From NCBI GenBank assembly GCA_021300535.1, contig JAJTED010000012.1, positions 1 to 63,607 on the forward strand: 63,607 nucleotides of DNA. The letters run 5' to 3'. A program made the position numbers and the translations under genes. The notes below the pieces were generated by a model. It was not told the DNA's origin. It saw only the letters and a program-made list of their open reading frames with translations, and made no database searches. How positions within the stretch are numbered: the first letter of the stretch is position 1; each line of letters starts with the position of its first letter. Source of the stretch: Planctomycetaceae bacterium (GTDB taxonomy: Bacteria; Planctomycetota; Planctomycetia; Pirellulales; UBA1268). Shown one piece after another: positions 1 to 63,607 of this stretch.

Positions 1-710
1 TCGGCCGCCGTGTAGCCGGGCTGCACGAGGGCGTGCTCCGGCGCGTTGTAGCCGAGGAGGTAGAGATAGGTGTGGGCGAGGTCACACTGGAAGCCGAGCG
101 ACCCCGGCATGTCGACCGCCTCGAGCAGGTCGAGCACGTCCCGCCAGGAGTGCATGCCCGCCCAGCAGATCTCTCCCTCCGCCGCGAGCCGCTCGCCGTG
201 GGCGGCCGCGATGATCGCCGCTTCGCGGAAGGTGGCGGCGATGGTCTTCGTGTTGGCGGCCGGGTTTTCCCGCCACTTGTTGACGCCGAACTCGGCCGAG
301 TCGATGCGGATCACGCCGTATTGCCGCACGCCATGCTCGTTGAAGATCCGGGCGATGCGGCAGGCCTTCTTGACCGCGGTGATGAACCTGGCCCGCTGCA
401 CGGGCGTGCCCATCGCCGAGTCACCCACCGTCCCCGGCCAGATCGGCGCCACGAGCGAGCCCACGGCGAAGCCGTGGTTCGCGATCGTGTCGGCGATCCG
501 GCGAATGGCGTCGTCGGAGGCGTCGGGATCGGTGTGGGGAAAGAACAGGAAGTAGTCGATGCCGTCGAACTTCTGGCCGTCGACGTTCGCCGCGGCGGTG
601 AGCTCGAGCATCCGCTCCAGCGCGATCGGTGGCTCCTGGCCGGGGTCGGCGCCCTTGCCGACGAGTCCGGGCCACATGGCGTTGTGCAGTTTCGGGGCGG
701 AGTTCGACAT
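1..710 (-). CDS. Sugar phosphate isomerase/epimerase family protein, 3' end cut by the window
   Basis: About 236 residues are visible; the C-terminus lies beyond base 1. The ATG at 708-710 lies 5 bases after the stop of the upstream cupin gene, so the two are probably translated together. Visible stretches fit a xylose-isomerase-like TIM barrel: an N-terminal ALERMLELT helix, [15 protein letters not shown], a central segment ending [15 protein letters not shown], and [16 protein letters not shown] followed by [17 protein letters not shown]. The acidic and histidine residues in these strands are where this family binds its divalent metal. There is no signal peptide, so it is probably cytoplasmic. 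The substrate is unknown; pairing with a cupin suggests sugar or polyol catabolism, which is inference. Family assignment is fairly sure, specificity is not. Confidence 0.75.
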
Positions 711-715
711 CGAGA

Positions 716-1975
716 TCAAGACCGCTTTCCGTTCTTGGGCAGGTCGGGGTGCACGTCCGGGCCGAAGTAGCGAAGGGAGACGAGCGGGCCGGGGCCTGTG
801 TTCTCCACCACGTAGCCCGCCGCCGCGGCCTCGGCCGAGATGAAGAGCTCGTCGGCCGTCATCTGGCCGAAGCGGATGAGCGTGGGCGTGGCGACGTCGT
901 GCACGCCCACCTTTCCCTCGCCCTGCACCGTGATCCAGCCGCTGGCGCCGGCGTCGTGAACCGTGATCTTCGCGCCCGGCTCGAGCGTGAGTTCTTTGGC
1001 GCTGAACAGTTGCCGCCCGTCCACATGACCGTACACGATCCAGCGGTCGGTCGCGCCCGGCGTGCTCCACTTCTCGTCCACGATCGGCTCCAGGAAGTTG
1101 CTCTCCTTGAAGTGCGTGTCGACGTTCTTGTCCCAATCGAGCTGGCCGATGATGAAATCGAGATCACGGTGCTTCTCGCCGGGCATATCCTTGACGAGCA
1201 GGCTCCACGGCACGGCTCGACCCTCGACAAGCGACTGGAACATGGCGAACACGTCGCTGCCCCACTGCGGCTCGTAGGTGAGCAGCGAGCCCGGAGCGTG
1301 AAGCACGCCGGGCGGGATCAGCCAGCCGGTGCCCCGCTTCAGGCGATAGGCCTTGGCGAGGTCGAGGATCCCGTTGTCACCCCGGTTCCAATTCTCGAGG
1401 CATTTCCGCACGTCGTCCTTCGTGGTGCCCGGCTCGAGCCCCATGAAGGTATAGGGAAAGTTGTTGTCGCAGTTGTTGTACTGCGGCGGGAAGTAATAAC
1501 TCTCGGGCTTGCCCTCCTGCCCCACAAGTTTGGCGTCGTCGAACGACTGGTGCATGTGGTGCGGGATCGGGCCCATGTTGTCGAAGAACTTCGAGTACAC
1601 GGGCCACTTCTTGTAGCGGTCCCAGATCGACTTGCCGACGAGCCGCTGCCCTCCCTCGACGACGGCGTCGCGGAGCAGGAACCGCTCTCCTTCGAACACG
1701 CACCACGACAACCCCTCGTCGGGCACGCGGCCCTCGTTGGCGGCCTCGGTGGTGCTGGCGAACCAGCGTTCGTCGATGCCGCCGCGGTCCAGCCCGTAGG
1801 CGTAGTAGTCGTCGGGGTGGAGGCGAACCCGCTTCCCGGGGTGGAGGAAGCTCCGCGGCACCCACGTGGGGGAGAGGCGAAGCATCCCACGCCCGGCATC
1901 GAGGGCCCGGTCGAGGGCCTTGCCAACCTGTTTCGCCGCCGGCAGGAGGGCAGAGGTAGGGGTGGGGGTGGCCAT
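716..1975 (-). CDS. Cupin-domain protein resembling class I mannose-6-phosphate isomerase
   Basis: The protein has 419 residues. The ATG at 1973-1975 is chosen because GAGGA lies a few bases upstream; longer in-frame starts have no such site. Visible are a metal-site-like [12 protein letters not shown], a long central region with [18 protein letters not shown], a cupin-like [16 protein letters not shown], and a C-terminal beta-rich part with a second cupin-like fold ([15 protein letters not shown] to GQMTADELF). The histidines of the first motif are likely metal ligands. There is no export signal. It lies 5 bases before the sugar isomerase/epimerase gene, so both probably act on one carbohydrate. 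It could equally be a lyxose or other sugar isomerase; the substrate cannot be read from the sequence. Confidence 0.65.
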
Positions 1976-2139
1976 GAAAAATCCTCGCATCCGGGTGCGA
2001 AAACGCTGCGAAACCGTTTTACGGCCGTGGCGGCAGGGCCGCAAGCCGCCCCCGCTGCCAGCGTTGCCGCCGTGACGTAGACTCTGCATGGGTGGCCGCG
2101 ACGCGAATGAACTCCGTGTCCCTCCCGGGAATACACCGT

Positions 2140-4152
2140 ATGCCTAGACTCGCCGGTTTCCTCGCCCTCACGCTCCTGCTCGGGATCGCCCACGTCGCCG
2201 GGGGCGAATCGCCCCCGGCCCGCGGCATGGCGGAGCGGACGCTCCCCGCCACGGTGGGAATTCGCTGCGAACTCGATCGCTTCATGACGCACCATGGCAC
2301 CGGGGTCACGATCAGCCCCGACGGTCACATCCTCACCGCCACGAGCGTGGTCCCGCCGGGTGCCAAGAAGATCCGCGTCGCCTTCCCCGGCTTCGTCATC
2401 CGCGACGCCGAGATCGTGGCCGTCGACGAGCCGCTGGCCGTGGCCATCATCAAGGTCGATGCCTCCGGGCTTCCGTTCCTGCCGTTGTCCACCGATCTAC
2501 CGGTCGTGGGCAGCACTGCCTACACGGCCGCCGACGTCGAGAACGCGCTGCTCATCAACGGCCGGGCGTCGTTCAGCCGCGGCCTCGTCAGCGGGGCCTA
2601 CGAAGTGCCCAAGCACCCCGAAGCCGCCTATTCGGGCATCGCCATCGAGACCACGGCGGCCGTCAATCCCGGCTCCGACGGCGGCCCGCTCGTGGACCAC
2701 ACCGGCCGCGTCTGCGGCGTGATCACGCTCGGCACGCTGCCGCTCCGTTGGCAGGGCACGGCCGTGCCCACGAAGGTGCTGCTGGAAAAGTTCGCGGCCC
2801 TGAAGTCCATCCTGCCGGCGGGGTCGCTCGGGCCCGCCGCCGGCGTCACGCCGGCGGACGATCCGCTGCGAAAGGCGGCCGGGGAGATCGCCCCCTGCCT
2901 GGCGGGCATCGAGGTCGAGCGGCAATTCCCGGCCGAGCAGCTCCCGCGGCTGTCGTGGGAGGAGTTCAAGGCCGGCATCAAGGACTACGCCTCGCTGCCC
3001 GAGCCCAAGCAGCAGCAGAAGTTCGCCGAATACGCCAACCTCGCCCGGACTTTCGAGGTCAACCAGCTCCTGCGGCGTCCGCCCGGTGCGGCGACGGGGC
3101 TCGTGATCTCGGCCGACGGCTTCGTGCTCACGAGCCTGTTCAACGTCGGCGGCGACATTGCGTTCATCCGCAAGGATACCGGGAAGCCCCGGGCTTTCGA
3201 TCCCCACGAGCCAATTCAGAAGATGCTCGCCGAGTCGGCCAACGGCGTCGAGCAGCGGCCCAACGCGGTCAAGAAGGTATCCCTCGTGCTCAAGGATGGC
3301 AGCCGTCATGAGGCGAAGGTCGTCGCCAAACACGAACCGCTGGGTGTCGCCCTGCTCAAGATCGACGCCCACGACCTGGCATGGTACGACCTGGCCGGCA
3401 ACGCGATTTCGCCGCAACTCGGTGACACGGTCGGCCTGGTCGGCTACCTGCAGGGAGGCACTCCGGCCTACACGCTCAACTCCGGCATCATCTCCGCTCC
3501 TGCACGCAACCGCGGCTACCAGTTCCAGACCGACGCGCTCCTCAATTACGGCAACTCGGGCGGCCCGCTCGTGGACCGCGCCGGCAATTTCCTCGGCCTG
3601 GCCACGTCCCCGATCGTGCCCGACACGATGCTCGGCCGGCTCGTCAGCCCGCAGCAGCTCATGATGTGGAGAGTGGCGCCGAACTCCGGCGTCGGCATGG
3701 CCGCCCGCGCCGACCGAATCCGCGACGTGCTGGAAGCCCTCAAGGCGGGCAAATCGTTCGACCGCATTCCGGGCCCAGTTCTGGGCGTGCAGGCCGACGA
3801 CAAGAAAGCGTTCAGCGACGACGTCGTGATCGGTGGCGTCGCCCCCGGCTCACCGGCAGAGAAGGCCGGTCTGAAGCGCGGCGACATCCTTCTGGAACTG
3901 GATGGCGCGGAGGTCAACAGCTGGAACGAACTCACGGAACGGATCGCCGCCTGCAAGCCGGGACAGGTGGTCGAGTTCCGCATCCAGCGGAAGGGCGGTG
4001 GGCCGCGGCTCTTGGTCGCCGGCCGCGAGCTGGAGACGGCCGAAGACATCAAGCGGCTCAAGCAATCGCTCAAGTCCGGGGAGCGGTTCGAGGGCGTCCT
4101 CTCGACCGACGATACCCGCACCCTCCAGGTGACGCTCGGAGAGAACAAATGA
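2140..4152 (+). CDS. HtrA-like protein with two degenerate trypsin-like domains and a PDZ domain (probable pseudoprotease)
   Basis: The protein has 670 residues from the ATG at 2140, which starts a clear signal peptide (residues 1-21, hydrophobic LALTLLLG). The first trypsin-like domain (about 35-230) has S69 where HtrA enzymes have the catalytic His (LTATSVV instead of LTNNHVV), a proline near 98 at the Asp position, and D180 at the Ser position (NPGSDGGPL instead of NPGNSGGPL). The second domain (about 315-520) has F334 at the His position (LTSLFNV) and no Asp, but keeps S473 in NYGNSGGPL. A PDZ domain follows (about 545-625, GVAPGSPAEKAGLKRGDIL). Family knowledge says such an enzyme cannot be catalytic. 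It overlaps the intact HtrA gene by ATGA, so a scaffold or regulator of that partner is likely (inference). Confidence 0.85.
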   Translation: MPRLAGFLALTLLLGIAHVAGGESPPARGMAERTLPATVGIRCELDRFMTHHGTGVTISPDGHILTATSVVPPGAKKIRVAFPGFVIRDAEIVAVDEPLAVAIIKVDASGLPFLPLSTDLPVVGSTAYTAADVENALLINGRASFSRGLVSGAYEVPKHPEAAYSGIAIETTAAVNPGSDGGPLVDHTGRVCGVITLGTLPLRWQGTAVPTKVLLEKFAALKSILPAGSLGPAAGVTPADDPLRKAAGEIAPCLAGIEVERQFPAEQLPRLSWEEFKAGIKDYASLPEPKQQQKFAEYANLARTFEVNQLLRRPPGAATGLVISADGFVLTSLFNVGGDIAFIRKDTGKPRAFDPHEPIQKMLAESANGVEQRPNAVKKVSLVLKDGSRHEAKVVAKHEPLGVALLKIDAHDLAWYDLAGNAISPQLGDTVGLVGYLQGGTPAYTLNSGIISAPARNRGYQFQTDALLNYGNSGGPLVDRAGNFLGLATSPIVPDTMLGRLVSPQQLMMWRVAPNSGVGMAARADRIRDVLEALKAGKSFDRIPGPVLGVQADDKKAFSDDVVIGGVAPGSPAEKAGLKRGDILLELDGAEVNSWNELTERIAACKPGQVVEFRIQRKGGGPRLLVAGRELETAEDIKRLKQSLKSGERFEGVLSTDDTRTLQVTLGENK

Positions 4153-5372
4153 ACGCCCGCCTCGCGGTTCTGATCGTCCTCGGCCTCACGGCTCCGGCTG
4201 CCGGCGCCGCCGATCTCGTGGAGTTGTGCATCAAGGTTCGTCCGGCCTACGTGTTCGTGGAGGGTGGCAGTGGCGTCGTTATTCGTCCCGACGGCCTCGT
4301 GCTCACCAACAACCACGTCATCGACGGCAAGCGTTCCTACACGGTGCGGCTGGGCGACGGCAGCTCGTTCCGCGCCAAGCTCCTGGGCACCGACCCTTAC
4401 GGCGACCTCGCCGCCCTGAAGCTCGAGCTGAAGGAAGGGCAGACCGTGCCGTATCTGGAGCTCGGGGATTCTGACACCCTCGCCATAGGCGACGAGACGC
4501 TGGCCGTCGGCAACCCGTTCGGCCTCGGCGTCCTCGACCAGTCACCCACCTTCACCGCGGGCATCGTCTCAGCGCTCAACCACACGCAAGGCACCTACAC
4601 CGAGTGCATCGTCACCGACACCGAGGTGAACCCAGGCAACTCGGGCGGGCCCCTCATCGACATGGAAGGCCGCGTGGTCGGCATCAACGGCCAGATCAGC
4701 ACGCGGTTCGGCCTGCGGAGCAACACAGGTCTCGGGTTCGCGATCAGCGCCAAGCAGATCCGGTTCTGGCTGCCCAGGCTCGAGGCCGCCGGCGGCGGAG
4801 AGGTGAAGCACGGGCGGATCACGGGGCTTGGGCTCGCCGGCGGCGAGCCGGATCGTCAGGAGAGCGTGCAGGTAAAGGATGTAGCCGAGGGCTCGGCGGC
4901 GGCGGCGGCAGGACTCAAGCCGGGCGACGTGATCCTCAAGGTCGACGAGGCGCCCGTGGCAAACGTGCGGCGGCTGGCGGCGATCCTCGGTGTGTATCCC
5001 GAGGGGCACGGCGTGAAGGTGACCGTCAAGCGGGACGGGGCCGAGACCGTTCTCGCCGCCACGCTCATCGCCCCGAAGCGAATCCCGATCGGCATGAATC
5101 TCGTGCGGCCGCGGGGCAACGACTTCACTCCTCGGGTGGACGAGGTGGAGGAAGATACGCCGGCGGCGAAGGCGGGCCTGAAGCCGGGGGACGAGATCCT
5201 CGCCGTGAATGGTCAACGGCTGGAACTGCGGAACAAGAACGCGCATCGCGCCTTCGACCGCGGCCTGCGAACCCGATTCAACGAGGGCGACATCGTGACC
5301 TTCAAGGTCCGCCGCGGTGGTGGTGAAGACAAGGACGCCGAAGAGCTCGAGCTGCGGGTCGTGGCGCAGTAA
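4149..5372 (+). CDS. Periplasmic HtrA/DegP-type serine protease with two PDZ domains
   Basis: The protein has 407 residues; its ATG overlaps the stop of the pseudoprotease gene (ATGA). Residues 1-21 form a signal peptide ending AGAAD. The trypsin-like domain (about 22-220) carries a complete triad: H56 in LTNNHV, D86 in YGDLAALKL and S165 in NPGNSGGPL. Two PDZ domains follow, about 240-320 (AAAAGLKPGDVILKVDEAP) and 325-400 (PAAKAGLKPGDEILAVNGQ), the arrangement known from DegP/DegQ, which degrade or hold misfolded envelope proteins. Translational coupling to a dead paralogue implies a working pair. The length is a little under DegP because the N-terminal loops are short. Function is well supported; substrates are unknown. 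Confidence 0.92.
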   Translation: MNARLAVLIVLGLTAPAAGAADLVELCIKVRPAYVFVEGGSGVVIRPDGLVLTNNHVIDGKRSYTVRLGDGSSFRAKLLGTDPYGDLAALKLELKEGQTVPYLELGDSDTLAIGDETLAVGNPFGLGVLDQSPTFTAGIVSALNHTQGTYTECIVTDTEVNPGNSGGPLIDMEGRVVGINGQISTRFGLRSNTGLGFAISAKQIRFWLPRLEAAGGGEVKHGRITGLGLAGGEPDRQESVQVKDVAEGSAAAAAGLKPGDVILKVDEAPVANVRRLAAILGVYPEGHGVKVTVKRDGAETVLAATLIAPKRIPIGMNLVRPRGNDFTPRVDEVEEDTPAAKAGLKPGDEILAVNGQRLELRNKNAHRAFDRGLRTRFNEGDIVTFKVRRGGGEDKDAEELELRVVAQ

Positions 5373-5524
5373 GGGGCCCGTCGCCGCGGTCACGGCTCGT
5401 CTTCGGCCGGCCAGACCGCGGACCCACGCCCGTCGGCGGGCCACCGGGCTCGGCGCCGAACGGGAAAATCCGGCCTGCGGCCATCCCGTTCGCTTCTCCC
5501 CTGGATGATCGACCCGTTTCGACG

Positions 5525-8515
5525 ATGATAGTGTCGATGTCCACCGCCACCGCCACCGCCAGCCCGCCGGCCACGCCGCCCCTCGCCGACCTCGCCACGC
5601 GGCTCCAGGGCAAACTCCTGCGCGACGAGGTCGCCCGGACGATCTACTCGACCGACGCCTCGGAGTACCAGGAGCGGCCGCTGGCCGTGGCCCTCCCCGA
5701 GACCGAGGCCGACGTCCGCGAGCTCGTCTCCTTCGCCGCCCGCCAGCGCGTCGGGCTCATCCCCCGGGCCGCGGGCACGTCGCTCGCCGGCCAGGTCGTG
5801 GGCGGCGGAATCGTGGTCGACGCGGGCCGGCATCTGAACCGGATCGTGGCCCTCGACGTCCAGGCCCGGCGGGTGCGGGTGCAGCCGGGTGTGGTCCGCA
5901 ACGAACTCAACCGCTTCCTCGCCGCCCACGGCCTGTTCTTCCCGCCGGAAACCTCGACCGCCGCCTGGGCGATGATCGGCGGCATGGTGGGCAACAACTC
6001 CTGCGGGGCCAACTCGATCGCCTGGGGCACCACCCGCGACCACCTCGTCGCCGTCCGCGGCTTCCTTGCCGACGGGTCGGAGGCGACCTTCGGGCCGCTC
6101 TCCCCGGAGGCGTTCGCCGCCAAGTGTGCCGGTCCCGACTCGCTCGAGACGCGGATCTACCGCGAGCTCCGTGACCTGCTCGGCGACGAGGCCAACCGCC
6201 GCCTGATCCGCGACTCGTTCCCCCGGCCCGAGGTCACCCGCCGCAACACCGGCTACGCCCTCGACGCGCTCATGGACGCCGCCTGCTTCGATCCCGCGAG
6301 CGACCGGCCGTTCAACGTCTGCCACCTGATCGCCGGCTCCGAGGGAACGCTGTTCTTCGGCGTCGAATACGAGCTGAACGTCATCCCGCTGCCGCCGCCG
6401 GGGGCGCTCCTCTGCGTCCACTGCCACTCCGTGGACGAGGCCCTCCGCGGCACGGTGCTCGTGATGCGGCCGGACCGGCCGGCCGACGAACGGGCCACCG
6501 GCTGCGAACTGATTGACAAGCCGATCCTCGAATGCACGAAAGACAATCGCGAGCAGTCCAAGAACCGCGGCTTCGTGGTCGGCGATCCCGGCGCCATCCT
6601 CGTGGTCGAGCTGCGGCACGCCGACGAGGCCGTGCTCGCCGGGCGGCTCCAGACCCTGGCCGCTGAGCTCCGCGCGGCGGGCATCGGCTACGCCTATCCC
6701 ACGCTCTTCGGCGCCGAGGCCCAGAAGGTGTGGGAGCTGCGCCGCGCGGGCCAGGGGCTGCTCAACAACGTGCCCGACGACAAGAAGCCCCGCGAGATCG
6801 TCGAGGACACGGCCGTGGCCGTGGCCGACCTGCCCGCCTACATCGCCGACTTCGACCAGCTCCTGGCCGAGAAATACGGCATCGAGAGCGTGCACTATGC
6901 CCACGCCGGCGCGGGCGAACTGCACCTCCGGCCGCTGTTCGACCTGCGGACGGCCGATGGCCTGCGGATGTTCCGCGCCGTGGCCACCGACGTGGCCGCG
7001 CTCGTCAAGCGCTACCGCGGCTCCTTGAGCGGCGAGCATGGCGATGGGCGGCTGCGGGGCGAGTTCATCCGCGCCATGGTGGGCGACGCCTGCTACGCGC
7101 TGCTGGTCCGCGTGAAGCGGGCCTTCGATCCGCAGGGCATCTTCAACCCCGGCAAGATCATCGACACGCCGCCGATGGACACGTCCCTGCGGATCGTGCC
7201 GGGCGCGCCGCCGCCGACCCACGACACGGTGTTCCGGTTCGCCGACACCGGCGGCGTGCTCCGAGCCGCGGAGAGGTGCTCGGGAGTCGGCCAGTGCCGC
7301 AAGCCGCCGGCTGCGGGCGGCACGATGTGCCCGAGTTACATGGCCACGCGGGACGAGGAGCACACGACCCGGGCGCGGGCCAACGTGCTCCGGCAGGCGC
7401 TCGAGGGGGGCCGCGCCACGGCCAACCCCTGGACCGACCCGCGGCTTGGGGCCGTCATGGATCTGTGCCTCTCCTGCAAGGCCTGCAAGAGCGAGTGCCC
7501 GTCGAACGTGGACATGGCCCGGCTCAAGGCCGAATGGGAACAGCACCGCCACGACGCGGAAGGCGTGCCGCGGCGCAGCCGCCTGATCGCCGGGTCGGCC
7601 GCCGCCATGCGGCGGGCGATGCTCGCCCCCTGGCTCTACAATCTTGCCGTCACGGCGCCGGGCCTGTCGCGACTCGTGAAGCGGTTCCTGGGTTTCGCGC
7701 CCCAGCGGTCGCTGCCCAAACTGCACGGCACCACGCTCTCCGCCTGGCACCGCCGCCGGCCGGCCCGCGGGCCGGCCCCGCTCGGCCGCGTGCACCTCTT
7801 CTGCGACGAGTTCACCGACCTCCTCGACGTGCCGGTGGGCATCGCGGCGATCGAACTGCTCGAGGCCCTTGGCTGGGAGGTGGTGATCCCGGCACACGTC
7901 GACAGTGGCCGGGCCCAGATCTCGAAGGGACTGCTCCGCGCGGCCCGCACGCTCGCCGAGCGGAACGTCGAGCTGCTCGACCCGGTCGTCACCGACGACG
8001 CCCCGCTCGTCGGCATCGAGCCGTCGGCGATCCTCGGCTTCCGCGACGAGTATCCGGATCTCGTCCGCCCGCCGCTCGCGGCGGCGGCCCGCCGGCTCGC
8101 CTCCCGCACGCTGCTCATCGACGAGTTCCTCGCCCGGGCCGCGGCCGCCGGCCGGATCGACGCCGCCGCCTTCACGACCGCGCCGCGCACGGTCAAGCTC
8201 CACGGCCACTGCCACCAGAAGGCGCTCGCCTCGGTCGACTGCTCGGCGGCGATCCTGCGGCTGCCGCGGAACTACACCGTCGAGGTGATTCCCAGCGGCT
8301 GCTGCGGAATGGCCGGCTCGTTCGGCTACGAGCGGGAGCATTTCGACGTCTCGATGCGGATCGGGGAGCTGGTGCTCTTTCCGGCGGTCCGGGGGGCGGC
8401 GGCCGACGCGCTCGTCGCCGCTCCGGGCACGAGCTGCCGCCACCAGATCGCCGACGGCACCGGCCGCACGGCGTTGCACCCCGTGCAGGTCCTGCACGCC
8501 GCCCTGACACGGTGA
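5525..8515 (+). CDS. FAD-linked oxidase fused to an Fe-S/CCG domain (D-2-hydroxyacid dehydrogenase, GlcD-GlpC type)
   Basis: The 996-residue cytoplasmic protein starts at ATG 5525; an in-frame ATG at 5537 is possible and neither has a strong ribosome site. In order: an FAD-binding PCMH domain (about 45-230, PRAAGTSLAGQVVGGG and MIGGMVGNNSCGANSI), an FAD-oxidase C-terminal domain (about 270-540, ending SLSGEHGDGRLRGEF), a ferredoxin-like dicluster segment with CSGVGQC near 583 and CLSCKACKSECP near 647, and a C-terminal heterodisulfide-reductase-like region with HCHQKAL and SGCCGMAGSFGYE near 925. This architecture is known for quinone-linked D-lactate or glycolate dehydrogenases. It stands alone between the HtrA pair and the PQQ protein. 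Substrate is not determinable; D-lactate is the commonest. Confidence 0.85.
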   Translation: MIVSMSTATATASPPATPPLADLATRLQGKLLRDEVARTIYSTDASEYQERPLAVALPETEADVRELVSFAARQRVGLIPRAAGTSLAGQVVGGGIVVDAGRHLNRIVALDVQARRVRVQPGVVRNELNRFLAAHGLFFPPETSTAAWAMIGGMVGNNSCGANSIAWGTTRDHLVAVRGFLADGSEATFGPLSPEAFAAKCAGPDSLETRIYRELRDLLGDEANRRLIRDSFPRPEVTRRNTGYALDALMDAACFDPASDRPFNVCHLIAGSEGTLFFGVEYELNVIPLPPPGALLCVHCHSVDEALRGTVLVMRPDRPADERATGCELIDKPILECTKDNREQSKNRGFVVGDPGAILVVELRHADEAVLAGRLQTLAAELRAAGIGYAYPTLFGAEAQKVWELRRAGQGLLNNVPDDKKPREIVEDTAVAVADLPAYIADFDQLLAEKYGIESVHYAHAGAGELHLRPLFDLRTADGLRMFRAVATDVAALVKRYRGSLSGEHGDGRLRGEFIRAMVGDACYALLVRVKRAFDPQGIFNPGKIIDTPPMDTSLRIVPGAPPPTHDTVFRFADTGGVLRAAERCSGVGQCRKPPAAGGTMCPSYMATRDEEHTTRARANVLRQALEGGRATANPWTDPRLGAVMDLCLSCKACKSECPSNVDMARLKAEWEQHRHDAEGVPRRSRLIAGSAAAMRRAMLAPWLYNLAVTAPGLSRLVKRFLGFAPQRSLPKLHGTTLSAWHRRRPARGPAPLGRVHLFCDEFTDLLDVPVGIAAIELLEALGWEVVIPAHVDSGRAQISKGLLRAARTLAERNVELLDPVVTDDAPLVGIEPSAILGFRDEYPDLVRPPLAAAARRLASRTLLIDEFLARAAAAGRIDAAAFTTAPRTVKLHGHCHQKALASVDCSAAILRLPRNYTVEVIPSGCCGMAGSFGYEREHFDVSMRIGELVLFPAVRGAAADALVAAPGTSCRHQIADGTGRTALHPVQVLHAALTR

Positions 8516-8664
8516 GGTAGCGGATGGTCCGCACTCGCGGCCTCGCTGTCTATTTTATAAACGGGCCATCGGTTCCGCCCGTGCCGCTAGGTCGCACCCG
8601 CACCCCGTTGGTGATCACGCCATGAGGTGGACGGTTCGAGAACGCAGCCAGAGGAGATGCCCAG
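8516..8664. other. Intergenic region upstream of the PQQ-propeller gene
   Basis: The stretch is richer in A and T than its surroundings at 8550-8566 (contains TATTTTATAAAC), which is the best candidate for a -10 region of the following gene. A good ribosome site, GAGGAG, lies about 9 bases before the ATG at 8665. No gene or clear terminator hairpin is seen. Confidence 0.35.
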
Positions 8665-10218
8665 ATGAAGATGAAGTGGTGGAACGTGCTGGCGTTGGTC
8701 GTGCTCGCCGGCGGCGCCGGCCGGGCGGCGGATTGGCCGACCTATCTCGGTGGCAACAACGCCTTCAGCGAGACGTCGGGCGTCAAGCTCATCGACGACA
8801 TGTCGCAGGTGAAGCCGCTGTGGTCGTTCGACGACAAGGGCATGGGCTTCGGCAAAGCGGTTTCGAGTGCCGCCCGCGATGGTTTTGCCAAGGGGACCGG
8901 TCTGGCGTATGGCGGCGAAGCGAGCCTGATCGTGGCCGACGGCAAGGTGATTCACTTTTACACCACGCCGACCGGTGACGCGATGTGGAAGTCTGGCGAT
9001 GCCATCGCCGACGAGTTCAAGCCATTCCACAAGATCTCCGCCGACGAAACGGTCATCGCGCTCGATGCGGTCACGGGCGAAGTGCGTTGGAAACAAGTGT
9101 TCGAGGACACGGGGCTGAACATGCTCCCCGGCAAGCGCGGCGGCTTTGCCGTCACGCCCTGCGCGGCCAATGGCAAGGTGTTCGCCTACGGCACGACGGC
9201 CCGGGTGTATTGCCTCGACCTCGAGACGGGCAAGGTGTTGTGGGAGTCGGCGGTCGAACCGCAGCATGCGACGCTGGAGAAGTTCAAGGCCGAAGGACTG
9301 AAGGCACGTACCGCGAAAGACCCGCGCTCGAGGCCGTATGGGATGCTGCAGGTGGTCGATGACGTGTTGCTCGTGCCCGGCCTCGCGGGGATCGACACGG
9401 CGACCGGCAAGCAGCTGTGGCAGTTGCCGAACGCGACCTCCGGTTACAACACGCCCGCGCCCGTCCGCATCGGTGGCCGCAACTACCTCGGCTGCGTCAA
9501 TAACACCGGCGAGTTGCGGCTGGTGGAACCCAAGACCGGCACGGTGTTGTGGACCCATCCGCTGGGCAGCGAACATCTCACGCAGCCGGTCTTCGGACAG
9601 GAGTTGCTGATCGCGTTCGAGTCGCATCCGCAGTTCAGCGGCGACATGGTCGGGAAGAGCAAGGTGCCCAACGCGCTCGGGAACCTCGCCGCGTACCGGT
9701 TGACCGAGCAGGGCGCGGAGAAGGTCTGGAGCCTGCCGCCGGAGTTTCTGCAGTCCCTGTGTCTCGACGGCGGTCCGAACCACAAGATCCTCGCGCGGGG
9801 TGGTCTGGTCTATGCCTTTATGCGGAAGGCGAGTGGCGCCGACCCGAAGCAGGACACGCCGTGCCTGGTGATCGTGAACGAGAAGGACGGCAAGATTCTC
9901 AAGGATGCCACGATGGGAGGCGGCAAGTATGGCGGGGAAGGCGAGGTGCTCGGCCATAACCTGAATCTCTGGGGCGACCGGCTCATCACCGTGACCGACA
10001 TCCAGCATCGTCCGCGGGCCGCGAACCCGGAGATCTGGATGATGTACAACGCCGACCCCGCTGCGTTCCGGCCGCTGGGCAAGCCGTGGAATGTGATGTC
10101 CGTCCACATGGCGACCGGCGGCTACGAGGTGCCGGTGTTGGAGCCTTTCGCCGACGGCATCTTCTACTGCCGGGTGTGGGGCGGCATCCGCGCATACGAC
10201 CTCCGCCGCGCTCCGTAG
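8665..10218 (+). CDS. Exported PQQ-like beta-propeller repeat protein
   Basis: The protein has 517 residues and starts with a signal peptide (residues 1-21, KWWNVLALVVLAGGAG, cleavage after GRAA). The mature part begins DWPTYLGGNNAFSETSG, typical of planctomycete PQQ-propeller proteins. Several blades of the type 'tGkvlW' are visible: AVTGEVRWKQ, LETGKVLWESA, TATGKQLWQLP, PKTGTVLWTH and a NEKDGKI turn. The family covers quinoprotein dehydrogenases and BamB-like scaffolds; no catalytic motif of a dehydrogenase was recognised, so a scaffolding or binding role in the periplasm is as likely. It appears monocistronic. Fold assignment is firm, role unknown. Confidence 0.8.
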   Translation: MKMKWWNVLALVVLAGGAGRAADWPTYLGGNNAFSETSGVKLIDDMSQVKPLWSFDDKGMGFGKAVSSAARDGFAKGTGLAYGGEASLIVADGKVIHFYTTPTGDAMWKSGDAIADEFKPFHKISADETVIALDAVTGEVRWKQVFEDTGLNMLPGKRGGFAVTPCAANGKVFAYGTTARVYCLDLETGKVLWESAVEPQHATLEKFKAEGLKARTAKDPRSRPYGMLQVVDDVLLVPGLAGIDTATGKQLWQLPNATSGYNTPAPVRIGGRNYLGCVNNTGELRLVEPKTGTVLWTHPLGSEHLTQPVFGQELLIAFESHPQFSGDMVGKSKVPNALGNLAAYRLTEQGAEKVWSLPPEFLQSLCLDGGPNHKILARGGLVYAFMRKASGADPKQDTPCLVIVNEKDGKILKDATMGGGKYGGEGEVLGHNLNLWGDRLITVTDIQHRPRAANPEIWMMYNADPAAFRPLGKPWNVMSVHMATGGYEVPVLEPFADGIFYCRVWGGIRAYDLRRAP

Positions 10219-10527
10219 CGATCCGGCCGGGAATGGCTGGGGCGATGATGGATCCTTGCGCCGTTGCGGTGGTCAGCGGCCGTAGGAGACGAGGCTGCAC
10301 AGCCGCCGTCGCAGGCCGGCGCCGACGTCGGCGTACCCCGGGTCCGCGGCGCGGTTCCCGTTTTCCCGGGGATCGTGGTCGTGATCGTCGAGTTAGGCGG
10401 CATTGCGGACCGCAGCCGGTCGACATGCAGGGCTGCATCGTCGGCCAGACACCGCCACTATAGGGCGGCCATGCGGCGCGGTAGACTACCGGCCCGAAAC
10501 AGGTCGTATCCCTTCTGGAGGAGCACC
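10219..10527. other. Intergenic region before the Gfo/Idh/MocA gene, no gene seen
   Basis: Short frames cross this 309-base stretch but none has a ribosome site or recognisable composition. TAGACT at 10482-10487 resembles a high-GC -10 hexamer and lies about 41 bases before the next start; no matching -35 is evident. GGAGGAG just before the ATG at 10528 is a strong ribosome site. Confidence 0.35.
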
Positions 10528-11727
10528 ATGCCCCGCCTCACCGCCTCCCGCCGCACGTTCCTCGCCGGCAGCGCCGCCGCCGTCACCGTCCCCTACTTCG
10601 CCTGGCAGCCGCGGACGCTCGCCGCCGAGACCCGCTCGCCCACCGACCGCATCGCCCTGGGCCTGATCGGCGCCGGCGGCATCTCCCGCGCTAACCTCAA
10701 CGCCGCGAAGAAGTGGATTGACGTCGTGGCGATCGCCGACGTCGATGCCGGCCGTCGCGAGGAGGTGAATCAGCTGTTCGCCGACGGCAAGGCCGCGGTG
10801 TTCGACGACTATCGCAAGATCCTGGAACGGAAGGACGTGGACGTGATCCACGTCGCCACGCCCGACCACTGGCACACCAAGCCCGTGGTCGAGGCGATGC
10901 TCGCCGGGAAGGACATCTACTGTGAGAAGCCGCTCACGCTCACCATCGACGAGGGCAAGCTCATCCGCCGCGTGCAGAAGGAGACCGGCCGCATCGTCCA
11001 GGTGGGGACGCAGCAGCGGAGCACCTTCCACCTGTTCGTGAAGGCCCTGGCCTTGGTCGCCGAGGGGCGGCTGGGGAAGATCAACCGCATCGAGGCCCGC
11101 ATCGGTGAGGGGCCGCAGAGCCCGGCGATTCCTGTCGCGCCGCCGCCGGCGAACCTCGACTGGGACCGGTGGCTCGGCCCGGCGGCCGCGACCGACTACC
11201 GATTCATGGTCGAGAACGGCGGTGTGGACGCCGAAGGCAAGCCGCGCAAGCCCCAGAACAAAACCAATGGCCATTACGAGTTCCGCTGGTGGTACGAGTA
11301 CTCCGGCGGCAAGCTCACCGACTGGGGCGCCCACCACGTGGACATCGCCACCTGGGCGCTGGCCCTCAACGGCCAGACCGGCGGCCCGCTGGCGATCAAC
11401 GGCACGGCCAAGCATGAACTCGTCGATCATCCGCTCCCGGAGGATGCCCTGGCCAAGGTCTATGCCAGCAGCCTGCCCCTCCTGGAGAACGAGCGGTCGG
11501 CCCACTGGGCGAACTTCCTCCTCTGCACCATCAATCGCCGGCCGCCGATCTCGGACGTTCATTCCCACATGAAGATGCTCAACATCTGCCACCTCGCCGG
11601 GATCAGCGCCCGGCTGGGCCGGGGACTGAAGTGGGACGACGCGGCCGAGCGCATCGTGGGCGACGACCAGGCCAACGCCATGCTCGCCCGGCCCTACCGC
11701 AAGGGCTACGAGATCGAGATGGGCTGA
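10528..11727 (+). CDS. Tat-exported Gfo/Idh/MocA family oxidoreductase
   Basis: The protein has 399 residues. The ATG at 10528 is set by GGAGGAG a few bases upstream and by the twin-arginine signal that follows: SRRTFLAGSAAAVTVPYF at residues 6-23. The NAD(P)-binding Rossmann part (about 43-165) shows ALGLIGAGGISRANL, VAIADVDAGRREEV, DVIHVATPDHWH and KDIYCEKPLTLT, the last being the conserved EKP motif whose lysine is catalytic in the family. The C-terminal alpha/beta domain contains WWYEYSGGKLTDWGAHHVDIA, a typical planctomycete variant. These exported members are thought to oxidise sugars or glycosides in the periplasm; the substrate is not known. The photolyase gene follows after 6 bases. 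Confidence 0.88.
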   Translation: MPRLTASRRTFLAGSAAAVTVPYFAWQPRTLAAETRSPTDRIALGLIGAGGISRANLNAAKKWIDVVAIADVDAGRREEVNQLFADGKAAVFDDYRKILERKDVDVIHVATPDHWHTKPVVEAMLAGKDIYCEKPLTLTIDEGKLIRRVQKETGRIVQVGTQQRSTFHLFVKALALVAEGRLGKINRIEARIGEGPQSPAIPVAPPPANLDWDRWLGPAAATDYRFMVENGGVDAEGKPRKPQNKTNGHYEFRWWYEYSGGKLTDWGAHHVDIATWALALNGQTGGPLAINGTAKHELVDHPLPEDALAKVYASSLPLLENERSAHWANFLLCTINRRPPISDVHSHMKMLNICHLAGISARLGRGLKWDDAAERIVGDDQANAMLARPYRKGYEIEMG

Positions 11728-11733
11728 CGCCTG

Positions 11734-13179
11734 ATGCCCGCGACCACGATCGTCTGGTTCCGTCACGACCTCCGCCTCGACGACAACCCCGCCCTGGCGG
11801 CCGCCGCCGCCCGCGGTGCGGTGGTGCCCGTCTACATCTGGGCGCCCGACGAAGAAGCCCCGTGGGAACCGGGCGCAGCGGCGCGGTGGTGGCTGCACGG
11901 CTCACTGGGAAAACTCGCGGCGGCACTCGCCAAGGCGGGCGCGCCGCTGGTCATCCGTCGCGGCGGGTCGCTCGCCACGCTGCGGGAAATCGCCGCCGCG
12001 GTCGGGGCCACGCACGTCACCTGGAACCGCCGCTACGAGCCGGCGGTCGTGCAACGCGACACGGCGATCAAGCAGGCGCTTGCCGCCGACGGACTGACCG
12101 TGGAGAGCTTCAACGGCGGGCTGCTCTACGAGCCGGCACACGTCGCCACCAAGGAGGGCAAGCCCTACCAGGTGTTCACGCCTTTCTGGCGGGCCCTGCT
12201 CGCGCGGGACGAGCCCGCCGCGCCGGTCGCCGCGCCGCGGAAACTCGTGCCGCCGCCGAAGCAGGCCGCGGGCCTGGACGTGGCCGACCTGGGCCTCCTG
12301 CCGACGATCCCGTGGGCGGGCACGATGCAGAAGACCTGGTCGCCGGGCGAGGCCGGGGCCCGGAAGCGGCTCGATGCCTTCCTCGAGCGGCCGCTCACGA
12401 ACTACGGCACCGATCGCGACCGCCCCGACCATGCCGGGACCAGCGGCCTCTCCGCGCACCTGCACTGCGGCGAGATCTCGCCGCGCCGGGTGTGGCATGC
12501 CGTCCGCGACGCCGTGGGAGGGAAGCCGGCGGCGAAGCTGGCGGGGAGCCCCGAGGTCTACCTCCGCGAACTCGGCTGGCGGGAGTTCGCCGGCCACCTG
12601 CTGTTTCACTTTCCGCACACCGCAGCCGCCCCGCTGCGGGCCGATTACGCGAAGTTTCCCTGGGCGCACGACCCTGTCGGCCTCCGGGCCTGGCAGCGGG
12701 GGCGGACGGGTTTTCCGATCGTCGATGCCGGGATGCGGCAGCTGTGGGCCACCGGCTGGATGCACAACCGCGTGCGGATGATCGTGGCCAGTTTCCTCGT
12801 CAAGGATCTCCGCGTCTCGTGGCTGGAAGGCGCCCGCTGGTTCTGGGACACGCTGGTGGACGCCGACCTGGCCGCCAACACCCTCGGCTGGCAGTGGGCC
12901 GCCGGCTGCGGCGCCGATGCCGCCCCCTACTTCCGGATCTTCAACCCCACGACCCAGGGTGAGAAGTTCGATCCCGACGGCACGTATGTCCGCACCTGGG
13001 TGCCGGAGCTGGCCAAGCTTCCAGCCGGCGACATTCACCAGCCCGCGGCGGCGGCCGCGTCCGTCCTCTCCAAGGCGGGCGTCAGCCTGGGCCGCGACTA
13101 TCCCGAGCCGATCGTCGATCACGCCGCAGCCCGCAAGCGGGCGCTCGAGGCCTTGAAGGCCGTGAGCAAGGGGAAGTGA
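11734..13179 (+). CDS. phr: Deoxyribodipyrimidine photolyase
   Basis: The 481-residue protein starts at the ATG 6 bases after the oxidoreductase stop. The N-terminal alpha/beta photolyase domain (about 3-130) begins TTIVWFRHDLRLDDNPAL, the standard opening of class I photolyases and cryptochromes. The C-terminal FAD-binding domain (about 275-475) has LHCGEISPRRVW, RELGWREFAGHLL, FPIVDAGMRQLWATGWMHN and NTLGWQWAAGCGADAAPYF, which bind FAD and form the electron-transfer tryptophan path. This is the DNA-repair form (light-driven splitting of cyclobutane dimers) by length and signature; a cryptochrome role is less likely. It is convergent with the genes on the other strand, with repeat sequence between them. 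Confidence 0.95.
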   Translation: MPATTIVWFRHDLRLDDNPALAAAAARGAVVPVYIWAPDEEAPWEPGAAARWWLHGSLGKLAAALAKAGAPLVIRRGGSLATLREIAAAVGATHVTWNRRYEPAVVQRDTAIKQALAADGLTVESFNGGLLYEPAHVATKEGKPYQVFTPFWRALLARDEPAAPVAAPRKLVPPPKQAAGLDVADLGLLPTIPWAGTMQKTWSPGEAGARKRLDAFLERPLTNYGTDRDRPDHAGTSGLSAHLHCGEISPRRVWHAVRDAVGGKPAAKLAGSPEVYLRELGWREFAGHLLFHFPHTAAAPLRADYAKFPWAHDPVGLRAWQRGRTGFPIVDAGMRQLWATGWMHNRVRMIVASFLVKDLRVSWLEGARWFWDTLVDADLAANTLGWQWAAGCGADAAPYFRIFNPTTQGEKFDPDGTYVRTWVPELAKLPAGDIHQPAAAAASVLSKAGVSLGRDYPEPIVDHAAARKRALEALKAVSKGK

Positions 13180-13617
13180 CGAGCCGTGGCCCCACCGGGG
13201 GCTGTTTGTCTCGTTCGCGCATGCTCTCCCCAACAAGCCCCGGGTGGAAACCCGGGGACACCGGGCATGAAAACCATCCCGTCTGCCATGCTGGACGACC
13301 GGAAACGATTCATCGTTCGCTCACGGCGCGGATCCTCGCTCCAGCGGGCATGCTCGATCATCTTCTGCAGCCGGGCGTCGACGTCGTCCCACCAGTCCGG
13401 CGCCGACGGGGCGGTCGGTGCCGATGATCGTCCTGCCGGATCGGCGGCCCGATCTGGAGTCGCAGGCGTGGCCGGCGTCGCTGCGGAACCACGGTCGGTC
13501 ACGGGAGGGATGGAGACGGCCGCGCCGCAGCCGGCGCAGCGGACCGACTCGCTCCCCAGTGTCTCCGCGGCCCGCAACATCCTCTGGCAGCCTCGGGCAG
13601 ACGATTCGGATCGGCAT
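13119..13617 (-). pseudogene. Zinc-ribbon protein gene with a one-base frameshift
   Basis: From the ATG at 13615-13617 the frame reads MPIRIVCPR and then leaves the conserved pattern. Skipping one C near 13590 restores CQRMLRAAETLGSESVRCAGC, giving a CxxC...CxxC zinc ribbon at residues about 7-29, followed by a Pro/Ala/Thr-rich linker and DWWDDVDARLQKMIEHARW. This resembles the N-terminal zinc ribbons common in planctomycete hypothetical proteins. Past about 13330 the open frame runs through repeat copy A and into antisense phr, so the real end is unclear and the listed 3' limit is only that of the open frame. A sequencing error is possible. It is the first gene on the minus strand after the lipoprotein. 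Confidence 0.45.
13231..13299 (+). repeat. Dispersed palindromic repeat, copy A
   Basis: The core at 13231-13271 is a GC-rich inverted repeat: AAGCCCCGGGT, a short loop, ACCCGGGGA, then a CCGGG tail and ATGAA. The match to the other copies weakens after about 13299. The same core is at 25867, 43832, 43887 and 44008. This copy lies between phr (plus) and genes on the minus strand, a convergent junction, as do all the others. Confidence 0.8.
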
Positions 13618-13706
13618 CGATGGGGCGTGTCCGGAAGATTCGTCGAAGGCTTTTTCGGGCCTGCGGGGCCGGCGCCCGGCTGCCGCGCTCATCCGAGGGG
13701 CCGTGA

Positions 13707-14666
13707 CTACTTCTTCCGCTCGGCCTCGGACTGCAGGGCCCGGACCTTCTCCATCGCGTTCTTCTGCCCTTCCGGATCGGGCACCTGGCCCGCCGACTTC
13801 TCCGCCAGCTTGAGCAGGCCCGCCGCCGCCTTGGCGTCGCCGGTGGCCAGGTAGGCCGACGCGATCGACAGCAACGCGTAGGTGCGGTTCTCGGCCGCCA
13901 TGCCCTTGTCCTCGATTTTCTTGGCTGTGTCGCTCGCCTCCGCCAGGAGTTTGCCGGCCTCTTCCTGGGCCCCGGTCTGGGCCCGGACGCGGGCCGCGGC
14001 GGCCAGCGCCTCGGCCTTCGGCCGCAGTTCTTCCACGGCCTTCGCGCTGGCCTCGAGTTCCTCGACCACCCGGCCCGCCTCCTTGGCGAGGTCGGCCCGG
14101 GCGTAGCCGAGGGCGATCGCCGCGAGGGCCTGCGCCTTGAACCGATCCTCGACGGTGCCGGCCGCCTCGACGGCCGAGGCGAGCACCTCGCGGGCCGCCT
14201 TGCCGTCGCCCAGGCCGCCCGACTTGGCCCCGTATATCCCGCCCGCATCCGCGAGCAGCCGAATGCGGCTGATGGCGTCGCCAATGTCGGCCGCCCGATC
14301 GACCGCCTTCTTGAGCACCTCGCGGGCGGGCTTCCGATCCTCCATGTCGGCGTACAGGTCGGCGATCTCCACCAGCCGCGGCCCACAGACCACGGCTTCG
14401 CCGTCGGCGGGAATCAGGCCGGTGGCTTCGGCGAGCGTCTTGGCCGCGCCCGTCTTGTCGTTGGCCTTGAACTGCGTGCGGGCCACGCGGATCAACTTCC
14501 GCGCCTGGGCGTCGGGGGTCTTCTCCTTGCGGGCATCTTCGAGCTGCTGGGCGATCGTCCTGCCCTTCTTGGTCTTCTTCTTCGTGCCGCAGCCGGTGGC
14601 CGGGGCGAGGAGCAGCGCGACGACGGCCAGGACGAGGCAGGTGCGTGGAAGAAACGAAAGGCGCAT
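13707..14666 (-). CDS. Lipoprotein with TPR-like helical repeats
   Basis: The protein has 319 residues from the ATG at 14664-14666. A lipoprotein signal peptide (LVLAVVALLLAPATGC, lipobox ATGC, Cys near 26) is followed by a lysine-rich patch. The rest is almost wholly alpha-helical with repeated segments of about 35-40 residues: AREVLKKAVDRAADIGD, AREVLASAVEAAGTVED, LLKLAEKSAGQVPDPE, in which ALA.IA.AYA.A-type motifs recur, as in TPR/SEL1-like solenoids. Such proteins bind partners at the membrane; no enzyme motif is seen. It lies downstream of the dapL-like gene with a 35-base gap, so it may share its transcript. Function unknown. Confidence 0.7.
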   Translation of the reverse strand: MRLSFLPRTCLVLAVVALLLAPATGCGTKKKTKKGRTIAQQLEDARKEKTPDAQARKLIRVARTQFKANDKTGAAKTLAEATGLIPADGEAVVCGPRLVEIADLYADMEDRKPAREVLKKAVDRAADIGDAISRIRLLADAGGIYGAKSGGLGDGKAAREVLASAVEAAGTVEDRFKAQALAAIALGYARADLAKEAGRVVEELEASAKAVEELRPKAEALAAAARVRAQTGAQEEAGKLLAEASDTAKKIEDKGMAAENRTYALLSIASAYLATGDAKAAAGLLKLAEKSAGQVPDPEGQKNAMEKVRALQSEAERKK

Positions 14667-14701
14667 CGACGGCGACTCCGCGGGGATTCGACTGGGATGG
14701 A

Positions 14702-15952
14702 TCAGAACTTGAGCCGCGCCCGTGTCAGCCGGGCGTGGGTCTCGGCCATGAGGTCGTCCTCGGCGGCCTCGTCGGCCGCCTCGTACGTGACGGAAAACCG
14801 CAGGTAGGCGCCGCAGTCGTCCCACGGCACGGTGGAGATCGAGAGGTCGTGGATGAGGAACTGGCTGGCATCCTGGGCGGTGGCGAAGGCCCGGTCGCCG
14901 GCTCCCTGGGGAGACTTCGTGTACAGGAAGTAGGTGCCGCCCGGCATCTCGCAGTCGAAGCCGACCGCGCGAAGCACGCCCACGAGCTTCTCCAGTCGGC
15001 GGCGATATTTCTCCCGCACCCGCCGCGGGATCTCCGCATCGGCCAACGCGGCGGCGCCCGCCTTCTGGATCGCCATGAACTGGCCCGAATCGCAGTTGTC
15101 CTTGACGTCGGCGAAGGCCCGCACGATCCGCTCGTGGCCGCACACCCAGCCCAGCCGCCAGCCGATCATGTGGAATCCCTTGGACATCGAGTGCACCTCG
15201 ACGCCCACCTCCTTGGCGCCATCCACGGAGAGAAAGGAGAGCGGCTCGTCGTCGTAGGAAAGCATGATGTGGGCCGCATCCTGGACGACGATCACCCGGT
15301 GGCGGTGGGCCCAGTCGACCACGCGGGCGTAGAACTCCCGGGTGGCCGTCTTGCCGGTGGGGCTGTTGGGGTAGCAGAGGACGAGCAGCTTGGTGCGGGC
15401 GAGGACGTCCGCCGGAATGCCGTCGAGGTCCGGAAAGAAGTCGTTCTCGGGAACCAGCGGCAGACGATGGACGGTGCCGCCGTACCAGCGGGTGGCGGTG
15501 CCGGCGACGGGGTAGCCCGGAACGGTCATCAGCGTGACGTCGCCGGGATCGATGAAGGCCGCCGGCAGCATCGCATAGGCCGTCTTCGAGCCGATGCAGT
15601 GGTTGACCTCCGTGACCGGGTCGAGCTGCACGCCGAACTCGCGGGCCATGAAGGCCGCGGCCGCCTCCTTGTAGACGGCGATGCCGTTGTCGGCGTAGCC
15701 GCGGTTCTCGGGCCGGTCGATCTCCCGGCGCATCACGGCCCGCACGCTCTCCGGCGCCATCTCGTCGTTCTCGCCGATGCCGAAATCGAGCATCCGCCGC
15801 TCCGGGTGCGCGGCGAGCGCCTGCCGCTTGGCCCGCTTGATCAGCTCGAACTTGTAGATCTCTGTGCCCTTGCCGTAGCCGGCGCCCCCGATCCGTTGGG
15901 CGAAACGATCCTGGAACCAGGGGTCGACGGGCGATGAGGCGGTCGTGGCCAT
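14702..15952 (-). CDS. dapL: LL-diaminopimelate aminotransferase-like class I/II aminotransferase
   Basis: The protein has 416 residues from the ATG at 15950-15952; an upstream ATG adds 11 unlikely residues. It has a fold type I PLP enzyme layout: PGYPVAGTATRWYGG, CYPNSPTGKTAT (binding of the cofactor and substrate), VVQDAAHIMLSYD (Asp contacting the pyridine N) and SMSKGFHMIGWRLGW, whose Lys would form the Schiff base. The length and the opening YGKGTEIYKFELIKRAK with LDFGIGENDEM match the LL-DAP aminotransferases that planctomycetes use to make meso-diaminopimelate from tetrahydrodipicolinate in one step. Related aspartate-type aminotransferases share most of these motifs, so the exact substrate is probable, not certain. 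Confidence 0.7.
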   Translation of the reverse strand: MATTASSPVDPWFQDRFAQRIGGAGYGKGTEIYKFELIKRAKRQALAAHPERRMLDFGIGENDEMAPESVRAVMRREIDRPENRGYADNGIAVYKEAAAAFMAREFGVQLDPVTEVNHCIGSKTAYAMLPAAFIDPGDVTLMTVPGYPVAGTATRWYGGTVHRLPLVPENDFFPDLDGIPADVLARTKLLVLCYPNSPTGKTATREFYARVVDWAHRHRVIVVQDAAHIMLSYDDEPLSFLSVDGAKEVGVEVHSMSKGFHMIGWRLGWVCGHERIVRAFADVKDNCDSGQFMAIQKAGAAALADAEIPRRVREKYRRRLEKLVGVLRAVGFDCEMPGGTYFLYTKSPQGAGDRAFATAQDASQFLIHDLSISTVPWDDCGAYLRFSVTYEAADEAAEDDLMAETHARLTRARLKF

Positions 15953-16086
15953 GGGCTCTTTGGGGGGGTGTCGGGCGGGCATCAAGCGGAAAAACCGCCG
16001 CCACGATACCGGCTTTTTCCCGGCTTTCCAAGCAAGTTGATTCCGCCCCGGCCCGAGAGTGCAGTGGAGGGTTCAGGAGCCACACC

Positions 16087-16191
16087 ATGCCTTCCCGCGC
16101 CACCCCCGCCCACGTCCATGGCCCGTTCGACGGCGACTTCGACCCCTTCGAGGAGGACGAGGATCCCGGCGTGCTGATCACGTTCGGCTGA
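16087..16191 (+). CDS. Small acidic hypothetical protein (34 residues)
   Basis: A 34-codon frame starts at ATG 16087 with AGGAG about 8 bases upstream, a better ribosome site than many large genes here have. The product begins MPSRATPAHVHGPFDG, continues with an acidic run FDPFEEDEDPG and ends VLITFG. It lies alone between dapL (divergent) and the channel gene (convergent). No family is recognised. The site and the spacing argue for translation; the length makes it uncertain. Confidence 0.4.
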   Translation: MPSRATPAHVHGPFDGDFDPFEEDEDPGVLITFG

Positions 16192-16200
16192 CGGTCGGGA

Positions 16201-17334
16201 TCACTCGTGGTTGCCGAGCCAGGAATCCAGCGTCCGCTCGAGCGTGCCGTCCTCGCGCATCTGCAGGATCGCGGCATTGAGCGGCTCGCGGAGCGGGCTG
16301 CCGGTGGGCAGACCGAAGCCGTAGTCGAACGAATCGAACACCGGCCCCACGAGCCGCAAAACGCCGCGGCCCTGCCGGTTCACCAACGCCATCAACTGAT
16401 GGTTCTCGCCGACCACGGCCTCGACCATGCCCAGGGCGAGGGCGTCCAAGGCGTCGTCGACATTGCCGAACTCCCGGACGATGCCCCCACGCTGCCGCAC
16501 CGACTGAATCGTGACGGTCCCTTCCTGGCAGCCCACGGCACGGCCCGCCAGATCCCGGGGCCCGTGAATCGTGCCCGTCACCCGCTCGGCCGTGAGCGTG
16601 GCGGTGAGCACGCTCGTGAACGCCGCCAGCAGCACGATGCCCCCGATCATCCAGCTGAAGGCCAGCACCCGCCCCCAGGCACTGTCGACGTGCTTGTCGT
16701 CACAGCCCCCGGTGATGATCGTCGATGCGATCCACCACAGCGCCTCGCCGACGCCCCGTGGATAGTCGGGCGGGAACGACCGCGGGTTGGCCTGCCGCTC
16801 GAACCACCAGAGCACGTGGCCGGACGCGACCGCGAACGCCGCGACGATGGCGAGCAACTGCACCAGCTGCCAGGAGACCAACGACCCGAGGGCCCCGAGA
16901 AACCCCGTGTCGGTTCGCTGCCGCACGGCGACCCGCAATCCCGAATGCACGATGGGGTGTGTGAGATCGACCACCCGCTCGCGGGCCTCGGTGATCGCCA
17001 GCGGCCCGAGCGCCACGTCCACGTCGCTGCCCGTCCGGACCGAGTCGAGGAGTTGGACGAAGGTGTTGACGCGCACAAACTCCGTGGTCGCGCCGAGCCG
17101 GTCCGCGAGCTCATCCCAGACGTCGACGATCACGCCCGTGGGCTTCGGCCCGCGCCATTCGAGCACCGTGGCCACGGGCATGGCCGCCACGCGGAGTTTC
17201 TGCCCGGTGACGGGCGGAGCCGCCTCCGGCGCGGCTGCCGCCGCCACGGCCCCCAGCACGAGCCCGCCGAACGTGAGGATCACGGCTATCGCCAGTCGCA
17301 CCGCGGGCATCGCACCTATTCTCTCCGCTGTCAT
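16201..17334 (-). CDS. Prokaryotic ionotropic-glutamate-receptor-like channel (binding domain split by a pore)
   Basis: The 377-residue protein starts at an ATG overlapping the permease stop (ATGA). Residues 1-35 are a signal/TM segment. A periplasmic binding-protein lobe (about 45-140, KLRVAAMPVATVLEW to VDLTHPIVHSGLRVAV) is followed by a TM helix (about 155-178), a re-entrant pore loop (ALWWIASTIITGGCDDKHV), a second TM helix (about 215-240) and the second lobe (about 250-377, ending DGTLERTLDSWLGNHE). This S1-M1-P-M2-S2 order is that of GluR0, a ligand-gated potassium channel. The filter reads TGGCDD where GluR0 has TVGYGD, so potassium selectivity is doubtful. It is the last gene of an operon with ABC genes. 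Confidence 0.8.
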   Translation of the reverse strand: MTAERIGAMPAVRLAIAVILTFGGLVLGAVAAAAAPEAAPPVTGQKLRVAAMPVATVLEWRGPKPTGVIVDVWDELADRLGATTEFVRVNTFVQLLDSVRTGSDVDVALGPLAITEARERVVDLTHPIVHSGLRVAVRQRTDTGFLGALGSLVSWQLVQLLAIVAAFAVASGHVLWWFERQANPRSFPPDYPRGVGEALWWIASTIITGGCDDKHVDSAWGRVLAFSWMIGGIVLLAAFTSVLTATLTAERVTGTIHGPRDLAGRAVGCQEGTVTIQSVRQRGGIVREFGNVDDALDALALGMVEAVVGENHQLMALVNRQGRGVLRLVGPVFDSFDYGFGLPTGSPLREPLNAAILQMREDGTLERTLDSWLGNHE

Positions 17335-19496
17335 TCGCTCGCTGCCACGGCCGCGCCGCGGGTCACGGTCCAGATGACGGCCAGCGCAGCAGCGAGGCAT
17401 CCTACTGCACCGGCGATGATGGCGCCCGGGAGCCCGGCCAGGGTGGCGTCCGGCTGCGACGGGCCACCGACGGCAAGCGCATAAACCGCCAGCGGCACGC
17501 TGTTGTGGACCAGATGCGCGAGAATCGCCGGCAGGATGCTGCCGCTGCGAAGCGTCAGCCAGCCAAGCAGCAGGCCGAGCACGAACGTCTGCGGCATCCG
17601 CTCCGGGAGCAGATGCAAGGCCGCGAAGCCGGCGGCCTGCCCGACGACGGCCGCGGCGGCCCGACCGGCCGCCGGCCGCTGGCCGGCGAACGCCGCCAGC
17701 ATCCAGCCGCGAAACAGCAACTCCTCGCCCACCGCCGGCAGCACGGCGATCAGCAGCCACGACGCCCACCAGGGCACAGTGCTGAACAGTTCCACAAGCC
17801 GCTCCGAGAGCTGACGGGCCTCAGGCGACAGGTGCGTGCCCCGCACCGCCAGAAACGCGGCCGCACCGACCACGAACAGGCAGCCACCACAGACCGCCGC
17901 GGCGGCCAGGCAAACGCTGCCCCGGGCCGCCGCACCCGTGGGCCATCGCAGGCGGAACGTCGCCGCGCGGTCGACCCGCTGCCACCAGGCCAACAACGCC
18001 AGCGGCAGCAGGGTCGCCGCTCCCTGTTGAATCGGCAGCGCCCGTGCCAGATCGGCGGGCGCCAGCCCCTGGGCGTACCACAGGCCGGCAAGTCCGCACG
18101 CCGCCGCCGCCATGCCCTGCGCAGGCGTGGGCAGGAGCCGCCTGGCGGGCCGCCAGCGGCGGGTCGTGGCCAGTTCGGGACCGCGAAACAGCATCTCCTC
18201 GTCTTGGACCGCAGCGGTCGCCACCCGCAGCAGCAGCCAGGAGACCAGCCCACTCGCCGCCAACGAGATCCCCAGCCCCATCCCGGCCCGCCGCGCCCGC
18301 TCCGCCGGGGCCACCGCGGGCAGCCCGTCTTCGAGCACGGCCTTGGCGACCGCCACCTGGCCGGCGAAAGGCACCGCCGCCAGCGATGTCGAAGACAGCC
18401 CCGGCACGAGCGCGGAGCCGGCGAGCGCACTGACCAGGAGGATCACGGGCGTGAGCGTGTTTTGCGCCTCCTTCACGCTCTTCGAAGCGGCCGTCACCGC
18501 CAGGCACAGCGCCGCCGCGACGGCCGCCAGGCCCACGTAGCCGATGCAGGCCACCGCCGCACAGGCGGCGACGACCGTCGGCCCGAAGCCGAGCCGGCCG
18601 CCATCCGGGAACCAGCGCAGCAGCACGCTCGCAGTCAGCGCGATCGAGATCGCGTTCATCACCAGCGTCGCCAGCGTCACCGCGAAGACCGCGAGAAACT
18701 TGCCGAACACGATGTCACCCGGACGGCAGGGCGCGATGAGGAGCGTCTCGATCGTGCCCCGCTCCTTTTCGCCGGCGATGGCGTCGATGGCCGGATAGAA
18801 GGCACCGGTCGCGGTGAGCAGCGCCAGCAGCACGAGCACGGCGCCGACCGCGGTCGGCACGACGCCCCGGGTCGCTGCGTGCACGGCCGGGCCACCGTCG
18901 AGGAAGTCCACGGCCAGCGGCGCCAGCGTGGTCGGCGCGAGCCCCGCCGCGGCCACACGCCGACTCCGCGCCGCATCGGCGACGGCCCGCATGACGGCCA
19001 GAAAGTGCTCGCGCACCCGGAACTCGACCGGCCGCACGGCGGAAATCCGCGCGTCGAGCCGCACCGTGTCCGTGCCGTCGAGATCCCGCACCGTCCCCGG
19101 GCCGACATGCAGCCAGACGTCGGCCCGTGCCGCATCGAGCCAGCCCGCGGCTTCCTGCGCGGGGATCACCTCCACCCGGACCGTGGCGGGCCAGCCCGCG
19201 GGCGGCACGGCGGCCGTGGCCGCCACCGCCTCGCGCACGCGACCGGCGAACGACTCGGCGTCGGCCCCCGAGACCGCCAGCGTCAGCCGCCGCGGCGCCT
19301 GCCGCGCCTCGAGATCCGACAGCGCGGTCCGCACCCCGAGCATGCTCGACAGTGCCAGCACCGGGTACATCGCCATCGGCATCAGCAGCGTGATGAACAG
19401 CGTCCGCCGGTCGCGGACGAACTCCAGCAGGTCGCGGCGGGCGACGGCGAACGCCGCCCGCAGGCCGGCACCGGCGGCGTTTCCCGGATCGGTCAT
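17331..19496 (-). CDS. ABC-2 type permease fused to a CPBP-family membrane protease
   Basis: The 721-residue protein starts at an ATG overlapping the ATPase stop. The N-terminal part (about 1-430) is a NatB-like permease: FVRDRRTLFITLLMPMAMYP in the first membrane segment, an outer domain of about 150 residues, IAGEKERGTIETLLIAPC, then a bundle of five or so membrane helices. The C-terminal part (about 480-715) is a CPBP (Abi) domain with the glutamic-protease motifs AVGEELLFRGWML, AAGFAALHLLPE and AHLVHNSVPL, which supply the metal-binding or catalytic Glu/His residues in the family. This fusion is known in planctomycetes and some other bacteria. It probably exports a small substrate with the neighbouring ATPase; cargo unknown. 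Confidence 0.88.
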   Translation of the reverse strand: MTDPGNAAGAGLRAAFAVARRDLLEFVRDRRTLFITLLMPMAMYPVLALSSMLGVRTALSDLEARQAPRRLTLAVSGADAESFAGRVREAVAATAAVPPAGWPATVRVEVIPAQEAAGWLDAARADVWLHVGPGTVRDLDGTDTVRLDARISAVRPVEFRVREHFLAVMRAVADAARSRRVAAAGLAPTTLAPLAVDFLDGGPAVHAATRGVVPTAVGAVLVLLALLTATGAFYPAIDAIAGEKERGTIETLLIAPCRPGDIVFGKFLAVFAVTLATLVMNAISIALTASVLLRWFPDGGRLGFGPTVVAACAAVACIGYVGLAAVAAALCLAVTAASKSVKEAQNTLTPVILLVSALAGSALVPGLSSTSLAAVPFAGQVAVAKAVLEDGLPAVAPAERARRAGMGLGISLAASGLVSWLLLRVATAAVQDEEMLFRGPELATTRRWRPARRLLPTPAQGMAAAACGLAGLWYAQGLAPADLARALPIQQGAATLLPLALLAWWQRVDRAATFRLRWPTGAAARGSVCLAAAAVCGGCLFVVGAAAFLAVRGTHLSPEARQLSERLVELFSTVPWWASWLLIAVLPAVGEELLFRGWMLAAFAGQRPAAGRAAAAVVGQAAGFAALHLLPERMPQTFVLGLLLGWLTLRSGSILPAILAHLVHNSVPLAVYALAVGGPSQPDATLAGLPGAIIAGAVGCLAAALAVIWTVTRGAAVAASE

Positions 19497-20245
19497 GCGG
19501 CTCCCCCGGCGGTCGTGCCCGCCGCGACGGCGGCGAAGAACGCCTCCTCCAGGCCGCCGGGCCGGCCGGCGACGAGGGCGTCACGGCTGCCTGCGGCCAC
19601 GACCCGGCCCGCATGAATGACCACGAAGCGGTCGCAGCGGCGCTCGATCTCGTGGAGCCGATGGGTGGAGAGCAGGATCGCCCGGCCCGTGCGCCGCAGC
19701 TGCGCCAGGAAGTCGAGCAGGTCCCGCGAGCCGAGGATGTCCAGCGCGCTGGTCGGCTCATCGAGCACCAGCGCCGGCGGATCGTGAACCAGGGCCCGGG
19801 CCAGCGACGTCCTCTGCCGCTGCCCCGACGACAGCCGGCCGCAGGGCCGGTCCGCGCACGACCGCAGGTCGAGCACGTCCACGAGGAGGCCGATCCGCGC
19901 CTCCAGCCGCTCCGCATCGAGGCCATGGAGCCGGCCGTAGGAGCGGAGCACTTCCACGGGCGTGAGGCGATCGGGCACGCCCGTCGTGGCCGAAACGTAG
20001 CCGAGCAGGCGGCGGGCGGCCAGCGGGTCGGTGCGGACGTCGCGACCGCCGATCCGCGCGGTGCCCGACGTCGGGGCCAGAAGCGTGGCCAGCACCCGCA
20101 TGGTCGTCGTCTTGCCGGCGCCGTTGGCACCGAGCAGCCCCACGATCTCGCCGGGGCGGACGAGCAGCGACACGCCATCCACCGCCCGAACAACCTCGCC
20201 GTCGCCGGCCCGGAAGTGCTTCACGAGCTCGACGACCTCGATCAC
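19493..20245 (-). CDS. ABC transporter ATP-binding protein (NatA-like)
   Basis: The 250-residue cytoplasmic ATPase has Walker A LLGANGAGKTTTMR (near 39-46), the Q-loop region GYVSATTGVPD, signature LSSGQRQRTSLARALV (near 138), Walker B PALVLDEPTSALD and the switch His in LLSTHRLHE. The sequence is of the CcmA/NatA type that works with ABC-2 permeases. It is the first gene of the three-gene operon, overlaps the permease gene by ATGA, and so energises that fused permease-protease. The upstream neighbour frr ends 28 bases... on the same strand the order is ATPase downstream of nothing but frr lies after it in coordinates, transcribed toward it, so read-through from the translation cluster is possible. 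Confidence 0.92.
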   Translation of the reverse strand: MIEVVELVKHFRAGDGEVVRAVDGVSLLVRPGEIVGLLGANGAGKTTTMRVLATLLAPTSGTARIGGRDVRTDPLAARRLLGYVSATTGVPDRLTPVEVLRSYGRLHGLDAERLEARIGLLVDVLDLRSCADRPCGRLSSGQRQRTSLARALVHDPPALVLDEPTSALDILGSRDLLDFLAQLRRTGRAILLSTHRLHEIERRCDRFVVIHAGRVVAAGSRDALVAGRPGGLEEAFFAAVAAGTTAGGAA

Positions 20246-20273
20246 GACACGGCTCCTCCGCCGGCCCGCGCGG

Positions 20274-20834
20274 TCACTGGTCCATGACCTCGGATTCCTT
20301 CACCTTCGCCAGGTCGCCCACCTTGGCCTCGTACTTCTTGGTGAGCTCCTGGACTTCCTCCTTGCAGGATTCGCAGTCGTCCTCGGTGAGCTCGCCATCG
20401 GCCTGCTCCGTGTCGGCAGCCTTGTTGGCATCACGCCGGACGTTACGGATCGCGACGCGGGCCTCCTCGGCGAGCTCCTTGATCCGCGCCGTCATCTTCT
20501 TGCGCACGTCGGTGGAGAGCGGCGGAATCACGATCCGGATCACGCGGCCGTCGCTCTGCGGATTGAAGCCGAGGTCGGCGGTCTGCAGCGCCTTTTCGAT
20601 GTCTTTGATGGTGCCCGGGTCGAAGGGACGGACGACGATCTGGTTCGGCTCCGGCGCACCCACGCTCGCCAGCGCCTTGATGGGCGTGGGGGATCCGTAG
20701 ACCTCGACCCGCAGCGAGTCGACGAGACCGGGGTTCGCGCGGCCGGTGCGGATGCCGGTGAGGGCGTGACGGAACACGTCCGCGGCCTTTTCCATGCGTT
20801 CCTCGGCGTCGAGCAGGATGTCGTCGGCTGGCAT
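20274..20834 (-). CDS. frr: Ribosome recycling factor
   Basis: The 186-residue protein has the usual RRF length. The ATG at 20832-20834 is chosen for this reason; the frame is open further upstream without similarity. Typical stretches are MEKAADVFRHALTGIRTGRANPG, PIKALASVGAPEPNQIVVRPFD, VIRIVIPPLSTDVRKKM and the C-terminal coiled coil. With EF-G it splits the post-termination ribosome. It ends the canonical rpsB-tsf-pyrH-frr cluster. An acidic, cysteine-bearing insertion before the C-terminus (ELTEDDCESCKEE) is slightly unusual. Confidence 0.96.
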   Translation of the reverse strand: MPADDILLDAEERMEKAADVFRHALTGIRTGRANPGLVDSLRVEVYGSPTPIKALASVGAPEPNQIVVRPFDPGTIKDIEKALQTADLGFNPQSDGRVIRIVIPPLSTDVRKKMTARIKELAEEARVAIRNVRRDANKAADTEQADGELTEDDCESCKEEVQELTKKYEAKVGDLAKVKESEVMDQ

Positions 20835-21002
20835 CGGGAGGGTTTCCTGGGCGGGGCGGGGTGGGGCCGCATGACGGCGGCCGGCGTGCCGCGATTCTGG
20901 CACGCGCCACGGCCCCCCGGCAAGCAGGGCCGACGGACGGTCACCTGCCGTCGTCGCCCGCATCGTCACCGGCCGGCGGACATGCCTGCCTCACCCGGGC
21001 GT

Positions 21003-21758
21003 TCAAGCCGGCCCGGCAGCCGGCTGTCCGTCGCGCCGCGGCCCCACGAACGTGCCAAGCCGCTCGCCGGCGACCGCCCGCTCGATGTTGCCCTCGCGGC
21101 GGTAGTTGAAGACGAGGATCGGCATCCCGTGCTCCATGCACTGCGAGATCGCCGTCGCGTCCATGACCCGCAGATTCTGCTCGCGGACCTGCTGGTAGGT
21201 GAGGTCGCGGTACAGCATGGCGTGCGGATTCTTCTCCGGGTCGTCGGAGTAGACGCCGTCGACCCGCGTCGCCTTCATGAGGATGTCGGCCCCGAGTTCG
21301 AGCGCCCGCTGTGCGGCGGCGGTGTCGGTGGTGACGTAGGGGCTGCCGGTGCCGGCGGCCAGGATCACGATCCGTCCCTTCTCCAGATGCCGGCGGGCCC
21401 GACGACGGATGTAGGGCTCCGCCACCCCGTCCATGCGGATCGCCGTCATCAGCCGCGTCTGTGCCCCGAGGCTCTCCAGCGCGTCCTGCAACGCCAGTCC
21501 ATTGATCACCGTCGCGAGCATACCCATGGAATGGGCCGTCGCCTCCTGGATCGCCGTGTTGCCGGCCGTGAACGAGCCGCCGCGGAGGATGTTGCCACCG
21601 CCGATGACGATCGCCAACTCGGTGCCCTTGGCCGCCGCCTGCACGGTCTGGCGGGCGATGTGGACGACCTCCTCCATGGAGATCCCGCGCTCGCCTGCCC
21701 GGGCGAAGCTCTCGCCCGACAGCTTGAGGAGCACGCGGCGATAGGGATTCTTGTCCAT
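21003..21758 (-). CDS. pyrH: UMP kinase (uridylate kinase)
   Basis: The 251-residue amino-acid-kinase-fold enzyme makes UDP from UMP with ATP. The ATG at 21756-21758 is used; a GTG one codon before is also possible. Motifs: [12 protein letters not shown] (phosphate-binding Lys), [45 protein letters not shown] (UMP binding and hexamer contacts) and [13 protein letters not shown]. It lies in the standard cluster between tsf and frr, which keeps nucleotide supply beside translation genes in most bacteria. The C-terminus carries a short Gly/Pro/Ala tail. Confidence 0.96.
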
Positions 21759-21866
21759 CACGAAACCGGGCGTCAGCCTGTGGGCCGGGCCCGGGCCATC
21801 CAGCCGGGGGTCGGAACCTTCAGCGGCCGCAGGTCCGCTGCAACGGGCGGCAAGGACGCCGCATCC

Positions 21867-22715
21867 TCACACGGCGCCACCCAATTTCCAGTTCTCCACG
21901 GCCTTGACCTCCAGGCCCGCGGCCTTGGCCAACTGCCCGACCGTCTGCTTGTCGTCCTTCACGAACGGCTGCTCCAGGAGCACGCACTGGCTGAAGAAGT
22001 TCCGCAGCCGGCCCTCGATCATCTTGGCGATGATGTTCTCCGGCTTGCCCTCCTTGCGGGCCGCCTCCGAGAGGATTTCCCGCTCCTTCTCCACGACGGC
22101 CGGGTCCAGGTCTTCCTTGCGGATCGCCTGCGGCGCCAGGGCCACGACGTGCATGGCGATGTCTTTGGCCACCTCGGCGGCATTCGCGGCGCCGACGTTG
22201 CCCGCGATCTCGACGAGCGCCGCCTTGGAGCCGTCATGATGGGCGTAGCCGCCACAGGCCGCATCGACCCGCTTGATCCGCGACAGCTCGAAGACTTCCC
22301 GCATCCGGTTGAAGAGGTCGTCCTTGAGTTCGCCGAGCGTCTTGCCGGGATGAGCCTGGCTCTTCTGGGCCATCAGCTCCTCGGGGGTCTTCGCCCCGGG
22401 GCCGAGGGCCAAGGTCTTGGCGATGTCGTTGGCGAGATCCTTGAAGTCGGGGCTGCCGGCCACCGGCGGGCTTTCGCACTTGAACTCGATGATCGTCCCG
22501 ACGCCCTTGGCGGCGTCTGTGTACACGGCCAGTCGGCCGCAGGAGGTCTCGCGGTCAGCCCGCATCGACTGCGTCTTCACGCCCTGCTTGCGGAGCCATT
22601 CCACCGCCTGCTCGGTGTTGCCGCCGCACTCCTGGAGCGCCTTCTTGCACTCCATCATCGGCAGGCCCGTCTTCTCGCGCAGCGCCATGACGGCCGCGGC
22701 GGTGATCTCAGCCAT
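21867..22715 (-). CDS. tsf: Translation elongation factor Ts
   Basis: The 282-residue protein starts at ATG 22713-22715 with GAGGAG upstream. The N-terminal UBA-like domain is clear (ALREKTGLPMMECKKALQE), with the EF-Tu-contacting TDF-like region replaced by MRADRETSCGRLAVY, followed by core repeats and a C-terminal VLLEQPFVKDDKQTVGQL. It exchanges GDP for GTP on EF-Tu. It lies between rpsB and pyrH, as is usual. Confidence 0.96.
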   Translation of the reverse strand: MAEITAAAVMALREKTGLPMMECKKALQECGGNTEQAVEWLRKQGVKTQSMRADRETSCGRLAVYTDAAKGVGTIIEFKCESPPVAGSPDFKDLANDIAKTLALGPGAKTPEELMAQKSQAHPGKTLGELKDDLFNRMREVFELSRIKRVDAACGGYAHHDGSKAALVEIAGNVGAANAAEVAKDIAMHVVALAPQAIRKEDLDPAVVEKEREILSEAARKEGKPENIIAKMIEGRLRNFFSQCVLLEQPFVKDDKQTVGQLAKAAGLEVKAVENWKLGGAV

Positions 22716-22826
22716 GATTCAACTCCTCACGAAAAAGGGCGTCAAAATGAAAGCGAGCGACCGAGCCCGCGGCTGCGCAGTCCCGAATGTGGCGGCGTGC
22801 GGAGGTGCGACCGTCGTCGCACCTCG

Positions 22827-23630
22827 TCAGGCCTTCGGCTTGGGCACGGACCGCTTGGCGACCATCGGCCGGGCCTTGGGCTTCGGCTTGCCCTCGGCAC
22901 CCTCGCCGCCTTCGGAGCCCTCGGCGGCCGCCTGCTTCTCCACGGCGGTCTCCGCCTTGCCCTCCAGGATCGCATCGGCGAGCCGGGCGGCGACGAGTTC
23001 GATCGAGCGGATCGAGTCGTCGTTGCCTGGGATTGGCAGATCGACCAGGTCCGGGTCGCAGTCGGTGTCGATCAGAGCGACGGTCGTGATGCCCATCTTC
23101 CGGGCCTCGTTGATGGCGTTCTTCTCCTTCTTGGGATCGAACACCACGAGGCACTCCGGCAGCCGGGACAGCGTGCGGATGCCACCGAGGTTCCGCAGCA
23201 TCTTGCGGTGCTCGCGGCGGAGCGAGGACTGCATCTTCTTCGAGTAGGCGCCAAACGCTTCCGACGGGATCAGAACCTCGAGCTCCTCGAGGCGGGCCAG
23301 ACGGTTGCGGATCGTGCGGAAGTTGGTGAGCGTGCCGCCCAGCCAGCGGTCGCTGACATACGGCATGCCGCAACGGCCGGCCTCGCGGGCGATCGCCTCG
23401 GCCCCCTGCCGCTTAGTGCCCACGAAGAGCACGAGGCTCCCGGTCGAGGCGACCTGCTTGAGGTACTTCCGCGCCCGGAGGAGACCGCGGATCGTCTCGC
23501 GGACGTCGATGATGTGGATGAGGTTCTTGCGGCCATGGATGTAGGGCCGCATCTTGGGGTTCCAGCGGCTGGCACGATGGCCAAAGTGGACACCCGCTTC
23601 AATCAGTTCCTGGGCCAGGACGTTCGACAC
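22827..23630 (-). CDS. rpsB: 30S ribosomal protein S2
   Basis: The 267-residue protein starts at a GTG at 23628-23630 ([18 protein letters not shown]), with GAGAG about 10 bases upstream. Family signatures are [49 protein letters not shown] and [14 protein letters not shown]. The C-terminus is extended by about 35 Glu/Gly/Lys/Pro-rich residues, common in high-GC planctomycetes. It is the first gene of the translation cluster; the 240-base gap to ilvN upstream must hold the promoters of both. Confidence 0.96.
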
Positions 23631-23770
23631 GCGTTCACGCTCTCTCGGGGGGGCTGAATATGGGACCGCAAACTATCGGCTTTTTTGGGCCGCTGTCAAC
23701 GCATGCCTGGGGCGACCGGGGTTACCGGCACGGACGGAACCCGCCGGCCCCGGCCATGGGGCGGCGAGGC

Positions 23771-23800
23771 TTGAATCCCCCCGCAGCCGCGAACTAGACT
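23771..23800 (+). promoter_or_regulatory. Candidate sigma-70-type promoter of ilvN-ilvC
   Basis: TTGAAT at 23771-23776 and TAGACT at 23795-23800 are separated by 18 bases, in the rpsB/ilvN divergent gap and about 70 bases before the ilvN start. Similarity to the -35/-10 consensus is the only evidence. Confidence 0.4.
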
Positions 23801-23871
23801 CCGTCGCTCCGCTTTTTCGCCGCTTCCGCGGCGTTTTCACGGCGGTTTCCCGCCCGGGCCCCCCCTGTCAC

Positions 23872-24429
23872 ATGCGTCACGTCATCTCGGCCACCGTCCA
23901 GAACGTCCCCGGGGTGCTCGCGCACGTTTCCGGCATGCTCGCCTCCCGGGGCTACAACATCGACAGCCTCGCCGTCGGCGAGACCGAAGACCGCGGATTT
24001 TCCCGGATGACCTTCGTGCTCCGGGGCGACGATCGCGTGCTCGACCAGGTGCGGCGGCAACTGGAGAAGATCGTCACCGTCGTCCGCGTCGACGACATCA
24101 GCTCCCGCAATTACGTGGAGCGCGATCTGATGCTCATCAAGGTCGCGGCGGTCGCCGGCCCGGCCCGCACCGAGGTCAAAGAACTCGCGGAGATCTTCCG
24201 CGGGCGGATCGTCGACGTGGCCGCCGACAGCGTGATCGTGGAGATCTCCGGCACCGAGAAGAAGATCGAGGGCTTCATCGAGCTGATGCGGCCCCGCGGC
24301 ATCCTCGAGCTCGTCCGCACTGGCCGGGTGGCCATGGTCCGCGGGAGCCCGGTGACCCGCGAGCTGACCGAAGCAGGCGACGGCGCCCGCCCGGCCGACT
24401 CGTCCCCCGCCCGCGAATCGCTCGCCTGA
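23872..24429 (+). CDS. ilvN: Acetolactate synthase small (regulatory) subunit
   Basis: The 185-residue protein starts at ATG 23872 (MRHVISATVQNVPGVLAHVSG). The ACT domain occupies about 3-75 (GMLASRGYNIDSLAVGETED) and the C-terminal ALS_ss_C domain about 85-160 (ERDLMLIKVAAV, GRIVDVAADSVIVEISGT, FIELMRPRGILELVRTGR). It binds valine and stimulates the catalytic subunit, which is not in the window. ilvC follows after 51 bases, so both belong to branched-chain amino-acid synthesis. A short Pro/Ala-rich tail follows the conserved part. Confidence 0.95.
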   Translation: MRHVISATVQNVPGVLAHVSGMLASRGYNIDSLAVGETEDRGFSRMTFVLRGDDRVLDQVRRQLEKIVTVVRVDDISSRNYVERDLMLIKVAAVAGPARTEVKELAEIFRGRIVDVAADSVIVEISGTEKKIEGFIELMRPRGILELVRTGRVAMVRGSPVTRELTEAGDGARPADSSPARESLA

Positions 24430-24480
24430 CCATTCCCATACCCTGTCCCGTCCCGATCCTTTCTTCTCCCGGAGTTTCCC

Positions 24481-25504
<1,024 letters not shown>

Positions 25505-25507
25505 TCC

Positions 25508-25783
25508 GTGACGCCCGAAGAATACGAGGCCCGCAGCCTCTATGAGCGGCTCCAGCCGGGCGACCGGGTGGAGGTGATGCACGGCGTGACCGTCGGCTCG
25601 AGCGCCAAGTGGAGCACGACGACGGTGGGCAAGGTGCTGCGCCGCGAGCGCCGTCGCCACGGCCTCCACTTTCGCCGCAACGCCGACGACAAGGTGTACA
25701 GCGACGTCCTCATCCTGGCCCGCGACGACGGCGAACTCACCACGGTGACGATGGACGAGTTCACGCGGCTGCGGAAGGTCTAG
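25508..25783 (+). CDS. Hypothetical small protein downstream of ilvC
   Basis: The 91-residue protein starts at a GTG 3 bases after the ilvC stop. It opens TPEEYEARSLYERLQPGDRV, has a beta-like core EVMHGVTVGSSAKWSTTTVG with a basic hinge RRERRRHGLHFRRN and ends DVLILARDDGELTTVTMDEF. The predicted fold is a small barrel like KOW/SH3-type domains, which bind nucleic acid or protein, but this is only a composition-based guess. Close spacing to ilvC suggests co-transcription; no family is recognised. A stem-loop and repeat copy B follow. Confidence 0.55.
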   Translation: MTPEEYEARSLYERLQPGDRVEVMHGVTVGSSAKWSTTTVGKVLRRERRRHGLHFRRNADDKVYSDVLILARDDGELTTVTMDEFTRLRKV

Positions 25784-25789
25784 CTGTCC

Positions 25790-25819
25790 GTGGACAAAGC
25801 CTCCATGGCCTTTGTCCAC
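25790..25819 (+). terminator. Stem-loop after the ilvC operon
   Basis: GTGGACAAAG at 25790-25799 pairs perfectly with CTTTGTCCAC at 25810-25819 around a 10-base loop. It starts 6 bases after the stop of the last gene. There is no T-tract, so it is not a classical rho-independent terminator; a related but less perfect sequence lies at 33708-33730 after the DUF1080 gene. Confidence 0.45.
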
Positions 25820-25866
25820 TTGGCCGACCGGTGGAAACGCCGAGGGTTTTTTGCGGAAGCGGCGTG

Positions 25867-25941
25867 CAGACCCAAGAAGCCCCGGGTGGCAACCCGGGGA
25901 CTCCGGGAATGAACGCCGCCCACCCTTCCATGCCGCACGAC
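25867..25941 (+). repeat. Dispersed palindromic repeat, copy B
   Basis: The core at 25867-25913 has arms CCCCGGGT and ACCCGGGG around GGCA, flanked by CAGACCCAAGAAG and CTCCGGGAATGAA; similarity to copy E continues through TTCCATGCCGCACGACGG to 25941. It lies between convergent genes. Confidence 0.85.
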
Positions 25942-26002
25942 GGCCGCATGACGGTACGCACTGCACCCGCTGCAAAACCGGCACCGTCGGCGGAGACCGC
26001 CG

Positions 26003-26662
26003 CTACAGGTGATTGACGATCTCGATCATCGCCGCCACGTCGGCCGCCGACACCACGGTCGAGCGCCGCGTGGCGACGGCGACGCACGCATCGCGAAGCA
26101 GCATGGCGTCGAGAGCGGCGAGGCCCCGAAAGCGGCGCACGGTCGCCGGGCCCCGCTCGCGGGCCCGCGTTGCCAGCAGGCCGAGTTCCGGCTCGGAAAA
26201 CGCCAGTTGCGGCGGGCCATCCGCCACCACCTCGCCCCACGGCGGCCGCACGATCTCGATCCGCCCCGCATCGAGCAGGGGCCGCAGCCAGCGGTGGAAG
26301 AAGAGCAGCACGAGAAAGCCGCAGTGGATGCCGTCGGCGTCGGGATCGGTGAGCACCAGCACCCGCTGGTAACGCATGCGGCGCAGGTCGCACTGGGCCG
26401 CGCACTCGACGTCCAAGGCTGCGACGAGCGGACCGAAAAACGGGTGGGCCAACACCTTGTCACGCGACGCCCGGGCCGCGTTGAGAGGCTTGCCCTGCAT
26501 GGGGAGCACGGCCTGGGTGACGGGGTCGCGGACCCGGGCCACGGAGGCGGCCGCCGAATCCCCCTCGACGACGAACAGTTCCGCGCCGGAGCCGGGCCCA
26601 TGCGCACCGCAGTCGATGAGTTTCGCGACCGCCCCATATCGGTCTGACGATGCCCGATTCAT
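26003..26662 (-). CDS. Stand-alone Toprim-domain protein related to GyrB/ParE
   Basis: The 219-residue protein begins 19 bases after the methyltransferase stop on the same strand. It resembles only the Toprim part of type II topoisomerase B subunits: AELFVVEGDSAAASVARVRD (catalytic Glu), AVLPMQGKPLNAARASRDKV and RVLVLTDPDADGIHCGFLV (the DxDxDG metal site), then a winged C-terminal tail. The ATPase and transducer domains (about 400 residues in GyrB) are absent, so it cannot be a gyrase subunit by itself. The metal-binding acids are kept, hence it may still bind or cut nucleic acid. The linked rRNA methyltransferase gives no obvious clue. A remnant of a duplicated gyrB is the alternative; good conservation argues against decay. 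Confidence 0.7.
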   Translation of the reverse strand: MNRASSDRYGAVAKLIDCGAHGPGSGAELFVVEGDSAAASVARVRDPVTQAVLPMQGKPLNAARASRDKVLAHPFFGPLVAALDVECAAQCDLRRMRYQRVLVLTDPDADGIHCGFLVLLFFHRWLRPLLDAGRIEIVRPPWGEVVADGPPQLAFSEPELGLLATRARERGPATVRRFRGLAALDAMLLRDACVAVATRRSTVVSAADVAAMIEIVNHL

Positions 26663-26681
26663 GGGCGCCTCACGGCACCCG

Positions 26682-27911
26682 TCAGCCGACGCGGGCGATT
26701 ACGCACTTGAGATACTCGCCCTCCAGGCAGCTGGCGCTGACCGGATGGTCGGGGGCCGCGCCGCGGCACTCCAGGATCTGCAGCGAACGGCGAGCCCGCT
26801 GGGCCACGCCGCCGAGCATCTGCAGGAAGTCCTCGCGCGACACCGACCCCGAGCAGGAGCAGGTCACGAGGATGCCGCCGGGCTCCAGCATGTCGATGGC
26901 CACGCGGTTGATGCGGTGGTAGGCCCGCAGGGCGTCGTCGAGGGCCGCCCGGCTGCGGGCGAACTTCGGCGGGTCGAGCACCACCATGCCGAACCGCTCG
27001 CCGGCCTCCCGCAGGGCATCGAGCTTCTCGAAGGCGTCGGCCGTCTCCACGGTCACGTTCGCCGCGCCGTTCAAATCGGCGTTGGCCTTCGCGAGGGCCG
27101 CGGCCTTGGCGCTGGAGTCCACCGCCAGCACGCCGCGGGCGCCGCCGGCCACGGCCGCCGCGACGGCGAAGCCGCCGGAATAGCAGAACATGTCGAGCAC
27201 GCGGCGGCCGCGGGCAAAGCGGGCCGCGGCATGACGATTGTCGCGTTGGTCGAGGTAGTAGCCCGTCTTCTGCCCGGCCGTGAGATCGACGCCGAACTTC
27301 AGCCCGTGCTCGGTCACAAAGATCGGGCCGCTCGGCGCCGCGCCGCGGATCACCCGGTCCGGCAGCTGCAGGCCCTCCAGCTTGGAGAGCCCGCGTTCGG
27401 CGCCGCGGAGGAGAATGCCGCGGGGCCCGACGAGGTCCATCAGCTGGTCGGCCAGGGTTTCCAGCCGCAAGGCCATCGCCAGCGCCGTCACCTGCACGGC
27501 GAGATAGTCGCCGTAGCGATCCACGATCAGGCCCGAGAGGTCGTCCCCCTCGCTGTTCACGAGCCGGGCCGCGCCGGCGCGGTCGTCGAGCCCCAGGGTC
27601 CGCCGCAGGGCGACGGCCGCCTCGAGCCGGGTCCGCCACAGGGCGTCGTCGAGCTTCACGGCCGGATCGAAGGCGTAGAGCCGGACCCGCAGCCGGCTGG
27701 CCGCGTTCCACAGGCCGCGGGCCACGAACGTGCCGTCGTGCGTGGCGAGATCCACGACGTCCCCATCGGCGGGGCTGCCCTCCACCCGGAGCACGGCCGA
27801 ATCGAGCACCCAGGGATGCCGGCCGAAGAACGGCCGGGCCCGCTTGGGCTTGAGGAGCACCGTGGCCGTCGGCAGGCCGGCAGCGTCGGGCAACGTGTTC
27901 ATGCTAGGCAT
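26682..27911 (-). CDS. RlmI-like class I SAM-dependent rRNA methyltransferase
   Basis: The protein has up to 409 residues; the ATG at 27911 lies within the 101-bp repeat, and the next in-frame ATG (27902) would give 406. A PUA domain (about 18-90, VLLKPKRARPFFGRHPWVL) is followed by an EEHEE linker domain with LSGLIVDRYGDYLAVQ, then the Rossmann methyltransferase (about 215-400) with TGYYLDQRDNR, GRRVLDMFCYSGGFAVAA (SAM site), VLDPPKFARSR (catalytic DPPxF-type loop) and ILVTCSCSGSVSREDF. RlmI methylates C5 of cytosine 1962 in 23S rRNA; the same substrate is likely but not proven. It is upstream of the Toprim gene. Confidence 0.88.
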   Translation of the reverse strand: MPSMNTLPDAAGLPTATVLLKPKRARPFFGRHPWVLDSAVLRVEGSPADGDVVDLATHDGTFVARGLWNAASRLRVRLYAFDPAVKLDDALWRTRLEAAVALRRTLGLDDRAGAARLVNSEGDDLSGLIVDRYGDYLAVQVTALAMALRLETLADQLMDLVGPRGILLRGAERGLSKLEGLQLPDRVIRGAAPSGPIFVTEHGLKFGVDLTAGQKTGYYLDQRDNRHAAARFARGRRVLDMFCYSGGFAVAAAVAGGARGVLAVDSSAKAAALAKANADLNGAANVTVETADAFEKLDALREAGERFGMVVLDPPKFARSRAALDDALRAYHRINRVAIDMLEPGGILVTCSCSGSVSREDFLQMLGGVAQRARRSLQILECRGAAPDHPVSASCLEGEYLKCVIARVG

Positions 27912-28133
27912 CTGTGTTCCGGACAGGGAGGCGAGCGGGTCGGCGTGAGGATCGCGAGCGTGGCGGACCTTCGCCAGCGAGCGAACTCATGCCGCCCGCG
28001 AGCCGGCGATACACCAAAGTCGAATGCGATCGAGGCATCTGTGTTCCGGACAGGGAGGCGAGCGGGTCGGCGTGAGGATCGCGAGCGTGGCGGACCTTCG
28101 CCAGCGAGCGAACTCATGCCGCCCGCGAGCCGG
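27906..28133. repeat. 101-bp direct repeat, two copies
   Basis: Bases 27906-28006 and 28033-28133 are identical over 101 bases, separated by 26 unrelated bases. Each unit begins AGGCATCTGTGTTCC. CTAGGCAT also occurs at 27904 and again at 28151, at the outer edges. The stretch sits between the RND-transporter stop and the methyltransferase start and contains no convincing gene. Confidence 0.9.
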
Positions 28134-28150
28134 GTTGAGCCAATAACGAC

Positions 28151-30477
28151 CTAGGCATGCACGACCTGCTTCGCCTGCCCCGGCACGACGTGGGGCGACG
28201 GCAGGGCGTCGCTGCCGGGATCAGTCTTCACCCGGCGGCGGCCCTCGCGGTCGGCCTTCTTCCGCTCGATCCGCAGCACGCTCCAGCTGAACACGGCCCC
28301 CAACGGTCCGGAGAGCAACGCCGGCATGAGCACGAGGTTTCCGACCAGGGCGATCGTCAGCATGGAGAGCATCATGTAGCCGAATCGCTGCGTCGGGCCG
28401 AACGGCGAGAGCGAGAACACCGACAGGCCGATGCCGATCACGCCCCAGCTCTGGTACATCGCCCGGGCGCAGCCCTTGTAGGCGAGCATCGTGGCCTGCT
28501 TGCGGCCGCGACGATGATCGCGAAGTCCCAGATGAAGCCGATCTTGAGACCGTCGAGCAGCGAGTGCTGGGCCTTGTAGACCAGCGGCACGAGGCCCGTG
28601 TAGTCGACGGTCACGCCCTGCACGCCGGCGGCGGTGAGCCGCTCCAGGATCGGATTGATCTTCTTCTGCAGATCGGCCTTGAAGAGCGCGTAATCGACTT
28701 CCTTGACGGCGCTGACGCGGGCGCTGATCCGCCACAGTTCCTGCGTCCGCTCGCGACCGTCCGTGACGACCTGCGCCTCGCGGAGATAGTCGCCGGCGAG
28801 GAACTCTTCGCGATGGGCCATGAGCCGGCGGTTGAGCACGTCGCGGCGGGTGCTCTTGCCGATGCCGAAGGCCCGCACGGCCGCCCCGCCCATGCCGCTG
28901 CCCGAGGTGCCGGCGTCGAGGCTGCGGCCGAAGGTCACGGTGGAGAGCGAACTGCCCACTTCGTCGAGCCCGCCGATCTCCCGCTGGATCTCACCGACGA
29001 GCTCCATCCGCTCCAGGAAATTGAGGTCGCAGTCGCCGGCGACCACCTCGGCCTTCCTGGTGGCCGGCAGGCCGTCGATCCGCACCAGGATCTCCATCGG
29101 GACCAGCGGCCCGAGGTTCTTCTCCAGCCACTTGTAGTCCTCGCGGATCCGGGCCTTCGGGGAGAAGAGCCGCATCAGCTGCACGCTGCTCTCTACGTGC
29201 GTCATGCCGTAGGCCACGCCCGCCATGACCAGCAGACAGGCGGTGGCCACGAGGCCATTGTGTTTCGTGATCCACTGCCCCACCCGCCACCAGGGGCTTT
29301 CCTCGATCGGCCGCCAGTTGGGGTCGGCCTCCTCGCCGCCGGCGGCCGCGCCGATCTTGAGCTTCGGTGGAAACAGCTCCAGCGCAGCCGGCATGAAAGT
29401 CACGAGGATCAGAAAACTGGCCACGACTCCTGCCGCGGAGAAGATGCCGAACATCCGGATCGGCACCAGCTCGCTGACGGCCAGTGTGGCCAGGCCCACC
29501 GCCGTCGTGCCCGTGGCCAGCGTCAGCGGCAGCAGCGCGTGGTGGACCGCCCGCCCCGCGGCCCCCTCCTGCACGCCGGTCTCGGCGAGCTGGTCGCGGT
29601 AGTAGTTGGCCAGATGGATCGCCCCCGAGGTCGTGGCCACGTAGACCAGCGAGGGCATCGTCAGGAGGATGGCGTCCACGGGGTAGCCCGAGTACCAGAC
29701 CACCGCCAGGCTGGCGAACATGCTGTACACGCCGGAGGCGATGACCATCGCCACGAGCGTCTTGCTCTTCAGGCTCCACCAGCTCACGAAGAAGCCGACG
29801 ACCAGCGACAGCCCGAAGAGGATCGTGACGCTCGTCTGGCCGGCCTTGTCGATGGAAACGTTGTCCACCGGCGGGCCGCCCATGTGGAACGAGGCTTCGG
29901 GGATGCCGCACTCCCGGGCCGCCACGTCCTTGATCAGGTCGATCGCCCCGTGGAGGTTGGCCCGGGCGGTGTCGGCGAGAGTCAGAACCAGGCAGGTCTG
30001 TCGGGCCTGGAGGTCGTCGGCCGGGGAATGAGCCTCCACGCCGGCCGGCGGCGGGCCGATCAGGGCCCCGGTGAGCCTGGAAATCGCCTCCACCCGGTCG
30101 AGGTTCAGCGGTTCCTGGGTCATCTGCTCGACCGCCCGGGGGCCCGTCTGGGCCGCCCGGAAGTAGAGCGGCCGGTCGATCCGGGAGGCCTCCTCGGGGG
30201 GCGGGATCAGCTTCTTGGCCAGCATCTCCAGCCGCGGGTCGGCCATCGTGCAGCCGTCCCAGCTGACGAGGACGAACTCCTCACCGGCGAAGTTCTGGCG
30301 GAAAAACCGGTAGGTCTGGGTTTCGGGGTACTCGAGGGGCAGCCAGCCCTTCACGTCGTTGCGGTTGTTCCCCTTGGCCTTGATCGCCCCTACTACCACC
30401 AAGGGCAGCAGGAAGACCAGGACGGCCATGATCCCGACGCTATGACGCTGGTAGAAGTTTGGTCCGTGGTGCGACAT
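28151..30477 (-). pseudogene. RND/MMPL-family membrane transporter gene with internal loss and frame change
   Basis: From ATG 30475-30477 about 650 codons encode a typical RND exporter of hydrophobic compounds: a first membrane helix (VGIMAVLVFLLPLVVVGAI), a large outer loop, a five-helix sterol-sensing-like bundle, then helix 7 (GLVATACLLVMAGVAYGM), a second outer loop and GLKIGFIWDFAIIV. Near 28500 the frame is lost. The other frame continues KQATMLAYKGCARAM, GVIGIGLSVFSLSPFGPTQRFG and LSMLTIALVGNLVLMPALLSGPLG, the last helices. The membrane helices and DDTIH-like segment normally lying between these parts, roughly 70-90 residues, are missing. So the break is a deletion, not a single slip. 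It cannot make a normal pump as written. Confidence 0.82.
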
Positions 30478-30567
30478 CGAGGCCGTCCGAGGCTGTCCGC
30501 CGGGCCGTTTTCGCCGGTTCCGGACGGTCAACCCTACAGGTGTTCCGGGCGCCAGTCCATATCGTTT

Positions 30568-30590
30568 GCCCCGTCACGGGGGCGTTTTTT
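30568..30590 (+). terminator. Hairpin followed by a T-run
   Basis: GCCCC, loop GTCAC, GGGGGC, then GTTTTTT reads like a rho-independent terminator on the plus strand. Both neighbours are on the minus strand, so its role is unclear; it may only act as a transcription barrier or processing site. Confidence 0.35.
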
Positions 30591-30685
30591 GGGCCTTTCC
30601 CATGCCGTAAGTGGTTTGCGGGGAGGAGTTTCCGCACACGGCACAACCTCTTTAGGCGGCACGAGCCGCCGCCGAGACCGGAAAA

Positions 30686-32176
30686 TCAGCCGGAAGCCCG
30701 CTCGGAGGCTGCAAAACCGCAGTTTTTGTGGGATCCGTCGCAAAATGGCCGGGCCTGGGACTGCCCGCAGCGGCACAGGGCGACCGCCCGCTTGCCGACC
30801 GGCAGGGCGAACTCCCGCCCTTCGTGGTCGGTCACCCGGAGCCGCAGCCCATGGAAGGCTTCGCAGGCGGGCATTTCCACGACCAGGGGGCCGTGCTCCC
30901 GGCAGCGGATCGTGACGGCGTCGGGCGGCAGGATGACGAGCACAGCGGCCTTCGTGCCTTTGCCTGCCGGATCGCCTTGCCGGACGCTCCCCTCCGGCCC
31001 GCCCGGCCCGCCGCCACCGCCCAGCAAGCCGCCACCGCCCTCACCGAGGACGACGGCATTTTTAGCCTCGTCCCGGGCCATGGCTGCGCGGCTCGGACCG
31101 TCTGCCTTCCTGAGTTCGCCACCCTTTCCTTGAACTGCTTCGCCGTCATCCAGGCCGCCAGACCGGGCGTCTCGATCGGCCCCGCGCCTTCTCGCGAGGC
31201 CGTCGGACACCTCGAGGGCGGAGGCCAGCCTGGCGAGTGCCTCCGGCGGGCCGGAGAGCACGAGCCGATCGATCGGCGGGCCGCCAGTTCCCGCTGACTT
31301 TTCGGCGCGGGCTGCGAGCCGCTCCTGCACGAGCCTTTCAAGGCCGTCCGCCTGGGCCGCATCACCCGGTTTCCCGGGGTCGCTGGCCGACCACCGGGCC
31401 ACCCCGCCACTCGACGCCACAAGCTCGTCGAGCCGGCGGCGGTCGGCGGCGGTACGAATCCGGTAGGTCACGGTGCGAACCTGCGGCTCCGCCGCGTCCA
31501 GCGACGCCATCGGAGTTCGCAACGCGGCCGGCGGCGGGGCCGCAGCCACAGTCGGCGCAGCCGCGGCGGCCACGGCGGCATCGGCCTTGTCGGCGGCTGC
31601 GACGTGGTCGAGCCAGATGTCCGTGACGGGGGCCTGCCGTTTCTGCTCCGCCGATTCCGGGTTCCGTTTCTCCCGCCGCCCGTCAACCGCCCGCTGGTCT
31701 TCGGCGAGCGCCACTTCGCGGTCGCCCGGCCCGACCGGCCGGTTGATCACGATCGCCGTGAGCAGGCCGGCCGCGAGCGCGCCGACGAAAACCATCCACG
31801 GCCAGCGGTGCCGCATCGGCTCGTCCGCCGGCTCCGCGGCACCAGCACGGGCCTCGGCGATCTCCTCCTCGAGCCGCTCACGCTCGATCCGCCGCCACTC
31901 GGCCTCCACCGCAGCATCGTCGTCGGCCGCCTCGCCGGCCCCATCGAGGGCCGCGAGCACGTCCTCCACGAAGCCGGCCGGGGGCGGCGACGCCGGCAGC
32001 GCCGCCAGCGCCTCGCGTTGCCGCCGCAGGTCGGCGACGATTCGCGCCAGTTCCGGCGACGCGGCCACGAGCCGCGCGATCTGCGCCGCTTCGGACTCGG
32101 TCAGCCGGCCGTCCAGCCACTCGCTCAGGCGCGGGTCGTCTGCGGACAGTGGCGGTTCGAAACGGGCTTCGTTCAT
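30686..32176 (-). CDS. Membrane anti-sigma factor-like protein ending in a CDGSH iron-sulfur domain
   Basis: The 496-residue protein starts at an ATG overlapping the sigma factor stop. The N-terminal 60 residues (DPRLSEWLDGRLTESEAAQI) are like anti-sigma domains. One TM helix lies at 125-145 (WPWMVFVGALAAGLLTAIVIN). A long Ala/Gly-rich low-complexity part follows with a folded piece VRTVTYRIRTAADRRRLDEL. Residues about 410-496 are a complete CDGSH domain: VTIRCREHGPLVVE, then CRC at 468-470 and PFCDGSH with C479 and H483 as [2Fe-2S] ligands. No start codon or stop separates the parts. CDGSH proteins are normally small and separate, so this is either a true redox-sensing fusion or the result of a deletion joining two genes. 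Confidence 0.72.
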   Translation of the reverse strand: MNEARFEPPLSADDPRLSEWLDGRLTESEAAQIARLVAASPELARIVADLRRQREALAALPASPPPAGFVEDVLAALDGAGEAADDDAAVEAEWRRIERERLEEEIAEARAGAAEPADEPMRHRWPWMVFVGALAAGLLTAIVINRPVGPGDREVALAEDQRAVDGRREKRNPESAEQKRQAPVTDIWLDHVAAADKADAAVAAAAAPTVAAAPPPAALRTPMASLDAAEPQVRTVTYRIRTAADRRRLDELVASSGGVARWSASDPGKPGDAAQADGLERLVQERLAARAEKSAGTGGPPIDRLVLSGPPEALARLASALEVSDGLARRRGADRDARSGGLDDGEAVQGKGGELRKADGPSRAAMARDEAKNAVVLGEGGGGLLGGGGGPGGPEGSVRQGDPAGKGTKAAVLVILPPDAVTIRCREHGPLVVEMPACEAFHGLRLRVTDHEGREFALPVGKRAVALCRCGQSQARPFCDGSHKNCGFAASERASG

Positions 32177-32787
32177 GACTCTCCTCGGACGGCGGGCGCC
32201 AGCAGCCGCCGCAGTTCCAGCCGGCCCCGGTGCAGTCGGCTACGGACCGTGCCCAGGGGGATGTCGAGCGTCGCGGCGATCTCCTCGTAGCTGGTTCCCT
32301 GCATGTCGGAGAGGACGACGACCTCCCGGTAGCGGCCGTCGATCCGCTGGAGTGCCGCGGCGGCCTGGCGGGCGAGCTCCTCCTGCTCCAGCCGCGCGGA
32401 AACGTCCGCCCCGGTCGCCACCGGCACGAGCGCGGGCCGGCCGGCGGCCGGCGGCGCGTCGAGCGACGCCATGGGCCGACGCCGGCGGCCAGCCGCGGCC
32501 GCGTGGTTGCATGCGATCCGATGCAGCCACGTGGAGAAGGCGCTGCGCTGCTCGAACATCGCCAGTTTGCGGTACGCCGACACGAATGTCTCCTGGGCGA
32601 GGTCGCGGGCCTGCTCTCGGCAGCCCGTCAGCCGCTCGAGGAGCGCCAGGACGCGCGCCTGGTGCCGCTCCACGAGGGCCGCGAACGCCTGCCGGTCGCC
32701 GGCGACCGCCGCGGCCACGAGCGCAGCGTCGCCGGCGGCCCCGGCGGGTGCCGACGACGGCTGCGATTGGCTGGGGTGGCTGCCCAC
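32173..32787 (-). CDS. ECF-type RNA polymerase sigma factor
   Basis: The 204-residue protein is taken from the GTG at 32785-32787 (VGSHPSQSQPS); the frame stays open 66 codons upstream but crosses the 50-bp repeat, so longer starts are unlikely. Region 2 (about 32-100): DRQAFAALVERHQARVLALL, QARDLAQETFVSAYRKL, FEQRSAFSTWLHRIACNHA. Region 4 (about 135-190): QRIDGRYREVVVLSDMQGTSYEEIAATLDIPLGTVRSRLHRGR split as the usual helix-turn-helix. It directs polymerase to a stress regulon under control of the overlapping anti-sigma gene (ATGA). The regulon is not visible here. Confidence 0.92.
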   Translation of the reverse strand: MGSHPSQSQPSSAPAGAAGDAALVAAAVAGDRQAFAALVERHQARVLALLERLTGCREQARDLAQETFVSAYRKLAMFEQRSAFSTWLHRIACNHAAAAGRRRRPMASLDAPPAAGRPALVPVATGADVSARLEQEELARQAAAALQRIDGRYREVVVLSDMQGTSYEEIAATLDIPLGTVRSRLHRGRLELRRLLAPAVRGES

Positions 32788-32880
32788 GTACGAACGCCCT
32801 GGAACGATTGGATGCGCGGCCGGAAAGAAAAGTTCCCGCCCGCTTTTCCCACCGGTTTTCCCCAATGTCGCCGCCCGGGG

Positions 32881-32930
32881 GACGGCCGTCAAAGGCCGTG
32901 CGGGCGGGGGCCTGCTGCGGCCCGCGCGGG
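32881..32930 (+). repeat. 50-bp dispersed repeat, copy 1
   Basis: Matches 38166-38215 at 49 of 50 positions (GACGGCCGTCAAAGGCCGTG to CCCGCGCGGG, one G/C difference). It lies upstream of the sigma factor, in the 304-base gap before the DUF1080 gene, which otherwise shows no gene. Confidence 0.85.
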
Positions 32931-33091
32931 CTATGTCGAGGAACTCCGCGGCTTTCTCGAGAGCATCCGCCCGCGGCCCGCCCAATGACTGGGGCGAACT
33001 CGTCCAGGCCCATGACCGGGATTACCTTATTGATCGGTTCCGAAATGCGTAACTTGAGGTAGACGCCCGTCCCATCCCGGAGAACCCTTTC

Positions 33092-33698
33092 ATGCGACGA
33101 TATGCCCGGCTCTGCGGTCTCCTGCTCGCCCTGACGACTGCCCATGCGGCCGACTCCACGCCCAAGGCGGAGATTCCCTCCCCCGGGGCCGACGGCTGGA
33201 TCAGCCTCTTCAACGGCCGTGATCTCACCGGCTGGGAGGGCCTCCCCGGCTACTGGACGGTCACCGACGGGGCCATCCAGTGCGCGGAGACCAAGGAAAA
33301 CTCCAAGCAGACGAACCTCATCCTCCTCTGCTCCAAAGACAACCCGGAGAAGTTCGCCAACTTCGAAATCCGCTACGGCCGGCGGGCGGGGGATCATGAG
33401 CAAGGTGGGCTTTCGGACCACCTGGAACGCCGATAACCAACGGAGCGAGGAACCGCTCGCCAAGACGGCCGCCGAGATCAAGGCCGCGATTCGCCCGGTG
33501 GGCGAATGGAACGACGCGGTGGTCGTGGCCGCCGGCAGGCGGATCACCTCCAGCATCAACGGCCATGTCACGACGGAACTCGTCGACGACAGCCCGAAGG
33601 CCTGCAAGGACGGTGTCATCGGCCTGCAGATGCACGGCGGCTGCACGATGACCCTGCAGTTCAAGGACATCGCGATCCGCTTCCTCGAAACCCCCTGA
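33092..33698 (+). pseudogene. DUF1080 (3-keto-disaccharide hydrolase-like) gene, internally deleted and frameshifted
   Basis: The first frame (ATG 33092) has a signal peptide (RLCGLLLALTTAHAAD) and the typical DUF1080 opening DGWISLFNGRDLTGWEG, YWTVTDGAIQC and FANFEIRY. It changes frame near 33380 and stops at 33436. The other frame continues GIMSKVGFRTTWNADNQ, IRPVGEWNDAVVVAAGRRI, SINGHVTTELVDD and MTLQFKDIAIRFLETP to 33698. The middle of the domain, about 50 residues with the GNSG-type strand usual in the family, is missing between them. Family members are exported beta-sandwich proteins acting on sugars. The break may be real or an assembly collapse. Confidence 0.75.
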
Positions 33699-33781
33699 CC
33701 GGACTGTCCGTGGCCAAAGCCATCCATGGCAATCCCGTTCGCCACGACAGGTGCTGCTTGAAGGCAGTGATTCCCAGCTCG

Positions 33782-33877
33782 CCTCTCCCTCTGAGAGAGG
33801 CCGGCCGGAGGCCGGGTGAGGGTGCGGATGAAGCTGCGCCATTCCTGCTCCCTCACCCCGGCCCTCTGCCGGCGGGA
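33782..33877. repeat. REP-like inverted repeat
   Basis: GGCCGGGTGAGGG near 33811-33822 faces CCCTCACCCCGGCC near 33850-33863, in the gap between the DUF1080 gene and the antitoxin gene. Inner palindromes (CTCTGAGAGAGG, GGCCGGCC) add structure. It resembles palindromic units common in high-GC genomes. Confidence 0.5.
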
Positions 33878-33951
33878 AGTCGGATGCGCTCTTTCCTTCG
33901 GGAACGGCGGCCGCATCTTGATGACCTTCTGTATGATGCTATGATGCTTTT

Positions 33952-34215
33952 ATGAGGACAACGATCACGCTCGATCCGGACACGGAAGCGCTCCTGCGTC
34001 GCGAGATGGCCCGCACCCACGTGAACTTCAAGCGCGCAGTCAACGACGCCATTCGCCGCGGGCTCTCCGGAGGCCGTTCGGCCCCACGCGACGTCGTGCA
34101 GGTGCTGCCCTTCGCGTCGGACTACCAGCCCGGCGTCGACCGGCTGCGGCTCCAGCAACTGGCCGATGATCTTGAACTCGATGCCGCCGCGGCCCTCGCG
34201 AATCGGCGTTCATGA
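33952..34215 (+). CDS. Antitoxin of a type II VapBC-like pair (ribbon-helix-helix)
   Basis: The 87-residue protein starts at ATG 33952. Residues 1-45 are a ribbon-helix-helix: MRTTITLDPDTEALLRREMART and VNFKRAVNDAIRRGL, the DNA-contacting beta strand and two helices. The acidic/hydrophobic C-terminus (RLQQLADDLELDAAAAL) would wrap around the toxin. It overlaps the PIN-domain gene by ATGA and probably represses the shared promoter. Confidence 0.8.
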   Translation: MRTTITLDPDTEALLRREMARTHVNFKRAVNDAIRRGLSGGRSAPRDVVQVLPFASDYQPGVDRLRLQQLADDLELDAAAALANRRS

Positions 34216-34643
34216 TCATCCCCGATGCCAACCTGATCATCTACGCCCACAATCAGGCCGACCCGGACCACGCGACCGCCCTCGCCTGGTGGAAATCGTT
34301 GCTCGCCGGTGACGTCGATGTCGGTATCCCGATCGTTGTCGTCCTGGCGTTTCTCCGGCTGACCACCTCGCCCCGCATCCTGTCGAAGCCCCTCTCCGTG
34401 GAGGAGAGCGGCCGACGGGTCGAGACCTGGTTCGATGGGAGCCGCGTGAGACTGATCTCGCCGGGACAGGGCCATGTCGCCTCACTGCTGGCCTGCCTGC
34501 GGTCTGTCGGCGTGGGCGGTTCGCTCACAACCGACGCCCACATCGCTGCGCTGGCGATCGAATACCAGGCCGAGGTTCACACCTCCGACCTCGATTTTGG
34601 CCGGTTCCCGGGCGTGCGCTGGAAGAACCCGCTCCGCCGCTGA
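34212..34643 (+). CDS. PIN-domain ribonuclease toxin, VapC type
   Basis: The 143-residue protein has the PIN fold with D5 (IIPDANLIIYAHN), VTDAH-like LTTDAHIAALAIEY and TSDLDFGRFPGVRW. The glutamate usual after the first strand is replaced in VVVLAFLRLTTSPRI, a feature of the TIGR00028-type subfamily. VapC toxins cut tRNA or rRNA; target not inferable. It forms the second half of the operon with the antitoxin. Confidence 0.85.
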   Translation: MIIPDANLIIYAHNQADPDHATALAWWKSLLAGDVDVGIPIVVVLAFLRLTTSPRILSKPLSVEESGRRVETWFDGSRVRLISPGQGHVASLLACLRSVGVGGSLTTDAHIAALAIEYQAEVHTSDLDFGRFPGVRWKNPLRR

Positions 34644-34836
34644 CAGGAACGGCATGCGAAGCCCCGCGGGCTAGACGCAGCGAGCACTCCTCGAATGCAG
34701 GCAATTCACCAGGAACACGTGGCGTGCACAAGGCGGAGGCGAAATCTCCTCCCGTCCCCGAGCGCCGCCCAAAAACTGCAAAAGTCGAGCTGACGCCCCG
34801 CCAAGGAGCGGCTTGTGGGTGCCGTTCCGCCGGCCG
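34644..34836. other. Gap between convergent vapC-like and dehydrogenase genes
   Basis: No gene, strong hairpin or copy of the window's repeats is seen in these 193 bases. Confidence 0.5.
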
Positions 34837-37800
34837 CTACAGCGACTGCAGGTAGCCGACGAGATCCGCGAACTCCCGCGGGCTCAGCGAGCGATGCTGC
34901 CCGTCGGGCATCAGCGATTTCTTCTGCACGACCCGCTCGTCCACGTCCGCCTTCTTGACCCGCGTCTCGGCGTCGGGCATGACGATGCGGAGCGTGTCCT
35001 TCTCGTCCTTCACCAGGCCGCTGAAGACCCTGCCATCCTGCATCGTGGTCGTCTCGATCTCGAAACCGGTCTTGATGATCTTCGAGGGCTCGAGCACCGC
35101 CTCGATCAGGTAGTCGATCTTTTGGGTCTTGCCGATGCCGGCGAGCGGCGGCGCCCGCTCGGTGCCCTGCGAGCCGGCGGCATGGCACTTCACGCACCCG
35201 GTCCGCTCGAAGACCCGGCGGCCGAGGGCGTCGCCCGCCGGGGTCCGGGTGGCGGCCAGCGCGGCCGTGCGGAATGCGGCGTCGTCAGCGGTGATGGCCG
35301 CCGGATCGACCTGCGGCGCGATCGGCTTGTCGATCTTCAACGCCGCGGCCACCGCCGCCAGGTCGGCCCGCAACTCCGGCAGCCGCTTGACCAGCGCGGC
35401 CGCCGAATCCTGGAGGACCTGCGTCATCTTCGGGTTGCCGGCGAACTGCCGCCATGACCGCACGGCATCGGCCGCGATCAACGGATCGCCTTCGGCCAGC
35501 AGCCGGGCCCAGTCGTCGATCCGCGGCTCCGCCTCGACCGCCATGAGCGTGGTCAGATCCGCGAGCCGATCGGCGGGGGGACGCTTGTCCTGCGGATCGC
35601 CGACCCGCTTCCAGAGCGAATCGGCCAGGGACGCGGCCTTCGTGCCATGCAGCCTGGCGAGACGGTGCGCCGCCCCGCGAACATCGCCATTCCGGTCGCC
35701 GAGCATCCGCCCGATGGTCTGCAAGGCGAACGGTGAGAGTCCGTCGGTCTCCAGCAGTTCGAGAAGTGTGATCGCGTCCCGCGGCGACTTGATGGCGATT
35801 TCACCCTTCTCGGCGGCTTTGAGAAAACGCCGCACCGCCTCGCCATCGACCGCCTCGCCCGTCTTGGCCGTCATGGCACGGAGCACAAGCAACGCCCGGC
35901 CGGTGACAGTCGCGGGGAGATCGCTTCGCCGCACCAGGCTGCGCAGCCCTTCCAGCAACTCCGGAGATCCGTGCAGCTGCGCCAAATCGAGCAGCAGTTC
36001 CGGCTCGGTGGGCCCCGGATCCGCAAGCGACCTTCCCAGCACGGCTCGGCCGGCCGCGGCCCCCAGATCGATCGCGATCAGCCCCGCCAGCCGCAGGTTT
36101 GGGTCACCGTCGCGAACGAGGCTCGTCAACGTCGATTCGTCGATCACCGGCGCCAGGATCGACGCCGCCTCGTACCGCAGGTGGGCGTCGCTCGCAGCAC
36201 CGGCCTTCAGCGCGGCGACCGCGGCCGCGGCCCGCTCCTCCGGCCGCACGCGGGCCCGGGCCGCGGCGACCCGCACGGCAGGATCGGCGTCGCCGGCGAG
36301 CTGACTGGCAACCGCGTCGGCCTTTTCGACGCCGTAGCGGCGGAGGAGGTTGATCGCCAGCCGCCGCACCCGCCAATCGCCATGCCTGACCCCGCTGTCG
36401 ATGGCGGCCAAAGACTCGGGCGTGGCGATCTGCACGAGCGCCCACAGGGCGTTCGCCGCGCCGAGCGACTCCGCCGCGCCGGCCGCATGGGCCGCGAGCG
36501 CGGGAACGGCGTCGTTCCCTTGCGCCACGAGCGTCCGCGTCGCCTGCTGCCGGACCAGGTGATCGGGCGAGCCGAGGGCCGACACGGCATAGGCCCGGCC
36601 CTTCACGGCATCCTTCCATTCCGGGACATCGAGTCGATGCTGCACGACCGGCTTGTCGCCGCCCGTGTACCGCACCCGCCAGACCCGGCCGGTGAGATCG
36701 CTTTCGTCGTCTCGGCCGTACCAGTCGGCCACCAGCAGGCTGCCGTCCCGGTCGCAGAGCACGTGGCTGCAGCGGAAGTGCGGGTCGCGGCAGACGATGA
36801 ACTCCTCCTGCGCCGCGATGTCGTTGCGGGCGTCTGGCACGAAGCGAAAGATCGTCCGATTCGCGCCGTTGAACCCGTGGCCGCCCCAGTTGTCCACCAG
36901 CAGGCTGCCCTGATACGCCGGGGGGAAGTTCGCCCCTGAGTACCGCATCAGTTGCGTGCACGCCCCGCGGGGCAGTTCGAAACACGGAGCGGCGAGCGGG
37001 TGCCGGCCGGCGAGCCACTCGGAGCCGACGCTGCGGTTCTTGAGATAGTAGTCGACGCCCTCGATGACGCGGATGAACCGGTTCGGGTTGCCCTCGCCGT
37101 TGGACAGTTGCCAGAGCTGGCCGAACGGGTCGTACTCGAACCCGTAGGGCACCCGCAGCCCGCTCACGAGCCGCTCCATCTTCGAGCCATCCGGCTTCAT
37201 CCGCATGACGATGCCGTCATTGCTGCGGCCGGAGATCCGCTCCTTGTCGTCGGCCGTCCGCCGGATGTCGATCTGGTGATCGCCCACGCTCATGTACAGA
37301 TCGTTCTCCGGTCCCCATTCCAGCACGAACATGCCGAACGGGTTCCAGGCCTTGTTCCTGTCGACGGCGATGGTCTGCCGGTTGACGCCGATCGGCTGAT
37401 TGGCGGGTGCGCGGAGGAACGCGGCCACGTCTTTCGCGGCGGCCTCGTCCGCGGCTGCCGCCGGTGGAGCGGCCACCGCCGCCGCGGCCGCCAACCCGGA
37501 ATCGTCGATGTCGAACCGATAGAGATAATTGTTCGCCGTGGCCCACAACTGATTGCCGCGGATCGCCATGCCCATCACCGGGTCGTCGAAGCCGTCGGCC
37601 ACGAGGACGCGGCGGAAGCCCTTGCCGTCCGGCAGCGGATCGAGCCGCACGATCGGGTTCGGTGCCGCCCCCGCCAGCGGCGTGCCCTTGTCGCCGAAGC
37701 GATAGGTGTGGCTTTCGGAGACGTACAGCCGGCCCTGCTCGTCGAGGGCGATGCACACCGGGTTGATGATCGTGGGCTCGCTGACGACGAGTTCCACCGT

Positions 37801-37977
37801 GAACCCCTCGGGCACGGCGAAGTGCCCGATCTGCTCGTGGGCGGGAATGTAGCGATCGATCTTCACGGGGGGCGTTGCCGGCGCGGCGGCAGGTTGTTCG
37901 GCCCGAGCCGGCTGCGGTCCGCAGCAGACGCCACACACCGCCACGAGGGCCAACAGCCGGACACGATCACCATGCAT
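34837..37977 (-). CDS. PVC-type membrane-bound dehydrogenase with HEAT repeats and C-terminal cytochrome c
   Basis: The 1046-residue protein starts with a signal peptide (RLLALVAVCGVCCGPQPARA). An N-terminal beta-propeller (about 45-440) shows the family marks GFTVELVVSEPTIINPV, GRLYVSESHTYRFG and LLVADWYGRDDESDLTGR. A HEAT-like helical section runs about 470-900. A class I cytochrome c domain (about 920-1046) has FERTGCVKCHAAG (CxxCH haem site) and a distal Met in KKSLMPDG. The layout is typical of planctomycete and verrucomicrobial genomes and is thought to oxidise sugars or alcohols in the periplasm; no substrate is known. It seems monocistronic. Confidence 0.9.
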   Translation of the reverse strand: MHGDRVRLLALVAVCGVCCGPQPARAEQPAAAPATPPVKIDRYIPAHEQIGHFAVPEGFTVELVVSEPTIINPVCIALDEQGRLYVSESHTYRFGDKGTPLAGAAPNPIVRLDPLPDGKGFRRVLVADGFDDPVMGMAIRGNQLWATANNYLYRFDIDDSGLAAAAAVAAPPAAAADEAAAKDVAAFLRAPANQPIGVNRQTIAVDRNKAWNPFGMFVLEWGPENDLYMSVGDHQIDIRRTADDKERISGRSNDGIVMRMKPDGSKMERLVSGLRVPYGFEYDPFGQLWQLSNGEGNPNRFIRVIEGVDYYLKNRSVGSEWLAGRHPLAAPCFELPRGACTQLMRYSGANFPPAYQGSLLVDNWGGHGFNGANRTIFRFVPDARNDIAAQEEFIVCRDPHFRCSHVLCDRDGSLLVADWYGRDDESDLTGRVWRVRYTGGDKPVVQHRLDVPEWKDAVKGRAYAVSALGSPDHLVRQQATRTLVAQGNDAVPALAAHAAGAAESLGAANALWALVQIATPESLAAIDSGVRHGDWRVRRLAINLLRRYGVEKADAVASQLAGDADPAVRVAAARARVRPEERAAAAVAALKAGAASDAHLRYEAASILAPVIDESTLTSLVRDGDPNLRLAGLIAIDLGAAAGRAVLGRSLADPGPTEPELLLDLAQLHGSPELLEGLRSLVRRSDLPATVTGRALLVLRAMTAKTGEAVDGEAVRRFLKAAEKGEIAIKSPRDAITLLELLETDGLSPFALQTIGRMLGDRNGDVRGAAHRLARLHGTKAASLADSLWKRVGDPQDKRPPADRLADLTTLMAVEAEPRIDDWARLLAEGDPLIAADAVRSWRQFAGNPKMTQVLQDSAAALVKRLPELRADLAAVAAALKIDKPIAPQVDPAAITADDAAFRTAALAATRTPAGDALGRRVFERTGCVKCHAAGSQGTERAPPLAGIGKTQKIDYLIEAVLEPSKIIKTGFEIETTTMQDGRVFSGLVKDEKDTLRIVMPDAETRVKKADVDERVVQKKSLMPDGQHRSLSPREFADLVGYLQSL

Positions 37978-38165
37978 GCCAAACTCCTCCTCAGAGAAAT
38001 GCCCCGGGAACCGCCGCCGATCTCCTGAAAGCCTACCGCGGCACGGTGACCGCCGCCAGCGCGACCGGCACCGCGCGGATGCCGACCGCGGTCAGGCGTT
38101 TGCCTGACGTTCTTCTGCTCACCGGAGCACGACGGTCGGAGCCCGCCGCTCGCGCGTGCTCTCGA

Positions 38166-38215
38166 GACGGCCGTCAAAGGCCGTGCGGCCGGGGGCCTGC
38201 TGCGGCCCGCGCGGG
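38166..38215 (+). repeat. 50-bp dispersed repeat, copy 2
   Basis: The partner of 32881-32930 (one mismatch in 50). It covers the stop codon and last dozen codons of lgt, so it has supplied the tail ARAAAGPRPHGL of that protein. Confidence 0.85.
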
Positions 38216-39238
38216 GATGGGCTGGCGGGCGATCCACCACCACAGCGCAGCGGCGAGCAGGAGGAGCACCAGAGACACCAGCTGCGAGATCGACAGCGGC
38301 GTGCCGAATGCCGGCGGCTCGTCGATGCGGATCGCCTCGAGCAACAGCCGCGACAGCGGATGCAGCGTGAGCACCAGCGCGAAGACCTCGCCCGGCCGCC
38401 GGGCCAGGGGCGTGTAGGCGATCGCAAGGGCCGCGAGCAGCGCCGCGTCGATCGCGGCGTAGAGCTGCGCGGGATGCACGGGCAGGCTCCATGGCGGTGG
38501 CTGCCCGGCCGCGGCAGCCGGGAGCAGGCCGCGGGCGGCCTGGTCGAGCCACGGCGGACTCTCCGGCGGAAACCGCACGGCCCAGGGGAGGTCACATGCT
38601 CCGCCGTAGCAGCAGCCGTTCAAGAAGCAGCCCACGCGGCCGAGCGCCAGGCCGACAAGCAAGCCCGGCGCGATCACGTCGGCGAGTGGCAAGATCGGCA
38701 GCCCGCGGCGCCGCGCGAAGAGCCAGGCGGCGACGGCCGCAGTGGGGAGCGAGCCGAAGACGACGAGGCCGCCCTGGGCGATGTTGAGCACCTGCCCGAG
38801 CGATGCCGCCAGGCTGCGATCGGGCGGAAAGAACTGGTGGTAATACTCGATGACGTAAAACAGCCGCGCGCCCACGAGGCCCCAGAGGAAAACCTCCATG
38901 CCCAGCCCGAGGATCGTGTCGGCGTCGATGCCGATGCCGCGGCCGCGGCGCACCGAGAGCCAGATGCCGGCCGCCGCCGCCACGAGCAGCATCACGCCGT
39001 AGCCGCGGATCGGCACGCCCGCCCCGTCGTCGAGCGCCGGCAGGCCCCAGAGGATAAACGCGCCGGCCGCCGCCAGCGGCACGCCGAGGGTCGTGACCGC
39101 CCGCGTGAGTCCCTCGCGGGCGGCCGTCCATGCCAGGCCGCCGGCCCCGAGCACCGCCCACAGGGCGAGCAGGCACCCCCAGCCGAACAGCGGCAGCGAG
39201 CCGAGGTGTGCGGGAATGTGAAACAGCGTCGATTGCAT
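38174..39238 (-). CDS. lgt: Prolipoprotein diacylglyceryl transferase
   Basis: The 354-residue membrane protein transfers diacylglycerol from phosphatidylglycerol to the lipobox Cys of prolipoproteins. It begins with membrane segments (LFGWGCLLALWAVLG, TTLGVPLAAAGAFILWG, GYGVMLLVAAAAGIW). The active-site region reads GARLFYVIEYYHQFF, NIAQGGLVVFGSL and LGRVGCFLNGCCYGGAC, the planctomycete form of the GRxGNF(I)N signature; the H-P-x-Q-L-Y motif HPAQLYAAI follows. The length exceeds E. coli Lgt (291) due to an N-terminal extension. Its ATG shares one base with the panC stop. The end is formed by the 50-bp repeat. Confidence 0.92.
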   Translation of the reverse strand: MQSTLFHIPAHLGSLPLFGWGCLLALWAVLGAGGLAWTAAREGLTRAVTTLGVPLAAAGAFILWGLPALDDGAGVPIRGYGVMLLVAAAAGIWLSVRRGRGIGIDADTILGLGMEVFLWGLVGARLFYVIEYYHQFFPPDRSLAASLGQVLNIAQGGLVVFGSLPTAAVAAWLFARRRGLPILPLADVIAPGLLVGLALGRVGCFLNGCCYGGACDLPWAVRFPPESPPWLDQAARGLLPAAAAGQPPPWSLPVHPAQLYAAIDAALLAALAIAYTPLARRPGEVFALVLTLHPLSRLLLEAIRIDEPPAFGTPLSISQLVSLVLLLLAAALWWWIARQPIPARAAAGPRPHGL

Positions 39239-40104
39239 CAGCCGTCTCCATCCGACCGTGGCGGCAGTGCGCGGTTGTCGATCAGCCGCGTCGTGCCCAG
39301 TCGGCCGGCGACGAGCGCCACCGCCGACCGCCCCGCGGTCGGCGATGCCAGCGACTCCGCATCGACGACCGTGGCATAGTCGATCGCCACGCCCGCGGCC
39401 AAGAGCGGCTCGCGCATGGCCGCCTCGATCGCCGCCACGTCGGCCCCGGCCTCCCAGGCAGCCGCGGCCCGCTCCAGGGCGGCATTCAACGCCGTGGCCC
39501 GCGCCCGCTCGGCAGCCGAGAGATAGGCGTTGCGGGAACTCATCGCCAGGCCGTCGGCCTCGCGCACCGTCGGGCAGACGACGATTGAAATCGGCAGGCC
39601 GAGATCGCGGACCATGCGCCTGACGACGAGCGTCTGCTGCCAATCCTTGGCGCCGAAGTAGGCGACATCGGCCGGCACCGCCAGCAACAGCCGGCAGACC
39701 ACCGTGGCCACGCCGGAGAAGTGACCGGGCCGGATCGCCCCCTCGAATCCCCGGGCCGGCCCCTCGACGACGATCCGCGTGGCGTCCGCGGGCGGGTAGA
39801 CGGCTGCGGCCTCGGGCGCGTAGACCCAGCGAACGCCGTGCGGCGCGAGCAGCGCCAGGTCGGCGGCGAGCGTCCGTGGATAGCGGGCAAAATCCTCCCC
39901 GGGGCCGAACTGTGTCGGATTGACGAAGATCGACACCGCGACGTCGTCGCACTCCCGCGCGGCCCGCTCCACGAGGCTCACATGCCCGGCATGCAGCGCG
40001 CCCATCGTGGGCACGAAACCGATCCGCCGGCCGGCCGCGCGGGCGGCCCCGACTGCCTGCCGCATGGCCGCGGGCGTGTCGATGAGCGGAATCGCCCCAG
40101 GCAT
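39238..40104 (-). CDS. panC: Pantothenate synthetase (pantoate-beta-alanine ligase)
   Basis: The 288-residue enzyme joins pantoate and beta-alanine with ATP for coenzyme A synthesis. Motifs: IGFVPTMGALHAGHVSLV (the HIGH-like nucleotide site), SIFVNPTQFGPGEDF, FSGVATVVCRLL, FGAKDWQQ, PTVREADGLAMSSRN (KMSKS-like region) and a C-terminal DYATVVDAESL domain. Its ATG overlaps the folK stop (TGATG), and lgt follows with the same overlap, so the three are one transcript. Confidence 0.95.
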   Translation of the reverse strand: MPGAIPLIDTPAAMRQAVGAARAAGRRIGFVPTMGALHAGHVSLVERAARECDDVAVSIFVNPTQFGPGEDFARYPRTLAADLALLAPHGVRWVYAPEAAAVYPPADATRIVVEGPARGFEGAIRPGHFSGVATVVCRLLLAVPADVAYFGAKDWQQTLVVRRMVRDLGLPISIVVCPTVREADGLAMSSRNAYLSAAERARATALNAALERAAAAWEAGADVAAIEAAMREPLLAAGVAIDYATVVDAESLASPTAGRSAVALVAGRLGTTRLIDNRALPPRSDGDG

Positions 40105-41198
40105 CAGACCATCGCCTCGACGGCCGCGGTGGCCTCGGCCACGGCCCGCGTCAGATCGCACGCATCGACGGTGACCACCGCCTTGGGCGCGAGCGGACTC
40201 CGCGGCCCCGGGCCCCGCAGGCGGCGCACAAGACGCTCCTGGACCGCCGCGAGCGCCGCGGTCGTGGCCGCCGAGCCGCAGAGCGTGGCGGTGTGCGGCT
40301 GGTGATCGGCGAACCCGTCGCCGCCGGGGCTCATCCGCCGGGAGTGGCAGGTGATCCGCTCCTCGAGCACGTCGACGGGGGCGACAAGCAGGATGGCGAC
40401 GTGGGGCACGGGCGCCTGCCGTGCCGCATGTTCGACCGCCGCATCGAGCCGCGCCGCGTCGGTCGGCGACAGTCCGCCAGCGGCCGCCGCAGCGACGGCG
40501 TCGAGGCAGTAGTCAATGACGGTGCCGTGCGGATCATCCGGCCACGTCGCCGCTGCGAGCGGCTCCACCCAGGCGGCGATCAGGTCGTGCCATGGCTCCA
40601 CGCCCGCCGCCGGCAGGGGAATCGGCAATGGGCGGGGCGCGTGGATCACCCGGGCCAGCACCGCGTCACCGACGGCCGCGGCAACCTCGGCCGCGCCGCT
40701 GCCCGGCGCGCCTACCACCGCGACCAGCGGATGCGGAGCCGAGATGTTGTCGAGCAGCGTGCGCAGCGAGCAAGCAGCGAGCGGATGCGGGAAATCGGCG
40801 GCGATCTCGACCGCCGGCTCGAGCACGAACCGCCGCGTCGCCATCCGCGGATGGGGCACGGTGAGCGTCGTCTCATCGACAACGAGGTCGTCGTAGAGGA
40901 GCAGGTCGAGGTCGAGCGTCCGCTCCCCCCAGCGTTCCGTCCGCTCGCGGTGGAGGGTGTTTTCGACGGCGGCCAGGAGCCCGAGCACGTCGTGGGGGCC
41001 GAGGTCGGTCTCCAGAAGGCAGGCGCCGTTGAGATAGGGCGACTGGCCCACCGGGCCGCCCACCGGGCGGGTCTCACGATAGCGGCTCACGGCCAGCATC
41101 CGCACGCCCGGCATGAACCGCAGCAGTTCGACGGCGCGGTCGAGTTGTTCACGCCGTCGGCCGAGATTCGATCCGCACCCGACGAGGCATCGTGCCAT
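40104..41198 (-). CDS. folK: FolK (HPPK) fused to a deoxynucleoside-kinase-like domain
   Basis: The 364-residue protein is read from ATG 41196-41198 (MARCLVGCGSNLGRRREQLD). The HPPK domain (1-150) is complete: YRETRPVGGPVGQSPYLNGA, ERWGERTLDLDLLLYDD (Mg/ATP Asp pair) and VPHPRMATRRFVLEP. It pyrophosphorylates hydroxymethyl-dihydropterin in folate synthesis. The C-terminal half (about 170-364) resembles a P-loop deoxynucleoside kinase: VAVVGAPGSGAAEVA, DYCLDAVAAA and LLVAPVDVLEERITCHSRR. Its Walker A lacks the GK(S/T) lysine, so kinase activity is doubtful. HPPK-kinase fusions are known in some bacteria. It is the first gene of the folK-panC-lgt operon. Confidence 0.82.
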   Translation of the reverse strand: MARCLVGCGSNLGRRREQLDRAVELLRFMPGVRMLAVSRYRETRPVGGPVGQSPYLNGACLLETDLGPHDVLGLLAAVENTLHRERTERWGERTLDLDLLLYDDLVVDETTLTVPHPRMATRRFVLEPAVEIAADFPHPLAACSLRTLLDNISAPHPLVAVVGAPGSGAAEVAAAVGDAVLARVIHAPRPLPIPLPAAGVEPWHDLIAAWVEPLAAATWPDDPHGTVIDYCLDAVAAAAAGGLSPTDAARLDAAVEHAARQAPVPHVAILLVAPVDVLEERITCHSRRMSPGGDGFADHQPHTATLCGSAATTAALAAVQERLVRRLRGPGPRSPLAPKAVVTVDACDLTRAVAEATAAVEAMV

Positions 41199-41691
41199 GG
41201 TTGTTCCCGCGACCTTGAACGGAGCGGGACATTCTATCGGCGGCGGCACCACAGCCGGCAACTGCGTCGCCAGGACGCGGTGCGGGGCCGGAAAACGGGG
41301 GGGACATCCAGGCCACGACCAAGGTCGTCGACTGTCGATCCCTCAAGTCGTCGCCCCCCTTTGTGTCTTTCCGACTCCGCACCGATGCCTGCGATTCAAC
41401 CCTGTCGGCCTTGCGCCGCGAACCCGCAGGGGCGAGTCTCGCGTGCCGTGTCGCTCGTGCTGCGGATCTCGTCACCGACCGATGGGGGTGATTCTGGGGA
41501 GCCGCTTCGGCTTGTCAAGGACGCGCGGGCATCGCCGCACCAGGCGGGGCTTCACGGTTGCGAACCGTGTCGCATGGACCCGCGAAAGCCGCGTGCCGTC
41601 AGCGCCAGCGACGCCAGCATTGCCGCGACTGGGAAAAAATGCTGTGCTTCTCCGCGGCGGAAACGGCAGGCCCTTCAATCCCGGAACGTTC
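41199..41691. other. Gap between divergent folK and CPBP genes
   Basis: These 493 bases must contain both promoters. Short frames cross it on both strands, but none shows a ribosome site or family motif. No repeat copy, tRNA or known small-RNA fold was recognised. Confidence 0.4.
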
Positions 41692-42519
41692 ATGAGCCGG
41701 TTTTTCGACGATCCGCACGAGGCCGGCGATGCAGCCGATCCGCCGGCATGGAGCGCCGACATCGGGCCGCTCGCCGCCGATGTCGAGCCGGCCGCCGCGA
41801 ATGGTGGCGACGAGGCGGAGCGGGCGTCGCCGCCAGACTCATACTGGAGCCTCTCGCGCACACCGCTGACGAGTCTGGTGTTCGCCCTGCCACTCGTGCT
41901 GGCCTACGAGGGGGGCGTGCTCCTCTTGGGCCGCGGGTCGCCGCGCAACGGCGCCGACGTCTGGCTGCGGCAGCTGCTCGACGCCCTCGGTTTCGGGGCC
42001 TATTTCCTGCTCCCGGCACTCACGGTGCTGGGGCTGCTCGCCTGGCACCACGTCGAGCACGACCGCTGGCACTTCAGCCCCGCCGTGCTCGCGGGAATGG
42101 CCGCGGAATGCGTGCTCTGGGCCGCCACGCTCGTCGGCCTGGCCCGCCTCCAGGATCGCCTCTGGCCCTTGGCGGCGGCAGCCGGCTGGGACGGCGTTTT
42201 CGCCCGCCTGATCGGGTTCTGCGGGGCCGGTCTCTACGAGGAGGTGCTCTTCCGGCTGCTCCTCCTGCCCCTGCTGATCTGGCTCTGCGAGCGGCTCGGG
42301 GCGGGGCCCGTCACGGCGGCGATCGTCGGCCTCGTGACATCCAGTCTGCTGTTCAGCGCGGCCCACTATGTCGGCCCGCTGGGCGAGCACTTCGAACTCT
42401 ACAGTTTCACGTTCCGCACGCTGGCAGGCATGTTCTTCGCGATCCTGTTCGTCGTCCGCGGCTTCGGCATCGCGGCCGGCACGCACGCGGTGTACGACGT
42501 GCTCGTGGGCCTCGTCTGA
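41692..42519 (+). CDS. CPBP-family intramembrane glutamic endopeptidase
   Basis: The 275-residue membrane protein starts at ATG 41692 with an acidic soluble N-terminus of about 60 residues. Membrane helices follow (SLVFALPLVLAYEGGVLLL, FGAYFLLPALTVLGLLAW, GMAAECVLWAATLVGLA). Motif 1 is GAGLYEEVLFRLLLLPL (EExxxR), motif 2 is LLFSAAHYVG, motif 3 is GTHAVYDVLVGLV; these carry the catalytic Glu and His residues of CPBP (Rce1-like) enzymes. Roles in the family range from prenyl-protein cutting to bacteriocin immunity. No linked substrate is visible. A T7 run at about 42570 follows without a clear stem. Confidence 0.85.
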   Translation: MSRFFDDPHEAGDAADPPAWSADIGPLAADVEPAAANGGDEAERASPPDSYWSLSRTPLTSLVFALPLVLAYEGGVLLLGRGSPRNGADVWLRQLLDALGFGAYFLLPALTVLGLLAWHHVEHDRWHFSPAVLAGMAAECVLWAATLVGLARLQDRLWPLAAAAGWDGVFARLIGFCGAGLYEEVLFRLLLLPLLIWLCERLGAGPVTAAIVGLVTSSLLFSAAHYVGPLGEHFELYSFTFRTLAGMFFAILFVVRGFGIAAGTHAVYDVLVGLV

Positions 42520-42741
42520 CCGCGCGGTCCGTCGCGGGCGACGCCCTGCGATCTTGTCAAGGGTCGGCGCGGTTTTTTTGTGCGGTAGCGAGCGACGGTG
42601 TTTTCCCGTGGAACAGCGTCGGTCGTGGTCGGCTTGGTGGCTGCGCAGGCACCGCCTTATAATCGGCGTCGTAGGCGGGAGGTTCTTGGAAGACCGCGGT
42701 CGTTCCGTGGTCCATCGCGAGTTCCCGGAGTCGTTGCCATC

Positions 42742-43281
42742 GTGCTCTCGGTTCGCCCCAAGGTCACAGAGCTGGTCTTCCAGCTCTACGGCCGCGTGCT
42801 CCATCCGGAGCTGTTCGTGATCTGTGCGACGCGATCGGTCGATCGCGGCGGGTATGCGGCCACGATCGCGATCACCGAGGCCGGCCATCTGATCTCCTGG
42901 CGAAAGGACGGCCTGACGCTCACCGAGGTGGCCACGAGCCTCGCCCAGCCGCTCCCGCAGAGGCGGCGGCTGCTCTCGCACCGCATCGCCGGCGAGCGCA
43001 GCGACCGCCTGGAATGCCGGGGCGGCGCCGGCTATCAGACCTGCTTCCAGCTCGAGACCGTCGCGCAGGAGGTGTTCTGGTCGTTCCAACAGGAGCTCGT
43101 CGTCGAGGGGTCGAAGCGGGGGCTTCTGCACCGCTTCGAATCCGGCGGCCGGCTGGCCCTGGGCGGCCTGTCGTGGATCCACGTCGAGACCCGCCCCCGC
43201 AGCCTGCTGGTCCAGTCGTACCATACGTTTCCCGACGATCTGGCGATCGTGAAGAGCCAGTCGCTCTTCGAGTGCCCCTGA
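42742..43281 (+). CDS. DUF2617 family protein
   Basis: The 179-residue protein is read from the GTG at 42742 (VLSVRPKVTELVFQLYGR), where similarity to the family begins; an upstream in-frame ATG at 42598 would add a basic, unconserved stretch. Conserved runs are LHPELFVICATR, ITEAGHLISWRKDG, LPQRRRLLSHRIAGERSD, YQTCFQLETV, EVFWSFQQELVVEG and LLVQSYHTFPDDLAIVKSQ. This family is common in planctomycetes and its function is unknown; the sequence suggests a soluble alpha/beta protein. The response-regulator gene follows after 28 bases. Confidence 0.8.
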   Translation: MLSVRPKVTELVFQLYGRVLHPELFVICATRSVDRGGYAATIAITEAGHLISWRKDGLTLTEVATSLAQPLPQRRRLLSHRIAGERSDRLECRGGAGYQTCFQLETVAQEVFWSFQQELVVEGSKRGLLHRFESGGRLALGGLSWIHVETRPRSLLVQSYHTFPDDLAIVKSQSLFECP

Positions 43282-43309
43282 CGCCCCATCTCTACCCTTG
43301 CGGTCCGCC

Positions 43310-43795
43310 ATGCCCAAGTCCCAGGCCAGACCCGTCCCGCCCGGCGCCGCCACCCGACGGAGCCGCGTCCTGATCGCGGACGACAACGAGCCCAACCGCG
43401 AGCTGCTCGAGGTCTATCTCGCCGACATCGACTGCGAGATCGCCACGGCCGTGGACGGCGCCGACACGCTCGACAAGGTCGCGGCCTTCAAGCCCGACGT
43501 CATCCTCCTCGACGTCATGATGCCGAAGCTCTCGGGCTTCGAGGTCTGCCAGCGGCTCAAGTCCGACCCGGCGACGAGCCCGACGATGATCCTGATGGTG
43601 ACGGCCCTCGGCGAGCTCGGCGACATCGAGCGGGCCGTGGACGCCGGCACCGACGACTTCCTCTCCAAGCCGGTGAACCGCGTCGAGCTCGTGAAGCGGG
43701 TGGAGAACATGCTCAAGCTCCGGCACGTCACCGACGAACTGGAGCGGCTGCGGAGCTACATCCGCACCATGGACGACGACCAGCCGCCGCGATGA
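43310..43795 (+). CDS. Single-domain response regulator (CheY-like)
   Basis: The 161-residue protein consists of a receiver domain (about 18-138) and short tails. Acidic pocket VLIADDNEPNRELLEVYL, phosphoacceptor Asp in KPDVILLDVMMPKLSGFEV, Thr in MVTALGE and Lys in DDFLSKPVNRVEL are all present, so it can take a phosphate. There is no output domain; the C-terminal helix ends KLRHVTDELERLRSYI. Its sensor kinase is not in the window. It may act by protein binding. Confidence 0.92.
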   Translation: MPKSQARPVPPGAATRRSRVLIADDNEPNRELLEVYLADIDCEIATAVDGADTLDKVAAFKPDVILLDVMMPKLSGFEVCQRLKSDPATSPTMILMVTALGELGDIERAVDAGTDDFLSKPVNRVELVKRVENMLKLRHVTDELERLRSYIRTMDDDQPPR

Positions 43796-43831
43796 CCGCG
43801 GGCCTGGTGCTGCATGGATGACGGGACGATC

Positions 43832-44054
43832 TTCATGCCCGGAGTCCCCGGGTTGCCACCCGGGGCTTCTTGGGCGTGTTGCTCCCACAAAAAGCCCCCG
43901 GCGGAAGCCGGGGGACTCCGGGTCGCATGCCGTCCCGCGTGCCATGGGATGGGGGTGCGAACCAGGAAAGCAGATGCCGTCGTGCGGCATGGAAGGTCGA
44001 GCGGCCTTCATACCCGGAGTCCCCGGGTTGCCGCCCGGGGCTTGTTGGGTCTGT
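43832..44054. repeat. Cluster of three palindromic repeat copies (C, D, E)
   Basis: Copy C (43832-43874) and copy E (44008-44054, similarity reaching back to about 43976) are inverted relative to copies A and B; copy D (43887-43930) is in the A/B orientation and is a diverged form (CCCCCGGC...GCCGGGGG). The cluster fills the gap between the convergent response regulator and metF genes. Confidence 0.85.
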
Positions 44055-44069
44055 GACTGCCCCGCACCG

Positions 44070-44945
44070 TCACCGGGGCGCGAGGCCGACGTGCCCGAGC
44101 ACGCGAACCGTCGCGGGCGAGCGATTGAGCACGTAGAAGTGGACGCCGGGCACGCCGGCGGCCATGAGTTCCTCCACCTGGCGAGCCGCGTAGGAAACCC
44201 CCGCCTCGAACTGGGCGGCCTCGTCGTCGCCGGCCGCCTCGAAGGGCCGCGTGAAGGCCTCCGGCAGCCGGGCCTTGCACAGTCCGGCGATCCGCCGGAT
44301 CTGGGCGTAGTTGGTGACCGGCATCACGCCCGGCACGATCGGCGCCGTGATGCCGATCGCGGCGCAGCGGTCGCGAAACCGCAGGAAGTCGCCGTTGTCG
44401 TAGAAGAGCTGCGTGACGACGACATCGCCGCCGGCGTCGCACTTCCGCTTCAGGTTTTCGAGGTCGGCCGCGGGGCTGGCTGCCTCCTGATGCGTCTCGG
44501 GATACCCGGCCACGAGGATGTCGAACTCGGGAAACTCGCCGCGGATCAGGGCCACCAGTTCCGCCGCGTACTGCAGGCCGCCGGCCACGGGCCGGAATGA
44601 CTGCTCGCCCTGCGGCGGGTCGCCGCGCAGCGCGACGATCGCCGCCACGCCCTGGTCGCGGGCCGCGGCCAGATAAGCCCGCAATTCGGCGACGGTGCTG
44701 CCGACGCAGGTGAGGTGGCTGGCCACGGGCACGCCATGCCGGCGGCGGACGCCGGCGACGATGTCGAGCGTCTTGCCGCGGGTCGAGCCGCCGGCGCCGT
44801 AGGTGCAGGTCACGAGCTGCGGCCCGTAGGCCATCAGTTCCTCGACCGTCCGCCACATCGTCGCCTCCGACTCTGCGGTCTTGGGCGGGAAGAGCTCGAA
44901 CGACAGGCCGAAGCGACCGCTCCCGTAGGCTTCCTTGATCGACAC
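44070..44945 (-). CDS. metF: 5,10-methylenetetrahydrofolate reductase
   Basis: The 291-residue enzyme starts at the GTG at 44943-44945 (VSIKEAYGSGRFGLSFELF), supported by AAGGA about 8 bases upstream. Its TIM barrel has FELFPPKTAE (catalytic Glu), VTCTYGAGGSTRGKTLDI, HLTCVGST, IVALRGDPPQGE, DILVAGYPETHQEA, KCDAGGDVVVTQLFYDN and IVPGVMPVTNYAQI, the FAD and folate-binding runs. It reduces methylene- to methyl-tetrahydrofolate for methionine synthesis. It lies after the GlmU-like gene, separated by about 98 bases. Confidence 0.95.
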   Translation of the reverse strand: MSIKEAYGSGRFGLSFELFPPKTAESEATMWRTVEELMAYGPQLVTCTYGAGGSTRGKTLDIVAGVRRRHGVPVASHLTCVGSTVAELRAYLAAARDQGVAAIVALRGDPPQGEQSFRPVAGGLQYAAELVALIRGEFPEFDILVAGYPETHQEAASPAADLENLKRKCDAGGDVVVTQLFYDNGDFLRFRDRCAAIGITAPIVPGVMPVTNYAQIRRIAGLCKARLPEAFTRPFEAAGDDEAAQFEAGVSYAARQVEELMAAGVPGVHFYVLNRSPATVRVLGHVGLAPR

Positions 44946-45043
44946 GTGGTGTTTCCTTCGCGACTGCAGATTCCGAACCACCGGCGGCCGGCATTGTAAG
45001 CCGCTGCCCGCGACCCGGCACGGCGGTCCCGGTGCCGCCCCGA

Positions 45044-46318
45044 TCAGGCGGCACCCGCCGGTGCCGCCAACGCCGCGAGCAGGTCACGGTCCGCCCGCTG
45101 CATCTCCAGGCCCCGGCGGGCCATCATCCGCTCGAGGATCGTGGCCGCCTGCTCGGCCGTGGCGCGACTCCCACCCGGGCCGCCCACGAGCATGTTGTGA
45201 AACGCAGGCACCGATTCCGGCGGATTGCCGCCGACCGTGGCGGCCACGCCGATGCGGGTTCCGCAGGCGAGCGACGTGTTGACGGCCGACTTCACGAAGT
45301 CGCCGACCAGCGCGCCGAGGAACTGCCGGCCCGTGTTGATCGTGACCCGACTGCCGTCGGGCAGCAGGTCGTGCAGCCGCACCGGGCCGTAGGTCACCTT
45401 CAGGTTGCCGGTGATCGTGCCCGCGGCGAGGTTCGTCCAACTGCCGATGTGACTGTGGCCGAGGTAGCCGTCGTGCGGCTTGTTGGAAAAGGGCTCCATG
45501 ACGCTCGCCTCGACCTCACCGCCGACCCGGCACGCGCGGCCGATCGCCGCCCCGGCACGCAGCCATGCGTGCGGGCTGATCCGTGCGTCCGGACCGATCC
45601 AGGCCGGCCCGTCGAGGCACACGAACGGCCCGACATCCGCACCGCGGTCCACGACCACCGGCCCGCGTCGCACGGCGACCCAATCGGCGACGGTCGCGCC
45701 TTCCGCCACGAACAGGCCGGGGCGGATCTCGGCATACCCGCCGCCGTCGATCCGCAGCGCGAGGGAGTCGGCGAGCACAGCCTCGTGCGCGGAGACGACG
45801 TCGTGCATCTGCTCGAGCAGCGTGAGGGCGGCGGCGTGCTCGGGCAGAGCCACGGTGTCGATGCCGTCGATCGCGTCGCCACCCCGCTCGATCACCGCAT
45901 CGAGGACCGCCCGGTCCGCCCCGTGACCGGCCGCCGCGGGATGGAGCAGGGCGGCCGCGACATCCTGGCCCGCACGCACGACGCAGCGACGGCCGGCCTC
46001 GACGATCGACCGCAGGGCGACGAGGTGGCCGCGACTCGGCATCAGCCGCGCGTTGACCAGGAGCGTCGGCGCGCCTTGCGTGGACGCTGGGGGCGCGGGG
46101 GCCGCGTCGACCGCACCGCCCCAGATCGCGATCCGTCCGCCAGTGAGGGCGGCAAGATGGCGGGCGAGGTGCGGCCGGACGATGCGGCGCACGGGCCCCA
46201 GGTGCCCGAGCAGCTCGAAGAGCGTGTGGCTGCCGATGGTGACGTCGCAGGCGGGCCGGGCGGCCACAACCACGCCGAGCCGGGTGACCGTGCGATCCTC
46301 AAAGACAACGACGTTCAT
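45044..46318 (-). CDS. GlmU-like putative sugar nucleotidyltransferase with left-handed beta-helix
   Basis: The 424-residue protein starts at ATG 46316-46318. The N-terminal part (about 1-200) fits the NTP_transf_4-type domain ([33 protein letters not shown]), in which the usual GxGxR nucleotide loop of GlmU is not seen. From about 215 a left-handed beta-helix of hexapeptide turns follows: [58 protein letters not shown], the last similar to the GlmU acetyltransferase region. It probably makes or modifies an activated sugar; the substrate is unknown. It ends left of the tRNA gene, outside the putative island. Confidence 0.75.
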
Positions 46319-46362
46319 GGGAGGGGCCCTGTCCGCTGCGAGCGGCTCAACTGTACCGCGTC

Positions 46363-46391
46363 TGGCAAAGCCGTGCGCGGCGGCGTAGGCT
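46363..46391 (+). promoter_or_regulatory. Candidate promoter of tRNA-Leu
   Basis: TGGCAA at 46363-46368 and TAGGCT at 46386-46391 are 17 bases apart, placing a start about 18 bases before the tRNA. Similarity to the consensus is the only evidence. Confidence 0.4.
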
Positions 46392-46415
46392 GGAGTGGCG
46401 GCGACGCCCTCACGA

Positions 46416-46498
46416 GCCGGAGTGGCGGAATGGCAGACGCGGCGGACTCAAAATCCGTTGCCCGCAAGGGCGTGTGGGTTCAAGTCCCACCTCCGGCA
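46416..46498 (+). tRNA. tRNA-Leu (anticodon CAA)
   Basis: The acceptor stem GCCGGAG pairs with CTCCGGC at 46491-46497, discriminator A at 46498. The anticodon stem GCGGA/TCCGT encloses CTCAAAA with anticodon CAA, reading UUG. A long variable arm (TTGCCCGCAAGGGCG) marks a class II tRNA, and the T arm holds GGTTCAAGTCC. The 3' CCA is not encoded (ACC then T). The last 19 bases overlap, on the other strand, the end of the CD39-like gene. Confidence 0.96.
46446..46498 (+). other. Left attachment-site candidate (attL) in tRNA-Leu
   Basis: Runs from the anticodon loop to the discriminator base; identical to 58959-59011 over 53 bases. The tRNA remains complete. Confidence 0.65.
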
Positions 46499-47679
46499 CC
46501 TTGTTCCCGGCTGTAGCGTGACAGCAGATAGCCCCGCGTCCAGGTGAGCATCGTGTCGCCGTTCTGGCGGGACGGCACGGCGCGGACGAGCCTGCGGCCG
46601 GTCCCTTCGAAGAGTCGTGTCAGCAGCACGTGCACGTAGGTGGCGTTGGCCGCCTGGGACTGCACGATCTCACGCTCGGCGATGCCCGGGAAGTTCGCCG
46701 CCGTGCCACAGTGGCCGCGAATCACGTCGCCCAGCCGCTCCGGATCCTCGTTGATATCCCAATACTCGGTCGCGTAGTAGACGCCGTCGATGCCCACGAA
46801 ATCCCCCCGGGCGTGCGCGAGGTCCGGGATGCCCGTCGCGGCGAGCCGATCGCGGACGATCGCTTCGTAGGTGGCTGAACAAGCGCCGAACTCATAACGG
46901 CCGTCCGCCGCAAGGCGATGCACACCAACCCCGTCGAGCACGTCGCCGTGGTCGAAAGCTGCGCGGAAGCCGCTGGGAAAGCAGACGGCCGAGCCTTCCG
47001 GTCCGAGGCGGCAGCGCATTTCCTTGCGGGCGTCGTCCTGGCCCAGGCCGAGAAAACTGCGGCAGGAGATGGCGAACGAGCGGCTGTTGAGTGTGACGCG
47101 GTGCACGTGCGGCACGACGTCGGGATCCTCGTCGGTGGGGAAGGTGAGCTGCAGCGACGAGCCGCCCACCTCGACGATTCCGACGGGCTCGAAGTCCCCG
47201 GTGAAGGCGTTCACGAGCACGTCGTTGAGATTGAGCCAGGTCCAGATGCCCTCCTCCTCGCTGCCGCACGTGGTCCGCACCTCGCCCACTGCGAAGCCCT
47301 GCCGGCGGATGCCGCCGCGGATCGTGTCGTAAAGACGGTCGACCGCGGCACGGCCATGCATCCCCTCGGCGTACCGCATGCCCGCCGTGGCCAGCAGGTT
47401 CACCTCGACCGCGGCCGGCTCGACCTCCAGCGCGGCGATGAAGCCGCGGGCATGCTCGAGCAGCGGATCGATGATCTCGGGCACGACGGTGGCTTGCGCC
47501 GCGGGATCGTCCGGGCGGACGAAGTTGTTGATCCCGTCTTCCTTCGCCGCCGACGCCATTGTGGAAAACTCCTGCTCGAGGAGTTTCTCCACATGGGCGA
47601 ACGGCCCCGGTGTGACGCGGTAGAGGAAGAGCCGGGTGCCGCTGCTACCGGCATCGATGACCGCGGTGTGGAGTGTCAT
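46480..47679 (-). CDS. GDA1/CD39-like nucleoside phosphatase (apyrase family)
   Basis: The 399-residue protein starts at an ATG overlapping the stop of the CadD-like gene. Four apyrase conserved regions are visible: DAGSSGTR (9-16), ATAGMR (97-102), [13 protein letters not shown] (140-152, with the catalytic-type Glu) and [10 protein letters not shown] (169-178). This actin-like fold splits nucleoside tri- or diphosphates. Unlike eukaryotic ecto-apyrases it has no signal peptide or membrane anchor, so it is predicted cytoplasmic. Family members are scarce in bacteria compared with Ppx/GppA, to which it is distantly related. Its last residues ([10 protein letters not shown]) and stop are written by the antisense of the tRNA-Leu 3' end. 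Confidence 0.8.
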
Positions 47680-48284
47680 GGCCGCACCGGCATCACGAGG
47701 CCACGGGCTCCGGCGAGAATGCACAGGCCGAGCACGATCAACACCCAGGGTAGGAGCCTCCCCGCCAGCCGCCGCATCGTGGCCGCGACCAAGCGATGGT
47801 TCACGAGGAGGTTGCCCCCGATGCACCACAGCCCGGTCATGACGGCGAAAATGACCGCGAACACCGGAATCACTTGGAACCGTTCACTAAAGACTGGCAC
47901 GTAGACGCCGAGATTGTCGCCGCCGTTCGCGGCCGTGACGCCCGCGACCGAGCAGGCCTGTGCGACGAGCGATCCGGCCGCCGCCGGTATGCCCTCCTCG
48001 TCGGCGGTCACGCCGGGCGGCGCTCGCCACGCCGACCAGAGCCGATGCAGGCCGAGCCCGAGCGGCGCGAATCCCAGGAGCGCCACCCACTCCGGCGGCA
48101 CCGCCATGGCGCATGCCGCGGCCGCGATGCTCACCGTCACGATCAAGCTGATGCCGAGAAACTTCCCGGCCACCACGGCCCGGCGATCGAGCCGCGAATC
48201 GGCGAAAAACGCCATCGTCAGGAAAATGTCGTCGATGTTCGTCGACGCAAAAAGCATGATCCCGACGACGATCGTCTCGAGCAT
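47676..48284 (-). CDS. CadD-like cadmium-resistance family transporter
   Basis: The 202-residue membrane protein is read from ATG 48282-48284. It begins LETIVVGIMLFASTNIDDIF, the first helix of CadD proteins with its acidic pair, then LGISLIVTVSIAAAACAMAV, ALLGFAPLGLGLHRLW, a charged loop, SVAGVTAANGGDNLGVYVPVF (the second, internally repeated half) and VFAVIFAVMTGLWC. CadD is of the LysE superfamily and exports cadmium or related cations; other members may move other solutes. The four-base overlap with the nucleotidase gene indicates one transcript and perhaps one task (inference). Confidence 0.75.
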   Translation of the reverse strand: MLETIVVGIMLFASTNIDDIFLTMAFFADSRLDRRAVVAGKFLGISLIVTVSIAAAACAMAVPPEWVALLGFAPLGLGLHRLWSAWRAPPGVTADEEGIPAAAGSLVAQACSVAGVTAANGGDNLGVYVPVFSERFQVIPVFAVIFAVMTGLWCIGGNLLVNHRLVAATMRRLAGRLLPWVLIVLGLCILAGARGLVMPVRP

Positions 48285-48529
48285 GGCGGGATGAATCCGG
48301 GCGCCGTTCAAGTGGGGACAAGACGACCGGAAGCCTAGCTGGCCGGGAGGCCTCTCACCATCGCGCCTGCAGGTGAGGCAGTCTGGGTGAGAATCTGGGA
48401 GGACTGCGCCGCGGAGGTGGGGCCGGGCCATCGCTTCGCGCCGCACATGGCTTGCCACAGCCCTTTCCGGACAGATATAGCCCCGTGGTTTTCCTCGTCA
48501 CTTTCGCCTTCCGATCGCGGTACCCGCCC
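48285..48529. other. Divergent gap between the CadD-like and lipoprotein genes
   Basis: The 245 bases likely carry both promoters. No gene, repeat copy or clear operator was seen. Confidence 0.4.
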
Positions 48530-49894
48530 ATGATCCGTATGCCCGCCACGAGTGGAATGCGCCGACCGCATTTCCTCGGAATCCTCACGGTGGTGGCCGT
48601 CTGCATGGCCGCGGCGGGCTGCATGGGCTCGTGGGCGATGCGGGGCACGCGGCTGGGATACAACAAAAGCGTCAGCTACACGGCCTCGCAGGAGATGCTC
48701 CTGAACATCGTGCGGATGCGGTACGGCGAGACACCCACCTTCCTCGACATGCCGAGTGTGGTCAGCCAGACCGAAGCCAGCATGGTCGGTGCCGGAGCGC
48801 AAAAATCGGCGTTCCAGGGCGCCTTGGATGGCGCATTCAATCTCCGCGACAGGCCGACGATCACCTACGCGCCCCGCACCGGCGAAGACATGGGAGCGTC
48901 GATGATCAAGCCCCTGAAGGCCGAGGCAATCCTCGACGTGTCCCCTGGCGACGATACCCGCATATTCCTGCTGGCGTTCGTGGACAGCATCAATGGCGTC
49001 CGCAACTCCCCCCAGGCCACCTCGCCGGCGAGCCGCACCCTCGAGGACAACGAAGAGTATCGCGACGGGGTCGATCTGTTCATCGGCCTGCAGAATCGCG
49101 GCGCGGTGAGAATGCGGGTGGCAGAGCTCGACGAGAAGCCGCAGGGTTCGCCGCTGTCCGCCAAGCATCTGATCGCCACCGACATGCTCGCCGCGGCCGA
49201 GAACGACTTTGTCTTCCAGATGACCGGCGACCAGGCCGTGCTGCTCAAGAGGTCGCGGTTCCTCGCCATGACGGTCGTTCCCGACGCCGTCGATGCGGCC
49301 GACGTGCACGAACTGGCAAGAATCTTCCGGCTGCAGCCGGGGCGAACGGCGTACCGTGTGAAGTCGCAGGAGGACGACGAGGTCGATCTCAACGCGGAGT
49401 CTGCAGCGGGCGATCCTCCGCTGCTCGTGGAGGACGTCGCGACGCCGCTGGCCATGGCCGGTGGGGGAGCGGCTGAACTGCTGCCGTCACCTGAAAATCC
49501 GGTTGTGCAGTCTGTCCCGGAGACGAGCCCCGGCTCGATGGAGCCACGAGACATTCTGTCGATCAACGTGCGTTCCGGCTACCAGGTGCTGGCATTCCTG
49601 TCGAAGGGCGTGGACGTGCCGGAACCGCACGTCCGCCGCGGCGTGGCTCCCATGTTTAAGGCACTCGACGGCCGGCCGTTCAACGGCCACCGCCTCACCA
49701 GAGGCCTGTTCCACGTCTGCGTTCAGAAGCACCGGCCGCTCCGGTGTGACACGGCGGTCTATTACCGCGGCTACTGGTTCTACATCCCGGACGACGACGT
49801 GCAGTCGCGGACGACGCTCAACTACGTGAAGCTCGTCATCGACATTCGTTCCGAGTCTGGTGACACTCCGGTGCTCACGCTGCCCGTCAACTGA
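48530..49894 (+). CDS. Large lipoprotein, first of a tandem paralogous pair
   Basis: The protein has about 454 residues from ATG 48530; ATGs at 48539 and 48557 are possible. The signal peptide (FLGILTVVAVCMAAAGC) ends in a lipobox AAGC followed by MGSWAMRGTRLGYN. Conserved with the next gene are YTASQEMLLNIVRMRYGE, TPTFLDMPSVVSQTEAS, FVDSINGVRNSP, LARIFRLQPGRTAYRVKSQE, LSINVRSGYQVLAFLSKGVDVP and YYRGYWFYIPDDDVQSRTTL. It has an extra acidic insertion around residues 320-350. No known enzyme motif appears; a surface or periplasmic binding or scaffold role is likely. Product unknown. Confidence 0.75.
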   Translation: MIRMPATSGMRRPHFLGILTVVAVCMAAAGCMGSWAMRGTRLGYNKSVSYTASQEMLLNIVRMRYGETPTFLDMPSVVSQTEASMVGAGAQKSAFQGALDGAFNLRDRPTITYAPRTGEDMGASMIKPLKAEAILDVSPGDDTRIFLLAFVDSINGVRNSPQATSPASRTLEDNEEYRDGVDLFIGLQNRGAVRMRVAELDEKPQGSPLSAKHLIATDMLAAAENDFVFQMTGDQAVLLKRSRFLAMTVVPDAVDAADVHELARIFRLQPGRTAYRVKSQEDDEVDLNAESAAGDPPLLVEDVATPLAMAGGGAAELLPSPENPVVQSVPETSPGSMEPRDILSINVRSGYQVLAFLSKGVDVPEPHVRRGVAPMFKALDGRPFNGHRLTRGLFHVCVQKHRPLRCDTAVYYRGYWFYIPDDDVQSRTTLNYVKLVIDIRSESGDTPVLTLPVN

Positions 49895-49899
49895 AGCCC

Positions 49900-51174
49900 G
49901 TGACGAAAACACCTCGAGACAAGCGCGTCGGCCAACCGCGATGCTTCGGGCTCGTCGTGGGCGTGATCGCATGCTCCACCGTGGCGACGGGGTGTCTGGG
50001 CTCGTGGGCGATCCGGGGCACACGGCTGCAGTACAACCAGAGTTTCAGCCACACCGCCTCCCAGGAGATGCTGCTCAACATCGTGCGGATGCGGTATGGC
50101 GAGATCCCCGGCTTCCTCGATCTTCCGACGGTTACCACGCTGACGGAGGCGAGCACCAGCGGCGCCGGGGCACAGCCCTCCGACACACCGCTCCAGGGCG
50201 TCTTCGGCGGAAAGTTCACGCTCAAAGACGAGCCGACGCTCAGTTACCAACCACGCTCTGGCGACAACCTCGCCAAGTCACTGATAAAGGCCTTCGAGGC
50301 GGAGTTGCTCCTCGACATCGCTCCGGGCAACGATACCCGCACGTTTTTGAGAGCGTTCGTGGATAGCATCAACGGCGTTCGCAACTCGCCCACCGCGACG
50401 TCCCCGGGAAGTTGCATCATCGAGCCCAACGACGAGTATCGCTACGCGATCGAACTGATCGACGGGCTGCAGTCCCGCGGCGCGTTGAAGGCGCGGGTTG
50501 CCAAGCGCGACGTGGAGGCTCACGGCAGGGTGCCCGCGAAAGACCTGCCGGGAGGGGGCAAGGTGCCCGGGGTAGGCATGGTCGCCGCCGCCAAGAAGGG
50601 ATACTTCTACGAGGTGTCTGGGGAGGAGGTGGCGCTTCTGAAGGAGTCCCGGTTGATGGCCCTCACGATTCCGCCCGAGCATCTGGGCGAGGCCGATTTC
50701 CAGGAGCTTGTGCGGATCTTTCGACTCGAGCCGGGCCGCAGCGTCTACGCGGTCAAGTCTCAGGAGAACGACGAGATCGATTACCTCGCCGAATCGGCCG
50801 GGGCCACGCCGCTCGGCGAGCCCACCGACACCATCACGCTCAACGTGCGGTCTGGCTACCAGGTGTTGGCCTTCCTTTCGAAGGGGGTGGATGTGCCGGA
50901 ATCGCACCTCCGCCGCGGCACTGTCGGCATATTCAAGGCGCCCGACGGCCGACCGTTCGATGCGAGGCAGATCACCCAGGGGCTGTTCAAGGTCTGTGTG
51001 CAGAAGCATCGACCGCTGCGGAGCGAACTGGCGGTGTACTACCGCGGCCACTGGTTCTACATCGCCGAGGATGACGTGCAGTCACGATCGACGCTCAACC
51101 TCGTCAAGTTCGCGATCGACCTCCAATCGCAGTCGGGCAACGCCGGGCCGGTGCTCACGCTCCCGCTCAACTGA
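49900..51174 (+). CDS. Large lipoprotein, second of the tandem pair
   Basis: The 424-residue protein starts at a GTG 5 bases after the previous stop. Its lipobox is ATGC (GVIACSTVATGC) and is followed by LGSWAIRGTRLQYNQSF, near-identical to the first copy. The pair align end to end (YTASQEMLLNIVRMRYGE versus HTASQEMLLNIVRMRYGE; SGYQVLAFLSKGVDVPE in both), while the middle (about residues 210-320) has diverged. It is a recent-looking tandem duplication whose members must be exported together. Function unknown. Confidence 0.8.
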   Translation: MTKTPRDKRVGQPRCFGLVVGVIACSTVATGCLGSWAIRGTRLQYNQSFSHTASQEMLLNIVRMRYGEIPGFLDLPTVTTLTEASTSGAGAQPSDTPLQGVFGGKFTLKDEPTLSYQPRSGDNLAKSLIKAFEAELLLDIAPGNDTRTFLRAFVDSINGVRNSPTATSPGSCIIEPNDEYRYAIELIDGLQSRGALKARVAKRDVEAHGRVPAKDLPGGGKVPGVGMVAAAKKGYFYEVSGEEVALLKESRLMALTIPPEHLGEADFQELVRIFRLEPGRSVYAVKSQENDEIDYLAESAGATPLGEPTDTITLNVRSGYQVLAFLSKGVDVPESHLRRGTVGIFKAPDGRPFDARQITQGLFKVCVQKHRPLRSELAVYYRGHWFYIAEDDVQSRSTLNLVKFAIDLQSQSGNAGPVLTLPLN

Positions 51175-51234
51175 CCGGCAGCCGGGCGGTTTGCGGCCCG
51201 ATCCCTGAGGGAATAGGCTTCCGCCGTAGGTGCC

Positions 51235-52434
51235 ATGAAATCTACGACCGCCATCACGATCGCAGCCGACACCGCCTTCGTCGATCGGCTCACGACCGTG
51301 CGCCGCGACATCCACCGCCATCCCGAGACCGCCTTCGAGGAGGTCCGCACGAGCGACCTGGTCGCCGCCTTCTTGACGAACCTTGGCATCGAGGTTCACC
51401 GCGGCCTCGGCAAGACCGGGGTCATCGGGACGCTGCGGGGCAAGCGACAGGGGCCCCGCCGCATCGGCCTGCGGGCCGACATGGACGCGCTCTTCATCAA
51501 GGAGGCCACGGGCCTCCCCCACGCCTCGAGTGTCGAGGGCACGATGCATGCCTGCGGGCACGACGGGCACACCACGATGCTGCTCGGGGCGGCTGAGAAA
51601 CTGGCCGCAGATCCGGACTTCACGGGAACCGTGCACTTCATCTTCCAGCCGGCCGAGGAGGGCCTCGGCGGCGGCCGCGTCATGATCGAGGAAGGGCTGT
51701 TTGCACAGTTTTCCTGCGATGCCATCTACGGTGTTCACAACGGGCCGAAGCTGCCACTGGGTAAGGTCGTGACCCGGCCCGGCCCGCTCGCCGCCGCGGG
51801 CGACACCTGGGAAGCCGTCTTCGAGGGCACCGGCGGCCACGGCTCCATGCCGCAGGCCGGCACCGACCCCACGGTGGCGGCAGCGCATTTCATCGTCGGA
51901 CTTTCCTCGATCATCTCCCGCAACGTGGCGGCCAGCGACACCGCGGTGCTCAGCGTCGGCCACATCCAGGCGGGCGACTACCACAGTCCGAATATCATTC
52001 CCGCCAAGGTGGTCGTCCGCGGCACGGCCCGCAGCTACACGCCGCAGGTCCGCGATACGCTCGAGCGCCGGCTCGGCGAACTCGCCGCCGGATGCGCGGC
52101 TGCGAGCGGAGGCACGGCCCGGCTGACTTACACCCGCCGGTATCCGCCCCTGGTCAACGCCCCGGAGCAGACGGCCCTCGCGGTGAAGGCCGCCGCAGCC
52201 GCTGTGGGCCCGGAAAACGTCCAGGGCGACTGCGAGCCGCTCGCCTTCAGCGAGGACTTCTCGTTCATGCTCGAGAAGGTGCCGGGAGCCTACGTGGTGA
52301 TCGGCAACGGCGACGCCCCGGATGCCCACTTCGTGCACACCCCGGAATACGACTTCAACGACGCGCTGATCCCGTTCGGCGTGGCGTATTGGATGAACGT
52401 CGTGGCCGCGGAACTGGGCGGCGCTGAGGCCTGA
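51235..52434 (+). CDS. M20-family amidohydrolase (N-acyl-amino-acid or hippurate hydrolase type)
   Basis: The 399-residue cytoplasmic enzyme shows the M20D layout: RRDIHRHPETAFEE, RIGLRADMDAL, MHACGHDGHTTMLLG with C107 and H109 as metal ligands, FIFQPAEEGLGGG (the catalytic Glu pair), a lid domain inserted about 190-305 (GGHGSMPQAGTDPTVAA), and LAFSEDFSFML with a C-terminal metal His in FVHTPEYDFND. It removes acyl groups from amino acids using a dinuclear metal centre. Exact substrate unknown. Convergent with the TAXI gene, stops 4 bases apart. Confidence 0.9.
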   Translation: MKSTTAITIAADTAFVDRLTTVRRDIHRHPETAFEEVRTSDLVAAFLTNLGIEVHRGLGKTGVIGTLRGKRQGPRRIGLRADMDALFIKEATGLPHASSVEGTMHACGHDGHTTMLLGAAEKLAADPDFTGTVHFIFQPAEEGLGGGRVMIEEGLFAQFSCDAIYGVHNGPKLPLGKVVTRPGPLAAAGDTWEAVFEGTGGHGSMPQAGTDPTVAAAHFIVGLSSIISRNVAASDTAVLSVGHIQAGDYHSPNIIPAKVVVRGTARSYTPQVRDTLERRLGELAAGCAAASGGTARLTYTRRYPPLVNAPEQTALAVKAAAAAVGPENVQGDCEPLAFSEDFSFMLEKVPGAYVVIGNGDAPDAHFVHTPEYDFNDALIPFGVAYWMNVVAAELGGAEA

Positions 52435-52437
52435 CGC

Positions 52438-53823
52438 CTACGTCGGCCGACCGCCGAGTGCCGCGAGCCGCTCCTCGGCCCGGCGACGCACGCTCTTGAT
52501 GGCCGATTCAAGCGCGAATGAACTCCGTGTGTCCTTATCGTCGAACCACGTGGCATCCACCAACGCCGCGATCTTGTCCGCCCGTGCGATGATGTCGCGG
52601 AGCTCCTCAGGATTCTTCGTCGACTTTGCGCGCAGATCAAAATCCCGCAACGACGAATAGAAATAGTCGAGATGCGTGGCAGAATTGTAGGACCTGAGAT
52701 TCTCGAGCCTCTTGAGGAGCGGATTGACGACCAGGAAGAATGCCACGAGATAGACCCAGACCTGGTTCAGGAGCGTGGCCAGCCAGAGCGGCAGCGAGTC
52801 GAAATAGCCGGGCACACCGCTGCTGTAAAACCGCCTGGCCACGGAACTGGAGGGGAACGAGCCGTCGGCATGCCGGGGAAACCCGCGGCTCTCGGTGAAG
52901 AACGAATTATCGTTGAAGGCCGCTTCCTGGGCGGCGATCAAGAGCGCCCACTGCACGGCCGGGTGGGTGCCCTTTTCGACGAGCAGATCGATGGTCGAGG
53001 CGAGCAGGGTGACGTCGCGATCGGGCCGAATCCGATCAAGGTCGATCGAGCCCTTGGGAACGACGACCGTCTGCAGGAACGGCAGCTTCTTGGTGTAGGC
53101 GTCGGCAAGCGTGAAGTCGTAGAGTCGCAGGCCGGGGTCCGCCAGGAGCCGTTGCGCCGTCTCCGATTCGAAGGCATCGACCAGGAACATCGCGTCGATC
53201 TCCCCGGCGAGCAGTTTCGTGGCCGCCTCGGCGTTGGGCAGTTGCACCCACTCGCCGCGTGGCTTGCCGTCGGTACGGTTCAGCCCCTCCACGATGCGGA
53301 ACAGCCGGTTGGAAACCGCGCCCTCCGGCCCGATCGCGATCGTCTTTTCCGCGAGCGCCGCAAACGGGTCGTCGCCGGCCAGGGCGTCCCCGCGGTGAAT
53401 CAGCATGATCGTTGCGAGGCCGACGCTGCCGAGCGATTCGAGCGTTGGGTCATCCTTCGACGTAAACGTTCCCGCCGTGATGAAACTGACACTGACTGCC
53501 GACCGATCATCCCCGAGATGCTCGAACCCCTCCACCTGGCCAGATGTCGGCACGAGCTCGAGCTTCAGCCCCAGCTCGGCGAGTCTGGTCGCCAGCCCAC
53601 GTGACCACCGGTCATAGACCGAACCGGCCTGCCCGCTGGCGATGGTGGTCGTGCGCGGTGGAATCGGGCGGAGCGCGACGGCCAGAATCACGAGGCCGAT
53701 CAGCGCCAGCAGCAGCGGCATCCGCTTATGGCGGATGATCCGCAGCCACCCCTGCACCTCATGCCGAAAATCGCGAAGGGTAGTGGTGAGCGTGTCGCGA
53801 AGCGTGTCGATGAACGTGGCCAT
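52438..53823 (-). CDS. TAXI-family TRAP-transporter-like solute-binding protein with membrane anchors
   Basis: The 461-residue protein has a TM helix near 34-52 (MPLLLALIGLVILAVALR) and then a TAXI binding-protein fold (TTTIASGQAGSVYDRWSRGLA, LELVPTSGQVEGFEHL, KTIAIGPEGAVSNRLF, LLAGEIDAMFLVDAFESE). A second TM helix near 360-380 (VWVYLVAFFLVVNPLL) is followed by a helical tail that looks like a coiled coil. TAXI proteins normally feed a TRAP DctQM-type permease; none is encoded here, so it is an orphan that may sense or hold a small acid at the membrane surface. Confidence 0.8.
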   Translation of the reverse strand: MATFIDTLRDTLTTTLRDFRHEVQGWLRIIRHKRMPLLLALIGLVILAVALRPIPPRTTTIASGQAGSVYDRWSRGLATRLAELGLKLELVPTSGQVEGFEHLGDDRSAVSVSFITAGTFTSKDDPTLESLGSVGLATIMLIHRGDALAGDDPFAALAEKTIAIGPEGAVSNRLFRIVEGLNRTDGKPRGEWVQLPNAEAATKLLAGEIDAMFLVDAFESETAQRLLADPGLRLYDFTLADAYTKKLPFLQTVVVPKGSIDLDRIRPDRDVTLLASTIDLLVEKGTHPAVQWALLIAAQEAAFNDNSFFTESRGFPRHADGSFPSSSVARRFYSSGVPGYFDSLPLWLATLLNQVWVYLVAFFLVVNPLLKRLENLRSYNSATHLDYFYSSLRDFDLRAKSTKNPEELRDIIARADKIAALVDATWFDDKDTRSSFALESAIKSVRRRAEERLAALGGRPT

Positions 53824-53971
53824 GGTTCAGGTTTCTGCATCCCCTGCTGATGACAACTTTGATTCCTGGAGCGTCGGCGTGCAATAACCATCCACGCAGC
53901 AGCGGTCAGGGATCGGCCCTGACGAAAATGATTGTTGTCCAGTGAAGTTGTTGGAGAATAGCAAAACTGTC

Positions 53972-54922
53972 ATGCCGCCCAAGAAACGAAAGCCTGTTCC
54001 GGCCCGCCGGCCTCCGTCTGCCGGCCGTCGGCCCGTCGAGGTAATCGAGGGTCCGATCGCACGCGACCGCACGCTGGGCAAGGCGACGACCTGGGTCATC
54101 GCGGGTGAGGTGCGAGTGTGCCGCGGCGTCACGCTGAAGATTGCCGACGGCGCGACGCTCCTGATCGCCAACGGCGTGGTGCCGAAGAGCCGGCTTCGCC
54201 GCGCGGCGCTGATCTTCGACCCCGGCTCCGCGCTCGTCGCCGGCCGTTTCGCGGTGCGGGCGTGCAATGATGAACACCGCCCCGTCAAAGTCGCCGACAA
54301 CGGCGGCCTCTGGTTTTTGGGCACATTCGCGGCGGGAAGTAAGGACGGCATCAGCGTGAAGAAGAGCCGGGGCGGCGAGCCGTCGTCGTTTCGGGCGCGG
54401 TCGATTACGGCCTCGCATCTCGGCCGCCGCGACACCTACCGCAGCCCGAAGACGGGCAAGGACCTCGACATCGGGGACGACATCGACGGCTTCTCAGTCG
54501 TCGGCGTGGGTCCGGACGAGTGGCGAGTGCGGGAGGTGCGCAGCCTCCACTCCGCCGACGACGGGTTCGACGTCACGAACTCGCACGTTCGGCTCGATCG
54601 CCTCGAGGTGCGGCACCCTGCCGAGGACGGCATCAACGTGTCGAGCAGCCGAATCGAGATCCGTCGCAGCCTCGTGCTCGACGTGCCGAAGTCACGGGAG
54701 GCCGACCGCGACCTCTTCGATCTGGAGACCGACGACGGCGGCTCCTTCGTGGAGCTGCCGAAGGGCTGCTGGGTGCGGCTGCGGGGCGTGTTCGGCGACC
54801 AGTTCGCCCTCTCCTCTCCGGACATGCCGCGGCCGAATACGGCTGCCGACAACGAGCGGCCGTATGCCTACTCGGGCCGACTAGCATCCGACGCGGTCAT
54901 CCACTCGCTGACCGCCGACTGA
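53972..54922 (+). CDS. Right-handed beta-helix repeat protein
   Basis: The 316-residue protein is taken from ATG 53972; a GTG at 53942 is possible and neither has a good ribosome site. A basic N-terminus (PPKKRKPVPARRPPS) leads into repeated rungs: GEVRVCRGVTLKIADGATLL, ALIFDPGSALVAG, HSADDGFDVTNSHVRLDRL, HPAEDGINVSSSRIEIRR. The 'DDGFDV' and 'EDGINV' turns are the sort found in parallel beta-helices of carbohydrate lyases and adhesins. There is no signal peptide, odd for this fold, so a missed upstream start or cytoplasmic role is possible. Function unknown. Confidence 0.65.
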   Translation: MPPKKRKPVPARRPPSAGRRPVEVIEGPIARDRTLGKATTWVIAGEVRVCRGVTLKIADGATLLIANGVVPKSRLRRAALIFDPGSALVAGRFAVRACNDEHRPVKVADNGGLWFLGTFAAGSKDGISVKKSRGGEPSSFRARSITASHLGRRDTYRSPKTGKDLDIGDDIDGFSVVGVGPDEWRVREVRSLHSADDGFDVTNSHVRLDRLEVRHPAEDGINVSSSRIEIRRSLVLDVPKSREADRDLFDLETDDGGSFVELPKGCWVRLRGVFGDQFALSSPDMPRPNTAADNERPYAYSGRLASDAVIHSLTAD

Positions 54923-54939
54923 CCGCCGGCCGGACGGCG

Positions 54940-55768
54940 TCAATATTGGATCGCGATGCCGGCGTCGGAAAAGAACGGTGCGGCCTCATCCGTGAGCCCC
55001 CACCCCACACGCAGGCCGATCTCGACGTTGCGGGTGATGCTGTAGTGCGTGCCGGGACTGAAGAAGGGCCGCTGCGTGTCCTCCACGAGCCCCTGCGTGT
55101 AGGAGCCGAACCATTCGGCGTGTACCTCCCAGCGCTCGGTCACGGGTGCCCGCAGTACGACCGACGGGCTCCAGCGGCTGATCCAGTCGACGGCGCCCTC
55201 GGAGTAGGCGTAGCGGATCGCACTGTCGAGCCGCCAGTCGTCCCAGAACTCCCAGCCCGCGACGATCGTCGCCACGGGCACCGTGCCGAACACGTCGCCA
55301 TACGTGGGCGTCGCCACCTCCATGATGAAGCAGCTGTCGGGCAGGACCGTCTTGGCGCGACGTGGCCAGTTTGAAGCCGTAGAGGATGCTCGACTTGTAG
55401 AGTGTGCTGCCGTCGAGTGTGCCCTCGCCCACTTCCACGCTCGTCACGACGTTGCCCTGCGAGCCGATGCCGTAGTTGACGCCGAACCGCCACTCCCACC
55501 ATTCGTTGGCTCCCTGGCGGATCAGCAGCTCGGGGTAGTTGTTCGTCGGCAGCCCGGACAGGTTGTCGATGAACACATAGGAGCCCTCCACGAGGCCGCG
55601 ATCGCGCCCAACGCAATAGGCGGAGGGAGTGAAGGCGTCGCGGTCGGCGTCGCGCTCGAAGGCGACCGCGCTGCGGTGCCCGTGCGGCGCCGCAATCAGG
55701 GCAATGCCGGCCACGGCGAGCAGGGTCGATGAGTGCAGGAAATCGCGGCGCACGGCGAGCCTCGGCAT
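54940..55768 (-). pseudogene. Outer-membrane barrel (Phenol_MetA_deg-like) gene with a one-base frameshift
   Basis: From ATG 55766-55768 the frame gives a signal peptide (LLAVAGIALIAAPHGHRSAV), then strand-like runs GANEWWEWRFGVNYGIGSQG, TLYKSSILYGFKLATSRQ. Near 55358 the frame slips by one; the other frame carries on LPDSCFIMEVATPTYGDVFG, AGWEFWDDWRLDSAIRYAYS, HAEWFGSYTQGLVEDTQ and RVGWGLTDEAAPFFSDAG to the stop at 54940. Alternating hydrophobic residues and aromatic girdles fit a barrel of about 12 strands. The slip may be a sequencing error. No substrate known. Confidence 0.65.
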
Positions 55769-55993
55769 CCATACAGGATGCACGGGAGGTCGGCCTTCCC
55801 GGGGGGCTGCGGGCAGGGTTTCGGAGAACATCCTTACGGTTTATGCGGCCTGCCAGCCTGCCCTCCATGCCCTGGCTGGATTGTCTCGGGCATCCGTGGC
55901 CGGGCGGCTTGGCGAGACTTGGCCAGGTTGGGTAGCCTCGACCCACCTTGGTCACTTCGACCGGGAGCCAACTCCACACCCACGAGGCCCGCG

Positions 55994-56425
55994 ATGGCGA
56001 AGTCCGCGAAGAAGACACCCCGGAAGACCGCGAACCCAACCCTCGCCCACCAGAAGCGCACGGCCAAGGCTATTGCTTCGGCGATCGCCAAGGCCCGAAA
56101 GGCCGCGGGCAAACGTGGCGACGATGCCGACATCCACGTGCACGTCGGCGACGTCGTGATGATGGGCTTCGACGAGGCGGTCGATGCGGAGGAGTGGGGT
56201 GCGCGGGAAACCAACAACGAACTGGGCCGGGCGAAGGGCCGCGGTCGGGCCGGCCGCGACACGGACGCGCAGGACGAGAAGAATCGCAAGGTGCACCGCA
56301 CGATCACGCTGCGCAAGGGAGCGATGAAGCTCCAGGCCGTGGAAAAGTCGCACCCGGTCAAAAAGAAAAAGGCCGCGACGAAGGTCGCGAAGAAGGCCCC
56401 GAAAAGGAAAACTCGCCGCCGCTAG
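55994..56425 (+). CDS. Small lysine-rich basic protein
   Basis: The 143-residue protein starts at ATG 55994 with GAGG about 7 bases upstream. It opens AKSAKKTPRKTANPTLAHQK, has an ordered middle IHVHVGDVVMMGFDEAVDAEEWG and a very basic tail of KKAATKVAKKAPKRK type. The ends resemble histone H1-like or other DNA-binding bacterial tails; the middle is not like H1. DNA compaction is a possibility by composition only. The neighbouring porin has no obvious link. Confidence 0.55.
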   Translation: MAKSAKKTPRKTANPTLAHQKRTAKAIASAIAKARKAAGKRGDDADIHVHVGDVVMMGFDEAVDAEEWGARETNNELGRAKGRGRAGRDTDAQDEKNRKVHRTITLRKGAMKLQAVEKSHPVKKKKAATKVAKKAPKRKTRRR

Positions 56426-56549
56426 GCCGGGGCAGGCTAGGCAAGCCCTGCCGGTGGTGCCGTCCGGGACGGCTTGGCGGTGCGGATTCCGCCGATAAAC
56501 GCGGTCGTAGGGCTGGCCACGACGGCCGCCCGCCGGAGACGACCCAGCC

Positions 56550-57959
56550 ATGCACAAGCGCGGCCCGTGGATGCTCTGCGCCATCGCTGCGCTGCTGCTC
56601 GGGCCGTTGCCGGCCCCCGCGCGTGCCGACATTTCGCCGCCGCAGGATGTCTACGAACTCCGCGCCCGCGACCCGCAGCAACCGGTGCAGCCGCCGGAGC
56701 GGTTACTTTTCCCGCGTTGGCAGGAAGATCGCCGGGCTTCGATCTACGGCTGGCTCGACTGCGGCATCGGCGGCAACACGCTGGGGAGCGACTTCAACGG
56801 CCCCGTCGGCCTCCAAGACCGCAACCTGCAGGCGATGATGAACCAGCTCTATCTCGTCGGCGAACGACTCATCGACGTGGATTCGGACGACTGGCAGTGG
56901 GGTGCGCGGGTCGATCTGCTCTACGGCACCGACGCCTGGCAGACGAACGCCCGCGGCCTCGACGCCTATCCCTTCAACCAGTTCGACAACTTCGGCGTTC
57001 CGCGCTGGGGCTCCAGCCGCTACTACAGCCTCGCGATGCCGCAGCTCTACGGCGAGATCGCCCGTGGAGATTTTTCGGTGCTCGTCGGCCACTTCTACTC
57101 GCCGCTCGGCTACGAGACCGTGCCGGCCGTGGGCAATTTCTTCTACACGCACTCCAACACGTTCATGTATGGAACGCCGAACACGCACACGGGCGTGCTC
57201 GTCTACTGGCAGCCGGATGACCGCATCCGGATCGGGAGCGGCGTGACCAACGGTTGGGACAACTTCTCAGACGGCGTCCCCGCCGCCGCCAATCCCGACT
57301 ACCCCGGCGCGGCGAGCAACCTCGCCTATCTCGGCACCCTGACGCTCGCGTCGGAGGACGATAGCCAACTAATAACCGTGGCGATCTCGACCGGCAACGA
57401 ATACACGCCGGTGATCGGTCCTGCCGGTGCGTCGCAGGGCGTGATGGTGGGCAATCGGTCGATGATCACGGCGTATTTTCAGAACGAGGTCGCCGAACGG
57501 CTGACCGCGGTCACGGAAGGCTCCGCGGCCTGGCAGTTCAACGCCGACACCGGCCTGCAAAACCGCGGCCAACCCGGCGGGCTCGCCCAGTGGTACGGCG
57601 TCTCGCAGTATCTCTACCGCGGCCTCACCGACAGGCTCTCCGCCGGCGTGCGGCTGGATTGGTTTCGCGACAACAACGGCTTCCGCATCGCCTACCCCGC
57701 CCGCAACGCGGCCACGAACACGTCGCCCGTCGCCGCCGGGTTCGCCGGCAACCTGTGGGCGGCGACATTCGGCTGCAACTGGACGCCGACAGCCAACTGG
57801 ATCGTCCGCCCGGAAGTGCGATACGACTGGTACACGCCGTCAGCCTACGGCACGGGCGCCCTCCCCTTCGGCCCCATCACGACGCGGCCCGACGGGCTCG
57901 TCACGGGCAACGCCTTAAGCCAGTGGTATCTCGGCTGCGACGCCATCTTCCAGTTTTGA
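56550..57959 (+). CDS. Outer-membrane porin, beta-barrel porin-2-like
   Basis: The 469-residue protein has a signal peptide (MLCAIAALLLGPLPAPARA) and an approximate 16-strand barrel rich in aromatic residues: SIYGWLDCGIGGNTLGSDFNG, WGARVDLLYGTDAWQT, RYYSLAMPQLYGEIARGDFS, VGHFYSPLGYETVPAVGNFF, YLYRGLTDRLSAGVRLDWFRD, and a C-terminal CDAIFQF with a final aromatic residue, as barrel-assembly signals have. The BBP2 family is common in planctomycetes and probably lets small solutes cross the outer membrane. It lies near the right end of the putative island. Confidence 0.8.
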   Translation: MHKRGPWMLCAIAALLLGPLPAPARADISPPQDVYELRARDPQQPVQPPERLLFPRWQEDRRASIYGWLDCGIGGNTLGSDFNGPVGLQDRNLQAMMNQLYLVGERLIDVDSDDWQWGARVDLLYGTDAWQTNARGLDAYPFNQFDNFGVPRWGSSRYYSLAMPQLYGEIARGDFSVLVGHFYSPLGYETVPAVGNFFYTHSNTFMYGTPNTHTGVLVYWQPDDRIRIGSGVTNGWDNFSDGVPAAANPDYPGAASNLAYLGTLTLASEDDSQLITVAISTGNEYTPVIGPAGASQGVMVGNRSMITAYFQNEVAERLTAVTEGSAAWQFNADTGLQNRGQPGGLAQWYGVSQYLYRGLTDRLSAGVRLDWFRDNNGFRIAYPARNAATNTSPVAAGFAGNLWAATFGCNWTPTANWIVRPEVRYDWYTPSAYGTGALPFGPITTRPDGLVTGNALSQWYLGCDAIFQF

Positions 57960-58033
57960 ACATGCCCTAGAAACAGCCTTCGGCCTCGTCGCCTCCCGCA
58001 GCGTGATCGCGGGGCCGGCGGGAGAAGCTGCGA

Positions 58034-58519
58034 TTACTGTTTGAGGTATTCGGCCAGCGTGTCGGTGTGGTGGCCGATCACCTTCCACTGGCCATTTTCC
58101 TTACGGAATGTGGTCGTCGCACGAATCGACACGGGCTGCGATTTGCCATTGAAAACGTGTTCGCCATCTTCGTGGTAGCAGACAACCGCCAACGTCTACC
58201 CGGCCAAGACGTGCACCTTCTCCGGATCGACTTTGCCCGCCAGTTTCTTCGCCGCCTGCCTGTCCCAATACTGCTCTATCTGTGGTCAGCCGTGCAGCAT
58301 GCCGCCTGCAGGGTCCATGTATGTCACGTCATCGGCATGGGACCATAGGGTCTTGATCGGCGCTGCGTCGCCTGTGAAAACTTTATTGAGCGCCTGGTGA
58401 TAAGCGGTCAGAGCTGCATGGCCCCCCTGCGTGTCGGGATCGGCAGCATGAAGGGAAGGTGAAATAATGAGAGACATCGATGCAGACACGACCAGCACTG
58501 ACAGGGTTGGGTAACGCAA
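58034..58519 (-). pseudogene. NTF2-like (SnoaL/DUF4440) exported protein gene with two in-frame stops
   Basis: A TTG at 58517-58519 preceded by AGGA starts a signal peptide (TLSVLVVSASMSLIISPSLH) and the domain ALTAYHQALNKVFTGDAAPI, LWSHADDVTYMDPAGGMLHG. The same frame runs on through two stops, TGA at 58286-58288 (normally Trp) and TAG at 58196-58198 (normally Gln), to QIEQYWDRQAAKKLAG, VVCYHEDGEHVFNGKSQPV and WKVIGHHTDTLAEYLKQ, ending at a normal TAA. Both stops fit single transitions. The frame itself is intact, so this is real decay and not a sequencing slip. Family members are small cone-shaped enzymes or binders. Confidence 0.8.
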
Positions 58520-58958
58520 GGTCTTTCCTCGCCGGAGAACGATTCGATCGGACGGTTGATCTTTAAAATCCGAGGCAAGGAAGTCTAATAGAGCGGCTTG
58601 CGGTCCGTCTTTCTGTGTTGTCGCTGTCGTGCGGACTGCCGCTGCCGCCCCTGAAATTCGATGATTGCCCGCCCGCGTAGAAGCCGGTTGCCCAATGTTC
58701 GACGCATGGCACGGCCGCCCCACTGCGGAGCCCCGCCATGCCCTACAAGCGGATTCTCTTCCGTGCCGGCGACATCATTCGGTTTCACAGCCTGCAGAAC
58801 GAGATCGGCGAGGAGGCAGACGGCCCTGCCTCGCTGTTAGGCAAACTGTTAGGAAAATCGCCTCGCACGCGATTTTCGGCGCTTCGGCATCACGCGCCGT
58901 TCCCGAGCAATAGGCATGATCGCGGGATGACTGCCACATGAAGTACAATGTCGATTGC
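58520..58958. other. Gap before the right attachment site, possible small frame
   Basis: This 439-base stretch is less GC-rich than its surroundings. A plus frame at 58738-58941 (67 codons, beginning MPYKRILFRAGDIIRF) uses TTA leucine codons, rare in the window; it might be a remnant. No ribosome site supports it clearly and no family is recognised. Confidence 0.3.
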
Positions 58959-59011
58959 ACTCAAAATCCGTTGCCCGCAAGGGCGTGTGGGTTCAAGTCC
59001 CACCTCCGGCA
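58959..59011 (+). other. Right attachment-site candidate (attR): tRNA-Leu 3' fragment
   Basis: A perfect 53-base copy of the tRNA-Leu segment 46446-46498, from the anticodon loop to the discriminator. No 5' half precedes it, so it is not a functional tRNA gene. Confidence 0.75.
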
Positions 59012-59267
59012 TTGCAGAAACGACTGGCAGACCGGTGCCGCGGTCTGGCGGCGCCATGCGGCTGATCGCGTTCATCCCGGGGGACGGTAGGCGTTTCGAG
59101 AGCCGCCCCAAGACGCCGGCAGCCCTGCTCCGGATCCGTCACCGTCGGGCGCCAACAGGCAGATCGGCCAGCCCGACTACGGCTCGGCTGGCGGCTCCTG
59201 CAACCGGGAATTCGAAATCGATGCCAGCCTGTTTCAGGACCCCATGCCCCGCGTCCGGTGGACGTGC

Positions 59268-60311
<1,044 letters not shown>

Positions 60312-60529
60312 GGGGGCTCCAGCGGAAGACGAATCCGGCGGTGGGGAGGATACCGGCAGCACCGCGGCCCGGCAATCGACCGCGTCGGTCGCGACGGCGA
60401 CGGGATCGAGTGATTCGCAGGCTGGGATGAGTGCACGCTCCTCCCTCGGAGAGCCGGTGCCGCGATGATTCCCCGGCTCGGCGACCGGCCCTGGTGCAGT
60501 ATCCGCGTGAGTGCCGCGGCGCACCCGAT
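60312..60529. other. Gap between the nuclease and aldo/keto reductase genes
   Basis: The reductase frame is open through it, but the upstream codons show no family similarity. No gene or repeat seen. Confidence 0.35.
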
Positions 60530-61423
60530 TCATTCCGCGGCCGCGGGCGGCGGCTCGATCCGCAGCATCGGCTTCAAGGCTCGATAGGTGCTCGGGCCGA
60601 TGCCGTCCACCTCGAGGAGGTCGGTGAGCCGCCGATAGGGCCGCCGCTCGATGATCCGGTTGGCGAGCGTCTCGCCCACGTGCGGCAGCCGCATCAGGTC
60701 CTGCCGCGAGGCCGAGTTAATCTCGACGACGAAGCCCGGCGGCGGCCCAGCCCCGTCGACCGCCACGGCCAACTCCCGCGCCTCCTCCCGCTCGCGGCGG
60801 CGCTCCGCCGGCAGGGAGGACCAGTCGGTGTGGGCCCAGATGCCGGCGCCCCGCTGGGCGGCCTGGAGCTCCAGGTCGGCGAGCGTCTCCCGGTACTCCT
60901 CCGCCGAGTCGCCCGTGAGCGTCGTGCGGCCGACTCCATAGGCCCGGGCCAGGCCGGCCGAGACGAGGTGGGCGGCGAGATCGCGGCCCGCAGCGTCGAA
61001 TACGAAGGCGTAGATCCGCTTGTGGCGGCCGTCGCCCCGAGCGTCGGCGAAACTGGTGTGGATCGTGAACGGCCGCGTCAGAAACCGCCGCGTCTCCGCC
61101 GTCGCCTGACGGGCGAGATCCTTCGCCAAGGCGATCGACGCCGCAGCGTCGGGCCGCGCCGAGGTGATCCCGAAGTAGCGCCGCTGACTCCTCAGCCGGC
61201 GGGCGTCGGTCTCGCCGCTGACATGCTGCTCCAGGCAGTCGGCGGCGTAGAGCCGCACCGTATGCACTTCGCCATCGGGCGTGCGCACCGGAAAGCTGTC
61301 GCCGTCGGCCCAGTCGGCGGCCACGAGCGTGCAGCCCTCGACGGCCACGAGGTCCGCGGCGGCCGCGACGCCCGCCAGCCAGACCGCGGCCCAGCCCATG
61401 ATCGCCCAGCATCGAGCAGGCAT
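60530..61423 (-). CDS. Exported thermonuclease-like protein with C-terminal helix-hairpin-helix
   Basis: The 297-residue protein has a signal peptide (IMGWAAVWLAGVAAAA). An SNase-like barrel (about 24-190) contains ADGDSFPVRTPDG, VRLYAADCLEQH (Arg, Asp and Glu of the active site) and DGRHKRIYAFVFDAAGRDL. The region 235-290 is a ComEA-like helix-hairpin-helix (INSASRQDLMRLPHVGETLANRI, LLEVDGIGPSTYRALKP), which binds DNA without sequence preference. The combination suggests an extracytoplasmic DNase or a DNA-uptake helper; which of these is not clear. Gene follows the YceH-family gene after 17 bases. Confidence 0.8.
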   Translation of the reverse strand: MPARCWAIMGWAAVWLAGVAAAADLVAVEGCTLVAADWADGDSFPVRTPDGEVHTVRLYAADCLEQHVSGETDARRLRSQRRYFGITSARPDAAASIALAKDLARQATAETRRFLTRPFTIHTSFADARGDGRHKRIYAFVFDAAGRDLAAHLVSAGLARAYGVGRTTLTGDSAEEYRETLADLELQAAQRGAGIWAHTDWSSLPAERRREREEARELAVAVDGAGPPPGFVVEINSASRQDLMRLPHVGETLANRIIERRPYRRLTDLLEVDGIGPSTYRALKPMLRIEPPPAAAE

Positions 61424-61440
61424 CGCTACACCCCCCCGGA

Positions 61441-62211
61441 TCAGCCACCGAGATCGGCCTCGAGCCGGGACAGGCGATCGCGGAGGTCGGCCACGGTCCG
61501 CTCCAGTTCGATCACGCGATCGGCGAGGGCGTCGGCCACGGGCGCGGCGGGCCGCAGCGCCGCAACCTCGGCCACGGGCGGCGCGGGAAGCACGTCCTCG
61601 TCGTCCGCGACCGCCGCGGCCTGTGCAGGGGCCGCGGCCCCCGCCATGCCCAGCTGCATCCGCACCTTCTCCAGTTTTTCCGCCGGCAGGAGGCCGTGCG
61701 TCAGCATCCGCCCCCGCCCCGGCGGCGAAAGCCAGACGACGAGCCCGCGGTCGGCGAGCCGATCGAGATGCCCGCGAAGGACATCGAGGTCGGCGATCGG
61801 GTCCATGCGGCTCGCCCGGCCGCGAAGGTCGCCCTCGGTCTGCTCGCCACGCAGCAGCAGTTCACCGAGAATCGCCAGTTCTTCCTTCTCGACCCCCAGC
61901 CATTCGTAGGCCAGATGGCGGTACCGCGGGATCTTCCCGCTGCCGTACACCTCGGCCATCGCCCCGCACTTCCGCAGGCCCGCCACGGCCCGCATCACCT
62001 GTTCTTCATCGACCGTCATCACCGGATCGCGGTTGCTCTTTTGGTTGCAGCCGGTGACCAGGGCGTTGAGCGAGAGCGGATACTGGTCGGGCGTGGTCTT
62101 CGCCTTCTCGATGAGCACGCCGAGCACCCGCCGCTCGGTGGCGTCGAGCGGACGGATCGTGCCGGCGCCCGAGGCGGGCGGCGGATCGGTTTGGGATGGG
62201 TGGTCGGGCAC
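61441..62211 (-). CDS. YceH/DUF480-family protein
   Basis: The 256-residue protein starts at a GTG at 62209-62211. The paired winged-helix core (about 20-180) shows DATERRVLGVLIEKAKTTPDQYPLSLNALVTGCNQKSNRDPVM, given here only in pieces: ERRVLGVLIEKAKTTP, YPLSLNALVTGCNQKSNR and LLLRGEQTEGDLRGRASRM. A C-terminal coiled coil (ALADRVIELERTVADLRDRL) replaces the short E. coli tail. Function of the family is not established; its fold suggests DNA or protein binding. It lies between the DUF1501 and nuclease genes on one strand. Confidence 0.88.
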   Translation of the reverse strand: MPDHPSQTDPPPASGAGTIRPLDATERRVLGVLIEKAKTTPDQYPLSLNALVTGCNQKSNRDPVMTVDEEQVMRAVAGLRKCGAMAEVYGSGKIPRYRHLAYEWLGVEKEELAILGELLLRGEQTEGDLRGRASRMDPIADLDVLRGHLDRLADRGLVVWLSPPGRGRMLTHGLLPAEKLEKVRMQLGMAGAAAPAQAAAVADDEDVLPAPPVAEVAALRPAAPVADALADRVIELERTVADLRDRLSRLEADLGG

Positions 62212-62229
62212 GCGACTCCGATCAGAAGG

Positions 62230-63607
62230 CTAGACGAGAAGGTCGGGGATCACGCGGGCGTGCTCGACGCCCGTGAGCCGCTGGTCGAGACCGAGATGGC
62301 GGTAGCTGAACCGCTCGTGGTCGAATCCCATGAGGTGCAGCACCGTGGCATGGAAGTCGCGGATGTGCACCGGATCCTTGACGATGTTGTAGGAGAAGTC
62401 GTCGGTCTCGCCGTAGATCTGCCCCGGCCGGGACCCGCCGCCGGCCATCCACATCGTGAAACACCGCGGATGGTGGTCGCGGCCGTAGTTCTCCCGGGAG
62501 AGGCCTCCCTGGGAGTAGACCGTGCGGCCAAACTCCCCGCCCCAGACGATGAGCGTCTCGTCGAGGAGACCGCGGGCCTTCAGGTCCTGCACGAGCCCGT
62601 AGCAGGCCTGGTCGATGTCCTTGCAGAGGCCCGGCATCCGACCACCCACGTCGGCATGCGTGTCCCAGTTGTTGATGTAGACCTGCACGAACCGCACACC
62701 TCGTTCCACCATTCGGCGGGCCATGAGGGTCGCGTTGGCGAACGAACCAGGTTTCCGCACCGCGTCTCCATACAGGCCGAGGGTGTGGGCCGACTCCGTC
62801 GCCAGGTTCGCCAGCTCCGGCACGCTCGACTGCATGCGGAAGGCCATCTCGTACTGGGCGATCCGTGTCCGCGTCTCGGGATCGCCGATCTGTTCGAGCG
62901 TGCGTTGGTTCAGGGCCTGGAGGCCGTCGAGCGTCTGCCGGCGGACCTCGGCCGACACGCCGGGAGGATTGTTGATGTAGAGGATGGGGTCGCCGGCGGA
63001 GCGGAAGCTCACGCCCGCATGCTCGCCGGGGAGGAATCCACTCGACCACAGCCGGGCGCCGATCGCCTGCGTATTTCCCCCCGCCGTCGGCTTTGCGACG
63101 AGCACGACGAACGTCGGCAGGTCGTTATTGAGCGACCCGAGCCCGTAGCTCAGCCACGATCCCAGGCACGGGCGGCCCGTGATCTGGTTGCCGGTCTGCA
63201 TGTAGGTGATCGCCGGCTCGTGGTTGATGGCCTCGGTGTGCATCGACCGGATGAAGCACATCTCGTCGACCATCTTGGCCGTGTGCGGCAGGAGTTCGCT
63301 CACCCACATCCCGTTCTGCCCGTGCTGGGCGAACTTGAACTTCGACGGAGCGATCGGAAATCGCTTCTGCCCTGAAGTCATCGTGGTCAGCCGCTGGCCG
63401 TTGCGGATGCTCTCGGGGAGATCCTTGTCGTACCACTCGTCCATCTTCGGCTTGTAGTCGAACATGTCCTGCTGCGGCGGTCCGCCCACCATATGCAGGT
63501 AGATCACGTGCTTCGCCTGCGGGGCGAAATGCGGGCCGATCGCCCCCGCCACCCGCTCGACGCCCGCGGCGGGGGGCGTCACGGTGCTGCCGTGGCCGTG
63601 CTCGGCG
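62230..63607 (-). CDS. DUF1501 protein, 5' end cut by the window
   Basis: 459 codons are visible and the frame is still open at the window edge, so the N-terminus (normally with a Tat signal) is missing. Typical runs are HVIYLHMVGGPPQQDMFDYK, LPHTAKMVDEMCFIRSMHTE, NHEPAITYMQTGNQITGRPC, VQVYINNWDTHADVGGRMPG, VWGGEFGRTVYSQGG and NYGRDHHPRCFTMWMAGGG, which carry the alkaline-phosphatase-superfamily metal ligands. DUF1501 genes in planctomycetes usually form pairs with DUF1549/1553 cytochrome c genes; the partner would lie beyond base 63607. Thought to be exported sulfatase-like enzymes. Confidence 0.93.
   Translation of the reverse strand, partial: AEHGHGSTVTPPAAGVERVAGAIGPHFAPQAKHVIYLHMVGGPPQQDMFDYKPKMDEWYDKDLPESIRNGQRLTTMTSGQKRFPIAPSKFKFAQHGQNGMWVSELLPHTAKMVDEMCFIRSMHTEAINHEPAITYMQTGNQITGRPCLGSWLSYGLGSLNNDLPTFVVLVAKPTAGGNTQAIGARLWSSGFLPGEHAGVSFRSAGDPILYINNPPGVSAEVRRQTLDGLQALNQRTLEQIGDPETRTRIAQYEMAFRMQSSVPELANLATESAHTLGLYGDAVRKPGSFANATLMARRMVERGVRFVQVYINNWDTHADVGGRMPGLCKDIDQACYGLVQDLKARGLLDETLIVWGGEFGRTVYSQGGLSRENYGRDHHPRCFTMWMAGGGSRPGQIYGETDDFSYNIVKDPVHIRDFHATVLHLMGFDHERFSYRHLGLDQRLTGVEHARVIPDLLV

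Follow-up and report, generated by a model that had tools for sequence, protein, structure and literature searches.

A 12.5-kb island between tRNA-Leu(CAA) repeats in an uncultured planctomycete, probably the immobile remnant of an integrated element

Introduction

Prophages and other integrative elements that use a tyrosine integrase to target tRNA genes cross over near the anticodon loop and displace the 3' half of the gene. The island described here lies in a contig of a Planctomycetaceae bacterium (assembly GCA_021300535.1), the whole 63,607 nucleotides of which are referred to below as the window; it resembles such elements in its target, an apparent crossover near the anticodon loop and a displaced 3' half. 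Unlike them, it holds no matched integrase, relaxase, T4SS or phage structural gene.

Among the titles and abstract openings listed by a literature search none concerned this tRNA-Leu hotspot, which is no proof of absence from print. The closest published cases are the Dehalococcoides ssrA islands (PMC3146451) and the cis-mobilizable elements, or CIMEs (PMC5704250). The ssrA islands have as borders an RNA gene and repeated copies of the 3' end of that gene, and 15 of them are without an integration module (PMC3146451). They share with the present island the RNA-gene 3' repeats as borders, the accessory cargo and, in those 15, the missing integration module, as well as a conserved motif, distinct from the RNA gene, immediately before each repeat; they differ from it in pairing tmRNA with a serine recombinase, as opposed to tRNA-Leu(CAA) with a tyrosine integrase, and in that the left arm appears to have been lost in the window (PMC3146451). 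CIMEs are alike in having lost their integration genes and in bearing att cores at their borders, but keep both attL and attR, whereas the island keeps an arm at attR alone and its mobilisation would be putative (PMC5704250).

Results

The island is delimited by positions 46446-46498, inside an intact tRNA gene, and 58959-59011, which are identical at 53/53 bases with a spacing of 12,513 (Table 1). A search of the 4.01-Mb host assembly (197 contigs, 86% complete) found this 53-bp sequence in two copies only, and its chance origin is excluded because the longest repeat in mononucleotide shuffles of the window reached only 16-19 bp in 20/20 trials. Among the exact direct repeats of at least 25 bp in the window it ranks second; a 101-bp exact local direct repeat at 27906/28033 (27906-28133) is longer. 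Between the two copies the GC content is 65.8%, and all 170 windows of equal length to the left are higher (69.0-70.8%).

Table 1. Features of the island and its borders, in positions of the window
Feature	Coordinates	Strand	Basis
Intact tRNA-Leu (CAA), target gene	46416..46500	+	ARAGORN (sole tRNA-Leu (CAA) of the window)
Left copy of 53-bp att core (tRNA nt 31-83)	46446..46498	+	Exact repeat
GDA1/CD39 nucleoside phosphatase (apyrase-like)	46480..47829	-	PF01150, E 2.5e-20; stop codon inside tRNA 3' end
CadD-like cadmium resistance transporter family protein	47676..48458	-	PF03596, E 6.1e-17
Lipoprotein-like protein, first of tandem paralogous pair	48452..49894	+	No Pfam match; alignment with second
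Lipoprotein-like protein, second of tandem paralogous pair	49900..51174	+	No Pfam match; alignment with first
M20 peptidase/amidohydrolase	51235..52434	+	PF01546, E 5.6e-43
TAXI/NMT1-like substrate-binding protein (weak)	52438..53823	-	PF16868, E 0.003, below cut-off
Protein without Pfam family	53942..54922	+	No Pfam match; homologue in family genome G083
Gene broken across two frames; 3' part with weak Phenol_MetA_deg likeness	54940..55831	-	ORFs; PF13557, E 7.8e-4, below cut-off
Protein without assigned family	55733..56425	+	ORF; homologues in G083 and G001
BBP2 beta-barrel porin	56550..57959	+	PF07642, E 1.2e-54
Right attachment arm of tRNA-Leu element family; direct repeats CTGTTAGG at 58834 and 58846	58819..58942	+	Profile built without the window
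attR: tRNA nt 28-83, C at nt 30, then exact 53-bp core	58956..59011	+	Comparison of 3' copies
Right flank: aldo/keto reductase, HHH/SNase protein, DUF480, large conserved protein	59012..63607	.	Pfam and relatives

Neither an integrase or other mobility gene nor a phage structural gene was matched in the island, whether by Pfam on 14 translations or by PHROGs on 10 proteins, and Pfam on the same 14 translations matched no relaxase or T4SS gene of the kind expected of an ICE or IME. The host assembly has seven PF00589 matches, all on contigs other than that of the window; being incomplete, the assembly could lack an integrase that the genome possesses. A broken ORF at ~58025-58720, with no Pfam match and a likeness to SnoaL by eye only, lies beyond the porin gene. 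A preliminary description of the locus had claimed a perfect 53-bp repeat of the tRNA-Leu 3' end, partial decay of the cargo and the absence of an integrase from the island. All three hold: the repeat is exact and far beyond chance, the decay is visible in the broken ORF and in the gene split over two frames at 54940-55831, and the Pfam and PHROG searches just cited agree on the integrase. The tandem lipoprotein-like paralogues (48452-51174) fall outside Pfam and have distant relatives mostly in Planctomycetota; the mean pLDDT of their structure prediction is 50.7.

That the cargo stems from a phage or a satellite was considered and rejected, only 2/10 island proteins matching PHROGs, both in families of unknown function and the stronger of them being the M20 protein. 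The integrase and the phage-derived regulatory or packaging genes of a phage satellite were not found among the 10 island proteins compared with PHROGs, the paired lipoproteins have no relative in viral contigs, and the arm-plus-core pattern has no exact match there. The suggestion that the element might be "domesticated or satellite-like" is better borne out in its first half, with which the missing left arm and the cut apyrase gene described below agree, and is not supported in its second by the PHROG and viral-contig searches.

Relatives of the cargo are scattered among the 72 genomes of the family, the host included: the second lipoprotein is matched in six, the apyrase in six (two of the matches being weak) and the TAXI-like protein in three, and searches with these three proteins revealed no close copy of the island elsewhere. 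A 5.3-kb contig of genome G003 keeps the order apyrase, CadD, both lipoproteins and TAXI without the M20 gene, and a 12.8-kb contig of G083 carries seven island genes in shuffled order. No close match to the cargo cluster was found within 18.1 kb (G001) and 11.3 kb (G083) downstream of the tRNA, and the ten cargo-cluster contigs of relatives contain neither an arm match nor a tRNA-Leu. With nothing to tie the cargo to the element family, no arm match on its contigs and a location apart from the tRNA in G001 and G083, the cargo might have arrived separately from the element.

The attachment site is best preserved at the right end. A right-arm profile for which 10 of the other 15 right ends were used, with the window excluded, matches the window at 58819-58942 with an E value of 3.4e-12 (runner-up, E 0.16); five ends dissimilar by eye were omitted from it (that of G087, two in G063 and two in G064), and three rather diverged ones were retained (G079, G017b and G086). 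The base at tRNA nt 30 is G in all 42 tRNA genes read and C in 12/16 copies that comprise the 3' part only, that of the window among them; the four without C are one in G063, both in G064 and that in G087. Because it combines the profile match with C at nt 30, the right end of the island is, as judged from these comparisons, a genuine attR. A conserved arm, often with the CTGTTAGG repeats, is found inside most 3' copies, and the hotspot ends of G063 and G064 have other sequences in place of the CTGTTAGG arm. The 13 bases past the right copy of the window equal those past the tRNA of G003 and may be native or the rim of another element. Searching with the right-end DNA (58560-58958) gave matches in 4/72 genomes, the host included, namely to the arm region in G009 (two) and G079 and to a 66-bp stretch in G083.

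Two side observations concern this arm. G009 has an extra right-arm match (L175:7511-7638) apart from its one 3'-only copy, and the same contig holds another arm-region match, also apart from that copy (G009:C70:33799-33889). In several elements the right arm directly adjoins a right-end gene with the motif HEWAHALAWN or HEWGHALAWN, which by eye resembles an HExxH metallopeptidase (L180:6948-7595; L176:2299-3003); the gene has no match in the window.

The left junction has a different appearance. A left-arm profile drawn from seven genomes, the integrase-bearing G002 and G025 among them, has no match near 46499 up to E 10, and matches the window instead at the right-end repeats (58834-58862, E 7.6e-5). 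Measured against the definition of a CIME, attR is therefore retained and an attL with its arm, according to the left-arm profile near 46499, is not. The apyrase of the window reads on past the usual end of its homologues and through the junction to a stop codon inside the tRNA; three other apyrase-like ends stop just before, after SRP, SG or SRA, the last being a 31-residue fragment in G085. With no left arm, no integrase and an apyrase gene that ends inside the tRNA, the left end of the island is, on this evidence, not an intact attL. Since the apyrase continues through the junction and its homologues stop before it, the left boundary looks like a secondary break that cuts the end of the apyrase gene, unlike the element ends seen in relatives. 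Precise excision by a related integrase would be unlikely, given the absence of a detectable left arm and the cut through the apyrase 3' end.

Across the family, 3'-only copies of tRNA-Leu(CAA) number 16 in 13/72 genomes, the host included, and start at tRNA nt 28-39; this count leaves aside a G007 piece at a contig edge, a G062 match to nt 21-83 and a 5' piece (nt 1-32) in G004. By such measures tRNA-Leu(CAA) is evidently an integration hotspot in this planctomycete family. An intact tyrosine integrase lies 103 bp (G063), 149 bp (G025) or 171 bp (G002) downstream of the tRNA, and integrase pieces follow it in G003 and G024. That of G063 is recognised by PF00589 (E 5.9e-9) and by a PHROG integrase family (E 1.6e-26) and is followed by a phage-type DNA polymerase. 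The hotspot integrase is matched in 10/72 genomes, several times at other places, and has no match in the host assembly; none was matched in the island, and the family integrase is found at the same tRNA in relatives. Searched by itself, the G063 integrase finds no relatives among viral contigs, nor is it matched in 50,697 phage records. Five family integrases were aligned, four of them at 53-76% identity to the first, and the alignment has 15 relatives among IMG/VR contigs. In three of these (L247, L255, L259) the integrase match is followed after 61-119 bp by the start of a tRNA gene, and none of the 15 has an arm match.

Of 43 loci read, 42 have a whole tRNA, and a second 3' copy occurs within the stretch read in four of these (the window, G084, G086 and G087); it occurs in none of the 12 other intact loci with at least 13 kb downstream. 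Genomes G084 and G017, which belong to different genera, show 96.9% identity in the 682 bp that begin with the tRNA and 99.0% identity over 2,385 bp spanning the right copy and beyond, against 72.8% in the upstream chromosome; the interior of the G017 element differs from that of G084, though the ends are common to both. DNA at the tRNA-Leu(CAA) site has evidently moved between genera. We note that the G084 islet is 2.2 kb long (L164:8550-10709), has a gene for a ParE-like toxin close to the tRNA and contains no integrase match, and that G063 has two 3'-only copies 1.1 kb apart, enclosing a tandem islet of small ORFs only (L165:9030-10230).

Comparison of the flanks bears on what the site looked like before integration. 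A GlmU-like gene, matched in 51/60 genomes, adjoins tRNA-Leu(CAA) in 15/20 loci scanned, that of the window included. The DUF480 gene of the right flank is matched in 55/72 genomes and in 12 of these is found on the same contig as tRNA-Leu(CAA) or a 3'-only copy. It lies downstream of a single-copy tRNA at 3.5 kb in G011 and 1.8 kb in G066, with other genes between; 2.4 kb (window), 1.7 kb (G064) or 3.9 kb (G024) from a 3'-only copy; at greater distances downstream in G086 (9.7 kb), G063 (17 kb) and G035 (31 kb); and on the opposite side of the tRNA in 4/12 cases (G018, G014, G016 and G028). These positions of DUF480 support integration at this tRNA, in a frequently rearranged neighbourhood. 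Between tRNA and DUF480, G011 has a PIN-domain gene, a larger gene and a 26-residue remnant of the gene found at the right end of other elements.

Integration into tRNA-Leu, as the preliminary description had it, is well supported by the intact tRNA with its exact, displaced 3' copy, the attR arm of the family and flanks that lie close together around a single tRNA in two relatives. The comparison with an empty site, which it had proposed, came out in part: G011 and G066 have a single tRNA, flanks near each other and no island, and agree by gross synteny only, no base-exact empty site having been found. The contrary case that it had named, the island genes at this position with no repeat, was not encountered at the 41 other intact tRNA loci read, downstream of which the only likenesses to island genes are weak paralogues at 34-43% identity (G005, G016 and G021).

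Discussion

We consider it probable that the island is an integrated element which lost its integrase end and left fixed cargo behind, and most likely that the 12.5-kb block is by now an immobile, domesticated remnant. An element carrying a tyrosine integrase of the family that targets tRNA-Leu(CAA) would have inserted into the tRNA gene. Strand exchange, as both structure and comparison support, would have taken place 3' of nt 30, so that the element would have supplied a new tRNA 3' half and the old one would have been displaced by 12.5 kb. The right end has stayed recognisable as attR by profile, and the left end, with the integrase and the left arm, would later have been lost by deletion or an illegitimate join, an event that may have put the apyrase gene directly against the tRNA, as it is found at the junction. 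The remaining accessory cargo (porin, transport, nucleotidase and peptidase genes) would then probably be fixed and immobile. Some findings sit uneasily with this: the element-like sequence is limited to ~140 bp at the right end, the cargo itself has no tie to the element family, a base-exact empty site did not turn up, DUF480 is on the opposite side of the tRNA in 4/12 genomes, the hotspot ends of G063 and G064 are without the CTGTTAGG arm, and a join exactly at the tRNA end would be a coincidence under random deletion.

The first of these points also speaks for an unlikely alternative, in which a chromosomal rearrangement lodged a cluster of accessory genes, not cargo of the element, next to the tRNA and ahead of an old attR. 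The extension of the apyrase past its usual end at the junction and the finding of the cluster apart from the tRNA in G001 and G083 are consistent with such an event; the lowered GC across the whole interval argues against it, and inspection recognised no second breakpoint mark between the cargo and the right arm. Quite unlikely, in our judgement, is a non-autonomous island that is still mobile because a tRNA-Leu-family integrase from another element acts on both cores in trans. None of the four loci with a second 3' copy has a family integrase matched downstream, G086 retains its left arm together with the innermost part of the right arm, and G084 and G017 are far closer from the tRNA onward than upstream of it. 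Against this stand the armless left end of the island, a left end in G084 that also has no CTGTTAGG repeats, a host assembly in which the family integrase finds no match, and the want of any close island copy elsewhere. Movement in trans is possible, as integrase-less islets recur at the site and DNA there has crossed genera, but is less likely than a fixed remnant. The least probable explanation is an assembly chimera across the 53-bp repeat. The host assembly is fragmented into 197 contigs, and in G018, G019, G028 and G074 contigs break off no more than ~130 bp from this tRNA; yet G011 and G066 both have DUF480 in the neighbourhood of the GlmU-tRNA pair, and the distance of DUF480 from the 3' copy in G064 and G024 is like that in the window.

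The reading of the island as a fixed remnant of an integrated element adds a clear case of one-sided decay trapping cargo in the chromosome to a kind of island already known, and the comparisons on which it draws locate an integration hotspot at a tRNA gene, together with the integrase family and the attachment signature that belong to it, in an uncultured planctomycete family. A broader proposal, which we regard as unlikely, is that islets without an integrase, some of them single-armed, form a population at tRNA-Leu(CAA) in the family and are carried between genera by integrases acting in trans; the window island would be a large metabolic member of it. If it were true that such islets move, they would offer a testable system of trans-mobilisation.

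Next to the right copy is an aldo/keto reductase gene (59242-60391) that is 94.6% identical over 1,151 bp to its counterpart in G030, a member of another genus, and 90.8% identical over 1,043 bp to that in G018. The nearby DUF480 is only 64% (G030) and 73% (G018) identical at the protein level, and since the reductase gene is so much the closer of the two, it looks to have been transferred on its own.
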